From positions 248,001 to 312,000 of the forward strand of contig NZ_JAKWJQ010000003.1 in assembly GCF_022761015.1 (NCBI RefSeq): a stretch of 64,000 nt of DNA, given 5' to 3'. Under the pieces are notes generated by a model. It was not told the DNA's origin. It saw nothing but the letters and a program-made list of their open reading frames with translations, and searched no databases. Shown in pieces: positions 1 to 64,000 of the stretch; positions within the stretch are counted from its first letter, which is position 1, and each line of letters begins with the position of its first letter. Source of the DNA: Humibacter sp. RRB41 (GTDB taxonomy: Bacteria; Actinomycetota; Actinomycetes; Actinomycetales; Microbacteriaceae). The position numbers were made by a program, and so were the translations under genes.

Positions 1-1267
1 GAATAGCGAAAGCCGGGTGCAGCAACGATGCGAATGCGGTCCAGTGCGTGGCTGTGACATCGAGAGATGGGACGAGACCGCGGGCCCCGGTGCCCAGAAT
101 CAAGTACAGAGTGGCGAGGAAGAGGACTGCGACTGCGCCAAGAAGGAACAATATTCTTCCGGACTTTCGCGCCCTGATAATCCAGCCAACAGCCAAAGCC
201 GCGATCAGAGCGCAGATCGTCTGAGGCAGCAGAGTCGCCTTGGCTCCTCCAGCGACGAACGCGATCAGCACGAAAGCCGATAGTTGGGGAAGGCTTACGC
301 GTTTCCGGCTGATGATGACTATTGCGAGCAGTAGCAGCAGATGAAATATCGGTTGCGCGAACGTCTGGGTGGGACTCCTATAGACGCCGAGATTGAGGCT
401 CGCGACCTGGATGAGGGGGTAATGAGTGCCCGCCCACAATGGCGGAGGATTCGTGAAGTACGCGAACCCGGCTCCGAGAACTGCGCCGACCGATGACTTC
501 GTGATCCGATGTGCCAAAGCGGCACAAAGCAGCACAGCGAGGATCAAGAGAGGGATCGTGGCCAGGCGTAAGACGAGAACCGTTAGATCGATCCCCGTCC
601 AACGGGCTGCATCTGCGATGTGGTACGAGACCATCAACTCGTACTTGAGAGGTATGGCTGCAACATTCGGGAAGGTGGTTCCACCATGAAGCACCATTGC
701 TGAGATGGCCTGCTGGAAGTTCATGTCCTCTTGTGGCGCGACCGCGTACCACTGACCGGGCATGCCAGGAATCTGCGAGATCGTGTGGTTCCGCCAGTCG
801 TTGTTGACCACCCACCAACACGCCAGCACGCTGAACGCGGACAGAGCCCAGCCCATCCATGCAGGGGTTTCTGCGGCGTCTGCCTGCGAACGCCACAGGC
901 TCCGGAGCCGGGGACGGACAATGCAGAGGCCCACCACGATGACGATCCAGACCGCGGCTAATCGCGGTACTCCAAACGGCGTGAGCAGCCAAGTCAAGAG
1001 GGTCTGGACGCAGAGCCCGAGTGTAGTTCCTGCAGCGACTTCTTCGAGGAATGACTTGGGATTCGTCCTCAGCATTCGCCATAGCAACGTCCCGGGAATC
1101 GCTGCGAAGACGAGAAGGTACAGCGAGTACAGGAAAACAGAGAGCAACGGTGTGTTGAAGGCAACGAACATCACCAGCGTGGCGACGTAGCCGACTATGG
1201 CGGGGACCCATCGCACAAGCCGATGGCCCCACTGAGGGAGCAGCGAATGCCGGTCGACGATCGACAC
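1..1267 (-). CDS. Polytopic membrane protein of the surface-glycan cluster, 3' part cut by window edge
   Basis: An open frame on the minus strand runs off the left edge of the window and is read here from a GTG at 1267, 24 bp after the legC stop. About 420 residues are visible. They are strongly hydrophobic, with roughly nine likely membrane helices. A larger polar stretch (about residues 125-185, containing QEDMNFQQAISAM and KYELMVSYHIADA) sits between helices and probably lies outside the membrane. The layout resembles large actinobacterial membrane proteins of polysaccharide loci (DUF6541-like or GT-C-like), but no catalytic motif was recognised, so this is a guess. It follows legC closely and is probably co-transcribed. 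Its base composition is visibly less GC-rich than the core genes to the right, which fits a transferred glycan locus. The 5' start is uncertain because no clear ribosome site was seen. Confidence 0.7.
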   Translation of the reverse strand, partial: MSIVDRHSLLPQWGHRLVRWVPAIVGYVATLVMFVAFNTPLLSVFLYSLYLLVFAAIPGTLLWRMLRTNPKSFLEEVAAGTTLGLCVQTLLTWLLTPFGVPRLAAVWIVIVVGLCIVRPRLRSLWRSQADAAETPAWMGWALSAFSVLACWWVVNNDWRNHTISQIPGMPGQWYAVAPQEDMNFQQAISAMVLHGGTTFPNVAAIPLKYELMVSYHIADAARWTGIDLTVLVLRLATIPLLILAVLLCAALAHRITKSSVGAVLGAGFAYFTNPPPLWAGTHYPLIQVASLNLGVYRSPTQTFAQPIFHLLLLLAIVIISRKRVSLPQLSAFVLIAFVAGGAKATLLPQTICALIAALAVGWIIRARKSGRILFLLGAVAVLFLATLYLILGTGARGLVPSLDVTATHWTAFASLLHPAFAI

Positions 1268-1291
1268 CGGCGCCGAAGCGGACAGGGATGC

Positions 1292-2509
1292 CTACCGAAG
1301 TTGAGAAAGGAACTCGAGCGCGACGTCGATGACGCGGTCCTGCTCGGCATCCGTGAGGTCGTACGAACAGGGTAATGACAGTCCGCGGTTGAAGATGTCT
1401 TCGGCGACCGCGCCGCCGAGCTGCGCAGACCCCTGCCACGGTGGCTGCATGTGCAGCGGGCGCCAGAGCGGGCGTGAGCCGATCTGCGCCTCCCCCATGT
1501 GCTTCCAGAGCGCATCCCGATACTCGGTGCCGATGCCCGCGGGTGCGAGCACCGAGTACAGCCAGTAGGTTGCGTCGAAGCCCGGGACACGCGGCGGGGC
1601 AGTGATCGCCGTACCGGCGAACGCCTTGTCATAGCGGCGCGCGACGTGTGCGCGTCGTGCTTTCAGCTCATCGAGACGGTCGAGTTGCGCAAGGCCGAGC
1701 GCGGCTGCGATGTTGGTCAGGCGGTAGTTGTATCCGACCTCGTCGTGCAGGTACCCGATGTCTGGCACCTTGGCTTGCGTGGAGAGGTGCTTTGCCCGCG
1801 CGGCAAGGTCGGCGTCGTCGGTGACCAGCATCCCGCCGCCGCCTGCCGTGGCGATTTTGTTGCCGTTGAAGGAGAAGGCGCCGATGGTGCCGATGGTGCC
1901 GGTGTGGCGACCGGCGAAGGCGCCGTCGCTCCATGTGGCGCCGAGCGATTCTGCGGCGTCTTCGACAATGGCGATGCCGTTGCTCAGGCAGAACTCGACC
2001 AGGCGGTCGATCCGCGCGGGCTGACCGAGAATGTGCACGGGCTCGACCACTGCGGGTAGCGCCTCACCCTTGCGCTTCCGGTTCTCCAATGCCTCGATGA
2101 GCAGGTCCTGGTCCAAGCACCACGTCTCGCGGTCGGAGTCGACGAGCAACGCGTTTGCACCCACGTACGCGACCGGATTGCTGGAGCCGACGAAGGTGAA
2201 GTCCGGAACGGCGATATCGGCGCCGCGCGGAACGTCGAGCGCGGCGAAGGCCAGGTGGATCGCGGCGGTGCCGCTCGTGCAGGCGACGGCGTACTTCGAG
2301 CCGACCAGTTCGGCGAACGTGTGCTCGAACTCCGCGACATACGGACCGACGGACGAGACGAATCCCGACTTCACGGCGTCGGTCACTCGTGCCACTTCGT
2401 GGTCTGTGATGGTAGGGACGGCGAGCGGGATGAACGGCAGATCGGAGTTCGCCGTCTCCGCTCGAGGAGTGTTTCCCCAGGAGGCGCTGTCTGAACTCTG
2501 GGCGCTCAT
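1292..2509 (-). CDS. legC: DegT/DnrJ/EryC1/StrS sugar aminotransferase, LegC-like
   Basis: A 405-residue PLP-dependent aminotransferase, predicted to put an amino group on C4 of the 4-keto-6-deoxy sugar nucleotide made by LegB. Fold-type I signatures are visible: GTAAIHLAF near residue 80, the PLP-contacting Asp in VEDAAES (184), and the Schiff-base Lys 218 in SFNGNKIATAGGG. The N-terminus (PFIPLAVPTITDHEV) is like the LegC branch. The start at 2509 is chosen because ATG overlaps the legB stop by four bases (ATGA); a longer frame to 2557 would overlap legB by more than 50 bp. Position between legB and the legG/legI group supports the legionaminic rather than another sugar role. Other amino-sugar aminotransferases of the family cannot be excluded from sequence alone. 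Confidence 0.85.
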   Translation of the reverse strand: MSAQSSDSASWGNTPRAETANSDLPFIPLAVPTITDHEVARVTDAVKSGFVSSVGPYVAEFEHTFAELVGSKYAVACTSGTAAIHLAFAALDVPRGADIAVPDFTFVGSSNPVAYVGANALLVDSDRETWCLDQDLLIEALENRKRKGEALPAVVEPVHILGQPARIDRLVEFCLSNGIAIVEDAAESLGATWSDGAFAGRHTGTIGTIGAFSFNGNKIATAGGGGMLVTDDADLAARAKHLSTQAKVPDIGYLHDEVGYNYRLTNIAAALGLAQLDRLDELKARRAHVARRYDKAFAGTAITAPPRVPGFDATYWLYSVLAPAGIGTEYRDALWKHMGEAQIGSRPLWRPLHMQPPWQGSAQLGGAVAEDIFNRGLSLPCSYDLTDAEQDRVIDVALEFLSQLR

Positions 2510-3495
2510 CGGTGGTAGATCCCCGCGGTGGTCGCATCGACCCGGCCGCGCAGCCACTCGGCAGTCGCTCGCAAGCCGTCTTCGAGCGAAGTCTGCGGTG
2601 TCCAGTCGAGCACTTCAGCTGCTTGGCTGGGGTCGGACAGCAGAATCTCGACTTCCGAGCCAGCCGGACGGAACCGGTCCTCGTCGGTTGTCACCGTCGC
2701 CGTCGATCTCGTTGCCTCGAGGCACATCTCGAATGTCTCGCCGATCGACACCGTGCGCCCCGTTCCGAGCTGCACCACCGTGCCGGGCGTGAGATCCTTC
2801 GTCGCAGCGCGCACGAAGCCGTCGGCGGTGTCGGCGACGAAGGTGAAGTCCCTCTTCGGTGACAAAGCGCCCAGGTGAACCTCGGTTGCCCCGGCAAGGA
2901 GCTGGTTGAGGATGGTGGGGATGACAGCTCGCATCGATTGGCGAGGGCCGAACGTGTTGAAAGGACGCAGTACCGTGACTGGCGTCTCGAACGATAACGC
3001 GTAGGACTCGCACATCTTGTCCGCACCGATCTTCGATGCCGAGTATGGCGACTGCCCGCGCAGCGGGTGAGTGACAGTGATCGGAACGGACTCTGGTGTG
3101 CCGTAAACCTCGGAGGTCGAGGTGTGCACCATGCGCGGCGTCCCTTCCGCGCGGACCGCCTCGAGCACGTTGAGCGTGCCGGTGATGTTCGTGTCGACGT
3201 AAGAACGCGGTGCCACGTACGAGTACGGGATCGCGATGAGCGCTGCAAGGTGCAGCACGACGTCGACGCCCTTGACCAGCGTGTGCACATACTCTGCATC
3301 GCGGATGTCCGCGAGTCTCACATCGAGGTCGTCGCGGATCGGCGACTCGTCGAGCCAGCCGGCCGACCCGTTGGAATTGTAGAGACACATTGCTCGCACG
3401 TTCGCGCCGTCGCGAACGAGGCGTTCGACGAGGTGGCTGCCGATGAAGCCGTCCGCTCCGGTCACCAGAACGGTCTTACCGGCAATCGCACTCAC
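2506..3495 (-). CDS. legB: Extended SDR NAD-dependent sugar-nucleotide 4,6-dehydratase, LegB-like
   Basis: A 329-residue extended SDR enzyme. It carries the Rossmann motif GADGFIG (residues 13-19) and the active-site YSASK (Tyr151, Lys155) after a TSTSEVYG strand. In the Campylobacter legionaminic pathway LegB is a GDP-GlcNAc 4,6-dehydratase giving the 4-keto-6-deoxy intermediate used by LegC. The GTG at 3495 is the preferred start: it overlaps the ptmE stop by four bases (GTGA) and has AGGGGAAA just upstream. The frame stays open to 3564, but that extension would lie inside ptmE. The last bases overlap legC, so dehydratase and aminotransferase are translationally coupled. Nucleotide specificity (GDP or UDP) is inferred only from the neighbouring PtmE-type nucleotidyltransferase. 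Confidence 0.85.
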   Translation of the reverse strand: MSAIAGKTVLVTGADGFIGSHLVERLVRDGANVRAMCLYNSNGSAGWLDESPIRDDLDVRLADIRDAEYVHTLVKGVDVVLHLAALIAIPYSYVAPRSYVDTNITGTLNVLEAVRAEGTPRMVHTSTSEVYGTPESVPITVTHPLRGQSPYSASKIGADKMCESYALSFETPVTVLRPFNTFGPRQSMRAVIPTILNQLLAGATEVHLGALSPKRDFTFVADTADGFVRAATKDLTPGTVVQLGTGRTVSIGETFEMCLEATRSTATVTTDEDRFRPAGSEVEILLSDPSQAAEVLDWTPQTSLEDGLRATAEWLRGRVDATTAGIYHR

Positions 3496-4547
3496 TGATT
3501 TCCCCTTGCTCTCGCCAAGTCGCGAGGTGTTCCGACGTCGATCCAATCCGATTCCATCGACCAAGCCCCAACGGTGAGACCACGCTGGATGCAGGTTTCG
3601 ACAAGCTCTGGCATCGTACTGGGACGGCCTGAGGGCACGAAGCCCAATGCATCGGGCGAGACGACGTAGATTCCAGCATTGGTCTCGACGTCGAGAACAG
3701 GCTTCTCCACAAGTTGAGCGATGTGCCGGTCGGAGCCGCGCTCGACTACGCCGAATGGCACCTGGTGCTCGTAGCGTCGTGTGGCGACGGTCACGGCACT
3801 ACCCATAGCCACATGCGAGTCGATGAATTCACCGACGTCGAATTGCACCATCAGGTCGGCATTCGTCACGACCAGGGGAGCGTCGGGCAGTTCGGCACGG
3901 TCGATCAGCGCGAGGGAGCCCGCCGTTCCCAATGGGGTCTCGGCGTCTTCATGGATGTAATGGATCGTTGCTCCGATGGAGGAGCCGTCGCCGAGGCGCT
4001 CGATGATCTGGTCTGCTAGGTAATTCACCGAGATGTAGAACGTGCGGATGCCGCCACTGATCAGATTGAGTAGAACCCACTCGATGATGGGGCGCCCGGC
4101 GATAGGAACGAGTGGCTTAGGAGTGTGCTGAGTCAGCTCTCCGAGGCGCACGCCACGCCCACCCGCCATCACGACAGCGACGTTGTCGAGCACAGGATGG
4201 CCGACGATATCGCTGAGGGTATGCATACCGATCACCCGGCCGTCGCCGTCTATCACCGGAATCTGCTCGAGCCGCGTGGCCCGCATGACGTCGAGCGCGT
4301 GAGCACGGTTCGTACCCTCCGGCACTGTCGTCGGGTTGCGCGTGGCGCGAGCCAGCGCGGGATCATCGAGCGCCGCGCCGTCGAGGATGGCGTGGCGCAG
4401 GTCGCCGTCGGTGAGTACACCGACCAGAAGTCCATTGTCGACGAGCACCGCGATCTCCAGGCCGTTGCGGTCGATCAGCTTCATCGCATCCCGAATGCTG
4501 GCCGAAGAGCCGAGTGTGTAGTCGGCCACGGTACGGGTTCTATTCAT
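3492..4547 (-). CDS. ptmE: CBS-domain sugar-phosphate nucleotidyltransferase, PtmE-like
   Basis: A 351-residue two-part protein. Residues about 1-115 form a tandem CBS pair (IRDAMKLIDRNG, VLVDNGLLVGVLTDGDLRHA, VIDGDGRVIGMHTLSDI). Residues about 122-350 form a nucleotidyltransferase with the GGRGVRLGELTQHTPKPLVPI signature region and a conserved VTNADLM metal-binding segment. This CBS-plus-transferase arrangement is that of Campylobacter PtmE, the guanylyltransferase that supplies the GDP-glucosamine-type precursor for legionaminic acid. The CBS pair probably senses an adenine nucleotide, which is inference from the family. The ATG at 4547 overlaps the legG stop by 8 bp. The gene marks this pathway as GDP-linked, unlike UDP-based sialic and pseudaminic acid routes. 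Confidence 0.85.
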   Translation of the reverse strand: MNRTRTVADYTLGSSASIRDAMKLIDRNGLEIAVLVDNGLLVGVLTDGDLRHAILDGAALDDPALARATRNPTTVPEGTNRAHALDVMRATRLEQIPVIDGDGRVIGMHTLSDIVGHPVLDNVAVVMAGGRGVRLGELTQHTPKPLVPIAGRPIIEWVLLNLISGGIRTFYISVNYLADQIIERLGDGSSIGATIHYIHEDAETPLGTAGSLALIDRAELPDAPLVVTNADLMVQFDVGEFIDSHVAMGSAVTVATRRYEHQVPFGVVERGSDRHIAQLVEKPVLDVETNAGIYVVSPDALGFVPSGRPSTMPELVETCIQRGLTVGAWSMESDWIDVGTPRDLARARGNQ

Positions 4548-5712
4548 CGTGCAGTGTCTCCTTCTGGTCCGCCCGGCGGATCACACGAGCGTCGAGATCA
4601 CGGAAGCGTTTCGGCCCAGCCGGGCGCCGGATCTGCAAGATCAATTCGGCGATGCGCGCGGCGGCCCGCCCGTCGCCGTAAGGGTTCATCGTACCGTGGG
4701 GGTGGGGGCTCGCCAGCGCCCGCTGAACGCCCGCCTTCACGTTCTCGCGTCCGTCGTCGACGTGGGTGACGGTGGCTGCACGCAATCGCCCGGTTTGACG
4801 AGTGCCGACGTCGACAGCCGGTACGTTCACCGTGGCGGCTTCGATGATGCCCGACGATGAGTTGCCGACAACGACGTCGCAGGCAGCGAGCACACGCGGA
4901 TACCGAGCGCCAAGTGCTGGCACTGCAACGACATTCGGGAGCGTCTCTACCGCGGTGAGCAAGGCGTCACGTACGGCATAGCCACCGGGGTCCGGCCCAG
5001 GGTGGGTGACGATCACGGTTGCGGCAGCGTCGGCGGTTCCCAGCAATGCATCGACCGCCCCGTGCACCATCTCCGCGACCGACTCGGTCGTGACCGGGTG
5101 ATAAGTGAACAGCGCCAACGGCCTTCGAAGATCGACGCCAAGAGCCGATGCAATCTCGGCATCCGAAAGCGGGGTGGCTTCGGCGAGACGATCGAGCCCA
5201 GGGGCTCCGGTGACGTGCACCGTTGCCGGATCTTCTCCCATCTGCACGAGACGGTCCATGGCATCCGTGGAGGCCACGCAGTGCACGTCGGACAGCTTGG
5301 TGATCGCGTGCCGGACGCGCTCGTCGATGGCGCCCTCAGTGACCTCTCCACCGTGAAGATGCACGACGGGTACCCGAGCGAGCACCGCAGGCATCACCAC
5401 CCAAGGCAGCTCCCAGCGATCTCCGAGCACCACGAGGACCTCGATGGTGTCCAGCACCTCCGCGATGCCCTGGGACAGGGCTGCACCGGTACGAGCGGCA
5501 TCCGCCGGGGTATCGCCTACGAGTCGCGGGCCGATAGCGCGAACGACAACCCGGTTGACCCCGATATCGGCGAGCGCGGCTCCGGCAGACTCCGCGTCGA
5601 ATCCGACGCCCGTGAGCACGAGCAACTCGTGCGCGGCTTCAGCGATCCTGGCGAGGACCGGCCCGAGGGGTCCGAGGTCGGCTCGCCCGGAAACGAAGAC
5701 CGCGACAGTCAT
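4540..5712 (-). CDS. legG: Hydrolysing sugar-nucleotide 2-epimerase, LegG/NeuC-like
   Basis: A 390-residue enzyme of the non-phosphorylating UDP-GlcNAc 2-epimerase family (NeuC/LegG). It is expected to remove the nucleotide while inverting C2, giving the free 2,4-diacetamido-trideoxy-mannose type sugar for LegI. Visible family motifs are GDRWELPWVV, HLHGGEVTEGAIDE (near residue 115), the phosphate-binding YHPVTTES, and the C-terminal VVGNSSSGIIEA. The start at 5712 (MTVAVFVSGRADLG) overlaps the legI stop by four bases; the frame is open to 5880, but that segment is Arg-rich and lies inside legI. Its partner downstream is ptmE. Whether the leaving group is GDP or UDP cannot be read from the sequence. 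Confidence 0.88.
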   Translation of the reverse strand: MTVAVFVSGRADLGPLGPVLARIAEAAHELLVLTGVGFDAESAGAALADIGVNRVVVRAIGPRLVGDTPADAARTGAALSQGIAEVLDTIEVLVVLGDRWELPWVVMPAVLARVPVVHLHGGEVTEGAIDERVRHAITKLSDVHCVASTDAMDRLVQMGEDPATVHVTGAPGLDRLAEATPLSDAEIASALGVDLRRPLALFTYHPVTTESVAEMVHGAVDALLGTADAAATVIVTHPGPDPGGYAVRDALLTAVETLPNVVAVPALGARYPRVLAACDVVVGNSSSGIIEAATVNVPAVDVGTRQTGRLRAATVTHVDDGRENVKAGVQRALASPHPHGTMNPYGDGRAAARIAELILQIRRPAGPKRFRDLDARVIRRADQKETLHDE

Positions 5713-6746
5713 TCGGCCGTGACTGCGTCCGGAACGAGAGCATCGCCTGTCGCGACCGCGCGCGTGGTCGTACGGCCGACGATGTCCACGGCGACCGAGA
5801 CGCCTGTCTCCGGGCGCAGGGCGATCACGTCGTCGGTGGAGATGACATGCCCGGCCGGCAAGTCTCGGCGCACATGCCACGAGCGGCGAACCAAGGGAGC
5901 GTTCTCGAACTCGCTCGGCATCCGCCGCTTCTTGCCGTCGCCGAGCATCTGCACGGCGGTGCTGACATCGCTGATGTACTCCGCCAATTCTTCTGGCTCG
6001 AGGCTGGCTGCGTGGTCCGGACCAGGCGCAGTGGAATCGAGCGTGAAATGCTTCTCGAAGATGCGTGCGCCGAGTGCCGCGGAGGCGACCGCCGCCGTCG
6101 ATCCGGCCGTATGGTCAGACCAGCCGACCGGCACGTCGAACTGCTCGGCCATCGCGGGAATAGCCAACAGATTGCAATCCTCGAACGGAGCGGGATAGGC
6201 CGAGACGCAATGGAACAGCGCACGGCCCGGCGCGGCCGCGGCCGCTTCGAGCGCCGCACCGACCTCGTCGAGGCTTGCCATACCGGTGGAGATCAGCAAT
6301 GGAACGCCCAACTCGGCAAGACGACGGATGAAGGCGAGATTGGTGAGTTCGCCGGAGGGAACTTTGAGTGCCGGCACCCCGAGTTCGAGCAGCAGGTCGG
6401 CGCTGGCCAGGTCGAACGGTGTCGAGAGGAAAAGCAGACCCTTCTCGCTGGCATGATCCGACAACTCGCGCCATGCACTGCGCGGCAGTGAGAGCGCTTG
6501 GAGCAACTCGGACTGCGACGATGACCCCGTCGCGCGCTCCTGGTAGGGAGCAGAAGACGTGTTCTCCGCGACCAGCGAACTCGCTTCGAAGGTCTGGAAT
6601 TTGACGGATCCGGCTCCGGCCTCTGCCGCGACGTCGATGAGAGTGTGGGCCTTAGCGACATCGCCGTCGTGGTTGACGCCGGCTTCGGCGATGACGAACG
6701 GCAGATCCCCACCCAAAAGGTGGTTCCCGACGGTGATTGTTTCCAC
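5709..6746 (-). CDS. legI: N-acetylneuraminate/legionaminate synthase family, LegI-like
   Basis: A 345-residue NeuB-family synthase, expected to condense phosphoenolpyruvate with the free diacetamido-hexose to make the nine-carbon acid. The N-terminal TIM barrel begins FVIAEAGVNHDGDV and continues with the substrate segment AGSVKFQTF. The metal and PEP region includes GWSDHTAGSTAA. The C-terminal 65 residues form an antifreeze-like/SAF domain (RRDLPAGHVISTDDV) that closes the active site of the partner subunit. Length is normal for the family. The ATG at 6746 lies 17 bp after the legH stop, and the 3' end overlaps legG by four bases. NeuB, LegI and PseI are hard to separate by eye; the LegI call rests on the legB/legC/ptmE neighbours. 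Confidence 0.9.
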   Translation of the reverse strand: METITVGNHLLGGDLPFVIAEAGVNHDGDVAKAHTLIDVAAEAGAGSVKFQTFEASSLVAENTSSAPYQERATGSSSQSELLQALSLPRSAWRELSDHASEKGLLFLSTPFDLASADLLLELGVPALKVPSGELTNLAFIRRLAELGVPLLISTGMASLDEVGAALEAAAAAPGRALFHCVSAYPAPFEDCNLLAIPAMAEQFDVPVGWSDHTAGSTAAVASAALGARIFEKHFTLDSTAPGPDHAASLEPEELAEYISDVSTAVQMLGDGKKRRMPSEFENAPLVRRSWHVRRDLPAGHVISTDDVIALRPETGVSVAVDIVGRTTTRAVATGDALVPDAVTAE

Positions 6747-6763
6747 AGCGACCCTTCGCTCGG

Positions 6764-7408
6764 TCAGACGGATTTCGGATCTGTGCCCGCGCGGCGATGC
6801 GGATGTGCTGGTACTCCACTGACTACAGCCCCCGCGGGGACATCTCGCACGACCACACTACCGGCACCGACCATCGCACCTGCGCCCACGCTGACGGAGG
6901 GCAATACGACGGCCCCAGCACCGACCAAGGCGCCTTGGCCGATGCTGGCCCCTCCCAGGAGTCGTGCGCCGGGTGCGACGTGAACGTGGTCGTCGATGAC
7001 GACGTCGTGTTCGACGACGGCAGCGGTGTTGATGATCACCCCGCGGCCGATACGAGCGCCGGGTCCGACGTGGGCGTGTTCCAGGACTTGGCTTCCGTCG
7101 CCGAGCGTGCCACCGACGGTGGCCGTAGATGCGATGACGGTGGCGAGGGTGAGACCCATTCCGTCAGCCAGCGCGAGCTCTCGCGCACGCACCGTGTTGT
7201 CGCCAATGGCTACCGTGAAGGACCCGGCCAGCGCTCGGTCATCAAGATCGGCGACTTCCGAAACGACAGTGACGCTCCAGCCTGACGGAATGAAGGGATC
7301 GACGACGGCGAGCAGCGGAATGCCGCTGCGAGCAGCAACGTCGGCGATCGACCGCGCGTGGCCACCACCGCCCAGGATCACGAGACCAGAGCTCGGCACG
7401 TCTGACAT
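6764..7408 (-). CDS. legH: NeuD-type left-handed beta-helix acyltransferase, LegH-like
   Basis: A 214-residue protein. The N-terminal part (LVILGGGGHARSIADVA, residues 8-24) is the nucleotide-like PglD/NeuD fold. From about residue 95 it shows hexapeptide repeats (LGDGSQVLEHAHVGPGARIG and later turns) forming a left-handed beta-helix that binds acetyl-CoA. The His in VVEHDVVIDDHVHV is where the catalytic His of PglD-type enzymes is expected. In the pathway it acetylates the 4-amino group made by LegC. The start at 7408 is fixed by a TACTAT -10 box six bases upstream and by the family N-terminus; the frame is open far upstream but there lies over the divergent gene. It is the first gene of the leftward operon. 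Confidence 0.85.
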   Translation of the reverse strand: MSDVPSSGLVILGGGGHARSIADVAARSGIPLLAVVDPFIPSGWSVTVVSEVADLDDRALAGSFTVAIGDNTVRARELALADGMGLTLATVIASTATVGGTLGDGSQVLEHAHVGPGARIGRGVIINTAAVVEHDVVIDDHVHVAPGARLLGGASIGQGALVGAGAVVLPSVSVGAGAMVGAGSVVVRDVPAGAVVSGVPAHPHRRAGTDPKSV

Positions 7409-7414
7409 ATGGCC

Positions 7415-7420
7415 ATAGTA
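7415..7420 (-). promoter_or_regulatory. -10 element of the leftward leg operon (leaderless)
   Basis: TACTAT lies exactly six bases before the legH ATG, so the transcript should begin at the start codon itself. No Shine-Dalgarno is present. The divergent ptmF-like gene starts 88 bp away and has its own TACTCT at 7446-7451, so this gap probably drives both halves of the cluster. Confidence 0.55.
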
Positions 7421-7496
7421 TGGCGGGGCGGAATGCGACCAGCGGTACTCTGTGCCCCGCCCGCCCCCGAAACAGACACGAAGAGGTCCGCGCTCG

Positions 7497-8504
7497 GTGA
7501 TCAACACAGCTGCTGTCCGCGGCACCGGCTCGATCGGTTCTCGGCACCTGAGGGTGCTGCGTTCGATCGGGGTGGTGGATCTGGTTGCGGTTCCGGTACG
7601 TGACGGCCGGTCATCCTCTCCGGAACTGGCGGGTGCGCGCATCGCCGACGCGGTGCCCCAAGGGGCCGACCTCGTGGTCGTGGCGACGGATACTGCTCGC
7701 CACATACAGGACGCGATCGAGGCATTGGATGCCGGTGCCGGCTTGGTCCTGGTGGAGAAGCCCTTGGCCCGCTCGACAGCGGAAGTCGAGGCCCTCGAAG
7801 CGCACCCACGGCGGGACCGCGTGCGCGTGTGCGCGCCCTTGCGTTTCCACGAAGGCCTGCGCGCCGCACGCGCGGCCGTCGGAAGGCTCAGCGGCACAGA
7901 GCCGTTTGCGGCGTCGGTGCGCATCGTCTCGCAGAGCTGGCTGCCTCATTGGCGTCCGGACCGCGACTACCGCGAGTCGTATTCTGCCCGCCAGGGTGAG
8001 GGCGGTGTACTGCTCGACCTGGTGCACGAGATCGACTACGCGCTGTGGACCTTCGGACACCCATCGGGGCCGCTGGGGGCAACTCTCTCTCCGGTGCCTT
8101 CGCCCGTTCTCGGGCTCATGGTCGAGGAGGCGGCAGACTTGACTTGGGAAAGTGCTGACGGGTCGCAGGTCTCGATGCGCCTGGACTACGTGACCCGTCC
8201 GATAGCACGGTCGATGCACGTCACCTCTCCGAACGGATCGGTGCGATGGGATGCGATCGCTTCCCGTGTCGAGACCGTCACCGTTGACGGTGAGGTTCGC
8301 AGCACCGACTATCCAGACGATCTGGACCGCGACGCGGTGCTCGCCCGGCAGGCCAGAGCACTCTCGGGAGTCTTGGAAGGCCGAAGCGAAGACGGCCTTC
8401 TCGACCTCGCGACCGCACGGCTCGCGGTCGAGGTCACCGAACGAGCCCGAGCCGTCGGGTGGCGCAAACTGGACGGGTCGTATCGACATTCAGAGAGGCC
8501 CTGA
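7497..8504 (+). CDS. Gfo/Idh/MocA-family oxidoreductase, PtmF-like
   Basis: A 335-residue NAD(P)-dependent oxidoreductase. The Rossmann motif GTGSIGSRHLRVL lies at about residues 9-21, and the family Lys appears in VLVEKPLARS (about residue 87). The C-terminal half forms the expected substrate domain (GEGGVLLDLVHEIDYALWTFG). A gene of this family (PtmF) sits in the Campylobacter legionaminic locus next to legF and ptmA, the same order as here, and is thought to act early in precursor formation. The GTG at 7497 is preferred over an ATG-equivalent at 7452 because of the family N-terminus and an AAGAGG about ten bases upstream. It ends one base before legF begins. Substrate is unproven. Confidence 0.8.
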   Translation: MINTAAVRGTGSIGSRHLRVLRSIGVVDLVAVPVRDGRSSSPELAGARIADAVPQGADLVVVATDTARHIQDAIEALDAGAGLVLVEKPLARSTAEVEALEAHPRRDRVRVCAPLRFHEGLRAARAAVGRLSGTEPFAASVRIVSQSWLPHWRPDRDYRESYSARQGEGGVLLDLVHEIDYALWTFGHPSGPLGATLSPVPSPVLGLMVEEAADLTWESADGSQVSMRLDYVTRPIARSMHVTSPNGSVRWDAIASRVETVTVDGEVRSTDYPDDLDRDAVLARQARALSGVLEGRSEDGLLDLATARLAVEVTERARAVGWRKLDGSYRHSERP

Positions 8505-8505
8505 C

Positions 8506-9252
8506 TTGAGCAGCAAGATCCTCGCCGTCATCCCGGCACGAGGCGGTTCGAAGGGACTGCCTGGCAAGAACCTGCTGCCGCTCGCGGGTGTTCCCTTGAT
8601 CGGCTACGCGATTGCCTGCGGCGAGGCGCTCCCGTCGGTTGCCCGCACCATCGTCACGACCGACGACCGGGGGATCGCGAACACGGCTCGGGCTCTCGGA
8701 GGTGATGTGCCGTTCATTCGCCCTGCAGAGCTGGCTCAAGACGACACACCGATGGCACCGGTCATCCAACACGCGCTCGCCGAGGTCGAACGCCAAGAGG
8801 GTGTGTCATACGACGGTGTGCTGCTACTCGACCCGACCAGTCCAGCGCGAGATCCGCATCATATCGACCAGGCGATTTTGCAGTTCGATGCACGGCCCGA
8901 CCTCGACGGCGTCGTCGCCGTGTCCGCACCGTTCTTCGACCCGCTCTGGGTCGGGATCGAAGAAGCCGAGGACGGAACCATGCGTCGCTTCTTTCCGGAG
9001 GCAGCGGGGGTTACGCGGCGACAGGGCAACCCGCGTCGGTACTTGCGTGTCAACGGTTCCTTCTATCTATGGCGTTCAGCGTTCGTCAGACGGCTGAAGT
9101 CCAACTGGCTTGACGAGGGAGTATTCGCCCCATTCGAGATTCCCGAGGCCGAGGCTTTCTCGATCGACGACGAATCCGAGTTCCGCATGATCGAGGCACT
9201 GGCGGCGGGCGGCTTCGTACGGCTTCCCGCCGTGCCAACGGAGGAAACTTGA
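8506..9252 (+). CDS. legF: CMP-nonulosonate cytidylyltransferase, LegF-like
   Basis: A 248-residue enzyme of the CMP-NeuAc synthetase family, expected to activate the nine-carbon acid with CTP. The CTP-binding motif ARGGSKGLPGKNLLPL lies at residues 11-26. Further family landmarks are the LLDPTSPARDPHHI segment and the C-terminal SIDDESEFRMIEAL, which in homologues carries metal-binding Asp residues. The start is TTG at 8506, two bases after the ptmF-like stop and preceded by AGAGAGG; the family N-terminus (ILAVIPARGG) excludes the longer open frame from 8251. Its stop overlaps the next gene by one base. The last enzyme of the cluster, it makes the donor for a glycosyltransferase that is not in this window. 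Confidence 0.9.
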   Translation: MSSKILAVIPARGGSKGLPGKNLLPLAGVPLIGYAIACGEALPSVARTIVTTDDRGIANTARALGGDVPFIRPAELAQDDTPMAPVIQHALAEVERQEGVSYDGVLLLDPTSPARDPHHIDQAILQFDARPDLDGVVAVSAPFFDPLWVGIEEAEDGTMRRFFPEAAGVTRRQGNPRRYLRVNGSFYLWRSAFVRRLKSNWLDEGVFAPFEIPEAEAFSIDDESEFRMIEALAAGGFVRLPAVPTEET

Positions 9253-10064
9253 TGACTGTCTCACGCCCATTGCGCGATCTCATGTCCCTCGATGGCCGAA
9301 CCGCGGTGGTGACCGGTGGTGCGGGCCCATTGGGGTCTGTGCTGTCCTCGACTCTCGCTGAATTGGGTGCTCGCGTCGTCGTCATCGATCTGGACGAGGG
9401 TGCGAGCCAGGCCACGGCGGATGCACTAGACGAGGTATTGGTTGGACCGCACCTCGGCATCGGTGCGAACCTCATGGAAGCCGGTGTGGCGTCGCGGATC
9501 GTCGACGAAGTCGAACGCGTCGCGGGTGGCTTGGACATCATCGTCAACAACGCTGCGTTCACCGGGACCAGTGGTGTGCCCGGATACGCGGTGCCGTTCG
9601 ACGAGCAGACTGACGAGGCATTCCTTTCAGCAGCCCAACTGAACTTGCTCGCGCCGTTCTCCCTCGTGAGGACGGCGCTTCCCCTGCTCCGAGCATCGAC
9701 GCACGGCTCCGTTGTCAACGTCAGTTCGATCTATGGGCTTGTGGGGCCGAACATGCGGCTCTATGACGGGACGTCGATGGGGAATCCCGCGGCGTACGGT
9801 GCCACCAAGGGCGGAATCGCCCAGCTCACGCGCTACCTGGCGACCGTCATGGCGCCGGGGGTACGCGTGAACGCGATCGCTCCTGGCGGTATTGCGCGCG
9901 GGCAAGATGAACAATTCGTACAGCGTTACGAGGCATTGACCCCCTTGGGCCGAATGGCCACCGAAGACGACATGCGTGGCGCCGTGGCGTGGCTGGCAAG
10001 CGACGCCGCAGGCTACGTCACGGGGCAGGTCATCGCGATCGATGGCGGCTGGACAGCCTGGTGA
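9252..10064 (+). CDS. ptmA: Short-chain dehydrogenase/reductase, PtmA-like
   Basis: A 270-residue classical SDR. The cofactor motif GGAGPLG is near residue 23, NNAA appears near residue 97, the catalytic Ser lies in NVSSIYG, and YGATKGG supplies Tyr and Lys. The C-terminus AIDGGWTAW is typical for the family. PtmA of Campylobacter, encoded beside legF, is an SDR of this type. Its exact reaction is not settled, although it is thought to act early in the pathway. The ATG at 9252 overlaps the legF stop (TGATG) and has GAGGA seven bases upstream. The gene ends 77 bp before the convergent stop of the polymerase-like gene; no strong terminator was found there. Confidence 0.8.
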   Translation: MTVSRPLRDLMSLDGRTAVVTGGAGPLGSVLSSTLAELGARVVVIDLDEGASQATADALDEVLVGPHLGIGANLMEAGVASRIVDEVERVAGGLDIIVNNAAFTGTSGVPGYAVPFDEQTDEAFLSAAQLNLLAPFSLVRTALPLLRASTHGSVVNVSSIYGLVGPNMRLYDGTSMGNPAAYGATKGGIAQLTRYLATVMAPGVRVNAIAPGGIARGQDEQFVQRYEALTPLGRMATEDDMRGAVAWLASDAAGYVTGQVIAIDGGWTAW

Positions 10065-10141
10065 TTCCGCGCGGTCCGCTGTCGTTCACCAGCGCGATTT
10101 CTTGGGCTTCGCGGTCTTAGATTCACGCACTTGCGGAGTCT

Positions 10142-11479
10142 CTAGCCTGCATCGGTCGGCTCCGGCGCCGCCGGCAGCGCCTGCCGCCACGACATGCCCT
10201 GCGACGCCTTCACCGTGCAGATGACCAGCAGCATCCAGCCGCCGTCGTAGAGAATCGTGCTCTCGGCCATCGCCGTGCCGATCAGTGCGATGAGCACGAG
10301 CGGCGGCCAGGCGTAGATGACGCTGCGCTTGTTGGAACCGAGCAGCCAGGATCGGAACATCGCGAGCCCGAGCAGCAGCAGGAAGAGCAGGAATCCGACG
10401 AGGCCGACCTGCAGCCAGACATCCAGGAACGCGTTCAAGCCGTTGGCGTGCGGAGCGCCGGTCGCCGCGTTGATGAGCGAATAGGGCGGCAGGGAGCCTC
10501 GCCAGAAGCCGATCCAGCCCCAGCCGAGCAATGGGTTCGTCGGAATGAGGTGCCAGATCTGGATCCACACGTCGTACCGCACCGTGATCACGCTCTCGCC
10601 GTGCAGCAGGTCGATGATGGGTGCCCTGAAGATGAAGGCGAGAACGGCGACCGCAGTCGAGAAGACGCCGAGCACGATCTGCACGTAGAAACGCCAGCGC
10701 TCGCTGCGGATGTGTCTGAGCCCGAACAGCGCAGCGCTCGCCAGCACCACGATGACGAGCATGATCGCGATGACGGGAGAGCTGGAGAACACCAGGCACA
10801 GGGCCGCCACCAGCACCGAGAACGATGCCATAAGCAGTGACACCGACTTCGTGCGCCATTCGATGATGAACGTCACAGCTGCGATGAGTGCGACGAGCCC
10901 CAGCTGGTTGCGACTTCCGAAGAGTCCGGAGATGGGTCCGCCGTGCGCGAGGTTGCCGGCGATGCCCAGGAACTTGATCGGCATGTCGATCAGCAGCCCG
11001 CTCAGAACCTCGAGGGCGAGGGATGCCGTGAGCAGCACCCGCAGAACGTCGCCGATCACGCGCACGATCTGGATCGCATCCCGCACCAGCGCCAGATAGA
11101 CAGCCAGGAACGCGAACAGCACCTGGTACAGCACGGCGGCGAGGGTCGCCCACTGGTAGACGCTCCAGATGACGGACACGGCGCACCAGCCGACGAACAG
11201 CAACAGCGACACCGGCAGCAGTCCGTGCCACTCGATGGCGGGCCAGTGCGCGATGAAGGAGCCGGCCGCGAGCACGACGAGTGCGCCGAGCACGCCGATG
11301 AGGCCGGGCCATCCGATGACGTCGCGAATGGCGGTCGTCAGGAAAGCGACACCCACGATGCACAGCGACAGCGCACGGGAGAACTTGGCCGACTCGAACA
11401 GTGCGCGCGTCAACGCGAACCATTGCGGCACGCGTCGCGGTTGAGCCATGCGGATGTCTGACCCCTCGTCGGTGTTCAC
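10142..11479 (-). CDS. O-antigen polymerase/ligase-like membrane protein (Wzy_C type)
   Basis: A protein of about 445 residues with ten or more hydrophobic segments. A large polar loop before the last helices carries the pattern NPLLGWGWIGFW...GAPHANGLNAFLDVWLQVGLVGF, the Wzy_C/O-antigen ligase signature. Such proteins polymerise repeat units or attach glycans to a membrane or wall acceptor. GTG 11479 is chosen because GGAG lies five bases upstream; ATG 11449 (MAQPRRVPQ) is an in-frame alternative. The long open frame extending to 12895 is not one gene: its first half is a shadow of the next gene. It is a distant paralogue of the neighbour at 11614-12960, with which it shares the same C-terminal motif, and sits next to the legionaminic cluster. 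Confidence 0.8.
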   Translation of the reverse strand: MNTDEGSDIRMAQPRRVPQWFALTRALFESAKFSRALSLCIVGVAFLTTAIRDVIGWPGLIGVLGALVVLAAGSFIAHWPAIEWHGLLPVSLLLFVGWCAVSVIWSVYQWATLAAVLYQVLFAFLAVYLALVRDAIQIVRVIGDVLRVLLTASLALEVLSGLLIDMPIKFLGIAGNLAHGGPISGLFGSRNQLGLVALIAAVTFIIEWRTKSVSLLMASFSVLVAALCLVFSSSPVIAIMLVIVVLASAALFGLRHIRSERWRFYVQIVLGVFSTAVAVLAFIFRAPIIDLLHGESVITVRYDVWIQIWHLIPTNPLLGWGWIGFWRGSLPPYSLINAATGAPHANGLNAFLDVWLQVGLVGFLLFLLLLGLAMFRSWLLGSNKRSVIYAWPPLVLIALIGTAMAESTILYDGGWMLLVICTVKASQGMSWRQALPAAPEPTDAG

Positions 11480-11519
11480 GGGCGCTCCAAGTTTATGGTG
11501 CGGCCGGTCTGCGTTCCGC

Positions 11520-11604
11520 GGGTTGAGGAGCTCCGCGTAGCGGCGCGTCTCGAAACCCCGGCGCCGGGTTTCGAGACGCGCGCCTGCGGCGTGCTCCTCA
11601 ACCC
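11520..11604. repeat. Long palindromic intergenic repeat, copy A
   Basis: An 85 bp near-palindrome between the two polymerase-like genes. The outer arms are GGGTTGAGGAG (11520-11530) and its complement (11594-11604). The inner arms are a perfect 16 bp pair, GCGCGTCTCGAAACCC (11543-11558) and its complement (11566-11581), around a 7 nt loop. A related element lies at 15632-15746. It could act as a transcription terminator or be a mobile REP-like element. Confidence 0.85.
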
Positions 11605-11613
11605 ACGAGGTGC

Positions 11614-12960
11614 CTACGGGCGGTCGACCTTCGTCTTGATGCTGAACGCGACGAGCAGGGCGAAGCCCGCCTCGATGAGCATGCGGCTCTCGGTGACCGA
11701 TTGCGCGATCGCGGCGGCCATCATCAGCAACGGAAGCAGCGTGATCGCCGTGTAGCGCACATCCGATCGCACGACGCCTGCTGAATCGAACGGCGCTCGG
11801 TCGACAGCCATGAACCAGGTGCGACCGAATGTGGAGAGCACGAGCAGCGCGAAGAACACGAGACCGACGATGCCGATCTGCAGCCAGACATCCAGATACG
11901 CGTTGTGCGCCTGCAGGTACTCGACCTTGTTGCGGATGGCCAGTCCCTTGAACGGCTCGACCCACGGTGCCCAGTAGCTGACCCAGCCCCATCCGAAGGC
12001 CGGCTTCTGCTGTGCCAGCTGGATGACCTTGTCCCAGATATCGGTGCGCCCGGTGAGATCGGAACTCTTGCCCAGCAGGGCGGTGAGGTTGCTCCAGAAC
12101 AGCACGACGGATGCCACGCCCACCACGAGCACGGCCACCGCCGTCGCGTAGACAGGCACCCGCTTGCTCTGCGGTACCGCGCGTCCCCACAGGGCGAACA
12201 GCAGCACCACGATCACGACCGCGAGCGCGGCGATCACCGTGGACGACCGCGTGAGCAGGAACGTGATGCCGGCCAGTGCGAGCCACACGATGCCGGCGGT
12301 GCGGTTGACGACGCGGTCGGCGAGCTGGATGCCGAACACGATGATCGCGAACAGCGTGATCATGCCGAGGATGTCGCTGTTGCCGACGATGCCCTGGATC
12401 TTGCCTCCATGGAACAGCAGGTCCCGGCTCCAGTAGAAGGCGTCGGGCAGCTTGCCTGACGGGTACTGGTACGTCGTGAAGAACGGCAGCAGTGGCTTGC
12501 GCACGAAGATCGAGACGATCAGCTCGAAGAGGAGCGACAAGACGATGATCCATCGGAACGCGGCGCCGAGCGCGCGGAGGATCTGCTGCCAGGTCAGGCA
12601 GAGCGCGAAGAACGCGCCGGCGGTCGCGGTGGCCAGTTGCGCCACGACGCCGATCACGCTCTCGGCGCGGTAGGCGGACCAGGCGATCGAGACGACACAG
12701 AGCAGCAGGAAGAGCAGCAACGTCTTCGGCCACTTGCGAATCGGCACGCGCGGCCTGGTGCGCACCAGGAACACGATGCTGACGACCAGGCAGAGGAACA
12801 CGACGATTCCCCAGCCGTACCAGCTGATGCTGTTGCGCCAGAAGTCGCCCGCGAACAGCGTGAACAACATGAATCCGGCGAACGCCAGCTTCCAACCCTG
12901 GCCGGAGGGAACGGTGAGCGGCGTCTTCGCCGGCCGGGTCTCGAGGCTCATGAGACTCAC
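11614..12960 (-). CDS. O-antigen polymerase/ligase-like membrane protein (Wzy_C type), second copy
   Basis: A 448-residue protein with about ten to twelve membrane helices. The Wzy_C region near residue 330 contains KPAFGWGWVSYW and, further on, AHNAYLDVWLQIGIVGL, which match the motif of the neighbouring gene almost position for position. Like that gene it probably joins or transfers glycan units outside the membrane. The GTG at 12960 is taken as start (AGGG about nine bases upstream); the ATG at 12951, three codons in, is possible. The two paralogues are separated by the palindromic repeat at 11520-11604, so they may be transcribed separately. No initiating glycosyltransferase or flippase is visible beside them. 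Confidence 0.8.
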   Translation of the reverse strand: MSLMSLETRPAKTPLTVPSGQGWKLAFAGFMLFTLFAGDFWRNSISWYGWGIVVFLCLVVSIVFLVRTRPRVPIRKWPKTLLLFLLLCVVSIAWSAYRAESVIGVVAQLATATAGAFFALCLTWQQILRALGAAFRWIIVLSLLFELIVSIFVRKPLLPFFTTYQYPSGKLPDAFYWSRDLLFHGGKIQGIVGNSDILGMITLFAIIVFGIQLADRVVNRTAGIVWLALAGITFLLTRSSTVIAALAVVIVVLLFALWGRAVPQSKRVPVYATAVAVLVVGVASVVLFWSNLTALLGKSSDLTGRTDIWDKVIQLAQQKPAFGWGWVSYWAPWVEPFKGLAIRNKVEYLQAHNAYLDVWLQIGIVGLVFFALLVLSTFGRTWFMAVDRAPFDSAGVVRSDVRYTAITLLPLLMMAAAIAQSVTESRMLIEAGFALLVAFSIKTKVDRP

Positions 12961-12980
12961 TGTAATGGCCCTCGATTGTG

Positions 12981-13010
12981 CTCCCTGAGCGAGCGAAGCG
13001 AGTCGAAGGG
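12981..13010. repeat. Short CCCT...AGGG intergenic repeat motif
   Basis: The segment contains GAGCGAGCGAAGCGAG between CCCT and AGGG and is partly self-complementary. It lies between the acyl-CoA dehydrogenase stop and the start of the polymerase-like gene, both on the minus strand, and may be a weak terminator. Only one copy was seen in the window. Confidence 0.4.
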
Positions 13011-13021
13011 CCGAACGCCGA

Positions 13022-14200
13022 CTACACGAATGCGGCGACGCCGGTGATCGCGCGGCCCACGATGAGGGTGTTCATCTCGCGGGTGCCCTCGTACGAGTAG
13101 ACGGCTTCCGCGTCGTTGAAGAACCGGGTGACGTCGTAGTCCAGCACGATGCCGTTTCCGCCGAAGATCTCGCGGGCCCATGCAACGGTCTCGCGCATGC
13201 GGGAGGTGGTGAACGCCTTCGCGAGGGCGGAGTGCTCGTCGCGCTGGGTGCCGGCGTCGAGCATCCGTGACACCTGCACGACGATGCCGAGGGATGCCGT
13301 GATATTGCCCAGCGACTTCGCCAGCAGATCCTGTACGAGCTGATGCGACGCGATCGGCTTGCCGAACTGGATGCGCTCCGCCGCGTACTTCACGGCCGCC
13401 TCGTACGCACCGACGGCGACGCCGACCGCGGCCCACGCCACCTCGGCGCGGGTGGCGCGCAGCACCTTCGCGGTGTCGCGGAACGAGTTCGCGTTCTGCA
13501 ACCGCAACGACTCGGGGACGCGCACGTTCTCGAGCGTGATGTCCGCGTTCTGCACGGCACGCAGCGCCTGCTTGCCCTCGATCTTCGTCGCGGTGTAGCC
13601 GGACGTCTCGGTGGGCACGATGAACCCCTTGACCTGGCCGTCGGCGACATCCTTCGCCCAGATGATGGTGATGTCGCTGAACGTGGCGTTGCCGATCCAG
13701 CGCTTCGAGCCGTTGATGACCCACTCGTCGCCCTGGCGCTCCGCTGTGGTGCGCAGACCCTGTGCCGAGTCGGAACCGGAGAGCGGCTCGGTGAGCCCGA
13801 ACGCTCCGATGATCTCGCCGGAGGCCAGCTTCGGCAGCCACTCATCCCGCTGCGCCTGCGATCCGCAGGCGCTGACGGCGCCTGCGGCGAGTCCGTTCTG
13901 CACGCCGACGTACGTGGCGACGGATGCGTCGACGCGCGCGAGTTCCAACGCCACGAACCCGCGGAACACGGCCGAATTCGGGAACGGCTTCGTCTCATCC
14001 CAGGCGAAGGCCGCCACCCCGAGTCGGTGCAGCTCGGGGATGACCTGCTTCGGGAACTCCGCACGCTCCCAGTACTCGTTCGCGATCGGCTTCACCTCGG
14101 TCTCGAGGTAGGAGCGCAGCGCTGCGATCGCGTCCTTCTCCTGGTCGGTGAGCTCGTTTTCGAACCCGTAGAAGTCCGCCGCGAGAGGCTCGAATGCCAT
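13022..14200 (-). CDS. Acyl-CoA dehydrogenase, glutaryl-CoA dehydrogenase-like
   Basis: A 392-residue flavoenzyme that oxidises an acyl-CoA and passes electrons to ETF. It shows the FAD/substrate segments GAFGLTEPLSGSDSAQ (about residue 130) and WVINGSKRWIGNA, and the C-terminal YSYEGTREMNTLIVGRAITG. The last motif, with Glu in YEGT, is the position of the catalytic base in the glutaryl-CoA dehydrogenase branch, so a glutaryl-CoA-like substrate is favoured. The ATG at 14200 has GGAG five bases upstream. The open frame continues to 14590, but that part is Arg/Ser-rich and overlaps manA on the other strand. It is divergent from manA with 113 bp between starts and unrelated in function to its neighbours. 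Confidence 0.88.
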   Translation of the reverse strand: MAFEPLAADFYGFENELTDQEKDAIAALRSYLETEVKPIANEYWERAEFPKQVIPELHRLGVAAFAWDETKPFPNSAVFRGFVALELARVDASVATYVGVQNGLAAGAVSACGSQAQRDEWLPKLASGEIIGAFGLTEPLSGSDSAQGLRTTAERQGDEWVINGSKRWIGNATFSDITIIWAKDVADGQVKGFIVPTETSGYTATKIEGKQALRAVQNADITLENVRVPESLRLQNANSFRDTAKVLRATRAEVAWAAVGVAVGAYEAAVKYAAERIQFGKPIASHQLVQDLLAKSLGNITASLGIVVQVSRMLDAGTQRDEHSALAKAFTTSRMRETVAWAREIFGGNGIVLDYDVTRFFNDAEAVYSYEGTREMNTLIVGRAITGVAAFV

Positions 14201-14278
14201 GACTGCTCCATTGCTAGATAGGGGTTTGCAAGACTCGGCCAGCCTAGGCAGCGGCATCCGGGCGCCCAAGGCGATTGG

Positions 14279-14284
14279 TACTCT
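14279..14284 (+). promoter_or_regulatory. -10 element for manA
   Basis: TACTCT fits the actinobacterial TANNNT pattern and would start a transcript near 14290. This leaves a leader of about 24 nt holding the purine-rich AAAGGGCGGG ribosome site of manA. Confidence 0.4.
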
Positions 14285-14313
14285 GCGACTACCAGAAGAA
14301 AGGGCGGGTGCGG

Positions 14314-15609
14314 ATGTTTGTGCGCATCGACAACGCCCCTCGCGACTACGCGTGGGGATCCTTGCACGGCATCGCAGACCTGCTCGGCAGAGAGGCGTCC
14401 GGCAGGCCGGAGGCGGAGCTGTGGCTCGGCGCGCATCCCGGATCGCCGAGCGTTCTCGTGCATCCGGTCGGCGAGGCGACGACGCTGGCCGCGCTGATCT
14501 CGGACGACCCGGGAACGACGCTCGGACACGAGTGGCTCGACTTCGAGCGCGATGTCGAGGAACGGGCAGAGGCGATCGAACGCGGCTCACTGGATGCTCC
14601 AGCCGTCGGGGGCGCGGAGCGCGCGCCCCATCTCGGATATCTGCTGAAGGTGCTGTCGGCAGCCGCGCCGCTGTCGATCCAGGCGCACCCCTCGTCGGAG
14701 CAGGCGCTTGCCGGGTTCGATCGCGAGAATGCGCTGGGCGTTCCGCTGGACTCGCCGGAGCGCAACTACAAAGATCCGTTCCACAAGCCGGAGCTCATCT
14801 ATCCGGTCACGCCGTTCGACGCGCTGTGCGGGTTCCGGTCGGTGTCCGCGTCGCTCGCGGCGATCGACAAACTGATCGTGGTCGGCCGCGCCGAGGCGTT
14901 GCCGCGCGACGAGATCGAGGTGCTGCGAGGCATCCTGGCCAGTGGCGACGACGAGGAGTCCGCGCTGCGTGCCGGCGTCGGTCTGCTGCTCGGCGGGGGA
15001 GAGGCCGCCGAGGAGATCGTGCAGCAGGCGACCGAGATCGCCCGCTCGTCGAGTGGGATCGCGCTCCCCGAGTTCGACGTGGTTCGGCTGCTAGCGGATG
15101 CCTACCCCGGTGATCCGGGAGTGGTGCTCGCTCTGCTGCTGAACCGGGTCGCGTTGAAGCCGGGCGAGGTGCTCTACCTGCCGGCCGGAAACATCCATGC
15201 CTATCTCTCCGGAACCGGGATCGAGCTCATGGCGGCGTCGGACAACGTTCTGCGCGGAGGCCTCACGCCGAAGCACATCGACGTGCCGGAACTGCTGCGC
15301 GTGCTGGACTTCGCGCCGGTGTCGGTCCCGTTGCTCGCGCCGTCTCGGGTGGGCGCGGTCGAGCTGTTCGAGCCCGACGTGCCCGACTTCCGGCTGGCGC
15401 ACGTGACAGCGGATGCCTCGCTCGAGCCCTCGGGACCGGCGATCGTGCTGTGCACGGCCGGGACGGCATCCGTGCGGGGTGCTCTCGGCGACATCGAGCT
15501 CGAGCGCGGCCAGGCGTGCTTCGTCACGCCGGACGAGGGCGGCCTGCATCTCACCCTCTCCGAGGGCGCGACCCTCTTCGCCGCCATGCCGAACCTGCTG
15601 CCCGAGTAG
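14314..15609 (+). CDS. manA: Type I mannose-6-phosphate isomerase
   Basis: A 431-residue cupin enzyme that interconverts fructose-6-phosphate and mannose-6-phosphate, feeding GDP-mannose and surface glycans. Zinc-site motifs are visible: SIQAHPSSEQA (about residue 118), KPELIYPVTPFDALCGF, and LPAGNIHAYLSGTGIELMAASDNVLRGGLTPKH, which holds the His and catalytic Arg of the family. Length and order are normal for the actinobacterial enzyme. The ATG at 14314 is preferred over an in-frame upstream codon at 14275 because of AAAGGGCGGG just before it and the family N-terminus FVRIDNAPRDYAWGS. manA close to whiB2 and sahH is a conserved arrangement in actinobacteria. Confidence 0.93.
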   Translation: MFVRIDNAPRDYAWGSLHGIADLLGREASGRPEAELWLGAHPGSPSVLVHPVGEATTLAALISDDPGTTLGHEWLDFERDVEERAEAIERGSLDAPAVGGAERAPHLGYLLKVLSAAAPLSIQAHPSSEQALAGFDRENALGVPLDSPERNYKDPFHKPELIYPVTPFDALCGFRSVSASLAAIDKLIVVGRAEALPRDEIEVLRGILASGDDEESALRAGVGLLLGGGEAAEEIVQQATEIARSSSGIALPEFDVVRLLADAYPGDPGVVLALLLNRVALKPGEVLYLPAGNIHAYLSGTGIELMAASDNVLRGGLTPKHIDVPELLRVLDFAPVSVPLLAPSRVGAVELFEPDVPDFRLAHVTADASLEPSGPAIVLCTAGTASVRGALGDIELERGQACFVTPDEGGLHLTLSEGATLFAAMPNLLPE

Positions 15610-15631
15610 CCCTCCGAACTGCCACGCTCCC

Positions 15632-15746
15632 TCGTGGGTTGAGGAGCACGCGGTACCACCGCGCGCGTCTCGAAACCCGCGCTACGGCATTCAGACGCGA
15701 GACAGGTTTCGAGACGCGCGCCTTCGGCGTGCTCCTCAACCCACGA
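15632..15746. repeat. Long palindromic intergenic repeat, copy B
   Basis: A 115 bp palindrome between manA and galE. The outer arms are a perfect 19 bp pair (15632-15650 and 15728-15746, reading TCGTGGGTTGAGGAGCACG). The inner arms are a perfect 16 bp pair (15662-15677 and 15705-15720, CGCGCGTCTCGAAACC). A 27 nt centre remains. It shares the GGGTTGAGGAG and GCGCGTCTCGAAACC blocks with 11520-11604. Confidence 0.88.
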
Positions 15747-15768
15747 CAGGGACGATCCACACTGACGA

Positions 15769-15774
15769 TAGGTT
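15769..15774 (+). promoter_or_regulatory. -10 element of galE (leaderless)
   Basis: TAGGTT lies seven bases before the galE ATG and no Shine-Dalgarno is seen, so the mRNA probably starts at or next to the start codon. Confidence 0.45.
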
Positions 15775-15781
15775 GGATGCC

Positions 15782-16762
15782 ATGTCTTGGTTGGTGACCG
15801 GCGGGGCCGGCTATATCGGATCCCACGTCGTGCGCGCGTTCGGCGAGGCGGGCATCGACACCGTCGTCATCGACGACCTGTCGAGCGGACACGAGTCGTT
15901 CGTGCAGGCGGGAGAGCCCTTCGTTCACGGGACCATCCTCGACGGCGAGCTGCTCGCGCGCACGTTCGCTGAGCATCCGATCACGGGTGTGATGCACATC
16001 GCCGGCTACAAGTACGCGGGCGTCTCGGTGCGGCGACCGCTGCACACGTACGAGCAGAACGTGACAGGCACGGCGACGCTGCTGGCCGCGATGGAGGATG
16101 CCGGCATCGGCACCATCGTGTTCTCCTCCAGTGCCGCGGTGTACGGAACTCCCGACGTCGACCTCGTGACGGAAGACACCCCGAAGGCGCCAGAGTCGCC
16201 ATATGGCGAGTCGAAGCTGATCGGCGAATGGCTGCTGCGCGATCAGGGGATCGCCAAGGGCTTCCGGCATTCGAGCCTGCGGTACTTCAACGTCGTGGGA
16301 TCTGGATACGACGCCCTCTACGACACGAGCCCCCACAACCTGTTCCCGCTTGTGTTCGACGCCCTGCTCGACGGACGCACCCCGCGCATCAACGGCGATG
16401 ACTACCCGACGCCGGATGGCACGTGCGTGCGCGACTACGTGCACGTCTCCGATCTGGCGCACTCGCACGTGGTCGCCGCCCAGCGTCTCGAGGCGGATCA
16501 CGCGCTCGAGTCCGCATACAACCTGGGCAGCGGCGACGGCGTCTCCGTTGGCCAGATCATGTCGACCGTCGCCGAGGTGACGGGCATCGACTTCACGCCC
16601 GAGATCGCGGCGCGACGACCGGGGGACCCGGCCCGCATCGTCGCATCGGGAGAACTCGCCGCCCGCGACCTCGACTGGAAGATGCGCCACAGCCTGACCG
16701 ACATGGTGGCCAGCGCTTGGCGCGCCAGGCAGGCATCCGTCGAGACCCCGCCGGTCGACTAG
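15782..16762 (+). CDS. galE: UDP-glucose 4-epimerase
   Basis: A 326-residue extended SDR that interconverts UDP-glucose and UDP-galactose. It starts with the NAD motif TGGAGYIGSHVV (residues 6-17), has the VIDDLSSGH segment, SSSAAVYG, and the active-site YGESK. Later landmarks are RYFNVVGSGYD and GDDYPTPDGTCVRDYVHVSDLA, both diagnostic of GalE. The ATG at 15782 is the family start; the open frame from 15413 is a shadow of manA and the repeat. It is separated from manA by the large palindrome, so it is likely transcribed from its own promoter. It supplies UDP-galactose for surface glycans or uses galactose. Confidence 0.93.
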   Translation: MSWLVTGGAGYIGSHVVRAFGEAGIDTVVIDDLSSGHESFVQAGEPFVHGTILDGELLARTFAEHPITGVMHIAGYKYAGVSVRRPLHTYEQNVTGTATLLAAMEDAGIGTIVFSSSAAVYGTPDVDLVTEDTPKAPESPYGESKLIGEWLLRDQGIAKGFRHSSLRYFNVVGSGYDALYDTSPHNLFPLVFDALLDGRTPRINGDDYPTPDGTCVRDYVHVSDLAHSHVVAAQRLEADHALESAYNLGSGDGVSVGQIMSTVAEVTGIDFTPEIAARRPGDPARIVASGELAARDLDWKMRHSLTDMVASAWRARQASVETPPVD

Positions 16763-16980
16763 CGTCCCCACCGCTGGTTGATCAGCGGGAAAAGTACTCG
16801 ACCAGCGAAGGCCAACCGACGCCCCGAACCCCGCGGTCGGGCGTGTCGCGACCCCCGGCGGCCGCGATCCGCGCCATGGTGCGGCGCTCGCGTCTCGACG
16901 ACACCGGCGGAGAAATCGTTGTGTGTTTCTCGGCGCGTCGCGAACCCTCCAGCGCGAGTTGAGGCTTTACGATTTGCGAC

Positions 16981-17009
16981 TTGACTCGATCGAACTACAC
17001 GGCTGTAAT
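16981..17009 (+). promoter_or_regulatory. Sigma-A-type promoter of whiB, in the 293 bp galE-whiB spacer
   Basis: TTGACT (16981-16986) and TGTAAT (17004-17009) are 17 bp apart, close to consensus for the main sigma factor. A 15 bp inverted repeat, ACGCGCA-G-TGCGCGT (17017-17031), lies just downstream around the expected start site and may be an operator or mRNA hairpin. The rest of the spacer from 16763 holds no gene I can support. Confidence 0.65.
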
Positions 17010-17055
17010 TAGTGAAACGCGCAGTGCGCGTGGCAACACATGTGGGGAGATCGAT

Positions 17056-17379
17056 ATGGCGATGAGCGAATATCGACCGGGGGTACCTGAAAACTGGTTC
17101 GTCGATCCTGTTCGGCTTGGGGTGCCGGGGGTTCCGTCGCGCGCAGAGGATGAAGAGAATCCGCTGTCGTGGCAATCGGATGCGCTCTGTGCGCAGACGG
17201 ACCCCGAGGCGTTCTTCCCTGAAAAGGGCGGATCGACGAGGGATGCCAAGAAGATCTGCACCTCGTGCGAGGTGCGGGCTCAGTGCCTGGAGTATGCGCT
17301 CCAGAACGATGAGCGCTTCGGTATCTGGGGTGGCCTCTCGGAACGAGAGCGTCGCAAGCTGCGTCGTCGCGCAGGCTGA
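17056..17379 (+). CDS. whiB: WhiB-family iron-sulfur transcription factor, WhiB/WhiB2 type
   Basis: A 107-residue regulator with the four cysteines expected to hold a 4Fe-4S cluster (45, 68, 71, 77; C-x2-C-x5-C in the last three). They are followed by the GIWGGLSERERRKLRRR turn and basic tail that contact sigma-A and DNA. The segment ALCAQTDPEAFFPEKGGSTR is nearly that of Streptomyces WhiB and mycobacterial WhiB2/WhmD, which control septation. The ATG at 17056 has GGGGAG eight bases upstream; upstream in-frame codons lie in the promoter. The gene is followed by the giant GT2 gene, as in related actinobacteria. Position near manA and DUF3499 supports orthology with whiB2. Confidence 0.93.
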   Translation: MAMSEYRPGVPENWFVDPVRLGVPGVPSRAEDEENPLSWQSDALCAQTDPEAFFPEKGGSTRDAKKICTSCEVRAQCLEYALQNDERFGIWGGLSERERRKLRRRAG

Positions 17380-17475
17380 CGGCCGGGGAGCCGCGGGCCG
17401 CGTGACGATCGGGGGCCGGGGGACCAATTCGTGAAGCACGCGACCCTGGTCCCCGGTATTGCGCACGCCTTTGCC

Positions 17476-17481
17476 TAGGCT
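17476..17481 (+). promoter_or_regulatory. -10 element of the GT2 gene (leaderless)
   Basis: TAGGCT lies seven bases before the ATG at 17489, with no Shine-Dalgarno, again the leaderless layout. Confidence 0.4.
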
Positions 17482-17488
17482 TGCCGCG

Positions 17489-20400
17489 ATGCCTCCGACA
17501 GTCACCGCGATCCTCGTCGCACAACGCGACCCCGAGCACCTCAGACGCAGCCTGGATGCCGTAGCAGCCCAGACCCGCGCGGTCGACTCGCTCGTCGTGA
17601 TCGGCGTCGCCTCCGACGAGAAGACCACGGCGGTCGCAGCTGAGGCTGTGCCCGACCAGCTGCTGGCATCTACCGAGAAGCTCTCCTACGGCGCAGCGCT
17701 GGGCGTCGCCGCGCGCGTCGTTCCGCCCGCGACTTCCGACGACGATTGGCTCTGGTTCCTCGGGCAGGACATCGCGCCCGAATCGGATGCCCTCGCCCGC
17801 CTCATCGAGACCGTCGCTGTTTCGCCGTCGGTCGCGATCGCCGGTCCGAAGCTCGTCGACTGGGACGACGCGTCCCTGATCCGGGAGCTCGGGCTCTCGA
17901 TGACGCCGTTCGGCACCACCGTCGCGGTGGTCGAGGACGAGTTCGACCAGGCGCAGCACGATCGCACGAGCGACATGCTCGCCGTCCCCGCCGCCGGCAT
18001 GCTGATCAGGCACACCGTGTGGGAACAGCTCGGTGGCTTCGATCCTGGCCTTCCGGTGTTCGACGACGGGTTGGATCTCGGCGTTCGGGCCCGGCTCGCC
18101 GGGCACCGCGTCGTGATCGTGCCGACGGCTCGCGTCGCGTCAGCCGACGACGGAGTCAGCAGCCCCAAGCGCGCACCCAAGGGGGGCGTGCGGCGACGCC
18201 AGCACCGGCAGAGGCGCGCGGCGCAGGTTCACCGGCGCATGGCGTACTCCTCGGGCTTCGCGCTGATCTTCCACTGGCTGTCGCTGGTGCCGCTCGCGGT
18301 CATCCGATCCATCATCTTCCTGATCGGCAAACAGCCGGGCGCGATCAGCGGTGAGCTCGCCGCCGCCTTCTCCACGGCGTTCGGCGGCAGTCGCGTAGGC
18401 CACGCGCGCGCGGCGATCAAGCGCGTGCGCACGGTGAAGTGGGGGGCGATCGCGCCGCTGCGCATCCCGCACTCCGAGGTGCGCCGCATGCGCGCCCAGA
18501 AGCGCGAGGCGAGCCTGGTGCGCATGCACGGTGAGCGGCGTGAACTCAACTTCTTCAGCGGGGGCGGCGCCTGGGTGGTGCTGGCAACAGCGTTGATGAG
18601 CATCGCGTTGTTCGCACCACTGCTCGGGTCGTCGCAGATGAGCGGCGGCGGCATTCTGCCCCTGAACGACATCGGCGGCCTCTGGGCGAATCTCGGCTAC
18701 GGATGGCGCGACATCGGCATCGGATTCGTCGGCGCCGCCGATCCGTTCACCGCTGTGCTCGCCGTGCTCGGCTCGATCACGTTCTGGCAGCCATCGTTCG
18801 TGCTCGTGTTGCTCTGGTTCGCCGCGATGCCGCTGGCGGCCCTCGGCGCCTGGTTCCTGGCCACCCGGCTCACTCACCGCGCCGTGCTGCGTGCCACGTT
18901 CGCGCTGGTCTGGGCGCTTGCTCCGATGCTCTTCGACGCACTTCAGCAGGGTCGTCCCGCCGCCGTGATCGTGCACCTGCTGTTGCCGTGGCTGTTCTTC
19001 GCGGGCATCGCGGCGAAGCGCTCGTGGGCTGCTGCCGCCACCACAGCCCTGCTCGCCGCGGCGGTCGTCGCCTGCTCCCCGCTTCTCGCACCAGCCCTCG
19101 TCGTCGCGTGGATCGTCGCCGCTGCGCTCAGCGGTCGCGGCGTCGGGCGTGTGCTCTGCATCCCCATTCCCACGCTGGTGCTGTTCGCCCCACTGGCGTG
19201 GCAGCAGACGATTCGTGGAACGCCTCTTGCGGTGTTCGCAGACCCGGGGGTTCCGCTGCCGGGTGCGGCGGCGCATCCGCTGCATCTCGCCCTCGGATTC
19301 GCGGATGGCGACCTCGGTGGTTGGCAGACCATGGCGGCACAGCTCGGGGCATCGGGCATGGTGCCTTCGATCGTGGTGCCGATCCTGGTGGCGCCGATCG
19401 CGATTCTCGCGCTGCTCGCGCTGTTCCTGCGCGGAACGATCAGGGCGACCCTGTGCCTGGTCGGGGCGCTGCTCGGTTTCGCGACAGCGGTGCTCACTTC
19501 GCAGGTGTCGCTTGCGTCGTCGGGTGCAGCATCCGTTCCGCTGTGGACGGGCAGCGCCCTGAGCCTGTACTGGCTGGGATTGATCGCTGCGGCGACCATG
19601 GCCCTGGTAGCTCTCGGACGATTCGCGATCATTCCGGCGACGGTCACGGTGGCGTTCGTCGCGATCGCGATCGCGCCGGTGGCGATCGCGGTGCCGATGC
19701 AGACCTCCGCTGTGGCGCCGGGCGCGGGCGCCGTGCTCCCCGCCTACGTGACCGCGAGGGCTCAGACGGATCCGCGCACGGGCACGCTCAGACTCAGCCC
19801 GCAGGAGGACGGCTCGCTGGCCGCACAACTGCTGCACGGCGCCGGAGATTCCCTCGACGATCAGAGCACGCTGAGCTCGACCAGCACGGTGCTGAGTCCC
19901 GACGAGAAGAAGCTCGCGACCCTTGCCGGCAACCTCGCGTCGACGAGCGGCATGAACGACTCGGCACTCCTGAAGCATTTCGGCGTCTCGTTCGTGCTGC
20001 TGCAGACGACCGCGGGGGAGGGACTATCGCAGGACTCGGCGACCCAGCAGCGCGCCGAGACGGCATTGGACGCCAATGCGCTGCTGACGCAAGTGGCCTC
20101 GACCGACGATTCGATGCTGTGGAGCGTGCCGAAGCAGACCTCCAGCGTGCCGGTGCCGGCGGATGCCGGTGGCTGGCAGCGCCTGCTCGTGCTGATCGTT
20201 CTCGGAGTCGTGTTCGGCATCACCGTTCTGCTGGCCCTGCCGACAGGTCGCACGGAGCTCGGCACATTGCGGCGTCCGACCGCCGCGGAGTTGGCTGCGA
20301 CGTCGGCCGCGACGACCCGCCGCAAGAAGAAGGGTCCGAAGCGGGCGGAGGCCGGCGACGGTACGGGCGACGGGGCTCAGGATGCTGCGCCGCAGGATGC

Positions 20401-20626
20401 AGTGGCCGGAGATGCTGCCGCTGAGACTGCCGAGCCGACCGAAGACGGAGAAACACACGAGCAAGACGTCGCGGAAGCCGCGGACGCGGAGGAACCGGTG
20501 GTGACCGCGGACGCGGAAACGGATGCCGACGAGCCCGCGGAATCATCCGCCGACGAACCCGCGGAAACAGCGGATGCCGACCAACCTGCACGACCGACCG
20601 AGGAGGGCGATCAGCATGCCGAGTAA
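17489..20626 (+). CDS. Very large family 2 glycosyltransferase with multi-helix membrane domain
   Basis: A 1045-residue protein. Residues 1 to about 240 are a GT-A domain (TVTAILVAQRDPEHLRRSLDAV; WLWFLGQDIAP; AVPAAGMLIRHTVWEQLGGFDPGL). The usual acidic pair appears here as Gln-Asp. After a basic segment (KRAPKGGVRRRQHRQ) come a dozen or more membrane helices (about 250-925), a soluble segment, and a final helix. The tail of about 75 residues is Ala/Glu/Asp-rich and disordered-looking. Such proteins are conserved next to whiB2 and DUF5719 in actinobacteria and probably build a cell-envelope glycan; the sugar is unknown. The last 11 bp overlap the DUF5719 gene, so the two are coupled. Confidence 0.85.
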   Translation: MPPTVTAILVAQRDPEHLRRSLDAVAAQTRAVDSLVVIGVASDEKTTAVAAEAVPDQLLASTEKLSYGAALGVAARVVPPATSDDDWLWFLGQDIAPESDALARLIETVAVSPSVAIAGPKLVDWDDASLIRELGLSMTPFGTTVAVVEDEFDQAQHDRTSDMLAVPAAGMLIRHTVWEQLGGFDPGLPVFDDGLDLGVRARLAGHRVVIVPTARVASADDGVSSPKRAPKGGVRRRQHRQRRAAQVHRRMAYSSGFALIFHWLSLVPLAVIRSIIFLIGKQPGAISGELAAAFSTAFGGSRVGHARAAIKRVRTVKWGAIAPLRIPHSEVRRMRAQKREASLVRMHGERRELNFFSGGGAWVVLATALMSIALFAPLLGSSQMSGGGILPLNDIGGLWANLGYGWRDIGIGFVGAADPFTAVLAVLGSITFWQPSFVLVLLWFAAMPLAALGAWFLATRLTHRAVLRATFALVWALAPMLFDALQQGRPAAVIVHLLLPWLFFAGIAAKRSWAAAATTALLAAAVVACSPLLAPALVVAWIVAAALSGRGVGRVLCIPIPTLVLFAPLAWQQTIRGTPLAVFADPGVPLPGAAAHPLHLALGFADGDLGGWQTMAAQLGASGMVPSIVVPILVAPIAILALLALFLRGTIRATLCLVGALLGFATAVLTSQVSLASSGAASVPLWTGSALSLYWLGLIAAATMALVALGRFAIIPATVTVAFVAIAIAPVAIAVPMQTSAVAPGAGAVLPAYVTARAQTDPRTGTLRLSPQEDGSLAAQLLHGAGDSLDDQSTLSSTSTVLSPDEKKLATLAGNLASTSGMNDSALLKHFGVSFVLLQTTAGEGLSQDSATQQRAETALDANALLTQVASTDDSMLWSVPKQTSSVPVPADAGGWQRLLVLIVLGVVFGITVLLALPTGRTELGTLRRPTAAELAATSAATTRRKKKGPKRAEAGDGTGDGAQDAAPQDAVAGDAAAETAEPTEDGETHEQDVAEAADAEEPVVTADAETDADEPAESSADEPAETADADQPARPTEEGDQHAE

Positions 20627-22073
20627 GCGCTCGATCGCGCGCGGCAGCGTACGCGTGCTCGTCGGAATCATCGGCACCGGTGTCGCGGCCGCTGCGTTGG
20701 CTGCGGCCGCGCTGCTTCCGCTGCCGCAGTTGCACGTCGCCCCGGTGGGTCAGGCAGTGACGCCCGTGCCCGCCGATCAGCAGCGGGTCTGCCCTGGCGG
20801 ACTGCTCGATCAGAGCGATCCGACGAGCGCCACGTCGTTCTCGTCGTTCGGATCCCCCAGCATCGAGAAGACCGCCACGACGGCGATCAAGCAGATCAGC
20901 CTCTCCACGCCCAGCGTGCAGGGCGGCCCCGGCGCGCCGCGCGTGATCAGCACTCAGACGTCGGGTGCAACGCAAAGGCCGCTGATCGCGGGAGCCCAAT
21001 CGCAGGTGGCATCCGAGTCCGACATCGCCGGGCTCGCCGCCGCATCGTGCGGTGAGGCGAGCGCCGACAGCTGGCTCGTGGCAGGCTCGACGACGCTCGG
21101 GTCGACGAGCCTCGTGCTGCTCAGCAACCCATCCGCGGTGCAGGACACCGTCAACCTCACGGTGTACAGCGAGGCGGGCGTCGCGCAGGCGCCGGCCGCA
21201 CGGGGCATCGTCGTGCGAGCGGGGTCGCAGCTCGTGGTGCCTCTCGCGGGAGTCGTGCCGAACGCGCAGGCATCCGTTGTGCGCGTGCAGTCGACCGGCG
21301 GCACGATCTACGCGTCGCTGCAGCAGAGCGCGGTGCAGGGTCTGGCGCCCCAGGGCGTCGAGCTCGTCGAGCCGACAGCGTCGCCGGCACGCAACCTGGT
21401 GATTCCCGGCATGGTGGTCGCGAACACCGCCAGGCTGAGCGGCGGCGCGGAGGGCGCGTCGAGCCTGCTGCCGTCGGTGCGACTGCTGGCGACGGGTACT
21501 TCGACCGTGCACGCAACGGTGACGGCGACGTCGGAGTCCGGCAAGGTCATCGTCGCAACGGCACAGGCGACGCTGCAGGGCGGCGCGGTGCGCGAGGTGA
21601 GCTTCGATCACATCATCGACGGGTCGTACACGGTGCGGGTCAGCGCCGACGGTCCCGTCGTCGCTGCAGCACGCACGGTGGATGCCGCCGCTGCACCCTC
21701 GTCGGCAGAGTCGGCGACAGCGCAGGCCGAGGCCGCAACCCAGGACTTCGCCTGGTTCGTCGCGTCGTCCCCGCTGGAAGACACGGCGCTGCTCGCCGTG
21801 CCATCCGGCGGCTCGCCGAAGTTGCACCTCTCCAACACGACGGCGAAGGATGCCTCGGTGACGCTCATGAGGCCGGGCACGTCGTCGAGATCGCTGAAGG
21901 TCCCTGCGCACGCTGCGATCGCGGTGGCGGTGACCGGCAGCGCGTCGTACACGCTGCGGGGAGCGAAAGGGCTGCGGGCATCCGTCAGCCTCACATCCGA
22001 CGGAGCGTCGTCGTCGTTCGCACTGAACCCGCCTGGGCCATCGGCGCAGCCGATCACCGTCTATCCGAGGTGA
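20616..22073 (+). CDS. DUF5719 family secreted or membrane-anchored protein
   Basis: A 485-residue protein with one N-terminal hydrophobic helix (about residues 12-38, VRVLVGIIGTGVAAAALAAAALLPL), then an extracytoplasmic domain rich in Ala, Ser, Thr and Val of beta-sandwich appearance (repeated turns such as GSTTLGSTSLVLLSNPS and NTTAKDASVTLMRPG). This is the DUF5719 family, which accompanies the large GT2 gene in actinobacteria, so it is likely a partner in envelope assembly. Its biochemical role is not known. The ATG at 20616 lies inside the end of the GT2 gene with GAGGAGGG upstream; the frame from 20523 is only a shadow of the acidic tail. Confidence 0.85.
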   Translation: MPSKRSIARGSVRVLVGIIGTGVAAAALAAAALLPLPQLHVAPVGQAVTPVPADQQRVCPGGLLDQSDPTSATSFSSFGSPSIEKTATTAIKQISLSTPSVQGGPGAPRVISTQTSGATQRPLIAGAQSQVASESDIAGLAAASCGEASADSWLVAGSTTLGSTSLVLLSNPSAVQDTVNLTVYSEAGVAQAPAARGIVVRAGSQLVVPLAGVVPNAQASVVRVQSTGGTIYASLQQSAVQGLAPQGVELVEPTASPARNLVIPGMVVANTARLSGGAEGASSLLPSVRLLATGTSTVHATVTATSESGKVIVATAQATLQGGAVREVSFDHIIDGSYTVRVSADGPVVAAARTVDAAAAPSSAESATAQAEAATQDFAWFVASSPLEDTALLAVPSGGSPKLHLSNTTAKDASVTLMRPGTSSRSLKVPAHAAIAVAVTGSASYTLRGAKGLRASVSLTSDGASSSFALNPPGPSAQPITVYPR

Positions 22074-22109
22074 GCGAGGCCGGTCTGTCGCCACGATGAG
22101 CGCCGGCGG

Positions 22110-22115
22110 TAGGGT
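22110..22115 (+). promoter_or_regulatory. -10 element of the 62-residue membrane protein gene (leaderless)
   Basis: TAGGGT lies six bases before the ATG at 22122. This is independent support that the tiny open frame is transcribed. Confidence 0.4.
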
Positions 22116-22121
22116 CGGACC

Positions 22122-22310
22122 ATGAGCTTGGGGATGGGACCAGGCAACCCTGGTCCAGTGACGATGAAGCCCGGTGAAGGGCCTCGATCAGGGCTGCCGC
22201 GCCCGCCACAGGGAACGTATGGACGTGCTCGATGGTTCAGCCTGGGGCTGACCTCTGGTGTTGTGGGCACCCTGATCGTGGTGGTGACGGTGCTCTCGCT
22301 GACGCGGTAG
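22122..22310 (+). CDS. Small single-helix membrane protein, unknown
   Basis: A 62-residue protein. The first 35 residues are Gly/Pro-rich (MGPGNPGPVTMKPGEGPRS) and the last 25 form one membrane helix (FSLGLTSGVVGTLIVVVTVLSL) ending in Thr-Arg. It therefore looks like a tail-anchored protein with a flexible cytoplasmic or outer arm. No family is recognised. Support comes from the TAGGGT box six bases upstream, the helix at the end, and its place between DUF5719 and the convergent zincin gene, where the gap would otherwise be 267 bp. No Shine-Dalgarno is present. It could still be a chance frame. Confidence 0.5.
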   Translation: MSLGMGPGNPGPVTMKPGEGPRSGLPRPPQGTYGRARWFSLGLTSGVVGTLIVVVTVLSLTR

Positions 22311-22340
22311 TCCGCTCGAGGCGCCCGGAATTCGCGAGGG

Positions 22341-22778
22341 TCAGTAATGGCCGAACCGGCCGGGTGCGAGGTCCCAGGGGTCCTTGCCGAGCAGTTCGGC
22401 GACAGCGCGGAAGACGCAGCTCTCGACGAGCAACTTGCGGTGCAGGTCGTCGTTGCGGTGCAGCTTGGCGAGCCGTTCGATCGGCACCCGATACAGGATG
22501 ATCGCCTTGTTGGCAGGGTCGACGCCCCAACGTTCTACCTCGTCGAAACCGAGCGCCGACGACGGAGCGGCCGCGATCTGTACCCGCATGTCCGCAAGCT
22601 GCTCAGGCCACACGCCCTTGAGAAAGTCGGCAGTCGCTGCGACGGCCATCTCGAACACATCGATGCGGTCCTGCAGCAGCGGAAGATGCGGGCCGGTGAC
22701 CGGTCCGCGTGCGCCCCGACCATGCCGGTCCGAACGGCGTACGGGGTCGGCGTAGCGCACGGGCCGGGATCGGGGCAT
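22341..22778 (-). CDS. Metallopeptidase-family (zincin-like) protein lacking HExxH
   Basis: A 145-residue protein of the short zincin-like family (PF06262 type) found beside DUF3499 and whiB2; mycobacterial Rv3259 is the positional counterpart. The central part FEMAVAATADFLKGVWPEQLADMRVQIA and KAIILYRVPIERLAKLHRND match the family. In the expected active-site helix one reads LLVESCVFRAVAELLGKDPW; no HExxH is present, so zinc binding and peptidase activity are doubtful. The N-terminus is basic. ATG 22778 has AGGA about eight bases upstream; ATG 22787 is also possible. It is divergent from DUF3499 with 67 bp between starts. Confidence 0.75.
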   Translation of the reverse strand: MPRSRPVRYADPVRRSDRHGRGARGPVTGPHLPLLQDRIDVFEMAVAATADFLKGVWPEQLADMRVQIAAAPSSALGFDEVERWGVDPANKAIILYRVPIERLAKLHRNDDLHRKLLVESCVFRAVAELLGKDPWDLAPGRFGHY

Positions 22779-22845
22779 GTCGCCCATCCTACGGCGGCGC
22801 GGCCGACTCGGCCGAGGCACCGCGGCCGAGTAATCTGGTGCCCTG

Positions 22846-23085
22846 ATGATGGCCAGATCGTGCTCCAAAGTCGCGTGCTCCCGAGAAGCCGTTGCCACTC
22901 TCACGTACGACTACGGGGACTCGATGGTCGTGCTCGGACCCCTCTCCATCGCGCACGAGCCGCACACCTACGATCTCTGCGCCATCCATGCCGAGCGGCT
23001 GTCTGCACCGCAGGGCTGGCAGGTGGTTCGCCATCAGGTGATCGGTGAACCGCAGGGGCTCGGCGGCCCCCTCGACCTGAGCTGA
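22846..23085 (+). CDS. DUF3499 family small zinc-ribbon-like protein
   Basis: A 79-residue protein of the actinobacterial DUF3499 family. It has Cys at RSCSKVACSREA and in YDLCAIHAERLSAP, a spacing that suggests a metal site (two Cys early, Cys and His later). The body ATLTYDYGDSMVVLGPL is the family core. Function is unknown; it is a fixed neighbour of the zincin-like gene. Two ATG codons lie in a row (22846, 22849) and a TAATCT box is nine bases before the first, so the message has almost no leader. The second ATG may be the true start. Confidence 0.88.
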   Translation: MMARSCSKVACSREAVATLTYDYGDSMVVLGPLSIAHEPHTYDLCAIHAERLSAPQGWQVVRHQVIGEPQGLGGPLDLS

Positions 23086-23184
23086 GGCTGGTCGCACCCA
23101 GCGCCCGCTCGCGTTCGCCTGCGCGTCACCGTTCGTTCACGTGCGAACCGTAGCTTCTCGGCTGATCCGACCCGAGGAGTCTCC

Positions 23185-26181
23185 ATGGCCGCTGCACGCC
23201 TGCCTTCAACCCACCGTTCCGCTCCAGCAGACTCCGATCAGGGCGGAGGAGGCACAGCGCGCAGACGCGTCACTCCGTTCGCCGCGCTCGGCGTGTTCGC
23301 GGTGCTGGCCACGGCGGGACTCGGGGCGACGGCCCCGGCGCATGCTGACGCATCCGCTCCCAGCGACACGATCGTCGTCAGCCAGACGGCATCCGACGCT
23401 GACGGGCCCGACGCGCTGTCGCTCGGCACGTACGCGGCCGACTCAGGCGACTCGACAGCACCGGCGGTGACCTTCTCCTCGACCGGCTCGGATGCTTTCA
23501 CCATGTCGGGCTCCTCCAACGCGGGCGGCTTCATCGGCACTGCCGCCGACGGCTCCGGCGTCACGCTGGGCGGCTTCCAGATCGCGGCTGACCCGTCGTC
23601 GGGTGCCGACCCGAAGGACGACCCGACCGTGCCGCGGCGCGTCGGCTGGGTCGATGACACCGGCAAGGTGAGCACCATCGGGCTGGGCGCGGCGATGAGC
23701 GGCGGCATCCGCTCGGTCGCGACGCCAGACGGAACCTCGTTCTACGCTGCGGGCAACGACGCATCGGCCGGCGTGCAGCTCGTGACCCCGGCGACAAGCG
23801 ATTCGCCTGTTCCCATCACGGACAAGGACAAGAACGTGCGCACGGTCGGCATCGCCGACGGCGGTCTCTACGTCACGAGCGACAAGACGGCCACTCTCGG
23901 TCTCTCCCGCGTCAGCAGCGCGCTCCCGACAGCGGCGATCGGAACCGCAGTGACCCCGCTGGCGGACACGAACGCGACCTTCCCGAAGGCGACCCCGAAC
24001 GGCTTCGTGCTGCTCGACGCGGATGCCTCGGTGCCCGGCCCCGACGTCGCCTACGTGGTGATCGAGAAGAGCGGCATCGCCAAATACGCGCTCGTCGGCG
24101 GCACCTGGACCTACGAGGGTCTGATCGCGTCACCCGATCCCGCCGGCATCGGCACGCCGGCGACCGAGGCACTCGCTGGTCGCGTGCAAGCCGACGGCTC
24201 CGTCGTGCTCTACACGATCGACTCCGTGACGGCGAACAACCACGTGGTGCAGCTCGTCGACTCGGCATCGGCCGCCAGCGCTCCCGACGTCACTCTCGAC
24301 CGGGTGGCCGCAACAGCGACCGGCGGGCAGGTGTTCCACGGCGTGACCATCGCACCGCAGAGCTGGGCGCCGACGACATCCGGCGGAACCCCGAGCACCA
24401 CGCTCACGGTGACGCCCTCGCAGAGCGGACTGGGCCTCGCCCTCGGCGACGCGAGCGAGCCGACGACGGTTCCAGTCGCGGTGTCCGCGAGCGACGGCGA
24501 TCTGTCGGCCGTGTCGGTGACGGCATCCGTCACCTCTCCCGGCGCTGCATCGGCCGCGAGCGTGACAGCAGGATCGGCGCCGGGCTCATACGTGGTGCAC
24601 GTCGCTCCCGGCACCGCGATCGGCTACAGCTCGCTCGTCGTCACCGCGACCCGCGACGGAGCTGTCGACGGCACGACGAGGATCAGGGTCGGCCAGTCCG
24701 GCGAGGCCACCGCGCTGCCTGGCAGCAGCTATCTGCTCGGTGCAGCGGATGCTTCCAGCGCGATCGACGTCGGCGACGGCTACGCGATCGTGGCCGACGA
24801 TGAGACCAACACGCTGCGCCTCTACGACGAGACGTCGACCGGCCGCCCCGTGAAGACGTGGAACTTCAACACGATCGGAGGCTTCGGCGGAGAGGGCGAC
24901 CTCGAGGCATCCGCCCGTGTCGGCGACACGATCTACTGGGTCGGCTCCGGCAGCAACAAGAAGACGGGCGCCGCCGACCCGGACCGCGACATCCTCTTCA
25001 CCACGACGATCACCGGCACCGGCACCGGCACGCAGCTCAGCTACGGCGGCAAGTACCAAGGTCTCAAGGAAGACCTCGTGGCCTGGGATGTCGCGAACGG
25101 CAACCCGCTCGGCCTCGCCGCGGTGTGCGCCGCCGGCGTGCTGCCGGACAACGAAGCGTCGTGCAATGTGGAGGGCTTCGAGACCGCTCCTGGCGACGGC
25201 TCGGTCGGCTATATCGGCTTCCGTGCACCGAGCGTGGGCGGCAAGGCCGTCGTCGTGCCGATCCTGAATCTGCCGGAGCTGATCGACGCCAAGGCCGGTA
25301 GTGCGAAGTTCGGTTCGCCGATTTTGTTCGACCTCGGCGGACGCACGATCCGCGAGCTCCGCAAGAACGATCAGGGTCAGTACCTGATCACGGCCGGTGT
25401 GCCCGACGACGCCGATCAGAGCCTCGGCTGGGCGCTGTATCGCTGGAACGGCCTGCCGGCCAGCGCCCCGGTGCTGGTGCGCACCCTGCCGACCACGACG
25501 GATGCCTCGACCGCCTCCGGCAGCGGAACCGGCGTGGCAGGTCAGGAGGTCGGCTCGTGGGAGACGATCCTCTCGGTCCCGAACCTGGATGCACCCGGTG
25601 CGACGGTGCGTCTTGTCACCGACAACGGCACGACCGCCTTCTACGGAGACGACACGGCGGGCAAGGATCAGCCGGAAGGTCTGCAGAAGGACAGAGCGAC
25701 GTCGTTCGTGCTTCCCAAGACATCCGACCCGCTGCCGGCGGCGAACGTCGAACTGGACGCGAGTTCCGTCGCACCCGGCGGCGCGCTGCACGTCAAGGCG
25801 ACCGGGTTCGCTCCCGGTGAGGCCCTCACCGTCACCCTGCACTCGACTCCGACGACGTTGAAGACGATCACGGCAAGCGGTACCGGCGCGCTGGATACCA
25901 CCGTGACGGTGCCAGCTTCAGCGCCGGCCGGAGCACACACGCTCGTCGTGAGCGGGGCATCCGGTGTGAGCGGATCGGCGCCGCTGACCGTGACGGCTGC
26001 TGCGGGCGCGGTCTCCGGCGGCGGAGCCGGCGAGGTCTCGGGTGGCGCGTCGGACCCCGGCAACCTGGCCTCGACCGGATCGGACACGTGGCTGCCGCTC
26101 GGCCTCGCCGTGAGCCTGCTGTTCGCCGGCGCACTCGCGTGGATCGCCAGGGGCGTGGGGCGTCGCCGTCGGGCGCGCTGA
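23185..26181 (+). CDS. Secreted, wall-anchored protein with LAXTG sorting signal
   Basis: A 998-residue exported protein. The signal peptide is at residues about 30-53 ([23 protein letters not shown]). The body is rich in Ala, Gly, Thr, Asp and Ser and reads as beta-structured, with an Ig-like repeat near residues 860-945 ([20 protein letters not shown]) of the kind that precedes wall anchors. The end is LASTG, a 20-residue helix and a basic tail ([10 protein letters not shown]), the sorting signal used by class E sortases of high-GC actinobacteria. The ATG at 23185 has GAGGAG six bases upstream. No catalytic domain was recognised; it may be an adhesin or structural surface protein. No sortase gene lies in the window. 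Confidence 0.85.
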
Positions 26182-26245
26182 CGCAATTGACATCGCTGCG
26201 GAATCGGCCCTGGTGCCCGACGCCGAGACTGAGACAATGGACCCC

Positions 26246-27754
<1,509 letters not shown>

Positions 27755-27858
27755 CGACTGAGCCGAGCGCCAAGGTCCGATCGCTGGCTGCCGACGCCGC
27801 GCCTGTGGATGCTCGCGGGTGCGGGTGCCGTGCTGGCGCCGCGCACGGGCCCTGATCA

Positions 27859-28731
27859 CTAGTCCGCGCGGCGGGGGAAGCCCGGCGGCACCGCCGTGAG
27901 CGCGCCGTGCACGGTGTCGAGGCGGGCGCGCTCACCCATCAATGCCGCGTACTCGCGGTCTCGGCGCATTGCCGCGACCGCGACGAGGAACGAGAGCGCG
28001 TCGGTGTTCGGAAGCGGGGCGACGAAGCCGGATGCCTCGCGCGCGAGCTCCGTCGCGACGCGGGCACGGGCATCCGGTGTGAGGGTTTCGGCGTGCCGCA
28101 GGAACTCGGCGATGCGGCGTGAAAGAGCGGAGGGCAGCGCGGCGACGTCGGCGAGGGCGGCCCAGCCGGCCAGGTGCGCGGGCAGCGGGGGACCGGGGCG
28201 CGGGGCTCGGGGCATCCGCTGCAGTTGCGAGTACGTGCCGGCGAGCAGGTCGCCCATCCGCTTCGCACGCGGACTCAATAGGCCGGTGATCGCCGCGATG
28301 CCGCCGAACGTGAGGTAGATCTCGATCGCACCGACCAGCGAGCGCACGAACGCGTGGCGCAGTTGTTCCGCCCCGCCGTCGTCGCGCACGATGCGTGCGC
28401 CGATCGCGAGCTTGCCGAGGCTGCGGCCGTGGCTGAGTGTCTCGACGAGCATGGGTGCGACGACGAACATGAGCACGGTCACGACGGTCTGCAGCGCGAC
28501 GACCGCAGCCTGATCGAGTCCGCGCGAGACGGCGGAGAGCCCCCAGATCAGCAGTGCGAGCACCGCGTAGGTGGCGATGACATCGATGATGAGTCCAGCC
28601 GCCCTCAGGATGAAGCTCGCCGGCCTCGCGTCGAAGGCGACGGCCTCGCCGGTGTACTGGCGATCGGTGTCGGAGTACTGCGCGAGTGTCGTGTCGACGT
28701 ACCGGGTCACGCCCGCGACCTCGCCCGTCAT
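27859..28731 (-). CDS. RDD family membrane protein
   Basis: A protein of about 290 residues. The RDD domain (residues about 30-165) has the defining Arg in FDARPASFILRAAGLIID, helices at about 40-62 and 80-100, the GRSLGKLAIGARIVRDDGG loop, and RMGDLLAGT after the last helix. The C-terminal 120 residues are soluble and helical, ending in a Pro-rich tail. RDD proteins sit in actinobacteria next to SpoIIM and MoxR-DUF58 genes; transport of small ions has been proposed for some members, but role here is unknown. The start is ATG 28731 or ATG 28740. The divergent SpoIIM gene begins only 9-18 bp away, so the two promoters must overlap the opposite coding region. Confidence 0.85.
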   Translation of the reverse strand: MTGEVAGVTRYVDTTLAQYSDTDRQYTGEAVAFDARPASFILRAAGLIIDVIATYAVLALLIWGLSAVSRGLDQAAVVALQTVVTVLMFVVAPMLVETLSHGRSLGKLAIGARIVRDDGGAEQLRHAFVRSLVGAIEIYLTFGGIAAITGLLSPRAKRMGDLLAGTYSQLQRMPRAPRPGPPLPAHLAGWAALADVAALPSALSRRIAEFLRHAETLTPDARARVATELAREASGFVAPLPNTDALSFLVAVAAMRRDREYAALMGERARLDTVHGALTAVPPGFPRRAD

Positions 28732-28749
28732 GGCTACCATCTAAGCAGA

Positions 28750-29745
28750 ATGGATGCTGACGCCTACGCCGCCGCCCACAGCGCAGAATGGGATCGCCTG
28801 GCCACGCTCGCGAAGAGTCGGCGACTCGACGGCGAGCAGTCCGATGAACTCATCGCGGCGTATCAATCCGCGTCGACGCAGTTGTCTGCGCTGAGCACAG
28901 CGGATGGCGACAGCGCCTACACGGAGCGGCTGGCGACCGCGATCTCCGCCGCCCGGCTGCGCTTCACGGGTTCACGAGCGGGCGCTGCGGGCATCATCGC
29001 CAGGTTCTTCGCGATCTCGCTGCCCGCGGCGCTGTACCGGGTGCGCTGGGTCACGCTTGCGGTCGCGCTGGCGACCATCGTGGTGGCGACGCTCGCCGCA
29101 TGGTGGCTGGTGTCGGATCCGCGGGCTCTGGCCGCCGTCGGCAGCGATGCCGACCTGAAGCATTACCTGAACCACGACTTCATCGACTACTACTCGAACA
29201 ATCCGGCCGCATCGTTCGCAGGGCAGGTGTGGACGAACAACGCGTGGCTGGCGGCGCAGAGCATCGCGACGGGCATCCTCGGCGTGTATGTGCCGTACAT
29301 CCTGATTCAGAATGCGGTGAACATCGGCGTCGCGGCCGGCATCTTCGTGCACTTCGGGCGGCCGGACGTGATGTTCTCGTACATTCTTCCGCACGGCCTG
29401 CTCGAGCTCACGTCGCTCTTCGTCGCGGCGGCGGCCGGCCTGCGCATCTTCTGGGCGTGGATCGCACCCGGCCCCCGCACCCGCGGCCAGGCGCTCGCCG
29501 AGGAGGGCAGGGCGCTGTTCGCGATCGCGGTCGGTGTGGCGATCAGCCTGTTCGTCTCCGGTCTGATCGAGGGATTCGTGACGCCGTCGGCGCTGCCGGT
29601 CTGGGCGAAGATCGCCATCGGCGCTCTCGCGCTGGCGGTGTTCCTGGTCTACATGCTCGTGGTGGGGCGTCGCGCGGCGCTGGCGGGTGAGACAGGCGAC
29701 CTCGCCGAGTCGGATGCCGGCGCCCGTCGCCTCGTCGCCGGCTGA
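28750..29745 (+). CDS. Stage II sporulation protein M (SpoIIM) family membrane protein
   Basis: A 331-residue protein with a soluble N-terminal 95 residues and about five helices. The family segment NNPAASFAGQVWTNNAW...AAGIFVHFGRPDVMF...PHGLLELTSLFVAAAAGL carries the conserved HG-LE pair. In sporulating Firmicutes SpoIIM helps engulfment; in non-sporulating actinobacteria the family is paired with RDD and MoxR-DUF58 genes, role unknown. The ATG at 28750 follows TACCAT (28735-28740) by nine bases and no Shine-Dalgarno is seen. The open frame from 28354 is a shadow of the RDD gene. A strong terminator follows at 29762-29799. Confidence 0.85.
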   Translation: MDADAYAAAHSAEWDRLATLAKSRRLDGEQSDELIAAYQSASTQLSALSTADGDSAYTERLATAISAARLRFTGSRAGAAGIIARFFAISLPAALYRVRWVTLAVALATIVVATLAAWWLVSDPRALAAVGSDADLKHYLNHDFIDYYSNNPAASFAGQVWTNNAWLAAQSIATGILGVYVPYILIQNAVNIGVAAGIFVHFGRPDVMFSYILPHGLLELTSLFVAAAAGLRIFWAWIAPGPRTRGQALAEEGRALFAIAVGVAISLFVSGLIEGFVTPSALPVWAKIAIGALALAVFLVYMLVVGRRAALAGETGDLAESDAGARRLVAG

Positions 29746-29761
29746 GGGTGTGCGCGGAACG

Positions 29762-29799
29762 ACGGAGCCCCGACCGCCTGCTGGCGATCGGGGCTCCGT
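29762..29799. terminator. Bidirectional hairpin terminator between SpoIIM and aquaporin genes
   Basis: Perfect 12 bp stem ACGGAGCCCCGA (29762-29773) with its complement at 29788-29799 and a 14 nt loop. It lies between two convergent stops (29745 and 29811). There is no long T-run, as is usual in high-GC actinobacteria. Confidence 0.8.
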
Positions 29800-29810
29800 G
29801 AGTACAGCGA

Positions 29811-30590
29811 CTACGACTTGCGCGAGCCGTCGAACAGGGCGCGGTTGGTGAGACCGGCGATCAGCGCGCCGACGATCGGCGCCAGGATCGTCACCCACAC
29901 CTGTCCGATCGCGACCGGACCGCCGTAGATCGCGGTGGCAAGGGCGCGTGCCGGGTTGAACGATCCGTTCGACACCGGAATGCCGATCAGGGCGATCGTG
30001 GTCAGCGTGAGGCCGATGGCGAGCGGCGCGAAGCCGGCGGCGGCACGCGTGTGCGTCACACCGAGGATCACGTACAGGAAGAACGCGGTCGTCACGATCT
30101 CGAGGATGATCACCGACCAGATGCCGAATCCGCCGGGCGACAACTCGCCGTAACCGGTGGAGGCGCCCTTGAACTGCAGGGTCAGGAAGTCGCCCTTCGC
30201 TCCCTTTGCTCCGGAGAGGATCCAGAGCAGGATGCTCGACGCCACGATGCCGCCGACCAGCTGGGCGACGATGTAGCCGATCACGTCACGCCATGCGAAC
30301 CGTCCGGCCGTTGCGAGACCGAGCGTGACCGCTGGGTTGAAGTGGCCGCCGGAGACCGGACCGAACGCATACGCGCCGATCACGACGGAGAGGCCGAGGG
30401 CGAGGGCTACGCCGAGGAACCCGACGTTCAGTCCGCCGTGGCCCCCGTTGAATCCTGCTGCGTAGATCGCCGTGCCTGCAACGGAGAACACCAGCAAGAA
30501 CGTCCCGAACGCTTCCGCCGCGAGACGGGCGCCGAGCGACGGCGAGACGGTGGCGACCGGAGAGGCCGCCGCGGGAGTTGACTCAGACAT
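29811..30590 (-). CDS. MIP-family aquaporin
   Basis: A 259-residue channel with six membrane helices and two half-helices carrying the NPA motifs: SGGHFNPAVTLG (about residue 85) and SNGSFNPARALA (about residue 210). The FNPAR after the second NPA and the narrow-pore-type surroundings favour a water channel (AqpZ-like) over a glycerol facilitator, where Asp normally follows the second NPA Arg region. The ATG at 30590 has GAAGGAAG seven bases upstream; the longer frame to 30722 is spurious. It interrupts the otherwise conserved SpoIIM/MoxR block, so it is probably an insertion. It has its own terminator. Confidence 0.92.
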   Translation of the reverse strand: MSESTPAAASPVATVSPSLGARLAAEAFGTFLLVFSVAGTAIYAAGFNGGHGGLNVGFLGVALALGLSVVIGAYAFGPVSGGHFNPAVTLGLATAGRFAWRDVIGYIVAQLVGGIVASSILLWILSGAKGAKGDFLTLQFKGASTGYGELSPGGFGIWSVIILEIVTTAFFLYVILGVTHTRAAAGFAPLAIGLTLTTIALIGIPVSNGSFNPARALATAIYGGPVAIGQVWVTILAPIVGALIAGLTNRALFDGSRKS

Positions 30591-30731
30591 CTTCACTTCC
30601 TTCAGGAATGATCGGCGGGAAGATTCCGCACGCTGATGCACGGCCCCGCGCCTATCTGTGACGCTAAGGGATTTCCCAGGTTCGAGCCACCCGATTTCCC
30701 AGCATGTCGCGGATGTGCGCATCCGCAGGCC

Positions 30732-32060
30732 TCAAAGGCGACCGGATGCCTTCAGCGCGATATACCTGTCGGCGAGCGCCGGCGGCAACTCGGCAGGTGG
30801 CGCGGTGACGACGTCGGCGCCGAGCTGGCGTGCCGCCGCCGCCACCCGGGATGCGTCGAGTAGTGCGCGCTCCGCCGCCGCGGCCGTGTACACCGATCCG
30901 ACGTCAGCACGTTGCGCGGCCGCCTCGAGAACCGCGGGATCCGTCACGGTTGCGACGACCACCGTGTGCGAGCGCGTGAGCCCAGGGAGCGCGGCGAGCA
31001 GCCCGGCGGACGAGCCCGGAGTCGAGGCATCCGTCAGCAACACGACGAGCGCCCTGCGATGGGTGATCGCGCGCACCTGGGCGGCCACCGCTGTCCAGTC
31101 CGCCTCGATCAGCTGGGGCTGAACATCGGCCAGCGACGTCACCATGCGGGAGAGCAGGTCAGCACCCTTCGCGCCGACGACCCGTGCACGCACGCGCCTG
31201 TCGAACACGAGCACATCGATGCGGTCGCCGCCGTGGTCGGCCAGCGCCGCCAGCAGCAGGGCGGACTCGAACGCCGTGTCGATGCGAGGCTCGTCCGCGA
31301 TGCGGGCGGCGGAGGTGCGTCCGCTGTCGATCACGATCACGACGCGTCGGTCGCGTTCCGGCCGCCAGGTGCGCACCATGATGCCGGAGCCGTCGTGCAC
31401 CGACGCCGAGCTTCGCGCGGTGGCCCGCCAGTCGATCGAACGCACGTCGTCGCCGGTGACGTATTCCCGCAGCGAATCGAACTCGGTGCCCTGCCCTCGC
31501 ACCATGACGGGCGTCGACCCGTCCAGCTCACGCAGCTGTGCGAGCCGCGACGGCAGGTGCTTGCGCGAGTGGAACGGCGGGAGAACCCGCAGCGCGCCCG
31601 GCGCCTCGAGGGCGACCTGACGCGACCACAAGCCGAGCGGCCCACGCGAGCGGAGCACCACGAAGCGCGTGCGCCGTGTGCCACGACGGGTGGGAGTCAG
31701 GGCGAACGTGAGCATCCTGCGTTCGCCGGCCGGGATGTCGAACGGCGACCGCGACGGTGCCGCCCCTGCTGAGGGCTGCCAGCCGTCGCGCAGGGTGCCG
31801 TGGAGCCTGCGACGCGAGGTGTTGGTGACGATGACGCCGCCGGCCACCGTCTCGCCGAGGCGCACGCGGGAGGGGAGCATCCGCTCGATCAGCACCGCGC
31901 GAGGAGCGGATGCCGCCACCAGGTCGATCACGCCAAGTGCGCAGGCGAACACCAGCCAGCACGCAAGCGCGACGTAGGCGCCGGGGATGGTCGCACCGAA
32001 CACGACGACCGGCACCAGGCCGACTGCGAGAAGGGCGACGAAACGCCCGCTGATGGCCAA
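30732..32060 (-). CDS. DUF58 domain protein
   Basis: A 442-residue membrane-anchored protein. Two helices at the N-terminus (residues about 8-50) are followed by a beta-rich segment and the DUF58 core, visible as GTEFDSLREYVTGDDVRSIDWRATAR (about residue 215). It ends in a von Willebrand A-like fold (VVIVIDSGRTS, where DxS lies as in the metal site; VVLLTDAST). Such proteins are partners of MoxR ATPases in maturing metal-binding or envelope proteins. The TTG at 32060 has AGGA six to seven bases upstream and starts eight bases after the moxR stop, so the two are co-translated. Confidence 0.88.
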   Translation of the reverse strand: MAISGRFVALLAVGLVPVVVFGATIPGAYVALACWLVFACALGVIDLVAASAPRAVLIERMLPSRVRLGETVAGGVIVTNTSRRRLHGTLRDGWQPSAGAAPSRSPFDIPAGERRMLTFALTPTRRGTRRTRFVVLRSRGPLGLWSRQVALEAPGALRVLPPFHSRKHLPSRLAQLRELDGSTPVMVRGQGTEFDSLREYVTGDDVRSIDWRATARSSASVHDGSGIMVRTWRPERDRRVVIVIDSGRTSAARIADEPRIDTAFESALLLAALADHGGDRIDVLVFDRRVRARVVGAKGADLLSRMVTSLADVQPQLIEADWTAVAAQVRAITHRRALVVLLTDASTPGSSAGLLAALPGLTRSHTVVVATVTDPAVLEAAAQRADVGSVYTAAAAERALLDASRVAAAARQLGADVVTAPPAELPPALADRYIALKASGRL

Positions 32061-32068
32061 CGCGCGTC

Positions 32069-33076
32069 CTAGAGCGGAACCTGCACCTGCTGCAGCACGG
32101 AGCGCAGGATGCCGTCGGCCGACACACCCTCCAGCTCCGCTTCCGGCTGCAGCTGCAGGCGGTGCCGCCAGGCGGGATGCGCCATGGCCTGCACGTGGTC
32201 GGGCGTGATGGCGTCGTAGCCTCCGAGCCAGGCGTACGCCTTCGCGGCGGCCAGCAACGCCGTCGCCCCGCGAGGGCTCACTCCGAGCCGCACGGACGGG
32301 CTCTGCCTGGTCGCCCGTGCGAGGTCGACGATGTAGGCCAGCAGGTCCGGTCGGGCGCCGACGGCGCGAACCTCGTCACGTGCGCGCAGGATGCCGGCTG
32401 AATCGAGCACCGGGTGAACGCCCGCCTTCTGCAGCGCGCGCGGGTCGAAACCCTCCGAGTGCCTGCGCAGCATCTCGAACTCCGCGTCGCGATCGGGCAC
32501 GTCGAGCACGATCTTCAGCAGGAATCGGTCGAGCTGCGCTTCGGGCAGCGTGTAGGTGCCCTCGTATTCGATCGGGTTCTGGGTCGCGGCGACCAGGAAC
32601 GGGTCGGGCAGTGCGATCGTCTCCCCGTCGGCGCTGACCTGCCGCTCTTCCATCGCCTCGAGCAGCGCGGCCTGCGTTTTGGGAGGCGTGCGGTTGATCT
32701 CGTCGGCGAGCAGGATGTTCGTGAACACCGGTCCGTTCCGGAAGACGAACTCCGCCGACCGTGCGTCGTAGACCACCGATCCCGTGATGTCGCCGGGCAT
32801 CAGGTCGGGCGTGAACTGCACGCGCTTGGTGTCCAGCGTGAGTGCGGCGCTGAGCGCTCGCACGAGCAGGGTCTTCGCCACGCCGGGCACACCCTCGAGC
32901 AGCGCATGGCCGCCGGTGAGAAGGGTGACCAGCAGACCGGTGACCGCGCCGTCCTGCCCGACGACCGCCTTCGCCACCTCGACGCGCACCCGCCGGAACG
33001 CATCGCGGTCGGCCGTGGTCGCCTGCTCGCCCGCGGGAAATGCACTGCTCGGACCAGCACTGCTCGGATCGGTCAT
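32069..33076 (-). CDS. MoxR-family AAA+ ATPase
   Basis: A 335-residue AAA+ chaperone-like ATPase. Walker A is GVPGVAKT (Lys 68), Walker B LLADEINR, followed by the family signature PPKTQAALLEAMEERQVS; sensor 1 appears in LVAATQNPIEYEGTY. The C-terminal lid includes SVRLGVSPRGATALL. With DUF58, DUF4350 and DUF4129 it forms the usual actinobacterial MoxR gene cluster, which is thought to remodel or activate an envelope-associated partner. ATG 33076 is a good fit; DUF4350 ends 36 bp upstream. All active-site motifs look intact. Confidence 0.93.
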   Translation of the reverse strand: MTDPSSAGPSSAFPAGEQATTADRDAFRRVRVEVAKAVVGQDGAVTGLLVTLLTGGHALLEGVPGVAKTLLVRALSAALTLDTKRVQFTPDLMPGDITGSVVYDARSAEFVFRNGPVFTNILLADEINRTPPKTQAALLEAMEERQVSADGETIALPDPFLVAATQNPIEYEGTYTLPEAQLDRFLLKIVLDVPDRDAEFEMLRRHSEGFDPRALQKAGVHPVLDSAGILRARDEVRAVGARPDLLAYIVDLARATRQSPSVRLGVSPRGATALLAAAKAYAWLGGYDAITPDHVQAMAHPAWRHRLQLQPEAELEGVSADGILRSVLQQVQVPL

Positions 33077-33112
33077 CGCCGTCTACTCCTTGTTCTTCGC
33101 TTGTCGTCACGT

Positions 33113-34324
33113 TCAGTGCAGTGGTGCACTGCTGCCACCGGGGCGTTCACCTGCGACGGCACGCCTCACGTCGTCTTCGAGGTCACGCAGGGCGGATGCC
33201 GAGGCGCGCAGGGCGGCATCCGTTGCCGGCGTCTCATCGAGCAGCAGATCGCGCACCTGGTGAACAGGCCGCTCAGTGAGCGCTGCGGCCGCTGCCACGA
33301 TCTGATCGACGTGCGCCGAGGGTGGGAGCCCGCACAGAGCCCCGATGCGGTGCAGGGCTCCGAGGCGCAGCGCGTCGAGCGCGTGGGTTCTCGCCGCCGC
33401 CCGCCGATACAGCCTGGCCCTGCCGTGCATCGTCTCGCCGGCGCGCACGACGACGGGGAGGTCTTCGACCACGAGTGGCCCGAAGCGGCGTCCGCTCCAT
33501 ACTGCGGCAGCGACCACGACCGCGATCAGCAGCAGGATCGCCGGCGTCAGCCACCCCGGGGTGATCTCGGCGAGCGTCGGCGGTCCGGATGCCTGCACGT
33601 CGGCCTGCGACGGCAGGTACCAGACGAGCGTGCTGTCGCCTCCCAGTAGACCGACTGCCAGCGCCGCATTGCCGGCGAGGCCGATGTTGGCGTTGTCGAA
33701 GAGCTGAGAGCCGACGACCGTGACGGAATCCCCGGCATTGATGGTCTGCGCGAGCGCGAACGTCGAGCCCACTCGGAAGCACGGCGTCGCACCACCGCTG
33801 GTGCGGTAGGCCTGCCGCACGCCTGACAGCCTTCCAGCGTCCTGGGCGACGACCAGGCTGCACGACGGGCGGTCCGACGTCGTCGCCGTCGCACGGCCTG
33901 CCTGGTGGATGTCGGGCGCGATCGCGGAGAGGGTCTGGAACCCCGGGCCGACGGCGACCACATCCGAGCCGAGCCGGAGCACGGATTGCAGCTGGGCGGC
34001 ATCCAACAGCCCGTTCGGGTCGGAGAGCATCACGGTGGTGTCGTCGGGGATGGATGCCGCCCGTCGCGCTTCCTGCAGGGTGCTCGCCGTCCGCACGTCG
34101 ACCCCGTGCTGTTGCAGCACGCGGGCGAGCGCCTGCCCACCCTGCTGGCCGGGATTGTTCGCACCCATCGGATCGGTGGATGACGTCGCCAGCGACAACT
34201 GCACGGCCAGCGCGATGGCGACCCCCACCACGAGCACGGCGACCAGCACCAGCCAACCTCGGGCGCGACGCAGACTCTGCCGAGGTGTCCGCGTGAGCGG
34301 CGCACGAGGGACCGTCGTCGTCAT
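33113..34324 (-). CDS. DUF4350 domain membrane protein
   Basis: A 403-residue protein with one helix near the N-terminus (residues about 25-45, GWLVLVAVLVVGVAIALAVQL) and one near residue 260 (PAILLLIAVVVAAAVW). Between them is an extracytoplasmic DUF4350 domain (QGGQALARVLQQHGVDVRTA; TTVMLSDPNGLLDAAQ), of the GATase-like fold with no clear catalytic Cys. The C-terminal cytoplasmic 120 residues are helical. It is part of the MoxR-DUF58-DUF4129 set. The ATG at 34324 overlaps the DUF4129 stop by four bases. Confidence 0.87.
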   Translation of the reverse strand: MTTTVPRAPLTRTPRQSLRRARGWLVLVAVLVVGVAIALAVQLSLATSSTDPMGANNPGQQGGQALARVLQQHGVDVRTASTLQEARRAASIPDDTTVMLSDPNGLLDAAQLQSVLRLGSDVVAVGPGFQTLSAIAPDIHQAGRATATTSDRPSCSLVVAQDAGRLSGVRQAYRTSGGATPCFRVGSTFALAQTINAGDSVTVVGSQLFDNANIGLAGNAALAVGLLGGDSTLVWYLPSQADVQASGPPTLAEITPGWLTPAILLLIAVVVAAAVWSGRRFGPLVVEDLPVVVRAGETMHGRARLYRRAAARTHALDALRLGALHRIGALCGLPPSAHVDQIVAAAAALTERPVHQVRDLLLDETPATDAALRASASALRDLEDDVRRAVAGERPGGSSAPLH

Positions 34325-35064
34325 CGCACCCGGCCCGATCCGATCGGGTCGGCAGTCGACGAGGTCGCATCGAGGCTTGCGGCATCGAGGTTCATCGCGT
34401 CGACGGTCAGGCCGTCGAGTCGGGGTCGTGCCGTGCGAAGCCCGTCGTCGAGCGACTTCAGCGCGGCGTAGTCCTCGGCGTCGGCGGCGCGGCCGAGGTA
34501 GCGCACACCGTCGAAGAGAAGGGCGGCCTCGTGCAGCCGTGCCGCGAACTCCGGCAACGCGACAGCGGCGAGCACGGCGACCTCCTGAGCCGTGGTCCCC
34601 GGCAGCACGATCACGATCGTGCGTTCGGCGAGGGCGCGCGAGATCGCGCGAAAGAGATCGAGCACCGCGGCGTCGTAACGGCCCTCACGCGCGGCGGTCG
34701 CGGCATCCCGGCGCAGTTCCGGCACGCCGCGGGGGTCGTCATCGTCGAAGACGACCGGTGCGGCGCGTCGTCGCCTCAGTCTCGGCAGGCCGAAGATCGC
34801 GAACGCCCCGATGATCAGGGCTGCTAAGAGGGCAATGCCGACGGCGGCGATGATCCAGCCGGCGCCGCTTCCCACGTGGAATCCGAGCGAGTCGAACCAG
34901 TCGGAGATCTGCTGCGCCAGCCGATCGAACCAGGTCGGCTTCGCCGCCTGATATTCGGGCTTCGCGAGCTCCTGGCGCAGCCAGTGCTGCGCGGTCGGCC
35001 CGTCTGGCGTCAGGGGCGGTGCATCGAACGGCACGCCGAAGAGTGTCGCGTGGAACGGAGTCAC
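34321..35064 (-). CDS. DUF4129 domain membrane protein
   Basis: A 247-residue protein. A soluble N-terminus (residues 1 to about 65, with KPEYQAAKPTWFDRLAQQISDW) is followed by one helix (GWIIAAVGIALLAALIIGAFAIFG). The DUF4129 core lies near the C-terminus (EGRYDAAVLDLFRAISRALAER; YLGRAADAEDYAALKSLDDG). The GTG at 35064 overlaps the previous gene's stop by four bases (GTGA) and has GGGGAG upstream. The 726-residue open frame that extends to 36501 is a chimera with the shadow of the next gene and was not used. It belongs to the MoxR cluster; molecular role unknown. Confidence 0.85.
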   Translation of the reverse strand: MTPFHATLFGVPFDAPPLTPDGPTAQHWLRQELAKPEYQAAKPTWFDRLAQQISDWFDSLGFHVGSGAGWIIAAVGIALLAALIIGAFAIFGLPRLRRRRAAPVVFDDDDPRGVPELRRDAATAAREGRYDAAVLDLFRAISRALAERTIVIVLPGTTAQEVAVLAAVALPEFAARLHEAALLFDGVRYLGRAADAEDYAALKSLDDGLRTARPRLDGLTVDAMNLDAASLDATSSTADPIGSGRVR

Positions 35065-36404
35065 GGCGCTCCCCGATAGGGGGGAACTCCGCGCCAGGCC
35101 GGTGGTGCGGCCTGCCATGCTGCTGGCTCGTGTCGCGGCGTCGCGAACGGGTCGGAAGCATCCTGTCGGCCGGCAGCACGATCGTCGACGGTCCGCCGCA
35201 GGTCCGCATCGAGGCCCTCGTGGCGCATGCGCAGGTCGAGGTAGATGGTCGTGGTCGCCGCCGATTCGATCACCGACGTGATCGAGCCGACCAGGGTGCT
35301 GACGATCAGCGAAATGCCGTAGTAGACGATCGTGACCGTGATCGAGGCCTGCGACTGCAACGATCCGGTCGGATCGATGACGGCGAGCACGATGGTGAAG
35401 ATCACCTGCAGCGGAACGCTGATCACGGCGCTGGCCGCCGAGCAGATCACCACGACGAGCGCGATCGTGCCGAACGTGCGCCAGAACGATCGATTCGTCA
35501 GCCGCCAGGAGCGGGCGATGCCGGCCATGATGCCGGTGCGCTCCACGATGATCACGCTCGGCGTGAGAGCGGTCTTGGTGCCGATCCACACCCACAGAAC
35601 GATCAGGCCGAGGCCCGCCAGAACCGAGAACAGCACTGTCGCCGGCACGGAACCGGCGAGCGATGACAGTACGGCCGCCACAACGACGAGCACGATGGAT
35701 GCCGTCCCCGCGGCCGCGAGCAGCACCGTCCAGCCGATCAGGCGCCAGCGTCTGCCCCTGGTGGCCCGCCACAGACCGCGAAGCGTCAACTTCTCGCCGA
35801 GGGCGCCGTGCGACACCTCCGAGGCGACGAGTCCCTGCACGAGCGCCGTGCCGATCAGCGAGATCGCGACGGTCACGAGGAACGCGGCGATCAGGATGGC
35901 GATGCTGCCGGCCGCTATGGCCTGCGTCGTCTCTGCCGTCGTCCCCTCTGCGGCCGCGATGCGCGTCACGGCGAAGGCCGCTGTCGCACCGATCAGCACC
36001 ACACTCGCGAGCGTCGCGATCAGCTGCACGAGCAGCGATCCGCCGACCGTGGCGCGCGGATTGTGCCGCAGCACCCGGAACGGGGTGCCGAGCAGCGTGC
36101 CGAAGGGAAGGGGGCGCAGAGGGAACAGTCCCGGCTTCGGCGGCGGTGTCCACCCGCCGGGCCGCTGCCAGGGTCCGGACGGTTGCCCCGGCGCGCCGGT
36201 CTGCCACGAAGGCTGTTGCTGCCACGCCGGTTGCTGCCAAGCGGGCTGTTGCCAGCCGGGCTGCTGCCAGACCGGTTGCTGCCAGGCATCCTGTGCCGCT
36301 GGTGGTGCCCACGCCTCTGGTGCCGTCCACTGCGGCGTGCCCTCTGCGCTGCCGTCTGTGCCTCGCTGCGGAGTGACGTCGTCCTGGCCGAGGTTGTCGC
36401 TCAC
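35061..36404 (-). CDS. Multi-helix membrane protein with WQQP-repeat N-terminus
   Basis: A protein of about 447 residues. The first 100 residues are hydrophilic and hold imperfect repeats of WQQP (about residues 45-75), followed by a Pro-rich linker. From about residue 110 there are six or so membrane helices of the glycerophosphodiester-phosphodiesterase membrane-domain type (FRVLRHNPRATVGGSLLVQ; SWRLTNRSFWRTFGTIALV). The repeated Trp-Gln arm may bind a partner or self-associate, which is speculative. GTG 36404 is preferred (GAAAGG just upstream); ATG 36431 is in frame. It is divergent from mtrA and heads the MoxR cluster. Function unknown. Confidence 0.8.
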   Translation of the reverse strand: MSDNLGQDDVTPQRGTDGSAEGTPQWTAPEAWAPPAAQDAWQQPVWQQPGWQQPAWQQPAWQQQPSWQTGAPGQPSGPWQRPGGWTPPPKPGLFPLRPLPFGTLLGTPFRVLRHNPRATVGGSLLVQLIATLASVVLIGATAAFAVTRIAAAEGTTAETTQAIAAGSIAILIAAFLVTVAISLIGTALVQGLVASEVSHGALGEKLTLRGLWRATRGRRWRLIGWTVLLAAAGTASIVLVVVAAVLSSLAGSVPATVLFSVLAGLGLIVLWVWIGTKTALTPSVIIVERTGIMAGIARSWRLTNRSFWRTFGTIALVVVICSAASAVISVPLQVIFTIVLAVIDPTGSLQSQASITVTIVYYGISLIVSTLVGSITSVIESAATTTIYLDLRMRHEGLDADLRRTVDDRAAGRQDASDPFATPRHEPAAWQAAPPAWRGVPPYRGAP

Positions 36405-36541
36405 CGCTGCCTTTCCGCCGTCCAACGTCATCGATGCCCGGCGCGGGACCCTTCGGCGCAGATGTCCGGGTCGCACCATCCTGACACACTGGGCGGGACA
36501 CACCTCGATCGTGAGCGCCGGGTCCTCTCGAGCCTGTCGAC

Positions 36542-36547
36542 TACTCT
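36542..36547 (+). promoter_or_regulatory. -10 element of the mtrA operon
   Basis: TACTCT, six bases before an in-frame ATG at 36554. The transcript should begin near 36554, which is either a 63 nt leader for mtrA (start 36617) or the first codon of an N-terminally extended leaderless MtrA. Confidence 0.5.
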
Positions 36548-36616
36548 TGTGCCATGGTCTCGCCTGCGTGGTCGTCTGCCGTGGGCGCTGAAGAAGAATC
36601 AGGACTCCGAACAGTC

Positions 36617-37300
36617 ATGAGTGCACGCATCCTGGTCGTCGACGATGACACCGCGCTTGCCGAGATGATCGGCATCGTGTTGCGCACGGAAGGATTCGAA
36701 CCGAGCTTCTGCGCAGACGGGGCGATTGCGATCGACGCGTTCCACGCGAGCAAGCCCGACCTCGTGTTGCTCGATCTGATGCTGCCAGGCATGGACGGTA
36801 TCGAGGTGTGTGCGCGCATCAGGGCCGAGTCCGGCATCCCGATCATCATGCTCACCGCGAAGTCCGACACGGCGGATGTCGTCAAGGGCCTCGAGTCCGG
36901 TGCAGACGACTACATGGTCAAGCCGTTCAACCCGAAGGAGCTCGTCGCTCGCATCCGCACCCGGCTCCGCCCGGCGTCGGCGTCGCCGGCGGCCGAGACG
37001 CTGCGGGTCGGCGACCTCGAGATCGACGTGGCGGCGCATGAGGTGCGGCGAGGCGACGAGCGCATCAACCTGACGCCTCTGGAGTTCGACCTGCTCATCG
37101 CGCTCGCGGCCAAGCCGCAGCAGGTGTTCACGAGGGAGATGCTCCTCGAGCAGGTGTGGGGCTACCACTACAAGGCCGACACGAGACTCGTCAACGTGCA
37201 CGTGCAGCGGCTTCGGGCGAAGGTGGAAGACGACCCGGACAACCCGAAGATCGTGATGACCGTGCGCGGTGTCGGCTACCGCGCCGGCGCCACGCCCTGA
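36617..37300 (+). CDS. mtrA: DNA-binding response regulator MtrA
   Basis: A 227-residue OmpR-type regulator. The receiver domain (1 to about 120) has the acidic triad in ILVVDDDTALAEM, the phospho-acceptor Asp 53 in LLDLMLPGMDG, and Lys in MVKPFNPKEL. The winged-helix domain (about 130-227) ends in RLRAKVEDDPDNPKIVMTVRGVGYRAG, which is nearly the mycobacterial MtrA sequence. MtrA controls cell division, cell-wall and osmotic genes. The ATG at 36617 gives the family N-terminus; an extension to ATG 36554 is discussed separately. mtrB follows 16 bp later, then lpqB, the conserved operon order. Confidence 0.95.
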   Translation: MSARILVVDDDTALAEMIGIVLRTEGFEPSFCADGAIAIDAFHASKPDLVLLDLMLPGMDGIEVCARIRAESGIPIIMLTAKSDTADVVKGLESGADDYMVKPFNPKELVARIRTRLRPASASPAAETLRVGDLEIDVAAHEVRRGDERINLTPLEFDLLIALAAKPQQVFTREMLLEQVWGYHYKADTRLVNVHVQRLRAKVEDDPDNPKIVMTVRGVGYRAGATP

Positions 37301-37316
37301 CGGGAGCACTGACCCG

Positions 37317-39113
37317 ATGTTCCTGGGCGTCGACTGGCGACGATGGCGGGAGTGGCCCGGCCGCTTCGCACACGTGTGGCGCACGTCGCTGCAGTTCCGC
37401 ACCGTGCTCTCGACGGTGGCTCTGACGGGTGCTGCCGTGCTGATCGCCGGGTTGCTCGTGTCGTTCATCGTCGGCAACGACCTCTACCAGTCGCGCCTCG
37501 ACCAGGCGTATCACGACGCGACGAGGGCGACGACGGATGCCCAGAAGAAGCTGGATGCCTCAGACGCCACCGATCCCGAGGCCATCGACAACCTGTTCCT
37601 TCAGGTCTTCGGCGATGTGAAGAACTCCACGACCACCGGTCTGGTCGCCTCGTTCCGGGTGCCGGGTCAGGGCATCGACTCAGCGGCCCCCGTGGGCGTC
37701 TCCACGTTCGGATCGGGCAAGGATGTCATCACCTCGTCCCTGCGCAAGGCTGTGCAGTCGTCGCCGCACGCCGTGTTCGCCCAGTCCGTCGCGCTCCCTT
37801 CGGGCGACGGTGCGACGCACCCCGGCATCGTCGTCGGCTCGCAGTTGCAGTTGGCGACGGCCGGCCGCTACGAGTTGTACATCGGCTACGACCTGTCGGA
37901 TTCCGAACAGACCCTGCTGTTCGTGCAGCGCACTCTGCTCGTCACCGGGCTGGCACTGCTGCTGCTGATCGCGGCGATCACCTATCTGGTGGTGCGTCTC
38001 GTGGTCAACCCGATCAGGATCGCGGCGCAGACCAGCCGACGTCTGGCGGAGGGCGATCTGGAGGTGCGCATGCCGATCGCCAACGAAGACGCCTTCGCGA
38101 CGCTCGCCAGATCGTTCAACGGCATGGCGGATGCCCTGCAACGCCAGATCACCCAGCTCGCCACCCTCTCGCAACTGCAGCAGCGCTTCGTGAGCGATGT
38201 CTCCCACGAGTTGCGCACGCCGCTCACCACCATCCGGCTCGCGGGAGACGTCATCTACGACCAGCGCGAGGACTTCCCACCGGCCACAGCGCGTACCGCC
38301 GAGCTGTTGCACGCCCAGATCGACAGGTTCGACACGTTGCTCTCCGATCTGCTCGAGATCAGCAGGTACGACGCGGGATCCGTGGTGCTCGAGCCCGAAC
38401 CGACGAACCTGGTGCGGCTGGCGGAGGACGCCGTCGAAGACATGAGGCCGCTCGCCACGAGCAAGGGGTCGGAGCTCCGGTTGGAGGCTCCCGGCGGCTA
38501 CTTCGAGGTCGACATGGATGCCCGAAGAGTGCGTCGCGTGCTCCGCAACCTGCTCGGCAACGCCATCGAGCACGGGGAGGGGCGGCCGGTGGTCGTGGTC
38601 GTCGACAGCAACCAGTCGGCCGTCGCACTGGCCGTGCGCGACTACGGCCTCGGCATGAGCGAGCACGAGGTCGACCACGTGTTCGACAGGTTCTGGCGGG
38701 CCGACCCCTCGCGCAAGCGCACGATCGGCGGAACGGGACTGGGCCTGGCGATCTCGCTCGAAGACGCGACCCAGCATGACGGATGGCTCGACGTCTGGTC
38801 GAGCCCCGGCGCGGGCTCGAGCTTCCGGCTCACTCTGCCCAGGGAGCTCGGCGAGCCGATCCTCACCTCTCCCGTGCCGCTGCCGCCACAGGATGCTCCG
38901 GTCGACGCAGACGGCCGCGCCGTCGGTCACGAGCTCAGCGGCGGGCTGCGCGGCACGCCGGAGACGGAAGACCGCTCCCGCGGCTCGAAGGGCCGGAGCG
39001 ACAGGGCGCGCGAGAAGCGGGACGCTGCTCGTGGTCGTCGCCCGCAGGACCGCCGTGGCCACGGTGATGGGCGCGGCGCTGAGGGACGCGAGGGGACGGT
39101 GTCGTCGCGATGA
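37317..39113 (+). CDS. mtrB: Sensor histidine kinase MtrB
   Basis: A 598-residue membrane kinase. Helix 1 lies near residues 35-58 (TVLSTVALTGAAVLIAGLLVSFIV), an extracytoplasmic sensor about 60-205, helix 2 about 208-228, then HAMP. The H-box is FVSDVSHELRTPLTTIRLAGD (His about residue 299). ATPase motifs follow: NLLGNAIEHG (N), DYGLGMSEHEVDHVFDRFWR (G1/F) and GGTGLGLAI (G2). The last 80 residues are basic and disordered. It phosphorylates MtrA. ATG 37317 lies ten bases after GGGAG. Its stop overlaps the lpqB start by four bases. Confidence 0.95.
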   Translation: MFLGVDWRRWREWPGRFAHVWRTSLQFRTVLSTVALTGAAVLIAGLLVSFIVGNDLYQSRLDQAYHDATRATTDAQKKLDASDATDPEAIDNLFLQVFGDVKNSTTTGLVASFRVPGQGIDSAAPVGVSTFGSGKDVITSSLRKAVQSSPHAVFAQSVALPSGDGATHPGIVVGSQLQLATAGRYELYIGYDLSDSEQTLLFVQRTLLVTGLALLLLIAAITYLVVRLVVNPIRIAAQTSRRLAEGDLEVRMPIANEDAFATLARSFNGMADALQRQITQLATLSQLQQRFVSDVSHELRTPLTTIRLAGDVIYDQREDFPPATARTAELLHAQIDRFDTLLSDLLEISRYDAGSVVLEPEPTNLVRLAEDAVEDMRPLATSKGSELRLEAPGGYFEVDMDARRVRRVLRNLLGNAIEHGEGRPVVVVVDSNQSAVALAVRDYGLGMSEHEVDHVFDRFWRADPSRKRTIGGTGLGLAISLEDATQHDGWLDVWSSPGAGSSFRLTLPRELGEPILTSPVPLPPQDAPVDADGRAVGHELSGGLRGTPETEDRSRGSKGRSDRAREKRDAARGRRPQDRRGHGDGRGAEGREGTVSSR

Positions 39114-40861
39114 GCTTGGGCAAGAGGGTGAAGGACGCCGGCGTGCGTATCGTCAGGCAGCGCGGGCGGCTGGGGGCGGCATCCGTTGCTGCGCTCGCCG
39201 TCGTCGCGCTGATCGCCGGATGCGCCCAGATCCCGCGCACCAGCGCCGTGAAAGAGGTCGGAACGCTCAGCTCGCAGAACGACAGTCTTGGACAGGTCGA
39301 CTTCCTTCCGAGCGAGCCGCAGGACGGCGCGTCGCAGGAGCAGATCCTCAGCGGGTTCATTCAGGCAGCCGTGTCTCCGCAGGGCGACTACGCGATCGCG
39401 CGCGACTTCCTGAGCACGAGCTTCAGCGGCAAATGGAATCCGGATGCCTCCGTCACGGTCGACACCGGCTCCCGCGATTTCGAAACCGTCACCCCGACGC
39501 AGTGGCGCGTCACGATCACGCCGACGGCGTTCGTCGACGCCGACGGCAGCTACCGGCGGGCCGAGTCGTCGACCGGCATCCAGCAGCAGTACTCGTTCGT
39601 CAAAGTGAAGGGGGAGTGGCGCATCTCGAAAGCGCCGAACGGGGTCGTCATCGACAGCTCGCGCTTCACCAGCGTGTTCGCGCCGCACTCGCTGTACTTC
39701 TTCAGTCCCGATCTCGCCTATCTGGTGCCAGACGAGCGCTGGTTCCCCGACTCGCCTGCTTCGCTGCAGACCCGTGTGGTCAAGGAGCTGGTGCAGGGGC
39801 CGGCGTCGTGGCTCGGTGGAGCCTACGTTTCGGCGTTCCCCCAGGGCTCGCAGCTCACGTCCGACTCCGTCACGGTCACGAGCGGGCAGGCCAACGTCGA
39901 CCTCAACAGCACCGCGGGAGTCGTGAGCGCCGCCACGCTGGCGCGCATGCAGCTCCAGCTCTCCGAGTCCCTGTCGTCTGTCGCGGGCATCACCGACGTT
40001 CGCATCTCGATCGAAGGTGCGCAGCTGCCTTCGCCGAGCCCGCTGTCGACGACGCCCATTCAGGACCCGTCTGTCGACTCCAACGCCCTCGTTCTCCGCG
40101 CCGGCAAGTTCGGGCTGCTCTCGGGAACGACAGTCACGGAGATTCCCGCTGTGTCGGCCAAGGTCGAGCCCCTCGCGCCGCGCGCCGCGACGCTCTCGGC
40201 CGACCACAAAACGGCGGTCGTCCTCGGAACGAATGCCAGTTATCTCGTGAAGGCCGGTGCCGACGATCCTTCGACTTTCGACACCCGCGCGGGACGGGTC
40301 GCGCCCACTCTGGACCCCCAGGGGTACGCATGGAGCGCGACGTCATCGAAGCCGTCCGACTTCATCGTGCTCGGCCAGACCGGCGCGGCGTTCACTGTCT
40401 CTGCAGCCTGGCCAGATGCGAAGTCCCTGATCGCAGTGGCGATGTCGCGTGACGGAACGCGACTCGCGGCGCTTGTGCGCACCGGCAGCACCACCGACCT
40501 CATGATCGCCGGCGTCGTGCGCTCCTCGAACGGGCGCCCCGACAGTGTCGCCACGCCGATCGATCTCGGACCGGTGGAGGGTGGCAAGGCGACCTCGCTG
40601 ACCTGGCTGAGTGATCTCACGATCGGCGCGCTGACCACGGGCTCCGCTTCAGACAGCACGGTCAACATTCAGACCATCGGCGGCGAGAACGACGTCGAGC
40701 CGGGGCCTGCAGCCGGGGCATCCATCGGTCCGGTGGGAGCGAGCCCGTACTACTGGGTGCTCACCTCGGCGGGGTCGCTCCAGTGGCCCCGCGGAACCGG
40801 ATGGCAGCAACGCGTCGACGGCGTGCAGTTCATAGGGCAGCAGCTCGGCAAGCCGGAATAG
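39110..40861 (+). CDS. lpqB: Lipoprotein LpqB
   Basis: A 583-residue lipoprotein. The signal peptide ends in the lipobox LIAGC (Cys about residue 38). A GerMN domain lies around residues 200-310 (RVVKELVQGPASWLGGAYV; QLQLSESLSSVAGITDVRISIEG), and the C-terminal half is a LpqB beta-propeller-like region. LpqB binds the extracytoplasmic domain of MtrB and tunes MtrA signalling in actinobacteria. The ATG at 39110 overlaps the mtrB stop (ATGA). No terminator of clear shape follows before comF (105 bp). Confidence 0.93.
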   Translation: MSLGKRVKDAGVRIVRQRGRLGAASVAALAVVALIAGCAQIPRTSAVKEVGTLSSQNDSLGQVDFLPSEPQDGASQEQILSGFIQAAVSPQGDYAIARDFLSTSFSGKWNPDASVTVDTGSRDFETVTPTQWRVTITPTAFVDADGSYRRAESSTGIQQQYSFVKVKGEWRISKAPNGVVIDSSRFTSVFAPHSLYFFSPDLAYLVPDERWFPDSPASLQTRVVKELVQGPASWLGGAYVSAFPQGSQLTSDSVTVTSGQANVDLNSTAGVVSAATLARMQLQLSESLSSVAGITDVRISIEGAQLPSPSPLSTTPIQDPSVDSNALVLRAGKFGLLSGTTVTEIPAVSAKVEPLAPRAATLSADHKTAVVLGTNASYLVKAGADDPSTFDTRAGRVAPTLDPQGYAWSATSSKPSDFIVLGQTGAAFTVSAAWPDAKSLIAVAMSRDGTRLAALVRTGSTTDLMIAGVVRSSNGRPDSVATPIDLGPVEGGKATSLTWLSDLTIGALTTGSASDSTVNIQTIGGENDVEPGPAAGASIGPVGASPYYWVLTSAGSLQWPRGTGWQQRVDGVQFIGQQLGKPE

Positions 40862-40965
40862 CCGGCAGAATCATCCTCCCGTCCCCACAACACGCGTGCG
40901 CCGAGGTTCACACAACGGAGCGATGACGCGGGGCTTCGCGCCGCCGCGGGCGACAGGATGCCTGC

Positions 40966-41715
40966 ATGCCGTTCCCTTCCGCCGGCTCGCTCCCCGGCGC
41001 CATCCCTTCTGCTCTTCGCTCGGCCGTGCTCGACGCCGTGGCGATCCTCGCTCCGACGAACTGCAGCGGCTGCGGAGCTGCCGACCGCACGCTGTGCCAG
41101 TCCTGCGTCGCCGCGCTCCGGCCCGCCGTGGCGACGCTCGATCTCGATGGACTCGTCGTCGCCTTCGCGCACCGTTACGACGGAGTAGTGCGATCCGTGC
41201 TCGCTTCCTACAAGGACGGAGGGCGAACGGATGCCGCATCCCGGCTCGCTCCCTCCCTTTCCGCGGCGATCGACGTCGCTCTGCAAGCGGTGGGGCCGTC
41301 GTCCGCTCCTGTGCGCCTCGTCACGATCCCGTCGTCTCTGGCTGCGTTCCGCGATCGTGGATACTCCCCGGTCGAGCTGCTCTTGAAGCACTGCGGACTG
41401 CGCGCCGAACGTGCGCTGCGAGCGAGCAGGCACGCGGAAGATCAGGCCGGCTTGTCGGCGGAATCCCGGCGGCTGAACCGGGCGGGATGGCTCGAGGCAC
41501 GAAGCCGTTTCGCGGGAGAGCCTGTGGTTCTCGTCGACGACATCCTCACAACGGGAAGCACTCTTCTCGAAGCCCGTCGTGCGCTCGAAGAAGCCGGCGC
41601 CGTCGTGGTTTCGGCCGCCGTGCTGGCACACACGCCGAAAAGAATCGGCGACGACGTGCGCATCACAACCGCACTTTCCCGACGCACAAGTGAACGCTCA
41701 GAAGACGGCTGGTGA
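40966..41715 (+). CDS. ComF-family phosphoribosyltransferase-like protein
   Basis: A 249-residue protein. Four cysteines near residues 33-47 (NCSGCGAADRTLCQSC) form a likely zinc ribbon. The PRPP-binding loop VVLVDDILTTGSTLLEA (about residue 188) is intact, as is the IPSSLAAFRDRGYSPVELL segment. ComF helps DNA uptake in Firmicutes; in actinobacteria the gene sits between lpqB and hpf (Rv3242c position) and its role is not settled. The ATG at 40966 has AGGA eight bases upstream. The end runs into the promoter region of hpf. Confidence 0.9.
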   Translation: MPFPSAGSLPGAIPSALRSAVLDAVAILAPTNCSGCGAADRTLCQSCVAALRPAVATLDLDGLVVAFAHRYDGVVRSVLASYKDGGRTDAASRLAPSLSAAIDVALQAVGPSSAPVRLVTIPSSLAAFRDRGYSPVELLLKHCGLRAERALRASRHAEDQAGLSAESRRLNRAGWLEARSRFAGEPVVLVDDILTTGSTLLEARRALEEAGAVVVSAAVLAHTPKRIGDDVRITTALSRRTSERSEDGW

Positions 41716-41740
41716 CATCCACAAGTCGCCGGTCTACGGT
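41712..41740 (+). promoter_or_regulatory. Promoter of hpf
   Basis: GTGACA (41712-41717) and TACGGT (41735-41740) are separated by 17 bp. The predicted start near 41747 gives a leader of about 64 nt with AGGGGG before the hpf ATG. The -35 box overlaps the comF stop. Confidence 0.6.
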
Positions 41741-41810
41741 AGGGGAAAAGGTGTCGGTATCGCGGCCCTTACCGTTAGGCCGACGACCGCACCGGAAGCA
41801 GGGGGTCGCC

Positions 41811-42512
41811 ATGGACATCAACATCTTCGGGCTCGGCGTGGGCATCACCGATCGCTTCCGAGAGTATGCGACGGAGAAGGCAGCCAAGGTCGGTTCGCTC
41901 GCTGAGCGAGCTCTCTCGCTGGAGATCAAAGTCTCGCGGCACAACGAGAAGTCCGGAGGTCAGAACGGCGACGATCGGGTGGAGTTGACCCTCGTCGGTC
42001 CCGGTCCCGTTGTTCGTGCTGAAGCCACGGCCTCAGACAAATACGCGGCCTTCGATCTTGCGATCGGGCGATTGCTGGAACGGGTACGTCGCGCCAAAGA
42101 TCGCCGCAAGATCCATCGCGGCCAGCACAGACCGCCGTCGGTGCGTGAGGCGTCCACCGTCGGACTCGGCAGGGTCGACGTCACTCCTGCACCCGTTACC
42201 GTGCTCGAACAGGTGCGAACGGGAGCCGTCCCCGTGGTCGAGCCCGCGCCGAAGGCCGACGAGGCAGAGGAGTACTGCCCGGTCGTGATCCGCAAGAAGG
42301 TCTTCGCGTCGGTGCCCATGACCGTGGACGACGCTCTGTACTACATGGAGCTCGTCGGACACGACTTCTATCTGTTCATCGACGAGGAGTCGAACCGCCC
42401 GTCGGTGGTCTATCGCCGCAAGGGCTGGGACTACGGCGTGATCTCTCTCGACGAAGACGCCGAAGAGCTCCAGGAGGTGGCGACGGCGTCGCGCAAGCTG
42501 GGTCGCGCCTAG
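41811..42512 (+). CDS. hpf: Long-form ribosome hibernation promoting factor
   Basis: A 233-residue protein. The N-terminal domain (1 to about 110, MDINIFGLGVGITDRFREYATEKAAKV) binds the 30S decoding region. A linker leads to the C-terminal dimerisation domain (EYCPVVIRKKVFASVPMTVDDALYYMELVGHDFYLFIDEE). This is the long form that pairs 70S ribosomes into 100S dimers in the stationary phase. ATG 41811 is preceded by AGGGGG; the open frame from 41712 covers the promoter. Neighbours comF and secA match the usual actinobacterial order. A strong terminator follows at 42530-42570. Confidence 0.95.
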   Translation: MDINIFGLGVGITDRFREYATEKAAKVGSLAERALSLEIKVSRHNEKSGGQNGDDRVELTLVGPGPVVRAEATASDKYAAFDLAIGRLLERVRRAKDRRKIHRGQHRPPSVREASTVGLGRVDVTPAPVTVLEQVRTGAVPVVEPAPKADEAEEYCPVVIRKKVFASVPMTVDDALYYMELVGHDFYLFIDEESNRPSVVYRRKGWDYGVISLDEDAEELQEVATASRKLGRA

Positions 42513-42529
42513 CGCTGCAGGTGCGCGCG

Positions 42530-42570
42530 ACAGCCCCGAGGAGGTGGAATTCCCGACTCCTCGGGGCTGT
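42530..42570 (+). terminator. Hairpin terminator after hpf
   Basis: Perfect 14 bp stem ACAGCCCCGAGGAG (42530-42543) with its complement at 42557-42570 and a 13 nt loop, 17 bases after the hpf stop. Confidence 0.85.
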
Positions 42571-42721
42571 GTTCGTCAGGAGCGGACGTTCAGCAGCCGT
42601 CCGGCATACACAGGTCACAGCCCGGTAACATGAGTGACGTTGTCGACCCGCGGTCGGCACCCGTCCGCCCGGACGACGGATGCCTGTGGGCGTCCCCTAC
42701 GAACCTTGATGGAGTGCATCA

Positions 42722-45547
<2,826 letters not shown>

Positions 45548-45613
45548 CCTCGCGGCGCGGACCCGCGCCGCGAACTCGCGTGGATCGAGTCACCACGTCA
45601 CTGTCCGCGGCCA

Positions 45614-45658
45614 GTTTGAGCAACCGCAGCCACTTATGTTGGCTGTGATTGCTCAAAC
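45614..45658 (+). terminator. Hairpin terminator after secA
   Basis: GTTTGAGCAA (45614-45623) pairs with TTGCTCAAAC (45649-45658). Inside it AGCCA (45628-45632) pairs with TGGCT (45640-45644), with a 7 nt loop and a 4 x 4 internal mismatch. It lies in the 393 bp secA-DUF6459 spacer, whose remaining content is two direct repeats. Confidence 0.7.
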
Positions 45659-45728
45659 GGGCTGCGGGGTGCGGGGTGTGCGGTGCGGATGCAACGCTCG
45701 GGCCATGCACACCCGTCTCGGGATCGTA

Positions 45729-45825
45729 GGCCGCTCGTCGAGGCGGCGGCGTGTACGGCACCGAACCCAGCCATCTCGATTACCCGACGGCGGCGCGCCG
45801 GGCGGGGACCGGCGCGCTGAAGAAC
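45729..45825. repeat. 97 bp direct repeat, unit 1
   Basis: The unit begins GGCCGCTC and ends GAAGAAC, and recurs at 45853-45949 with only a few differences (period 124 bp). It contains a palindromic GCGCGCCGGGCGGGG...CCGGCGCGC core near its end. No coding role is supported. Confidence 0.85.
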
Positions 45826-45852
45826 GCAGCCCGGCGCGCATCTCGCAACGTG

Positions 45853-45949
45853 GGCCGCTCCGCGAGGCGGCGGCGTGTACGGCGCCGAACCCAGCCATCT
45901 CGATTACCCGACGGCGGCGCGCCGGGCGGGGACCGGCGCGCTAAAGAAC
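45853..45949. repeat. 97 bp direct repeat, unit 2
   Basis: Second unit, 27 bp after unit 1. Its right end overlaps the last nine bases of the broken DUF6459 gene, so the TAG stop of that gene lies in the repeat. The matching position in unit 1 reads CTG instead of CTA. Confidence 0.85.
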
Positions 45950-46419
45950 ACTGATGGCCGAGGCGCGCCAGCGGCGGTCGAGCCCTTCGAGACGGATGGC
46001 CACCGCGCGCACCCGCACCGGGTTGCGCACGATCACGGTCGCTTCGACCACGCCGTCACGCGGTTCGCTGATGTGCGTGCTCAGCACGGTGAGCGCGGGT
46101 CGTGCAGCGGCGACGCCCTTCACGCGCCGCGCACGCTCGGCCAGCACCGTGCGGTGCAGCAGTGTCGCGTAGACCTCGTCGGTGACCCAGCGTTGAGCTG
46201 TTCGAGGTCCCGAGCCCCGGCGAGCACCTCGAGAATGCATCTCGCGAGGTTCGTCACCAGCGGTTCGGGATCGGGCAGGTCGGAGCGACGGGCCGGCTGC
46301 GCGAGAAAGAAGTCCTCATCGACCCGTCTTCGCCCCTCGACATGCTCCGCCGAATCCGGGCCGCGCGGCGGCGGCGTCTCCGTGGTCGAGTGCTGCGGTA
46401 GCGACGACACCTGGTTCAT
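45941..46419 (-). pseudogene. DUF6459 / Rv3235-like gene with a one-base frameshift
   Basis: Two overlapping minus-strand frames together make one Rv3235-family protein of about 159 residues. The first (from ATG 46419, MNQVSSLPQHSTTE) reads to LEVLAGARDLEQLN. The second carries on as QRWVTDEVYATLLHRTVLAERARRVKG and ends GLDRRWRASAISVL. The break is at about 46193-46197, where one C appears to be missing (CTCAACGC in place of an expected CTCCAACGC). The total, 479 bp, is one short of a multiple of three. The start has GGGAG seven bases upstream, so expression signals remain. It may be a true pseudogene or a sequencing error. Homologues lie near secA in actinobacteria; function unknown. Confidence 0.75.
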
Positions 46420-46585
46420 CGGGGGCTCCCTGCGGTCGGGTGCGGGGAAAGGCGGGCCGAGTACCCCGCCTTCGGGGGTGTTTGGCAAGTCACTCAACCA
46501 GTGGTCAGACAACCAGGTCCACGGCGTTCGTGCCCTGTTGAGAACGGCTCGAGCCTGTGCGCGTGAACGGCTATCGTGAGCCCTC

Positions 46586-47218
46586 ATGCGCTGGGACAAC
46601 CTGTTCGCCGACCTCGAAGGCCAGCTCGAACACGAGCTCGGTGCAGAGGACCTCGAGCTGCGTGTCGAGGAGGAACGGCTGCGTCTCGGCAGGCTTTCGC
46701 TTCGGGACAGGATGCGTGCGGTCTCCGACCCCGGCGACGATCGCGCCGCGCCGTTGCTGCTCTGGCTCGCGGACGGCAGCGCCGTGCGGCTCCGCCCAGC
46801 CACATTCGGCCGGGACTGGGTGTCGGGCGAGCTTGTCGGGGACGCGGCGCAGGGCGTCGAGGCGGCACGGGCATCCGCTCGCGCGCTGGTGCCGCTCGAC
46901 GCCGTCGCGTCGATCAGTCTCACGGAGGCTCAGGTCGCTCCCAGTCTTGAGGGAACGGGGGAGCAGGATCGTGCCCCGGATGCCGCGCCGCGCCTGATCG
47001 ATCGCCTCGGCCTCGCGTTTCCCCTTCGCGACCTCGCACGCAGACGCAGTGCGGTGACCGTGACCACCCTCGCGGGCGACCTGCACGGGACGATCGACCG
47101 GGTGGCGAGAGATCACGTCGATCTGGCACTGCACGAGCCGGGAGCGCCGCGACGGGCAGCGAACGTGCGGGGCATCCGCATCGTGCCGATGACGGCGGTC
47201 GTGCTCGTGCGAATCTGA
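46586..47218 (+). CDS. Conserved-looking soluble protein of unknown function
   Basis: A 210-residue protein with no membrane segment or signal. The N-terminal 50 residues are acidic and helical (DLEGQLEHELGAEDLELRVEEERLRLGRLS). The remainder looks like two small beta-barrel-like halves (APLLLWLADGSAVRLRPATFGRDWVSGELVG and SAVTVTTLAGDLHGTIDRVARDHVDLALHE). Both carry the pattern of a short strand, Gly turn and V-x-hydrophobic strand seen in Sm-like or PRC-barrel folds; this is a visual impression only. It lies between the broken DUF6459 gene and the HTH gene. No ribosome site is obvious at ATG 46586. Confidence 0.75.
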   Translation: MRWDNLFADLEGQLEHELGAEDLELRVEEERLRLGRLSLRDRMRAVSDPGDDRAAPLLLWLADGSAVRLRPATFGRDWVSGELVGDAAQGVEAARASARALVPLDAVASISLTEAQVAPSLEGTGEQDRAPDAAPRLIDRLGLAFPLRDLARRRSAVTVTTLAGDLHGTIDRVARDHVDLALHEPGAPRRAANVRGIRIVPMTAVVLVRI

Positions 47219-47288
47219 GGCGTTGGCGCAGATATTCGGACGTGGATGTTCGCATGCGCGGATGTTCTGATGCGCGGATGCGGAGCGG

Positions 47289-47576
47289 TCAGTGCCCGTC
47301 CGGCCAGATCACGCGCCCGCCAGACAGCTCGGGGATCGCCGCCAGATCGGACTGCTCCCACTGCGCTCGCCTGCGCGTCTCTTCGTACATCGCCTCGATG
47401 TACGCCTCGAGTTCGACACGCTCGATGCGCCACGCGCCGGGCCGCCCGACGCGGATCGCGGGAAGCTCGCCCGTCTCGATGAGGCCGACGACATCGGTCG
47501 GCGCCACGCTGAGAACCTCCGCAGCGTCGGCGACGGTGAGAAAGCGCGTCACATCGTCCTGGCGGTCGGCGGTCAT
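47289..47576 (-). CDS. Small excisionase/MerR-type helix-turn-helix protein
   Basis: A 95-residue protein with a winged-helix of the helix-turn-helix 17 / excisionase type: FLTVADAAEVLSVAPTDVVGLIETGELPAIRVGRPGAWRI (about residues 12-52). The usual pattern of V-A-x-x-L, a turn, then a strand ending near W-R-I is present. The C-terminal 40 residues are helical. It is likely a DNA-binding regulator (BldC-like size), perhaps of the divergent cpaB-like operon 135 bp away. ATG 47576 is preceded by GATAAT with seven bases between, so the mRNA is probably leaderless. The open frame to 47666 is not needed. Confidence 0.8.
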   Translation of the reverse strand: MTADRQDDVTRFLTVADAAEVLSVAPTDVVGLIETGELPAIRVGRPGAWRIERVELEAYIEAMYEETRRRAQWEQSDLAAIPELSGGRVIWPDGH

Positions 47577-47583
47577 GGATCCG

Positions 47584-47589
47584 ATTATC
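47584..47589 (-). promoter_or_regulatory. -10 element of the HTH gene (leaderless)
   Basis: GATAAT matches five of six bases of TATAAT and lies seven bases before the ATG at 47576. Confidence 0.45.
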
Positions 47590-47711
47590 GTCGGATGCCC
47601 GCAGCGGCCCCGCGCGTGTGGATAACTTTCATACGAGTTGCTCAGGAACGGCAGCATGGTGCTCACGCCCCGACGGGATCACGAATAGGGCGGGCGAATC
47701 CAAGGAGGACC

Positions 47712-48470
47712 ATGAGCACGGCGAACGGTGCGCGGCAGAGGCGTTTCTGGGTGGATCCGAGGTTCGCCGTCGGCATTCTGCTGATCGTGGCATCCGTCGT
47801 CGGGGTGTGCGTGCTGCTTGCCGCCCAGAACCGCAGCGTCGAGGTGTACGTGGCCCGCAGCACGCTGGTCGCAGGCGATCACGTGCGTGCCGGCGACCTC
47901 GAACTGGCGAGCGTACGGGTGCCTTCTGCGTCGGATGTCTACCTCACCCGTGCAGCGATGCCGAAGGATGCCGTCGTTGTGCGTTCCGTTCCGAAGGGTG
48001 AGCTCGTGCCGGCGGCCGCGGTCAGCGAGAGAACGGATGCCGCGCTCACCAGTGTGGTCGTGAAGGCGTCGGGACCCGTTGCGGCGGCCGTCACCGACGG
48101 AGCAGTCGTCGACGTGTGGGCGGCACATGGTTCCGATGACAAGGACTACCGGCCGCCCACGGTCCTTGTTCCGGGTGCAGTGGTCGTGTCGTTCGCGCAT
48201 GACGACGCGCTCGTGGCCGATCGCGCGACCGTGTCGATCGAGGTGCGCATGCCGTCGAGCCGGGTGGCCGCGGTGTTGCAAGCCATCGCCGACGGCCAGG
48301 CGCTCTCCGTGGTGCCCGCGAGCCCCGACTCCGGTGTTGCCGCATCCTCGGATGCGAGCGAAGACGACGGTGACGGGAGCGATGTCGACGCAACGCCCGC
48401 GACGCCGATACCGACGCCGACACCGACTGCTTCGCGCTCCGACGGCAGCCGATCGGGGAGCGGCAAGTGA
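47712..48470 (+). CDS. SAF-domain membrane protein, CpaB/FlgA-like
   Basis: A 252-residue protein with one N-terminal helix (residues about 19-38, VGILLIVASVVGVCVLLAAQ). It is followed by a SAF domain (VYVARSTLVAGDHVRAGDLELASVRVP) and a RcpC/CpaB-like segment (GAVVDVWAAHGSDD; VSIEVRMPSSRVAAVLQAIADGQ). The C-terminus is acidic and Thr/Pro-rich. In Flp/Tad pili CpaB is an assembly factor, but no TadA, TadB/C or pilin gene lies nearby. The ATG at 47712 has a perfect AAGGAGG five bases upstream, the strongest ribosome site of the region. The stop overlaps the CpaE-like gene by four bases. Confidence 0.85.
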   Translation: MSTANGARQRRFWVDPRFAVGILLIVASVVGVCVLLAAQNRSVEVYVARSTLVAGDHVRAGDLELASVRVPSASDVYLTRAAMPKDAVVVRSVPKGELVPAAAVSERTDAALTSVVVKASGPVAAAVTDGAVVDVWAAHGSDDKDYRPPTVLVPGAVVVSFAHDDALVADRATVSIEVRMPSSRVAAVLQAIADGQALSVVPASPDSGVAASSDASEDDGDGSDVDATPATPIPTPTPTASRSDGSRSGSGK

Positions 48471-49714
48471 GCATCCTGGCGCTCTGCCTTGACAGGCGCA
48501 CGCAAGATCGCGTCGCGGCCGAGGCGACGGCATCCGGCCATGTCGTCGCACTCCGCACCGAGACGGCACGTGAACTCGTCACCGCGCTGGCGGCGCGCAG
48601 CGTGGACGTCGCGGTGATCGGCGCCGCGAAGGGCAGGCTCACCGCTGAGGTCGTTGCGACGTGCGACAGATCGGGCGTTCGGCTCGTGGTGCTCGCGGCG
48701 TCGGAGTCCGAACGGCGTCACGCGCTCTCGCTCGGCGTTCACGACGCGCTGGATGCCGCGTCCGACTGGGACGCCCTCGAGCCGTCCCTGCGCGGCGTTC
48801 CCGTAGTGCCGCCGCGGGCCGGCGGACCCGTCGGCTCCGAGGATGCCGCGCGCGTCGTCGCCGTCTGGGGTCCAGCGGGCGCGCCAGGACGAACATCGTT
48901 CGCGATCACGATGGCCGCGGAGCTCGCCGCGCTCGGGCACAGCGTGGTGCTGGCCGATGCGGATCCGTACGGGGGTGCAATCGCACCCGCGCTCGGGCTG
49001 CTCGACGAGGCGCCGGGGTTCGCGGCGACGTGCCGGCTGGCGGCATCCGACTCCTTGACCCACGACGAGCTCACCAGAGTGGCGCAGCGGTACTCGAGCC
49101 CGCGCGGTGCGTTCTGGGTGCTCACCGGCATCGGTCGTGCTGCGCGCTGGCCCGAACTGACGACCGATCGCGTGGAACGGGTGCTCGCGGCCTGTCGAAC
49201 CTGGGCGGACTACACCGTGGTCGACGTGGGGTTCAGCCTCGAGACCGACGAGGAGATCACGAGCGACCTGTTCGCGCCGCGACGCAATGCGGCGACCCTG
49301 GCGGCTCTGCGTGGATCCGACGACGTCGTCGCGGTGGGCGCTGCGGACCCCGTCGGGCTGTCGAGACTGCTGCGGGCACTCGGCGATCTGGCGGATGCCG
49401 CGCCCGACACTCGCGCGCACGTCATCGTCAACCGCGTGCGGGCATCCGCCGTCGGAGCTGGACCGTTCGCGCAGGTGTCGTCGACACTGGCGCGCTTCGG
49501 CAGCGTCGAGGCGGCAGCGCTGGTCCCCGACGACCCAGCGGCGTTCGACCTGGCCGTGCTCACGGGGCGCACCCTGAGGGATGCCGCGCCCAAGTCGCCG
49601 GCACGCGCCGCCCTTCTGCGGTTCATCGAATGGGAGCTCGCGCCGGCGGCAGAGCCGCGCGTGGGGCGACGCAGACACGTGGCGAGAGCGCGGGTGGTCG
49701 CGGGAGCGGGATGA
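48467..49714 (+). CDS. CpaE/MinD-like protein with a degenerate P-loop
   Basis: A 415-residue protein. The first 115 residues look like a receiver-like domain (ALCLDRRTQDRVAAEATASGHVVAL; VLAASESERRHALSLGVHDALD). From about residue 130 there is a MinD/ParA-type fold: VVAVWGPAGAPGRTSFAITMAAELAALGHSVVLADADPYGG. The deviant Walker A normally reads GKGGxGK(S/T); here both lysines are replaced (PAGAPGRTS), so ATP hydrolysis is doubtful. Later parts (VVDVGFSLETDEE; VIVNRVRASAVG) are the usual Walker B and nucleotide regions. GTG 48467 overlaps the previous stop (GTGA); its own stop overlaps the next start (ATGA). Probably a localisation or assembly factor. Confidence 0.83.
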   Translation: MSILALCLDRRTQDRVAAEATASGHVVALRTETARELVTALAARSVDVAVIGAAKGRLTAEVVATCDRSGVRLVVLAASESERRHALSLGVHDALDAASDWDALEPSLRGVPVVPPRAGGPVGSEDAARVVAVWGPAGAPGRTSFAITMAAELAALGHSVVLADADPYGGAIAPALGLLDEAPGFAATCRLAASDSLTHDELTRVAQRYSSPRGAFWVLTGIGRAARWPELTTDRVERVLAACRTWADYTVVDVGFSLETDEEITSDLFAPRRNAATLAALRGSDDVVAVGAADPVGLSRLLRALGDLADAAPDTRAHVIVNRVRASAVGAGPFAQVSSTLARFGSVEAAALVPDDPAAFDLAVLTGRTLRDAAPKSPARAALLRFIEWELAPAAEPRVGRRRHVARARVVAGAG

Positions 49715-50538
49715 AGGTGATCTCGGCCGCCGTCGAGGCGTTGATCGATGCCCACTCGAGCTTGGCGACCATTTCCGCCAGGATGACCGGTATGCAAGAG
49801 GTCGAGGTCGTCGTCGCCCACAGCCAGCGTGCAAAGCTGCGCGTCGGCGACATGTTCCTGAAGATCGACGGCGATCCGGCGCACGCCGACGTCGAGGTGC
49901 AAGCGATGGCCATGGCGCCGGTACCGACCCCGGCGATCCTGTGGCGTGAGCCGCCTGTGCTCGCGATCTCTGCCGTGCACGGTGAGGCGCTCGGCGTGCT
50001 CGGCGAACCGTCGGCCGCGTCGTCCGCGGCATGGGCCGCGACGGGTGCTGCCATACGGAGACTGCACGATGCACCGTTGCCACCGTGGCCGGGGCGCAGC
50101 CTCGACGATGTGGCGGCGGAGCTCGACCGCGAGTGCGCGTGGCTTCTCGCCAACGCCGTTCTGCCCGCTGAGGTGGTCCGGCGCAACCGCGAGATCGCGG
50201 AGGCCGCGCTCCAGCCGTGGAAACCGGTGTTCATTCACGGAGACCTGCAGATCACCCATATCTTCGTCGACGGCGACGAGGTCACCGGCGTCATCGACTG
50301 GTCGGAGGCAGCCCCGGGCGATGCCATGTTCGACCTCGCCATCCTGACTCTCGGCCACGAGGAGCGCCTGGACGACCTGCTTGCCGGTTACGGCCCTGAC
50401 GCGGACCGGAACGTGATCCGCGCCTGGTGGTCGCTGCGCAGCCTGGTCGCGTCGCACTGGCTGATCGAGCACGGCTTCGATCCGGATGCTCCGGGCTGCG
50501 AATTCGACGTGCTCAGATCCCGGATGCACGAGCTCTAG
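49711..50538 (+). CDS. Aminoglycoside-phosphotransferase-like kinase
   Basis: A 275-residue protein of the APH/choline-kinase fold. The catalytic loop reads HGDLQITHIFVDGDEVTGVIDWSEA (about residues 170-194): the catalytic Asp and the metal-binding Asp of IDW are present, but the usual Asn after the loop (HGDxxxxN) is His. The N-lobe has a likely phosphate-binding Lys in AKLRVGDMFLKIDG. Substrates of this family vary widely and are not predictable here. ATG 49711 overlaps the CpaE-like stop by four bases, so the kinase is translationally coupled to the CpaB/CpaE pair; ATG 49783 (MTGMQEVEVVV) is an alternative start. The long open frame from 48661 is a shadow. Confidence 0.82.
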   Translation: MKVISAAVEALIDAHSSLATISARMTGMQEVEVVVAHSQRAKLRVGDMFLKIDGDPAHADVEVQAMAMAPVPTPAILWREPPVLAISAVHGEALGVLGEPSAASSAAWAATGAAIRRLHDAPLPPWPGRSLDDVAAELDRECAWLLANAVLPAEVVRRNREIAEAALQPWKPVFIHGDLQITHIFVDGDEVTGVIDWSEAAPGDAMFDLAILTLGHEERLDDLLAGYGPDADRNVIRAWWSLRSLVASHWLIEHGFDPDAPGCEFDVLRSRMHEL

Positions 50539-50611
50539 GGGCGTTCAGTCACCTGGTGCCGGGCATCCTCGGAACGGGCCGGCTCCAGCCTTGCTGCCGG
50601 CGCTCGTCCGC

Positions 50612-51007
50612 TCAGCCGTGCCGGTTCGCAGTGACAGCCTCTTGCACGAGCCGGCGAAGCGCGCTGTCGTCGATCAGAGATTCCTCGAAGAAGTCGATCG
50701 CCCTGACCGAGCTGCTGTCCAGCCGTGAGTTGAAGAGCTTCGTCGGATCATCCAGCCGCGCACCCTTGGGGAAGGTCAGCCGTACCGCGCTCTTCAGAAG
50801 ATCCGCCATGCAGATGTTGCCTTGACACACCCACGTGGCGACGCCCTCCGGTTTGGAGGGCTTCCTCCACTTGATCTCCTCGACGATGTCCGTCTCGGCG
50901 CTGACGATGACACGACGAAGTTCGGCGAGCGTCACAGCGCGCCACCCGCCGATGTTGGCGATGATCGCATCGATCTGTTTAGCCGCGGATGCTTCGTCAG
51001 CGCTCAT
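50612..51007 (-). CDS. DUF1801 (YdhG-like) protein
   Basis: A 131-residue protein with the DUF1801 core: helical N-terminus, then EEIKWRKPSKPEGVATWVCQGNICMADLLKSAVRLTFPKGA (about residues 43-83). The family is small, single-domain and cytoplasmic, with no established reaction. ATG 51007 begins MSADEASAAKQ. The gene stands alone on the minus strand between the kinase and the VOC gene, with short gaps on both sides and no visible partner. Confidence 0.85.
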   Translation of the reverse strand: MSADEASAAKQIDAIIANIGGWRAVTLAELRRVIVSAETDIVEEIKWRKPSKPEGVATWVCQGNICMADLLKSAVRLTFPKGARLDDPTKLFNSRLDSSSVRAIDFFEESLIDDSALRRLVQEAVTANRHG

Positions 51008-51085
51008 GGAATCATCATCGTCCTTCGCCGCTTCGCTGCAAGCCTCACAAGAGCACAGACGTGTCGAAACACATGTGCGACGTTC

Positions 51086-51115
51086 GACGAAGTTATGAGA
51101 GACGAAGTTATGAGA
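51086..51115. repeat. 15 bp tandem duplication
   Basis: GACGAAGTTATGAGA occurs twice in a row, 18 bases before the VOC start. It adds an extra ATG to the leader and shifts no frame. Probably a recent slippage event. Confidence 0.6.
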
Positions 51116-51132
51116 ATGGGGAGGCGCACAGC

Positions 51133-51510
51133 GTGGAGATCGGTCAAGTTCTGCTTCATGTCGACGACCTTGAGAGGGCGACGGCGTTCTACGAGTCGTT
51201 CACGCGTACCCCACCTGTGTTCCGGGTGGGATCAGAGGGACCGGTCTTCTTCCAGCTCGAGGGAGTTCGACTCGTGCTCGACCGAGACGCACCGTCGACG
51301 TCTCTGTTCTACGTGAAGGCGCGCGACATCCACGCGACGACCGAGCGCCTGCGAGCTCAGGGCGTCTCGATCGCCACGGAACCGTACGTGTATTTCCAGC
51401 GGGTGGAGGCCGCGGCCGGTCCGGCTGGCACGGTGGAGTGGCGCGCGCTCCTGCGTGACTCAGAAGGCAATCTCGTCGGTCTCATCGAACACCAGCCTGC
51501 TGCGGAATGA
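51133..51510 (+). CDS. VOC (glyoxalase/bleomycin-resistance) family protein
   Basis: A 125-residue metal-dependent-fold protein. It has paired beta-alpha-beta-beta-beta units: VLLHVDDLERATAFYESFTRTPPVF and LFYVKARDIHATTERLRAQG. It ends in the DSEGNLVGLIEH segment, where Glu is the usual metal ligand. The family includes glyoxalases, dioxygenases and antibiotic-binding proteins; substrate cannot be told. The GTG at 51133 has GGGGAGG nine bases upstream, which decides the start over codons within the tandem repeat. Confidence 0.85.
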   Translation: MEIGQVLLHVDDLERATAFYESFTRTPPVFRVGSEGPVFFQLEGVRLVLDRDAPSTSLFYVKARDIHATTERLRAQGVSIATEPYVYFQRVEAAAGPAGTVEWRALLRDSEGNLVGLIEHQPAAE

Positions 51511-51571
51511 CGGTCGACACCGTCGAAAGCGGGCGCGGTCGCGACGACAGAGTGAAGCCTGTGCGTGATCC

Positions 51572-51577
51572 TAGACT
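51572..51577 (+). promoter_or_regulatory. -10 element of pdtaS (leaderless)
   Basis: TAGACT lies six bases before the ATG at 51584; a GTG immediately precedes the ATG. No Shine-Dalgarno is present. Confidence 0.5.
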
Positions 51578-51583
51578 TGTGTG

Positions 51584-53074
51584 ATGTCCACGCTGAGTGA
51601 TCTCGTCGTCGCGCACGGCCGTTCGACGCCCGAAGACATCGAGTGGTTGCATCTGCTTGTGGGCGACTGCCAGTTGCTTGCGGACCTTGCCTTCGCCGAC
51701 ATCGTGCTGTGGGTTCCGACCGATGACGGATTCATCGCGGTCGCGCACTCGCGTCCGTCGAGCGCAGCCACCCTGTTCTACCGCGACTTCGTCGGCCAGC
51801 AGATCCGCGCGGAGTGGCGTGGGCTCGCGACGGAGGCGTTCGAGGCCGGAACGATCGTCGATTCGCACGCACCGGACTGGTACGAAGAGATGCCGACCAG
51901 GGTGCGGGCGGTGCCTGTTTTCCGCCGGGTGTCGGCATCCACCGCGCAAGTTGTTCCACGTCCGATCGCGGTGATGACGCGGCACAGCAATCTCAGCGAG
52001 GCGCGAACGCCGAGCCGTCAGGAACTCACATTCAACGCGTGCGCGAACGACCTCTTCGGCATGATCGCCACCGGTGACTTTCCCGATCTGGGGGCGCCGT
52101 CGGGGCCACGCAGGGGCGCGCCGCGGGCGTCCGACGGTCTTCTCCGATTGGATGTCGACGGCGTCACCACGTTCGCCAGCCCCAACGCACTGTCTGCGTT
52201 CAATCGCATGGGCTTCACCGAGGAACTCGAGGGAGAGTCGCTCGCCGAGGTGACGACGAGGCTGCTCACCGACAATTCGGTCGTCGACGAGTCATTGCCG
52301 CTCGTGGTCACCGGCCGCGCGCCATGGCGCACCGATATCGAGGCGCGGGGCGTAACCGTGTCGTTGCGCACCATCCCGATCCGCACGCACGGCGAACGCA
52401 CCGGCGCGATCGTGCTGTGTCGCGATGTGACCGAGATGCGCCATCAGGAGCAGGAGCTGATCACCAAGGACGCGACCATTCGCGAGATCCACCACCGGGT
52501 GAAGAACAACTTGCAGACCGTGGCGTCGCTGCTGCGCATCCAGGCGCGGCGCACGCACTCCGAAGAGGCGAGGGAAGCGCTCGGTCAGGCCATGCGGCGG
52601 GTGTCGGCCATCGCCGTGGTGCACGACACCCTGTCGGAGGGACTGGCGCAGATCGTCGATTTCGACGACGTGTTCGCCCGGGTGCTGCTGCTCGTGGCAG
52701 AAGTCGCCAGCGCGCACAACACGACCGCGCATCCGAAATCGTCAGGCAGCTTCGGCGAACTGCCGAGCGAGTACGCGACGCCGTTGGCGCTCGCGCTCAC
52801 GGAACTCGTCACGAACGCCGTCGAACACGGCCTGGCCGGCCGATCGGGCGAGGTCGAGATCATCGCGCATCGTTCGCCCGACACCCTCACCGTGAAGGTG
52901 AAGGACAACGGCTCCGGCCTGCCGGAGGGCAAGGTCGGCGACGGACTCGGCACGCAGATCGTGCGCACGCTCATCCAGGGCGAATTGAGCGGAACGATCG
53001 ACTGGCACACGCTGGTCGGCACGGGCACCGAGGTGACCATCGAGGTACCGCTGCGCTATCTGCGCAAGGCATAG
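51584..53074 (+). CDS. pdtaS: Cytosolic two-component sensor kinase, PdtaS type
   Basis: A 496-residue soluble kinase. The N-terminal GAF-like domain spans about residues 1-150, a PAS-like domain about 180-290 (LRLDVDGVTTFASPNALSAFNRMGF), then the HisKA_2 dimer helix with EIHHRVKNNLQTVASLL (His 303/304). The C-terminal ATPase has LTELVTNAVEHG and VKDNGSGLPEGKVGDGLGTQI. In mycobacteria PdtaS acts with the RNA-binding antiterminator PdtaR and lies next to whiB1, as here. PdtaR is not in this window. The start is set by the TAGACT box. No membrane segment is seen. Confidence 0.92.
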   Translation: MSTLSDLVVAHGRSTPEDIEWLHLLVGDCQLLADLAFADIVLWVPTDDGFIAVAHSRPSSAATLFYRDFVGQQIRAEWRGLATEAFEAGTIVDSHAPDWYEEMPTRVRAVPVFRRVSASTAQVVPRPIAVMTRHSNLSEARTPSRQELTFNACANDLFGMIATGDFPDLGAPSGPRRGAPRASDGLLRLDVDGVTTFASPNALSAFNRMGFTEELEGESLAEVTTRLLTDNSVVDESLPLVVTGRAPWRTDIEARGVTVSLRTIPIRTHGERTGAIVLCRDVTEMRHQEQELITKDATIREIHHRVKNNLQTVASLLRIQARRTHSEEAREALGQAMRRVSAIAVVHDTLSEGLAQIVDFDDVFARVLLLVAEVASAHNTTAHPKSSGSFGELPSEYATPLALALTELVTNAVEHGLAGRSGEVEIIAHRSPDTLTVKVKDNGSGLPEGKVGDGLGTQIVRTLIQGELSGTIDWHTLVGTGTEVTIEVPLRYLRKA

Positions 53075-53233
53075 CGAGCGGATGCCCTCGGGTCGTTCGT
53101 CGCCATGGCGCCCGTACCCGCGCTCATCCGCCTCAGATGGCGGGTGAAGGTCTTATCGACCCGCCTTCATCGACGGATGAACGAGCGGGGAGTTGGTTCG
53201 GACGCGGCGATGGACCGCCGCGGAGCGAGATGC

Positions 53234-53482
53234 CTAGGAGGCGCGGCGAGCTCGCGCGGCGCGACGCTTGAGCGCGCGGCGCTCGTCTTCGGAAAGGCCA
53301 CCCCAGACGCCGGAATCCTGTCCGGTCTCGAGTGCGTACTGCAGGCACGTTTCGGTCACGGTGCACCGAGCACAGACCATCTTGGCCTTCTCGATCTGGT
53401 CGACTGCCGGCCCCGTGTTGCCTACCGGGAAGAAGAGTTCCGGGTCGGCTGTCAGGCAGGCGGCTTTGTCGCGCCAATCCAT
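53234..53482 (-). CDS. whiB1: WhiB1-type iron-sulfur transcription factor
   Basis: An 82-residue protein with Cys 9, 37, 40 and 46 for a 4Fe-4S cluster. It shows the WhiB1 features ADPELFFPVGNTGPAVDQIEKAK and QDSGVWGGLSEDERRALKRRAARARRAS. WhiB1 is essential and nitric-oxide sensitive in mycobacteria and binds the main sigma factor. ATG 53482 has AGGAG eight bases upstream. A perfect 14 bp palindrome lies in its leader/promoter region at 53524-53537. It is convergent with pdtaS, 159 bp between the stops, where no terminator of clear form was seen. Confidence 0.94.
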   Translation of the reverse strand: MDWRDKAACLTADPELFFPVGNTGPAVDQIEKAKMVCARCTVTETCLQYALETGQDSGVWGGLSEDERRALKRRAARARRAS

Positions 53483-53523
53483 GAGGGTGCTCCTTTATTG
53501 CTTGCGTCGCTAGACGGCGTGCA

Positions 53524-53537
53524 TGACCGAACGGTCA
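53524..53537. promoter_or_regulatory. Palindromic operator candidate upstream of whiB1
   Basis: TGACCGAACGGTCA is a perfect 14 bp palindrome with its centre 49 bases before the whiB1 ATG. It has the look of a TetR-type or similar dimer site, and one arm supplies a TTGACC-like -35. The rest of the 228 bp gap to 53711 shows no gene. Confidence 0.5.
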
Positions 53538-53710
53538 ATGATCGGGTAAGCATCGAGTTTCAGGGTCATGATCTTGAGGGGGGACTAGGTTCCTACGGGA
53601 CTGAGTTCCCATGAACGGGACCTGCCCACGACCCTGTGAGCGTCAAACTCGACTAGGAAATGCTCGCATACTGGTAGTGGCAAATCAAGAGTTTCGATTG
53701 GGATAACGCT

Positions 53711-54208
53711 GTGAACACAGACCGGAAACATACGCCCGATACGAGCGCTGACCGGCCTGAAAGGTCCTTTCCCGCTGCACTCGGATGCCTCGTCGCTCTG
53801 CTCGCACTCGAGGCGTTGGCCCTCATCGCGGTCGTGATCTGGCTCGGCGTGCTGGAGGCTCAGGCCACGGCATCCGACTCGGTCAGCGGGCTGGCGCTGC
53901 TTCTCATCGGGGCTCTCTGCGCCGTCTGGCTGGTGCTGACTGCCGTCGCAGGGGCGCGCAGACGCTCGTGGATGCGAGGGTCGAGCATCACGTGGCACGT
54001 GATTGTGCTCGCGATCGCGATCGGATGCTTCACCGGCGTGACGGCGGTGCCCGCTGCCGGCTGGTGGCTGCTGGTCATCGCACTGCTCGGCATCGGACTC
54101 GTGCTCGTACCGAGCGTGACCGTAGCGACCGCACGCGAGGTCGCACCGTACAGCGAGGCGCAGGACGACTCGGAGGCGAAGCCCGGGAACGGACCACGCG
54201 CCGACTGA
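53711..54208 (+). CDS. Four-helix membrane protein, unknown
   Basis: A 165-residue protein. A 20-residue polar start is followed by helices near 24-48 (LGCLVALLALEALALIAVVIWLGVL), 59-80, 95-112 and 115-135, and an acidic C-terminal tail. No family or motif is recognised; similar small membrane proteins are common in actinobacteria. GTG 53711 is the first plausible start; no firm ribosome site or -10 was found. Its stop abuts the bcp stop (54208/54209), with zero bases between two convergent genes, so terminators must lie inside the genes or be factor-dependent. Confidence 0.75.
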   Translation: MNTDRKHTPDTSADRPERSFPAALGCLVALLALEALALIAVVIWLGVLEAQATASDSVSGLALLLIGALCAVWLVLTAVAGARRRSWMRGSSITWHVIVLAIAIGCFTGVTAVPAAGWWLLVIALLGIGLVLVPSVTVATAREVAPYSEAQDDSEAKPGNGPRAD

Positions 54209-54700
54209 TCAGGCCGCGAGGCCGAGCTTCTTGCGCAGCGACGCAACGTGTCCCGTCGCCTTCACGTTGTAGAGGGCGAGACGGATGCCGCCATCGGGGT
54301 CGACGACGAACGTCGACCTGAGCACCCCCGTGACGACCTTGCCGTACAGGGACTTCTCGCCGTACGCCCCGTACAGCTTGTGCACCGCAAGGTCGGTGTC
54401 CGACAGCAGCGGGAAATTCAGGTGGTCGTGCTCACGGAACTCGGCGAGCTTGGCCGGGGCATCCTTCGAGATGCCGAGCACCTGGTAGCGGGCGGACTTC
54501 AGCGAGTTGAGATTGTCGCGGAAGTCGCACGCCTCCTTGGTGCATCCAGGCGTCATCGCGGCCGGGTAGAAGTACACGATGACGTTCTCGCCGGCGAGGT
54601 CGTGCAGCGACACCGGTGCGCCGTCCTGGTCGAGCAGAGTGAAGTCGGGCGCGGTGTCGCCGGCGGTGAGACGGGAGGGGGCGGAGGTCGCATCGGTCAT
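54209..54700 (-). CDS. bcp: Thioredoxin-dependent thiol peroxidase (Bcp/PrxQ)
   Basis: A 163-residue atypical 2-Cys peroxiredoxin that reduces peroxides. The active-site motif MTPGCTKEACDF gives peroxidatic Cys 53 and resolving Cys 58 five residues later, the PrxQ arrangement. The N-terminal GDTAPDFTLLDQDG and the mid GVLRSTFVVDPDG segments are typical. ATG 54700 follows a weakly purine-rich leader. It has no functional link to the neighbours. Confidence 0.95.
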   Translation of the reverse strand: MTDATSAPSRLTAGDTAPDFTLLDQDGAPVSLHDLAGENVIVYFYPAAMTPGCTKEACDFRDNLNSLKSARYQVLGISKDAPAKLAEFREHDHLNFPLLSDTDLAVHKLYGAYGEKSLYGKVVTGVLRSTFVVDPDGGIRLALYNVKATGHVASLRKKLGLAA

Positions 54701-54750
54701 GCCTCAACGGTAGACGAGCGTGCACACCGATGGAGTCGTTCTCGACGTCG

Positions 54751-54785
54751 GGTGGGCCGGCGGGCTCGTAGTCCGCCGGCCCACC
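54751..54785 (-). terminator. Hairpin terminator after the glycosidase gene
   Basis: Perfect 13 bp stem GGTGGGCCGGCGG (54751-54763) with its complement at 54773-54785 and a 9 nt loop, 26 bases beyond the glycosidase stop. Confidence 0.8.
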
Positions 54786-54811
54786 TCAGGGCGACACGGG
54801 TGATCTAGTGA

Positions 54812-57784
54812 TCAGCGGTCTGACGAGGCGCCTGCTGTCGTGCTGAAGGCCTGGATCTCAGCCAACGACATCCGATAGCTGCCACCGTCGTTCGTGAGAC
54901 CGGTTCCTTCGACTCGGATGTACCTGGCCCGCACCGGGGTGGTGAATCCGAACGACTGACCGCCGAGCCCCGTGGGTTTCGGATAGTCGGACTCTGCGAC
55001 CTGCGTCGTCCACGTCTTTCCATCGGTCGAGACTGCGATCGTGAAGTCCGTCGGGAAGTTCGCTCCGATGGACGACGGCTTCGCGTCGTAGTCGTCTGCC
55101 CACAATGTGACGTTGCCCACCTGTTGCGCGGATCCGAGGTCGATGGTCGCCGACTCGATGTGGTTCTCCGTCAGGCCGGAGTTGCTCGCCCAGCCCATGG
55201 CGTCGTCGACGCTGTACGGCATCCCGTCCACAAGCGACTTCGCACTCCAGGCTTTCGACGGTGGGTCACCCGGTAGCGGCCCCTCGAGACTGCTCGACGT
55301 GGTCACTGCCTTTCCGTAGGCGAGATTGTTCGGCGTTGCAGGAAGCGTGTACCCGGCAGCGTTGCCTCCTATGAGCGACAACGAGTGCTGACCGGTGCCT
55401 GTGAAGCGGTAGCGGACGACACCCATGCTGTCGGCCCTCACGGTGCGACGTGCGCCATTGTCGGAGACGGCGTAAGAGGCCTTCGGCTTCTGGCCCGACC
55501 ATTGCATCGTCACTGCCTGTCCTCCTGCGCTGTACTGCACGGTCTCCTCGAGCTCGCTGCGGTACGAGACCGTGAGCTTCCCGTCGGCGTGGATCGTCTT
55601 GCTGACGTGGGTTCCATCCATCTGCTTCGGGATGTTCGGCGCGATCGTCACACCGTCAGCGGTTGGCTGGATGCCCAGCATGTCACTGAACAACCCTGCC
55701 GCTCCGTTCGCATTGGACGGGAACCAGGCCTCACCGGTGCTCGGTGCCAGCGACGTAGAGTGCACGAAGCTGAAGCCGTTGAATCCGTCTTGGGTGTAAC
55801 GGGATGCCGTGCGATCGAGATACGAGAGGGACTGATTCCGCTCGCCCACGATTGCCGCGGCCCGCATGTACTCCTCCGTCATCAGAGGGTAGACCGAGCC
55901 ATCCTCGATGCCGTCGCTGAAGTGGTCGCCGGTCCAGTCCTCGGTCGTCGGCGCCAACGGGATGAAGTTCTCGGGGATCAGCTGCAGGTGTTGCAGCGAC
56001 ATCTGACGGTCGATTCCGTCGAGGATCTGACGCGCGCGATCCAGGTCCACCATGCCGAAGGAGATCGCCTGCAGGTTGATCTGGGTCTGCTCGACATTCC
56101 CTTGCACGGTGCCGTCCGGGCATCGCCAGTAGGCGAACATTCCGGTTGACGGCTCCCACAAGCCGCCGGAGTCGGCATCCTTGTTGAACGCGGTCTTGAG
56201 CTGATCGGCCATCGACGAGTACGAAGTTGCGAGCGCCGAGTTGTGGAAGGTAGTCGCTTCGAGCGTTGACCATTCCGTCAGCGCCTCGTACATCAGCTCG
56301 TTGACGTACCCGCTCTCGTACTTCACGTAGATGCCGTCATTCCACTCACGCTCGCCCTTGGTCGAGGTGCAACTCGTGACGTCGTTGTGGAACAGAGCGT
56401 CCTGCGTCGAGTACTGGTTACTGACCATGTACGCGAGCGACTTCTCCACTGACGACCTCATCGAGGTGAGCCAGGACGTGTCGGCCGAGTATTGGTACAT
56501 GTCCGCGACGGCCATGGCGTAAGAGGGGTCGGCATCGTAGAGACTGTTCGTGCCCCATGGTGTGTCGAGATGAAACGTGCGACCGTCCATGTGCCCGCTG
56601 TCGGACTGGGCGTCGTTCTTGAAGTACGTGAGTAAGTTCTCCTGCGACTTTGTCATCTGCGGGTCGAAATATCCTTCAACAGTGCGATCCGCATAGACCA
56701 TGTCGTACGGACCGACGCCCGGGTATCTGAGGCCGACCGTTGACATCCCGTAGCCCTTGTCGATCACTCCGGAGCGACCGAAGTCATTGAGGAGGGAGGA
56801 AACCGCTGCGGTGTTCGCGAGACCGTTCACCGTGCCGCCCAACGAGTAGTAGGCGGAGTAGTCGTCGGCCTTGAACACGTAGTCGACGGAATCGGTCTGC
56901 TTCTGCGTTGTGGTCACCGGTGCATAGATGTAGGCGTCAGTGCCGTTGGACGAGTGGCCGCCGTAAACAAGTCCGCTCTCGGCGCTGCCGGCCCGATAGC
57001 TCCAGGTCGGCGACGACGATAACTGGGTCTCCTGATACGTGTTCCCGTCGCCGGTGTACGAGAACTCGGTTGCGAGGTTGCGGTTGCTGGTCGCATCGAC
57101 GTCGAGAGCCTGATGTGTCGAGTTCTTCAGCATCACGAAGTCAGACTCCTCAACCCCGTACCGGTCATTGGCTTGAGAGAGGAAGAAGTTGTTGCTGCCG
57201 GTATACGCATTCCCGATCGGGAGGTCACCTCCGTCCTGAGGGCGACGGATGTTGTCCCAGATTCGTGCCCATCCGAGCGTGAGCATGCCGTTGTGGCGCA
57301 CCTTGAGATCGGATGCATCCGTCCAGTCGTAGGTGCGGCTCACTTTCAGATGCACGTTGTTCTGTGTGACCACGAAGTGCCACTGTTCTGCGACCGACAG
57401 CGCGTTGTTGCTCATCACGAACGACGCCGTGACACTGTTGCCGTGCACCTTCACAGTTGGTTCGGACGTGAGGGTGCGACTGTCCAGGGTCGACCCGTCA
57501 CCATCGACCTGCACGGTGCTGTACATACCCCCGTTCAAGAGTTGGTCGCCGCCCATCGTGAACGATGACACCTTCGACTGGCCGTCATAGTCGTACGCCA
57601 TGGCGAAATCACCTCCCCTCATCGTGACCGTCTTCGTCGCCGTGTCGTTCTGAATCGCGACAGGGGCAACGGTGTGTGCCTGTGCAGGCGTAGAAGCCAG
57701 CGCAGCCCCGACCGAGACTGCCGCGGCCACGATCGCCAGCGCTGTCAGAGCGCTGCGACGATGCTGCCGCCAAGGGGTTGTCAT
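54812..57784 (-). CDS. Secreted six-hairpin-type glycoside hydrolase with F5/8 type C domain
   Basis: A 990-residue exported protein. The signal peptide is at residues about 10-38 (ALTALAIVAAAVSVGAALASTPAQA). A beta-sandwich N-terminal domain (40 to about 290) precedes an (alpha/alpha)6-barrel-like helical region (about 330-700). There, acidic candidates lie in GEREWNDGIYV and TTEDWTGDHFSDGIEDGSVYP. A further beta domain follows, and the last 135 residues form an F5/8C (CBM32-like) sugar-binding domain (TIDLGSAQQVGNVTLWADD; RARYIRVEGTG). The family number could not be assigned. ATG 57784 has AGAAGGAAAG upstream; the longer frame to 58042 is not signal-like. It is next to two LacI regulators and a sugar ABC importer, so it likely releases the imported sugar. 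Confidence 0.82.
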   Translation of the reverse strand: MTTPWRQHRRSALTALAIVAAAVSVGAALASTPAQAHTVAPVAIQNDTATKTVTMRGGDFAMAYDYDGQSKVSSFTMGGDQLLNGGMYSTVQVDGDGSTLDSRTLTSEPTVKVHGNSVTASFVMSNNALSVAEQWHFVVTQNNVHLKVSRTYDWTDASDLKVRHNGMLTLGWARIWDNIRRPQDGGDLPIGNAYTGSNNFFLSQANDRYGVEESDFVMLKNSTHQALDVDATSNRNLATEFSYTGDGNTYQETQLSSSPTWSYRAGSAESGLVYGGHSSNGTDAYIYAPVTTTQKQTDSVDYVFKADDYSAYYSLGGTVNGLANTAAVSSLLNDFGRSGVIDKGYGMSTVGLRYPGVGPYDMVYADRTVEGYFDPQMTKSQENLLTYFKNDAQSDSGHMDGRTFHLDTPWGTNSLYDADPSYAMAVADMYQYSADTSWLTSMRSSVEKSLAYMVSNQYSTQDALFHNDVTSCTSTKGEREWNDGIYVKYESGYVNELMYEALTEWSTLEATTFHNSALATSYSSMADQLKTAFNKDADSGGLWEPSTGMFAYWRCPDGTVQGNVEQTQINLQAISFGMVDLDRARQILDGIDRQMSLQHLQLIPENFIPLAPTTEDWTGDHFSDGIEDGSVYPLMTEEYMRAAAIVGERNQSLSYLDRTASRYTQDGFNGFSFVHSTSLAPSTGEAWFPSNANGAAGLFSDMLGIQPTADGVTIAPNIPKQMDGTHVSKTIHADGKLTVSYRSELEETVQYSAGGQAVTMQWSGQKPKASYAVSDNGARRTVRADSMGVVRYRFTGTGQHSLSLIGGNAAGYTLPATPNNLAYGKAVTTSSSLEGPLPGDPPSKAWSAKSLVDGMPYSVDDAMGWASNSGLTENHIESATIDLGSAQQVGNVTLWADDYDAKPSSIGANFPTDFTIAVSTDGKTWTTQVAESDYPKPTGLGGQSFGFTTPVRARYIRVEGTGLTNDGGSYRMSLAEIQAFSTTAGASSDR

Positions 57785-58040
57785 CGTTCTTTCCTTCTCT
57801 CCGTGAGCAGTGGTGTTGCAGCATCCACCAGGGCATCGACGCGCCAGGACCTCTCGTCTGCTGTGCGCGTCGGATGGTGTGCCGACCCTGTTCGCACCCG
57901 TCGGTTTCGTTGATCCGCCGACGCTGCGTCGGCTGCGTCGGTCGTCATGACAGCCACGTGCATGCAAACCTCGTCGTCGTGCGATCGCCGGTGGGAGCCG
58001 AGCGGGCAAAAGGACTCGCGATCCCGCCGGTTCACTGCTC

Positions 58041-58079
58041 AATATGGCAATGCTGATGAATCCTGGTCAACAAGTTTCC
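58041..58079 (-). promoter_or_regulatory. Promoter and LacI-type operator candidate of the glycosidase gene
   Basis: On the minus strand GGAAACTTG (58079-58071) is followed at once by TTGACC (58070-58065) and, 18 bp on, by CATATT (58046-58041). The leader would be about 250 nt; the 324 bp spacer 57785-58108 holds no gene I can support. The GGAAACTTG motif also appears in the importer's upstream region. Confidence 0.5.
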
Positions 58080-58108
58080 GGATTTTTCCGAAACATGCCG
58101 CGCATCGA

Positions 58109-59128
58109 TCAGAACGGTGCGGTCGACTCGCGGATGATCAGCTGGCAGTCGACTCGGCGTATCCCGGGCTCGAGATGCTGCTCCTCGATTCCTTTCAGAA
58201 GCAGCCCTGCAGCGATGTTTCCAACCTCGCGAAGGCTCATGTCGATGGTCGAGAGCCGTGGGCGGCTGGCCTCGACCATCACGTCCCAGTTGTCGAACCC
58301 GATCACTCCCACCCGCCCCGGAACGTCGATCCTCTGATCGCGAAGCGCCTCTGTGACGCCGCGGGCGATCTGATCGTTGCCGCAGATGACCCCGTCGAAG
58401 TCGACACCCGACTTGACGAACTGCGCAGCGGCCTGCCTGCCCCAGCGTTCACTCCACTCGCCGAACACCGGGGGAGACGCGAGGGACAGTCCGTGCTCGT
58501 CCAGCGCTTCTTCGACGGCGGCGCTGCGTGAGCGGGAAGCGTCATCTCTCTCTGGCCCCGAGACGAACACGATGCGTTCTCGGGACGTGGCGAGCAGATG
58601 CCTGGCCGCCATCCTGGCGCCCTCCGCATCATCTGGCACGACCGACGAATCGGCGGGATCCTTTGACCATGCCATGGCGTAGACGATGGGGACCGGCACG
58701 TCGGTGCGCACCGGCTCACGGGAGAACTCACCGGCGCCGGTCATCAGGATGCCGTCGACATTGCGTCGCAGGAGGGATGAGATGAATTGCTGCTCCCGGA
58801 TGGGGTCGCCTCGTCCATCGAGGAGCAGCAGGGCGAACCCGTTCATGGCCAGGGTCTCGGTCGCTCCGAGCAACACCGGCACGGTCAGTCGTCCGACGTT
58901 GTCGCTGGTGATCACACCGATCGTCTGAGTGAGTCGCGCGTTCCTGCTGGTCGTCGTGGTGCGCGCCGTGAACCCGAGCTGTTTGGCCGCGGCGAGAACG
59001 CGATCTCGCGTCTCCCTGCTCACGGCGCCGTTGCCGGAGAGCGCCTTGGAGACGGTGCTCACCGAGACTCCGGCTCGGACCGCGACGTCTGCGCTCGTGA
59101 CCCGCTTCGCGGGCTTCGACGGTGCCAT
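58109..59128 (-). CDS. LacI-family transcription regulator, copy 1
   Basis: A 339-residue regulator. The helix-turn-helix TSADVAVRAGVSVSTVSKALSGNG (about residues 12-35) and hinge helix precede a periplasmic-binding-like sensor domain (IGVITSDNVGRLTVPVLLGATETL; GFDNWDVMVEASRPRLSTID). ATG 59128 is preceded six bases earlier by TACGCT (59140-59135), so the mRNA looks leaderless; GTG 59143 is less likely. It lies between the glycosidase and its paralogue. Sensor-domain residues Asp in GFDNWD and Arg-rich contacts suggest a carbohydrate effector. Likely operator: GGAAACTTG half-sites. Confidence 0.88.
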   Translation of the reverse strand: MAPSKPAKRVTSADVAVRAGVSVSTVSKALSGNGAVSRETRDRVLAAAKQLGFTARTTTTSRNARLTQTIGVITSDNVGRLTVPVLLGATETLAMNGFALLLLDGRGDPIREQQFISSLLRRNVDGILMTGAGEFSREPVRTDVPVPIVYAMAWSKDPADSSVVPDDAEGARMAARHLLATSRERIVFVSGPERDDASRSRSAAVEEALDEHGLSLASPPVFGEWSERWGRQAAAQFVKSGVDFDGVICGNDQIARGVTEALRDQRIDVPGRVGVIGFDNWDVMVEASRPRLSTIDMSLREVGNIAAGLLLKGIEEQHLEPGIRRVDCQLIIRESTAPF

Positions 59129-59134
59129 TGTCGG

Positions 59135-59140
59135 AGCGTA
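59135..59140 (-). promoter_or_regulatory. -10 element of LacI copy 1 (leaderless)
   Basis: TACGCT, six bases before ATG 59128, no Shine-Dalgarno. Confidence 0.45.
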
Positions 59141-59174
59141 CACCGAGCCCGTCGTGGGGAACCGGAAGCCTCTC

Positions 59175-60194
59175 CTAGCTCATGGCCGTCGACTCGCGAG
59201 GCACCAGCTGGCAGTCGATCCGATGGATGCCTTTCGCGACGTTCGGCTCGCCCTTCATGGCATGCAGAATAGCCAAACCGGCGGCGACGCCGACGTCGTG
59301 CAGACTGAGGTCCACCGTCGTCAATGGCGGACGGCTCGCCTCGACCATCACATCCCAATTGTCGAAGCCTGTGACTCCGACGCTCTCCGGAACTCGGATC
59401 TCGTTCTCGCGCAGCACCTCGAGTGCCCCACGCGCGATCTGGTCGCTGGCGCAGGCGATGCCGTCGAACGGTGCTCCCGAGTGGATCAACTGCGTCGTAG
59501 CCTGCCTGCCCCATGCCTCGCTCCATTGGCCGAACAATGGTTCGTGCGAGAGCTCGAGTGCGTTCTCGCCGAGAACGCGCCGGACTTCGGCGAGCCTGAC
59601 CTGGGACGCGGTATCGCGCTGCGGCCCCGCGATGTATGCAATGCGTCGTCGGCCCGTGGCCAGAAGGTGCTCAGCTATGGCTGCTGCGCCGCCGGCGTCG
59701 TGAGGCACGAACGACATGTCATGGTCGCTAACCGACCAGGCGAGTGCATAGACCGTGGGAATCGAACCCTCGACGTGCAGTGCTGGCCTCGGGAAGGCTC
59801 CGCTGCCCGCAACGAGGATGCCGTCGATGCGCCTCCGCTGGAACATCTCGACGAAGTACTGCTCGCGAATCCTGTCGCCGCGACCGTCGCACAAGAGAAG
59901 CGCGACTTCGTGCTGTGCGAGCGCCTCGAACGCTCCGAGGAGCACGGGTACGGTGAGCCGACCGAACCGGTCGTTCGTGATGACTCCGATCGTGCGCGCC
60001 TTCGTTCCGTCCGACTCCCCTTCGCGCAGCGGTGGCCGGTAGTGCAGCTCCTTGGCGGCTTCGAGCACTCGAAGCCGGGTCTCTGTGCGCACGACCCCAT
60101 TGCCGGACAGCGCCTTCGACACGGTCGATGTCGACACTCCGGCACGGCGAGCGACATCGCCCGCCGTTATTCGCTGTTCCGTGTCCCGATCCAT
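59175..60194 (-). CDS. LacI-family transcription regulator, copy 2
   Basis: A 339-residue paralogue of the neighbouring LacI protein. It shares long stretches such as IGVIT-D--GRLTVPVLLGA, IREQ-F, RR--DGIL--G and GFDNWDVMVEASRP, and reads TAGDVARRAGVSTSTVSKALSGNG in the DNA-binding helices. The recognition helix (SVSTVSKALSGNG versus STSTVSKALSGNG) is nearly the same, so both may bind the same operators. Effector pockets differ more. ATG 60194 follows TACGGT (60206-60201) with six bases between, again leaderless. It is divergent from the ABC importer, 121 bp between starts. Tandem duplication is the simplest origin. Confidence 0.88.
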   Translation of the reverse strand: MDRDTEQRITAGDVARRAGVSTSTVSKALSGNGVVRTETRLRVLEAAKELHYRPPLREGESDGTKARTIGVITNDRFGRLTVPVLLGAFEALAQHEVALLLCDGRGDRIREQYFVEMFQRRRIDGILVAGSGAFPRPALHVEGSIPTVYALAWSVSDHDMSFVPHDAGGAAAIAEHLLATGRRRIAYIAGPQRDTASQVRLAEVRRVLGENALELSHEPLFGQWSEAWGRQATTQLIHSGAPFDGIACASDQIARGALEVLRENEIRVPESVGVTGFDNWDVMVEASRPPLTTVDLSLHDVGVAAGLAILHAMKGEPNVAKGIHRIDCQLVPRESTAMS

Positions 60195-60200
60195 ACGGAC

Positions 60201-60206
60201 ACCGTA
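60201..60206 (-). promoter_or_regulatory. -10 element of LacI copy 2 (leaderless)
   Basis: TACGGT, six bases before ATG 60194. Confidence 0.45.
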
Positions 60207-60246
60207 ATTGAGATCTACCCATTTTCGGAAAGAAATGGAAAATGAT

Positions 60247-60267
60247 GGAAACTTGCCTGAACTTTCC
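60247..60267. promoter_or_regulatory. Inverted-repeat operator candidate before the sugar importer
   Basis: GGAAACTTG (60247-60255) and GAACTTTCC (60259-60267) form a near-palindrome with a 3 bp centre, the size and symmetry of a LacI-family site. It lies 48 bases before the binding-protein ATG and between the divergent starts. Further GGAAA blocks occur at 60230 and nearby. Confidence 0.55.
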
Positions 60268-60315
60268 CATAGCCTCCATGCGACAAGTCATTCCTCGTCA
60301 ACAAGGGAGTTCGAG

Positions 60316-61623
60316 ATGGTACGGCGTATCAGGATGGTGGCGGTGGCGGTGGCCGCGGCTGCGGCAATCAGCCTCTGCATGAGCGGCTGCAGCAGCGGGT
60401 CGGCTGTCGGCTCTGCGGCGTCCGGCGACATCGTGGCAAAGAACGACGGATCCAAACTCACGATGTGGGTGCGTGCCGGCAATTCCGCGGTGACCGCGAC
60501 TGTGGTCGACGCATACAACAAGACGCACAAGAATCAGGTTCAGCTGACACAGGTGCCCGCTGATCAGTACGTCACCAAGTACGCCCAAGCCGCGCAGGCG
60601 GGATCGCTTCCCGACCTTCTCGGGTCTGACCTGGTCTTCATGCCTCAGATCGTCAAGAACGAGACCGTCGTCGATCTGACCGGGCTGCTGAAGAAGTCGG
60701 GAGCCTACGGTCATCTAGCTGCGGCGCACGAACAGTCGGCCACGGCCGGTGGCAAGGTGTACGGCGTTCCATTCGACACGGACACGTCGTTGTACCTGTA
60801 CAACAAGACGCTGTTCAAACAGGCCGGTCTCGACCCCGCGACGCCTCCGGACACCTGGGCGGGGATCATCAAGGCGGCGGATGCCATCACAAAGCTGGGC
60901 AATGGCATCCACGGTGCATACATCAGCGGTGACTCGCCTGGTTCTCTGGCCTACGACGTCACGCCGTTGATCTGGGCGCAGGGACAGCAGGTCGTGACGA
61001 AGAGCGGCGACTTCGACTTCAACAACACGGCCACTCAGAAGGCGCTCGGATTCCTGCAGACGCTGTACCAGAACGGAGACATTCCGACCTCGTCCAAAAC
61101 GGATCAGGGAAACGGGTTCTTCGCCGAGTTCGCCTCGGGCAAGATCGGCATCAACTTCTCGGGCGCCAACGGGATCAACACTGCCGGAATCGGCAGCAAC
61201 CCGAAGTTCGACTGGGGTCTCGCCAAGATTCCCGGTCCGCAGGCCGGTCAGTGGGCCACTTTCTCGGGGGGCGACACAGCAGCGATCACGACGCAGTCGC
61301 AGCACAAGGACGAGGCGTGGGACTTCATCGATTGGCTCACCTCGAAGCAGACCAGCGAGAAGGTGTTCCTCGGGCTGCCGTCGCTCCCACCGCGAACCGA
61401 CATCACGGTCCCCTCGTCGCTCGGAGACACCGTCAGCGTTCCGGCCTCCCTGCTCAGCAAGGGAGAGACGTACGTCTCCGTCTCATACAACGACGTCGTG
61501 TCGAGCAATCAGGGTCCCTGGCTGCAGATGATCCAGTCCGTCGTCTTCGACGGCGCGGATCCCGCGACTGCCACGTCCACCGCGCAGAAGGCGGCAGACG
61601 CGATCACCTCACAGAAGCAATAG
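60316..61623 (+). CDS. ABC sugar-binding lipoprotein
   Basis: A 435-residue extracytoplasmic binding protein of cluster CUT1. The signal peptide ends in a lipobox (LCMSGC, Cys about residue 23). The family region KLTMWVRAGNSAVTATVVDAYNK opens the mature part. Bilobal landmarks are YGVPFDTDTSLYLYNKTLFKQAG and EFASGKIGINFSGANG. It should capture an oligosaccharide for the two permeases that follow. ATG 60316 has AAGGGAG six to seven bases upstream; the frame from 60208 passes through the operator region and was not used. No ATP-binding subunit lies nearby, so a shared MsiK-type ATPase is likely. Confidence 0.92.
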   Translation: MVRRIRMVAVAVAAAAAISLCMSGCSSGSAVGSAASGDIVAKNDGSKLTMWVRAGNSAVTATVVDAYNKTHKNQVQLTQVPADQYVTKYAQAAQAGSLPDLLGSDLVFMPQIVKNETVVDLTGLLKKSGAYGHLAAAHEQSATAGGKVYGVPFDTDTSLYLYNKTLFKQAGLDPATPPDTWAGIIKAADAITKLGNGIHGAYISGDSPGSLAYDVTPLIWAQGQQVVTKSGDFDFNNTATQKALGFLQTLYQNGDIPTSSKTDQGNGFFAEFASGKIGINFSGANGINTAGIGSNPKFDWGLAKIPGPQAGQWATFSGGDTAAITTQSQHKDEAWDFIDWLTSKQTSEKVFLGLPSLPPRTDITVPSSLGDTVSVPASLLSKGETYVSVSYNDVVSSNQGPWLQMIQSVVFDGADPATATSTAQKAADAITSQKQ

Positions 61624-61684
61624 CAGTCCACATGTCGGTGTCACTAACAATCACCGGATGCAACCAGACTCGGGAAGGGAACGG

Positions 61685-62629
61685 ATGAACGCCACGCTCC
61701 ACGCCGATCTCATCGGAGGGCGCGGCACTCGCGCAGGAACGAAGGCCAGAAAGGGTGCTGCGTACGCGCGCGGGGAGGCCAGTGCTGGTTGGCTGCTCGC
61801 ATCGCCTGCGAGTGTTCTGGTGCTGCTCTTCTTTCTGCTGCCGTTCGTGTTGACGATCTACATGTCGTTCTTCAACTGGCCGACATTCGGAAGCCCGAGT
61901 CCCGTCGGGTTGAGCAACTATGAACACGCTCTCAGCGACCCCGCGTTCGGTCGGGCCGTGCTCTTCACTGTGTCGTACACCGCCATCGCATCTGTGCTCG
62001 GCGTCGCGATCTCGCTCGGTCTCGCTTTGCTCGTGCGGCCTCGATTCCCGGGGCGAACGGCCGTGCGCGCGCTGCTGTTCGCCCCGGTCACGATCGGGTT
62101 CGCGCCGGCCGGACTGCTGTGGCTGTCGATGAGCAACTCCCAGACCGGGATTCTTCCCGCGATCGCCATGGCGTGGGGCATCGCCCCGTCGGGCACCGAC
62201 TGGTTCGCTCGCACGGACTCGACGCTCGTCCTAGTCATCGTCATGACCATCTGGAAGACCGTCGGCTTGGCGATGCTCGTGTTGCTGATCGGGATGGATT
62301 CCATCCCTGCCGAGATATACGAGGCGGCGAAGCTCGATGGCGCCCGATCCTGGGCGACGTTGACGCGCATCACCCTGCCGCTGATCGCGAAGCCTCTATC
62401 GCTGGTGGTGCTCCTCACCGTCACGCAGACCTTCCTCGCCTTCGACCAGTTCTTCACCATGACGAAGGGCGGCCCGAACAACTCGACCGTCACCGTTGTC
62501 TATTACCTCTACAACGCGGCATTCGTCGGGTTGAACCGTGGATACGGAGCTGCGATCGCCGTGATCATCGTCATCATCATGGCCGCGATCTCGATCTTCC
62601 AGATCCGGCTGCAACGAGGAAGGGCCTGA
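61685..62629 (+). CDS. ABC sugar importer permease, MalF/LacF type
   Basis: A 314-residue inner-membrane subunit with six helices (first LLASPASVLVLLFFLLPFVLTIYMS). The EAA loop that contacts the ATPase is EIYEAAKLDGARSWATLTRITLP. A basic, Gly-rich N-terminal stretch of about 40 residues precedes helix 1. ATG 61685 has GGGAAGGGAACGG directly before it. It follows the binding protein by 61 bp and precedes its partner permease by two bases. Confidence 0.93.
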   Translation: MNATLHADLIGGRGTRAGTKARKGAAYARGEASAGWLLASPASVLVLLFFLLPFVLTIYMSFFNWPTFGSPSPVGLSNYEHALSDPAFGRAVLFTVSYTAIASVLGVAISLGLALLVRPRFPGRTAVRALLFAPVTIGFAPAGLLWLSMSNSQTGILPAIAMAWGIAPSGTDWFARTDSTLVLVIVMTIWKTVGLAMLVLLIGMDSIPAEIYEAAKLDGARSWATLTRITLPLIAKPLSLVVLLTVTQTFLAFDQFFTMTKGGPNNSTVTVVYYLYNAAFVGLNRGYGAAIAVIIVIIMAAISIFQIRLQRGRA

Positions 62630-62631
62630 CC

Positions 62632-63525
62632 ATGACCGCCCAGCACACGATCCGGGTGGCATCCGCTCGTTCCGGCCGCCGCCGAACAGCTCAGCGTGAA
62701 CCGTCGCGAAGCCTTCTACGCATCGGCATCGCCGTGATATTGGCACTGATCTTCGCGTTCCCCGTCGTGTGGACGGTGGTTGGCGGATTCAAACCGACGG
62801 GCGAGGCCAACGCCTCGCCGCCGGTGTGGTGGCCGTCGCAGTTTTCGATCGAGAGTTTCACCACCTTGAACGGCCAAGGCTCATCACTCTGGAATTACGT
62901 GCTGAATTCAGCGACGGCGACCCTGCTCACCGTCGTGATCACCACGGTCGTGGCGGTCCTCGCCGGGTACGCCGTCGCGCGATTCCGGTTCCCTGGCCGC
63001 GCCGCGTTCTTCGCGGTCACAGTCGGGATGCTGCTTGTGCCGTATCCCGCACTGCTCGTCTCCCTTTTCCAGGTGATGATCTGGCTCCACCTGACCAACT
63101 CGCTCTTCGGGCTGTCGCTCATCTACTCGACGTTCCAGTTGCCTTTCGCCATCTACATGATGCGGAACTCCTTCGATTCACTTCCCGGAGAGCTCGTCGA
63201 GGCGGCGGAGATCGATGGATGCACGAAGATCACCGCGCTGCCCCGTGTACTCCTTCGCCTGGTCTCGCCAGGCATCGTCACGGTCGCGCTGTTTGCGTTC
63301 GTCGCGGCGTGGAACGAGTTCCTCGCCGCCCTCGTGCTTCTGAACAACAACCCTGACTTCACGCTGCCCATTGCGCTGATGAACGCTCAGTCGGGACCCA
63401 TGAACACCATCGACTGGGGAGCGCTCCAAGCCGGCATCACGGTCATGATGCTGCCTTGCGTGCTGCTGTTCATCCTGCTGCAGCGCTACTACGTCTCCGG
63501 TCTCGTGTCGGGATCGGTGAAGTGA
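62632..63525 (+). CDS. ABC sugar importer permease, MalG/LacG type
   Basis: A 297-residue second permease with six helices (first SLLRIGIAVILALIFAFPVVWTVVGGF) and the EAA loop ELVEAAEIDGCTKITALPRVLLRL. The pairing with the preceding subunit is that of CUT1 importers. ATG 62632 has GAGGAAGGG upstream; the open frame from 62119 is a shadow of the first permease. Its stop overlaps the next gene by one base (TGATG), so that gene is part of the same operon. Confidence 0.93.
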   Translation: MTAQHTIRVASARSGRRRTAQREPSRSLLRIGIAVILALIFAFPVVWTVVGGFKPTGEANASPPVWWPSQFSIESFTTLNGQGSSLWNYVLNSATATLLTVVITTVVAVLAGYAVARFRFPGRAAFFAVTVGMLLVPYPALLVSLFQVMIWLHLTNSLFGLSLIYSTFQLPFAIYMMRNSFDSLPGELVEAAEIDGCTKITALPRVLLRLVSPGIVTVALFAFVAAWNEFLAALVLLNNNPDFTLPIALMNAQSGPMNTIDWGALQAGITVMMLPCVLLFILLQRYYVSGLVSGSVK

Positions 63526-64000
63526 TGGACGCGACAGACTCCCCGTTGTCGGCCGCTGCCGAGTGCAGCGAACAGCATCCGATCGTGGAGGCGTCCGAGC
63601 AGACGAGCAGTGCTGATCGCTTGCGCACTCCGGTGCGCGGCACGCGCCTGGAGGTCGCGCCGTCATTCCACGAAGGACGATTCGACGCCCTCGCTGTTGA
63701 CTGTCCCTTCGTGTTCTCTCTTGCGGGCCGTCAAGGCATGACCTTCGTCGGATGGGACGGAACCGGGTACCAGACGGCGCTCACGTGGAAGCACGAAGGA
63801 CTCTGGACGGTCCCGCACGTGATCCTTCCGCGGGATCCTGCCAGCCAGGTGCGACGTTACAACTCTGCGTTGACCAGCATCGTGCGCGACAACGACCTGT
63901 CGTCGCCTGGGAATCTTCGGACCTTCGACGGGTGGTATCTCGGCACCTTCCACGCCTATCCGGCACCGGGTTATGAGGCTGGACCAGGGATCATCGGCTT
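63525..64000 (+). CDS. Probable beta-propeller glycosidase, 3' end outside window
   Basis: The first 158 codons of a gene starting at ATG 63525 inside the permease stop (TGATG). After a 45-residue variable start comes VDCPFVFSLAGRQGMTFVGWDGTGYQTALTWKHEG, which resembles the first blade of five-bladed beta-propeller glycosidases (GH32/GH43/GH130-like), where the early Asp is often the nucleophile. The rest (VILPRDPASQVRRYNSALTSIV; TFDGWYLGTFHAYPAPGYEAGPGIIG) continues that pattern. There is no signal peptide, so it would act in the cytoplasm on the imported oligosaccharide. The family call is tentative because the end is missing. Confidence 0.6.
   Translation, partial: MDATDSPLSAAAECSEQHPIVEASEQTSSADRLRTPVRGTRLEVAPSFHEGRFDALAVDCPFVFSLAGRQGMTFVGWDGTGYQTALTWKHEGLWTVPHVILPRDPASQVRRYNSALTSIVRDNDLSSPGNLRTFDGWYLGTFHAYPAPGYEAGPGIIG

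Follow-up and report, generated by a model that had tools for sequence, protein, structure and literature searches.

A predicted CMP-legionaminic acid cassette in a putative Humibacter surface-glycopolymer locus lies in the slot of a pseudaminic acid cassette in a congener

Introduction

Kdn and pseudaminic acid (Pse) are constituents of actinobacterial surface polymers. Teichulosonic polymers hold one or the other, and a teichulosonic acid locus is defined by the joint presence of nonulosonic acid genes and an ABC-2 polymer exporter. Pse has the L-glycero-L-manno configuration, while legionaminic acid (Leg) and Kdn are D-glycero-D-galacto. To our knowledge, characterized transferases with CMP-Leg or CMP-Pse as the donor are few.

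Several described systems resemble the locus studied here. The Campylobacter CMP-Leg pathway, which is GDP linked, shares its enzyme families, the ptmF-legF-ptmA order, and a PtmE that combines CBS and nucleotidyltransferase domains. In the teichulosonic acid loci of Streptomyces coelicolor (SCO4873-SCO4882) and Kribbella, nonulosonic acid and polymer export genes are likewise found together in an actinobacterium. Leg in a Gram-positive organism has its own precedents, namely, an Enterococcus heteropolysaccharide and the flagella of Clostridium botulinum, for which a Leg derivative is reported (PMC13317340). However, these hosts belong to the Bacillota rather than the Actinomycetota, and the acceptor is different.

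Here, we describe a locus in a 64,000-nucleotide stretch of Humibacter sp. RRB41 DNA (contig NZ_JAKWJQ010000003.1, positions 248,001 to 312,000), termed the window, from whose first base window coordinates are counted. Unlike the Campylobacter system, it has a Gram-positive host, two divergent operons, neighbors annotated as polymer export and transfer genes, and LegB, LegC, and LegI proteins that form an actinobacterial group. It differs from teichulosonic acid loci in that the predicted acid is Leg. New features include candidate transferases and an exporter in the left flank and the presence of Leg genes where a congener has Pse genes, between conserved flanks.

Results

A sequence-only reading had matched nine adjacent genes at 1292 to 10064 to legH, legI, legG, ptmE, legB, legC, ptmF, legF, and ptmA of Campylobacter. 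Open frames and Pfam/NCBIfam families bear this out, with all nine frames intact (a stop codon at the end and none internal). Gene ends are given with re-called starts, some of them shifted from that reading. The genes form two divergent operons. On the minus strand are legC (1292 to 2509), encoding a 4-aminotransferase; legB (2506 to 3495), an NAD-dependent 4,6-dehydratase; ptmE (3492 to 4547), a protein assigned by homology to GDP-sugar formation; legG (4540 to 5712), a hydrolyzing NDP-sugar 2-epimerase; legI (5709 to 6746), a nonulosonic acid synthase with NeuB and SAF Pfam domains; and legH (6764 to 7408), a PglD/NeuD-family acetyltransferase. The first five overlap by 4 to 8 bases, and PtmE has the layout claimed for it, two CBS stretches plus an NTP_transferase domain. 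On the plus strand are ptmF (7497 to 8504, with the frame open from 7452), a GFO/IDH/MocA oxidoreductase (PF01408, E 4.6e-7); legF (8506 to 9252), a predicted CMP-nonulosonic acid synthetase (PF02348) whose best PDB matches are CMP-NeuNAc synthetases; and ptmA (9252 to 10064), a short-chain dehydrogenase (PF13561). The order of these last three had been called that of Campylobacter, and we found it in Campylobacter volucris (L200) and in a Campylobacter MAG (L173).

LegB and LegC were placed by profile models and trees, and both fell on the Leg side relative to PseB and PseC. LegB scored 421.8 bits against TIGR04180, below the curated cut-off of 475, versus 58.8 bits for the PseB model, and formed a clade with proteins of two other actinobacteria, G281 (72%) and G334, with support of 100/100; it is thus assigned to the retaining-type dehydratases and not to the PseB type. 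LegC scored 362.8 bits against TIGR04181, again below the curated cut-off (420), versus 241.6 bits for PseC, and was joined on the LegC side of its tree by the same two genomes (SH-aLRT of 98). LegG exceeded the cut-off of NeuC_NnaA (TIGR03568; 271.2 versus 235.9 bits), as expected of a hydrolyzing, NeuC-like 2-epimerase, and had no PseG match listed. LegH exceeded that of the NeuD/PglB/VioB model (TIGR03570; 176.5 versus 160.8 bits). By family, these four proteins are clearly predicted to be LegB, LegC, LegG, and LegH.

Branching of LegI with NeuB or PseI, or of LegF with NeuA or PseF, had been named as evidence against a Leg product. LegI (NeuB_NnaB, 358.5 bits, below the cut-off of 399.65; PseI, 255.1 bits) joined neither the PseI clade nor Neisseria NeuB and grouped with the G334 and G281 proteins. 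Actinobacterial Kdn-type synthases were closer to it than Campylobacter LegI was, though support was not strong (86/88). Forcing LegI of the window and G334 into the Campylobacter-type LegI clade was rejected (p-AU of 0.011), but the same constraint was not rejected when three more actinobacterial LegI-like rows were included (p-AU of 0.29). LegF has a CTP_transf_3 domain, and its best NCBIfam match, PseF, reached half of the cut-off (103.5 of 205.7 bits). In its tree, LegF lay outside the PseF clade (100/100), with G145 (94/92), and was not beside Neisseria NeuA; the clade containing Campylobacter LegF did not include it either, and no further grouping was resolved. Near-duplicate rows were removed by hand from the LegI (52 of 139), LegF (45 of 104), and LegC (9 of 56) tree sets. 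With complete families and these trees, CMP-Leg stands as the best-supported product, although LegB, LegC, and LegI score below curated cut-offs. By family, every committed step to CMP-Leg would be represented, and PtmE suggests a GDP-linked route.

The sequence-only reading had proposed looking left of position 1 for a glycosyltransferase or flippase. Profile searches of this flank identified an ABC ATPase, an ABC-2 permease, a GT2, and a GT4, which places candidate transferases and an ABC exporter some 4 to 11 kb to the left of the window. Nonulosonic acid genes and an ABC-2 polymer exporter therefore occur together at this locus. The GT4 domain is part of a 1,121-residue protein that continues into a C-terminal domain (C-domain) with an HP motif, and this protein is adjoined by one of 342 residues. 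A relative of the latter in L177, predicted alone, gave a mean pLDDT of 34. PDB profile searches with the two alignments returned nothing useful, and viral contigs yielded no relative. At the window edge, an open frame without a Pfam match (2 to 1267, minus strand) is part of a 787-residue protein whose C-terminal portion is cut off; it is a member of the swapped island and not a sugar-pathway gene.

At the DNA level, positions 110002 to 133439 of the congener G003 align piecewise to window coordinates −24476 to −3756, and positions 141485 to 145999 align to 10164 to 16093. The right conserved flank includes two O-antigen-ligase-like genes on the minus strand, one at 10142 to 11461 (82% to G003; Wzy_C, 31.3 bits, narrowly short of the cut-off of 31.7) and the other at 11614 to 12960 (78% to G003; Wzy_C, E 6e-21, over the cut-off). 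Between the aligned flanks are 13.9 kb in the window genome and 8.0 kb in G003, where they encode a Kdn-type pair plus PseGH, a PseF-like protein, PseI, PseB, and PseC. The Leg cassette thus sits exactly where G003 holds a Pse cassette. Neither of the two NeuB-family genes of the window genome is of the PseI type, and PseB was not detected there, with matches to its model reaching only 58 bits (cut-off, 407.75) and one of them being LegB.

Pse loci in G003, G568, G637, G678, and G764 share with the window locus an ABC exporter, GT2, GT4-fusion, and 342-residue protein side by side, but the window has the Leg cassette in place of PseI-PseGH-PseF-PseB-PseC. G003 and G637 also differ in having two copies of the GT4-fusion gene. 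Relative to Pse loci with the same exporter, the window genome has additional GtrA, GT2, SDR, and 787-residue protein genes. In four genomes of another family with the C-domain, the exporter, GT2, transferase, and 342-residue genes come first, and PseI, PseGH, PseF, PseB, and PseC come next, no more than about 4 kb away. Searches with the 342-residue protein and the C-domain, which involved no selection for sugar genes, returned six genomes or records beyond the query's own, all with Pse genes within 10 kb.

The HP motif of the C-domain is like that of CMP-sugar transferases. Over the HP...STxL region, the C-domain family could be aligned with seven members of the PF07388 polysialyltransferase family (hhalign probability of 64.6, with E 6.3e-5 in a single comparison). 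Unlike PF07388/GT38 enzymes, however, the domain is fused to GT4, scores below family cut-offs, and has A where the motif has K/R, reading APHP in the window genome. No scanned member reached the PF07388 cut-off of 23.3 bits (best relative, 18.9 bits), the window-genome C-domain had no Pfam match at E 1, and PF07388 had no match in the window genome at E 1e-8. These data hint weakly at a link between the C-domain and polysialyltransferases.

The sequence-only reading had noted that nonulosonic acids are mostly described in Gram-negative bacteria. Their synthases are nevertheless not unusual in this phylum, with 50 of 396 sampled genomes having one, window genome included. The window genome has a second synthase besides LegI, and a second, Kdn-type pair lies on contig C1. 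The actinobacterial host itself was upheld, as the nearest SecY matches in a plasmid collection were actinobacterial (best 8 of 96, Streptomyces, Nonomuraea, Paenarthrobacter, and Pseudarthrobacter, 56 to 64%). Relatives of legB, legC, ptmE, legG, and legI co-occur in G334, G281, G527, G485, G830, and G832; tblastn found no legH relative in these loci. Within the phylum, Leg clusters turn up sporadically yet repeatedly.

Discussion

We consider it probable that 1292 to 10064 is an intact CMP-Leg cassette within a locus for a surface glycopolymer. In the scheme that we infer from homology, which covers product, GDP link, transferase role, and polymer alike, PtmE would form GDP-GlcNAc, on which LegB, LegC, and LegH would carry out dehydration, amination, and acetylation. 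LegG would then remove GDP with 2-epimerization, LegI would condense the sugar with PEP to Leg5,7Ac2, and LegF would yield CMP-Leg, with PtmF and PtmA perhaps assisting upstream. The 1,121-residue protein, with the adjoining 342-residue protein, would transfer Leg onto a polymer synthesized in the cytoplasm, which the nearby ABC-2 transporter would then export. If borne out, this would add legionaminic acid to actinobacterial surface polymers.

The cassette might instead make no Leg, with LegB, LegC, and LegH leading to a bacillosamine-type NDP-sugar and LegG, LegI, and LegF to a Neu5Ac-type acid. Of 15 further genomes from the same family in which LegB had a match, four (G028, G526, G882, and G843) have no NeuB-family gene, so LegB need not mean Leg, and the closeness of LegI to Kdn-type synthases points the same way. 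Against this, the genes overlap or abut as one unit, and relatives of five of them recur together in six genomes, though tblastn showed no legH relative there; we regard such a split as improbable. Somewhat more plausible, but still unlikely, is that CMP-Leg is made and destined for a protein such as flagellin, for which C. botulinum flagella are reported as a Gram-positive precedent (PMC13317340), or for a polymer made elsewhere, while the neighboring exporter and transferases serve another glycan. The exporter-transferase module, however, accompanies a nonulosonic acid cassette in 6/6 genomes examined, its own included. Module and cassette are separated by other genes in several of these six.

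As to origin, LegB, LegC, and LegI cluster with proteins of two further actinobacteria, and therefore recent transfer from a Campylobacter-like Gram-negative bacterium is very unlikely despite the shared ptmF-legF-ptmA order. The likeness to Campylobacter holds for gene families and, in part, for gene order. Identities to C. jejuni 414 of 48% (LegB), 33% (LegC), and 41% (LegI) and a cassette GC of 65% also argue against such transfer. Low GC3 does not set the Leg genes apart, because transferase genes and island genes other than Leg have it in common; the PseB gene of G003 has a GC3 of 0.83. There is a modest chance that Leg is the older cassette and that the congener gained Pse, since the C-domain subtype that G003 copy 1 has in common with the window genome may be the more ancient. 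Yet the module is found with Pse in G003 and four genomes of another family and with Leg only in the window genome, although the genomes are few.

The two congeners, whose exporter is the same and whose transferases are related, differ at one locus in their nonulosonic acid genes. This is a ready comparison and a natural test of the way in which surface polymers change building blocks. More tentatively, and with considerable doubt, we suggest a modular polymer machine that exchanges stereochemically distinct nonulosonic acids, in which the C-domain would be an undescribed family of CMP-nonulosonic acid transferases with two subtypes reading the difference. The two C-domain subtypes follow the sugar in six genomes: subtype 1 alone in the window genome, with Leg at the locus; one of each in G003, with a Kdn-type pair and Pse; and subtype 2 alone at four loci with Pse alone. 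In the Leg loci of G485 and G830, whose transferase relatives are more distant, the subtype residues are by our reading not conserved, which counts against a general rule. If the suggestion is true, the 14 fixed differences between subtypes, most of which fall at domain residues 237 to 244, 279 to 294, and 423 to 424, would mark the specificity pocket.

Different nonulosonic acid cassettes at a shared locus of two congeners

The point of interest is that two kinds of nonulosonic acid cassette are swapped at a conserved locus, where a candidate transferase domain varies along with the sugar. We aligned the DNA to that of the congener G003 and found two conserved flanks (gapped pieces, 66 to 85% identity): G003 110002-133439 aligns to window coordinates -24476 to -3756, with negative numbers lying left of the window, and G003 141485-145999 aligns to 10164 to 16093. 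Between these flanks, the window genome carries GtrA, a GT2, an epimerase-like gene, a 787-aa protein, and the legionaminic acid (Leg) cassette, and G003 carries a Kdn-type NeuB/NeuA-phosphatase pair plus PseGH, a PseF-like gene, PseI, PseB, and PseC. PseB and PseI of G003 scored over their cut-offs, PseC was 2 bits short, and PseG also fell short; the PseF-like gene matched general CMP-sugar synthetase models only. No strong PseB was found in the window genome, where matches to the PseB model reach 58 bits at most. Its NeuB-family genes number two, namely, LegI, which was placed by tree, and one on contig C1 with a NeuB score above its PseI score.

The sequence-only reading had found no glycosyltransferase for CMP-Leg within the window and proposed a look at the genes left of position 1 for a transferase or transporter. 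Such genes are present in the sequence read farther left (L003, from which window coordinates follow by subtracting 15000). They encode an ABC-transporter ATPase and ABC-2 permease (-10831 to -9031), a GT2, a 1121-aa protein whose N-terminal domain is a GT4 (-8077 to -4712), and a 342-aa protein without a Pfam match (-4713 to -3685). Four genomes from another family of the same order (G568, G637, G678, and G764) share the exporter, GT2, GT4-fusion, and 342-aa genes, after which the full set of five Pse genes comes within ~4 kb; these Pse genes are 58 to 78% identical to their G003 counterparts. In G637, a second GT4-fusion copy sits between the 342-aa module and the Pse genes. The transferase C-terminal domain (C-domain) occurred in 5 of 248 order genomes, i.e., these four and the window genome, G003 not being among the rows of that search. 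Of 150 family genomes, two were found to encode the 342-aa protein, namely, the window genome and G003. So does one record of a plasmid collection, from Nonomuraea gerenzanensis, where PseB, PseC, PseI, and a PseF-like gene lie ≤10 kb from it.

A second nonulosonic acid locus of the window genome (L004 9415-12999, contig C1, about 910 kb) encodes a DUF6716 putative glycosyltransferase, a NeuB that lacks SAF, and a cytidylyltransferase whose C-terminal part is of HAD type. The congener copy of this fusion matches a Kdn-9-phosphatase family below its cut-off. In the congener G001 (L119 9111-11357), a 748-aa protein with, by eye, a CBS-like start, a NeuB core, and a further C-terminal domain adjoins a NeuA-like gene.

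C-domain subtypes of a candidate transferase

The C-domain of the 1121-aa protein (L003 8837-10285) has H383-P384, S425, and E430 invariant across 12 aligned relatives. Relatives adjoin legF in the Leg loci of the family genomes G485 and G830, two in each, in a sample biased by picking loci for their Leg genes. One of these matches PF07388 with an E value of 0.0012, under the cut-off. When the C-domain family was compared with seven PF07388 proteins, hhalign gave a probability of 64.6 and an E value of 6.3e-5 (one comparison) over 83 columns covering the HP and STxL segments; comparison of the C-domain with the alignment of the 342-aa protein gave a probability of only 15. In all six genomes with PF07388 genes (L246-L252), such a gene has a NeuB gene 1.4 to 4.6 kb away (6 of 7 matches). 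One paper gives (K/R)XHP as the motif common to sialyltransferases and retaining Kdo transferases (PMC12887879); the window-genome C-domain differs in having A in place of K/R.

The window C-domain is nearest to G003 copy 1 (72%). For G003 copy 2, identity is higher with G678 (74%) than with the window copy (71%). The split of the window copy and G003 copy 1 from the six other copies had support of 100/99 and rests on 14 columns, each fixed for one residue per side (two versus six copies); the next-best pair, near-identical copies aside, has 4 such columns. Across six genomes, a small sample, C-domain subtype tracks the sugar. This match may have come about through kinship alone. The exporter proteins are as expected from kinship, with the window genome 94 and 89% identical to G003 and 64 to 79% identical to the other family (G568, G637, G678, and G764), a pattern from which the C-domain departs. 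The N-terminal GT4 domain does not follow the C-domain, as its window copy is nearest to G678 (71%). The two GT4-fusion copies of G637 (L216 4942-13336) have C-domains 98% identical and N-terminal domains 78% identical, a difference suggestive of gene conversion in the C-domain.

The nine cassette genes and their relatives

The core reading of the nine genes (1292-10064) as a probable CMP-Leg cluster stands. All nine reading frames are present, unbroken, and tightly packed in the window sequence. By our own start calls, each gene in the series legC, legB, ptmE, legG, and legI overlaps the next by 4 to 8 bases, and 17 bases separate legI from legH; ptmF-legF-ptmA (+) lie on the strand opposite to the legC-legH genes (-). 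LegG and LegH scored above the cut-offs of curated family models. LegB, LegC, and LegI scored higher with their own family models than with those of their Pse counterparts, yet below the curated cut-offs. Two CBS stretches and a nucleotidyltransferase domain were detected in PtmE, in agreement with the proposed tandem-CBS layout, and LegI has NeuB and SAF domains.

The LegI tree (87 of 139 rows used) placed the window protein outside the 36-row PseI clade (100/100) and apart from Neisseria NeuB. It pairs with G334 (100/100) and joins G361 and G281 in a four-member, all-actinobacterial group (98/93); the neighboring group, with weaker support (86/88), includes actinobacterial Kdn-type synthases. 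Forcing the window and G334 proteins into the Campylobacter-type LegI clade was rejected (p-AU 0.011), while the same constraint with G361, G281, and G341 added was acceptable (p-AU 0.29). The window, G281, and G334 also group for LegB (100/100) and for LegC (98, within the LegC side; quick method, 47 of 56 rows). In the LegF tree (59 of 104 rows), window LegF fell outside the PseF clade (100/100) and next to G145 (94/92), and was absent from the clade containing Campylobacter and G281 LegF.

The claimed Campylobacter gene order is real, since legI-legG-ptmE-ptmF-legF-ptmA occurs in C. volucris (L200) and a Campylobacter MAG (L173), among the best 80 of 96 relatives retrieved with the C. jejuni pseudaminic acid synthase of solved structure. 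Compared with C. jejuni 414, LegB is 48%, LegC 33%, and LegI 41% identical. Framing the cluster as a Campylobacter-like curiosity does not hold. In published work, the Plesiomonas Leg pathway includes ptmA, ptmE, and ptmF (PMC4481668), a Leg derivative is carried on Clostridium botulinum flagella (PMC13317340), Leg is contained in an Enterococcus polysaccharide (PMC12413058), and teichulosonic acid is present in Kribbella (PMC6113628) and has its genes at SCO4873-SCO4882 in Streptomyces coelicolor (PMC13011467). A literature search, with most subscription journals outside its coverage, found no paper joining "legionaminic acid" with "Microbacteriaceae" and, among the papers listed, no title on Leg in an actinobacterial wall polymer.

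Frequency of Leg-type clusters

All genome samples count the window's own genome (G000). Of 396 phylum genomes, 50 have NeuB-family genes, as do 15 of 59 relatives. LegB at an E value of 1e-90 or better occurred in 22 of the 396. By coordinates, a NeuB gene lay ≤10 kb away in four of these (G000, G281, G334, and G341); it was elsewhere or on another contig in nine, and nine were without a match. At the family level, LegB reached the threshold in 16 of 398 genomes, eight with a NeuB gene within ~4 kb (G000, G527, G485, G830, G832, G898, G914, and G521) and four with NeuB at another place or on a different contig (G528, G983, G884, and G945). Therefore, Leg clusters are recurrent but sporadic in the family, and those of other members are distant (LegB, 53 to 58%). 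Within the genus, one of five genomes had LegB. No NeuB-family match was found in the remaining four LegB-bearing family genomes, G028, G526, G882, and G843 (dehydratases at L105 10201-11121, L243, L244, and L245), and LegB therefore probably serves another pathway too.

In G898 (L235 3177-11550), legB-legC adjoin Pse genes in one locus. Finally, a Micrarchaeota MAG (L192 7498-13621) has ptmF-legF-ptmA-legI-legG-legC-like genes in a single row on an archaeal contig, which may be a binning error.
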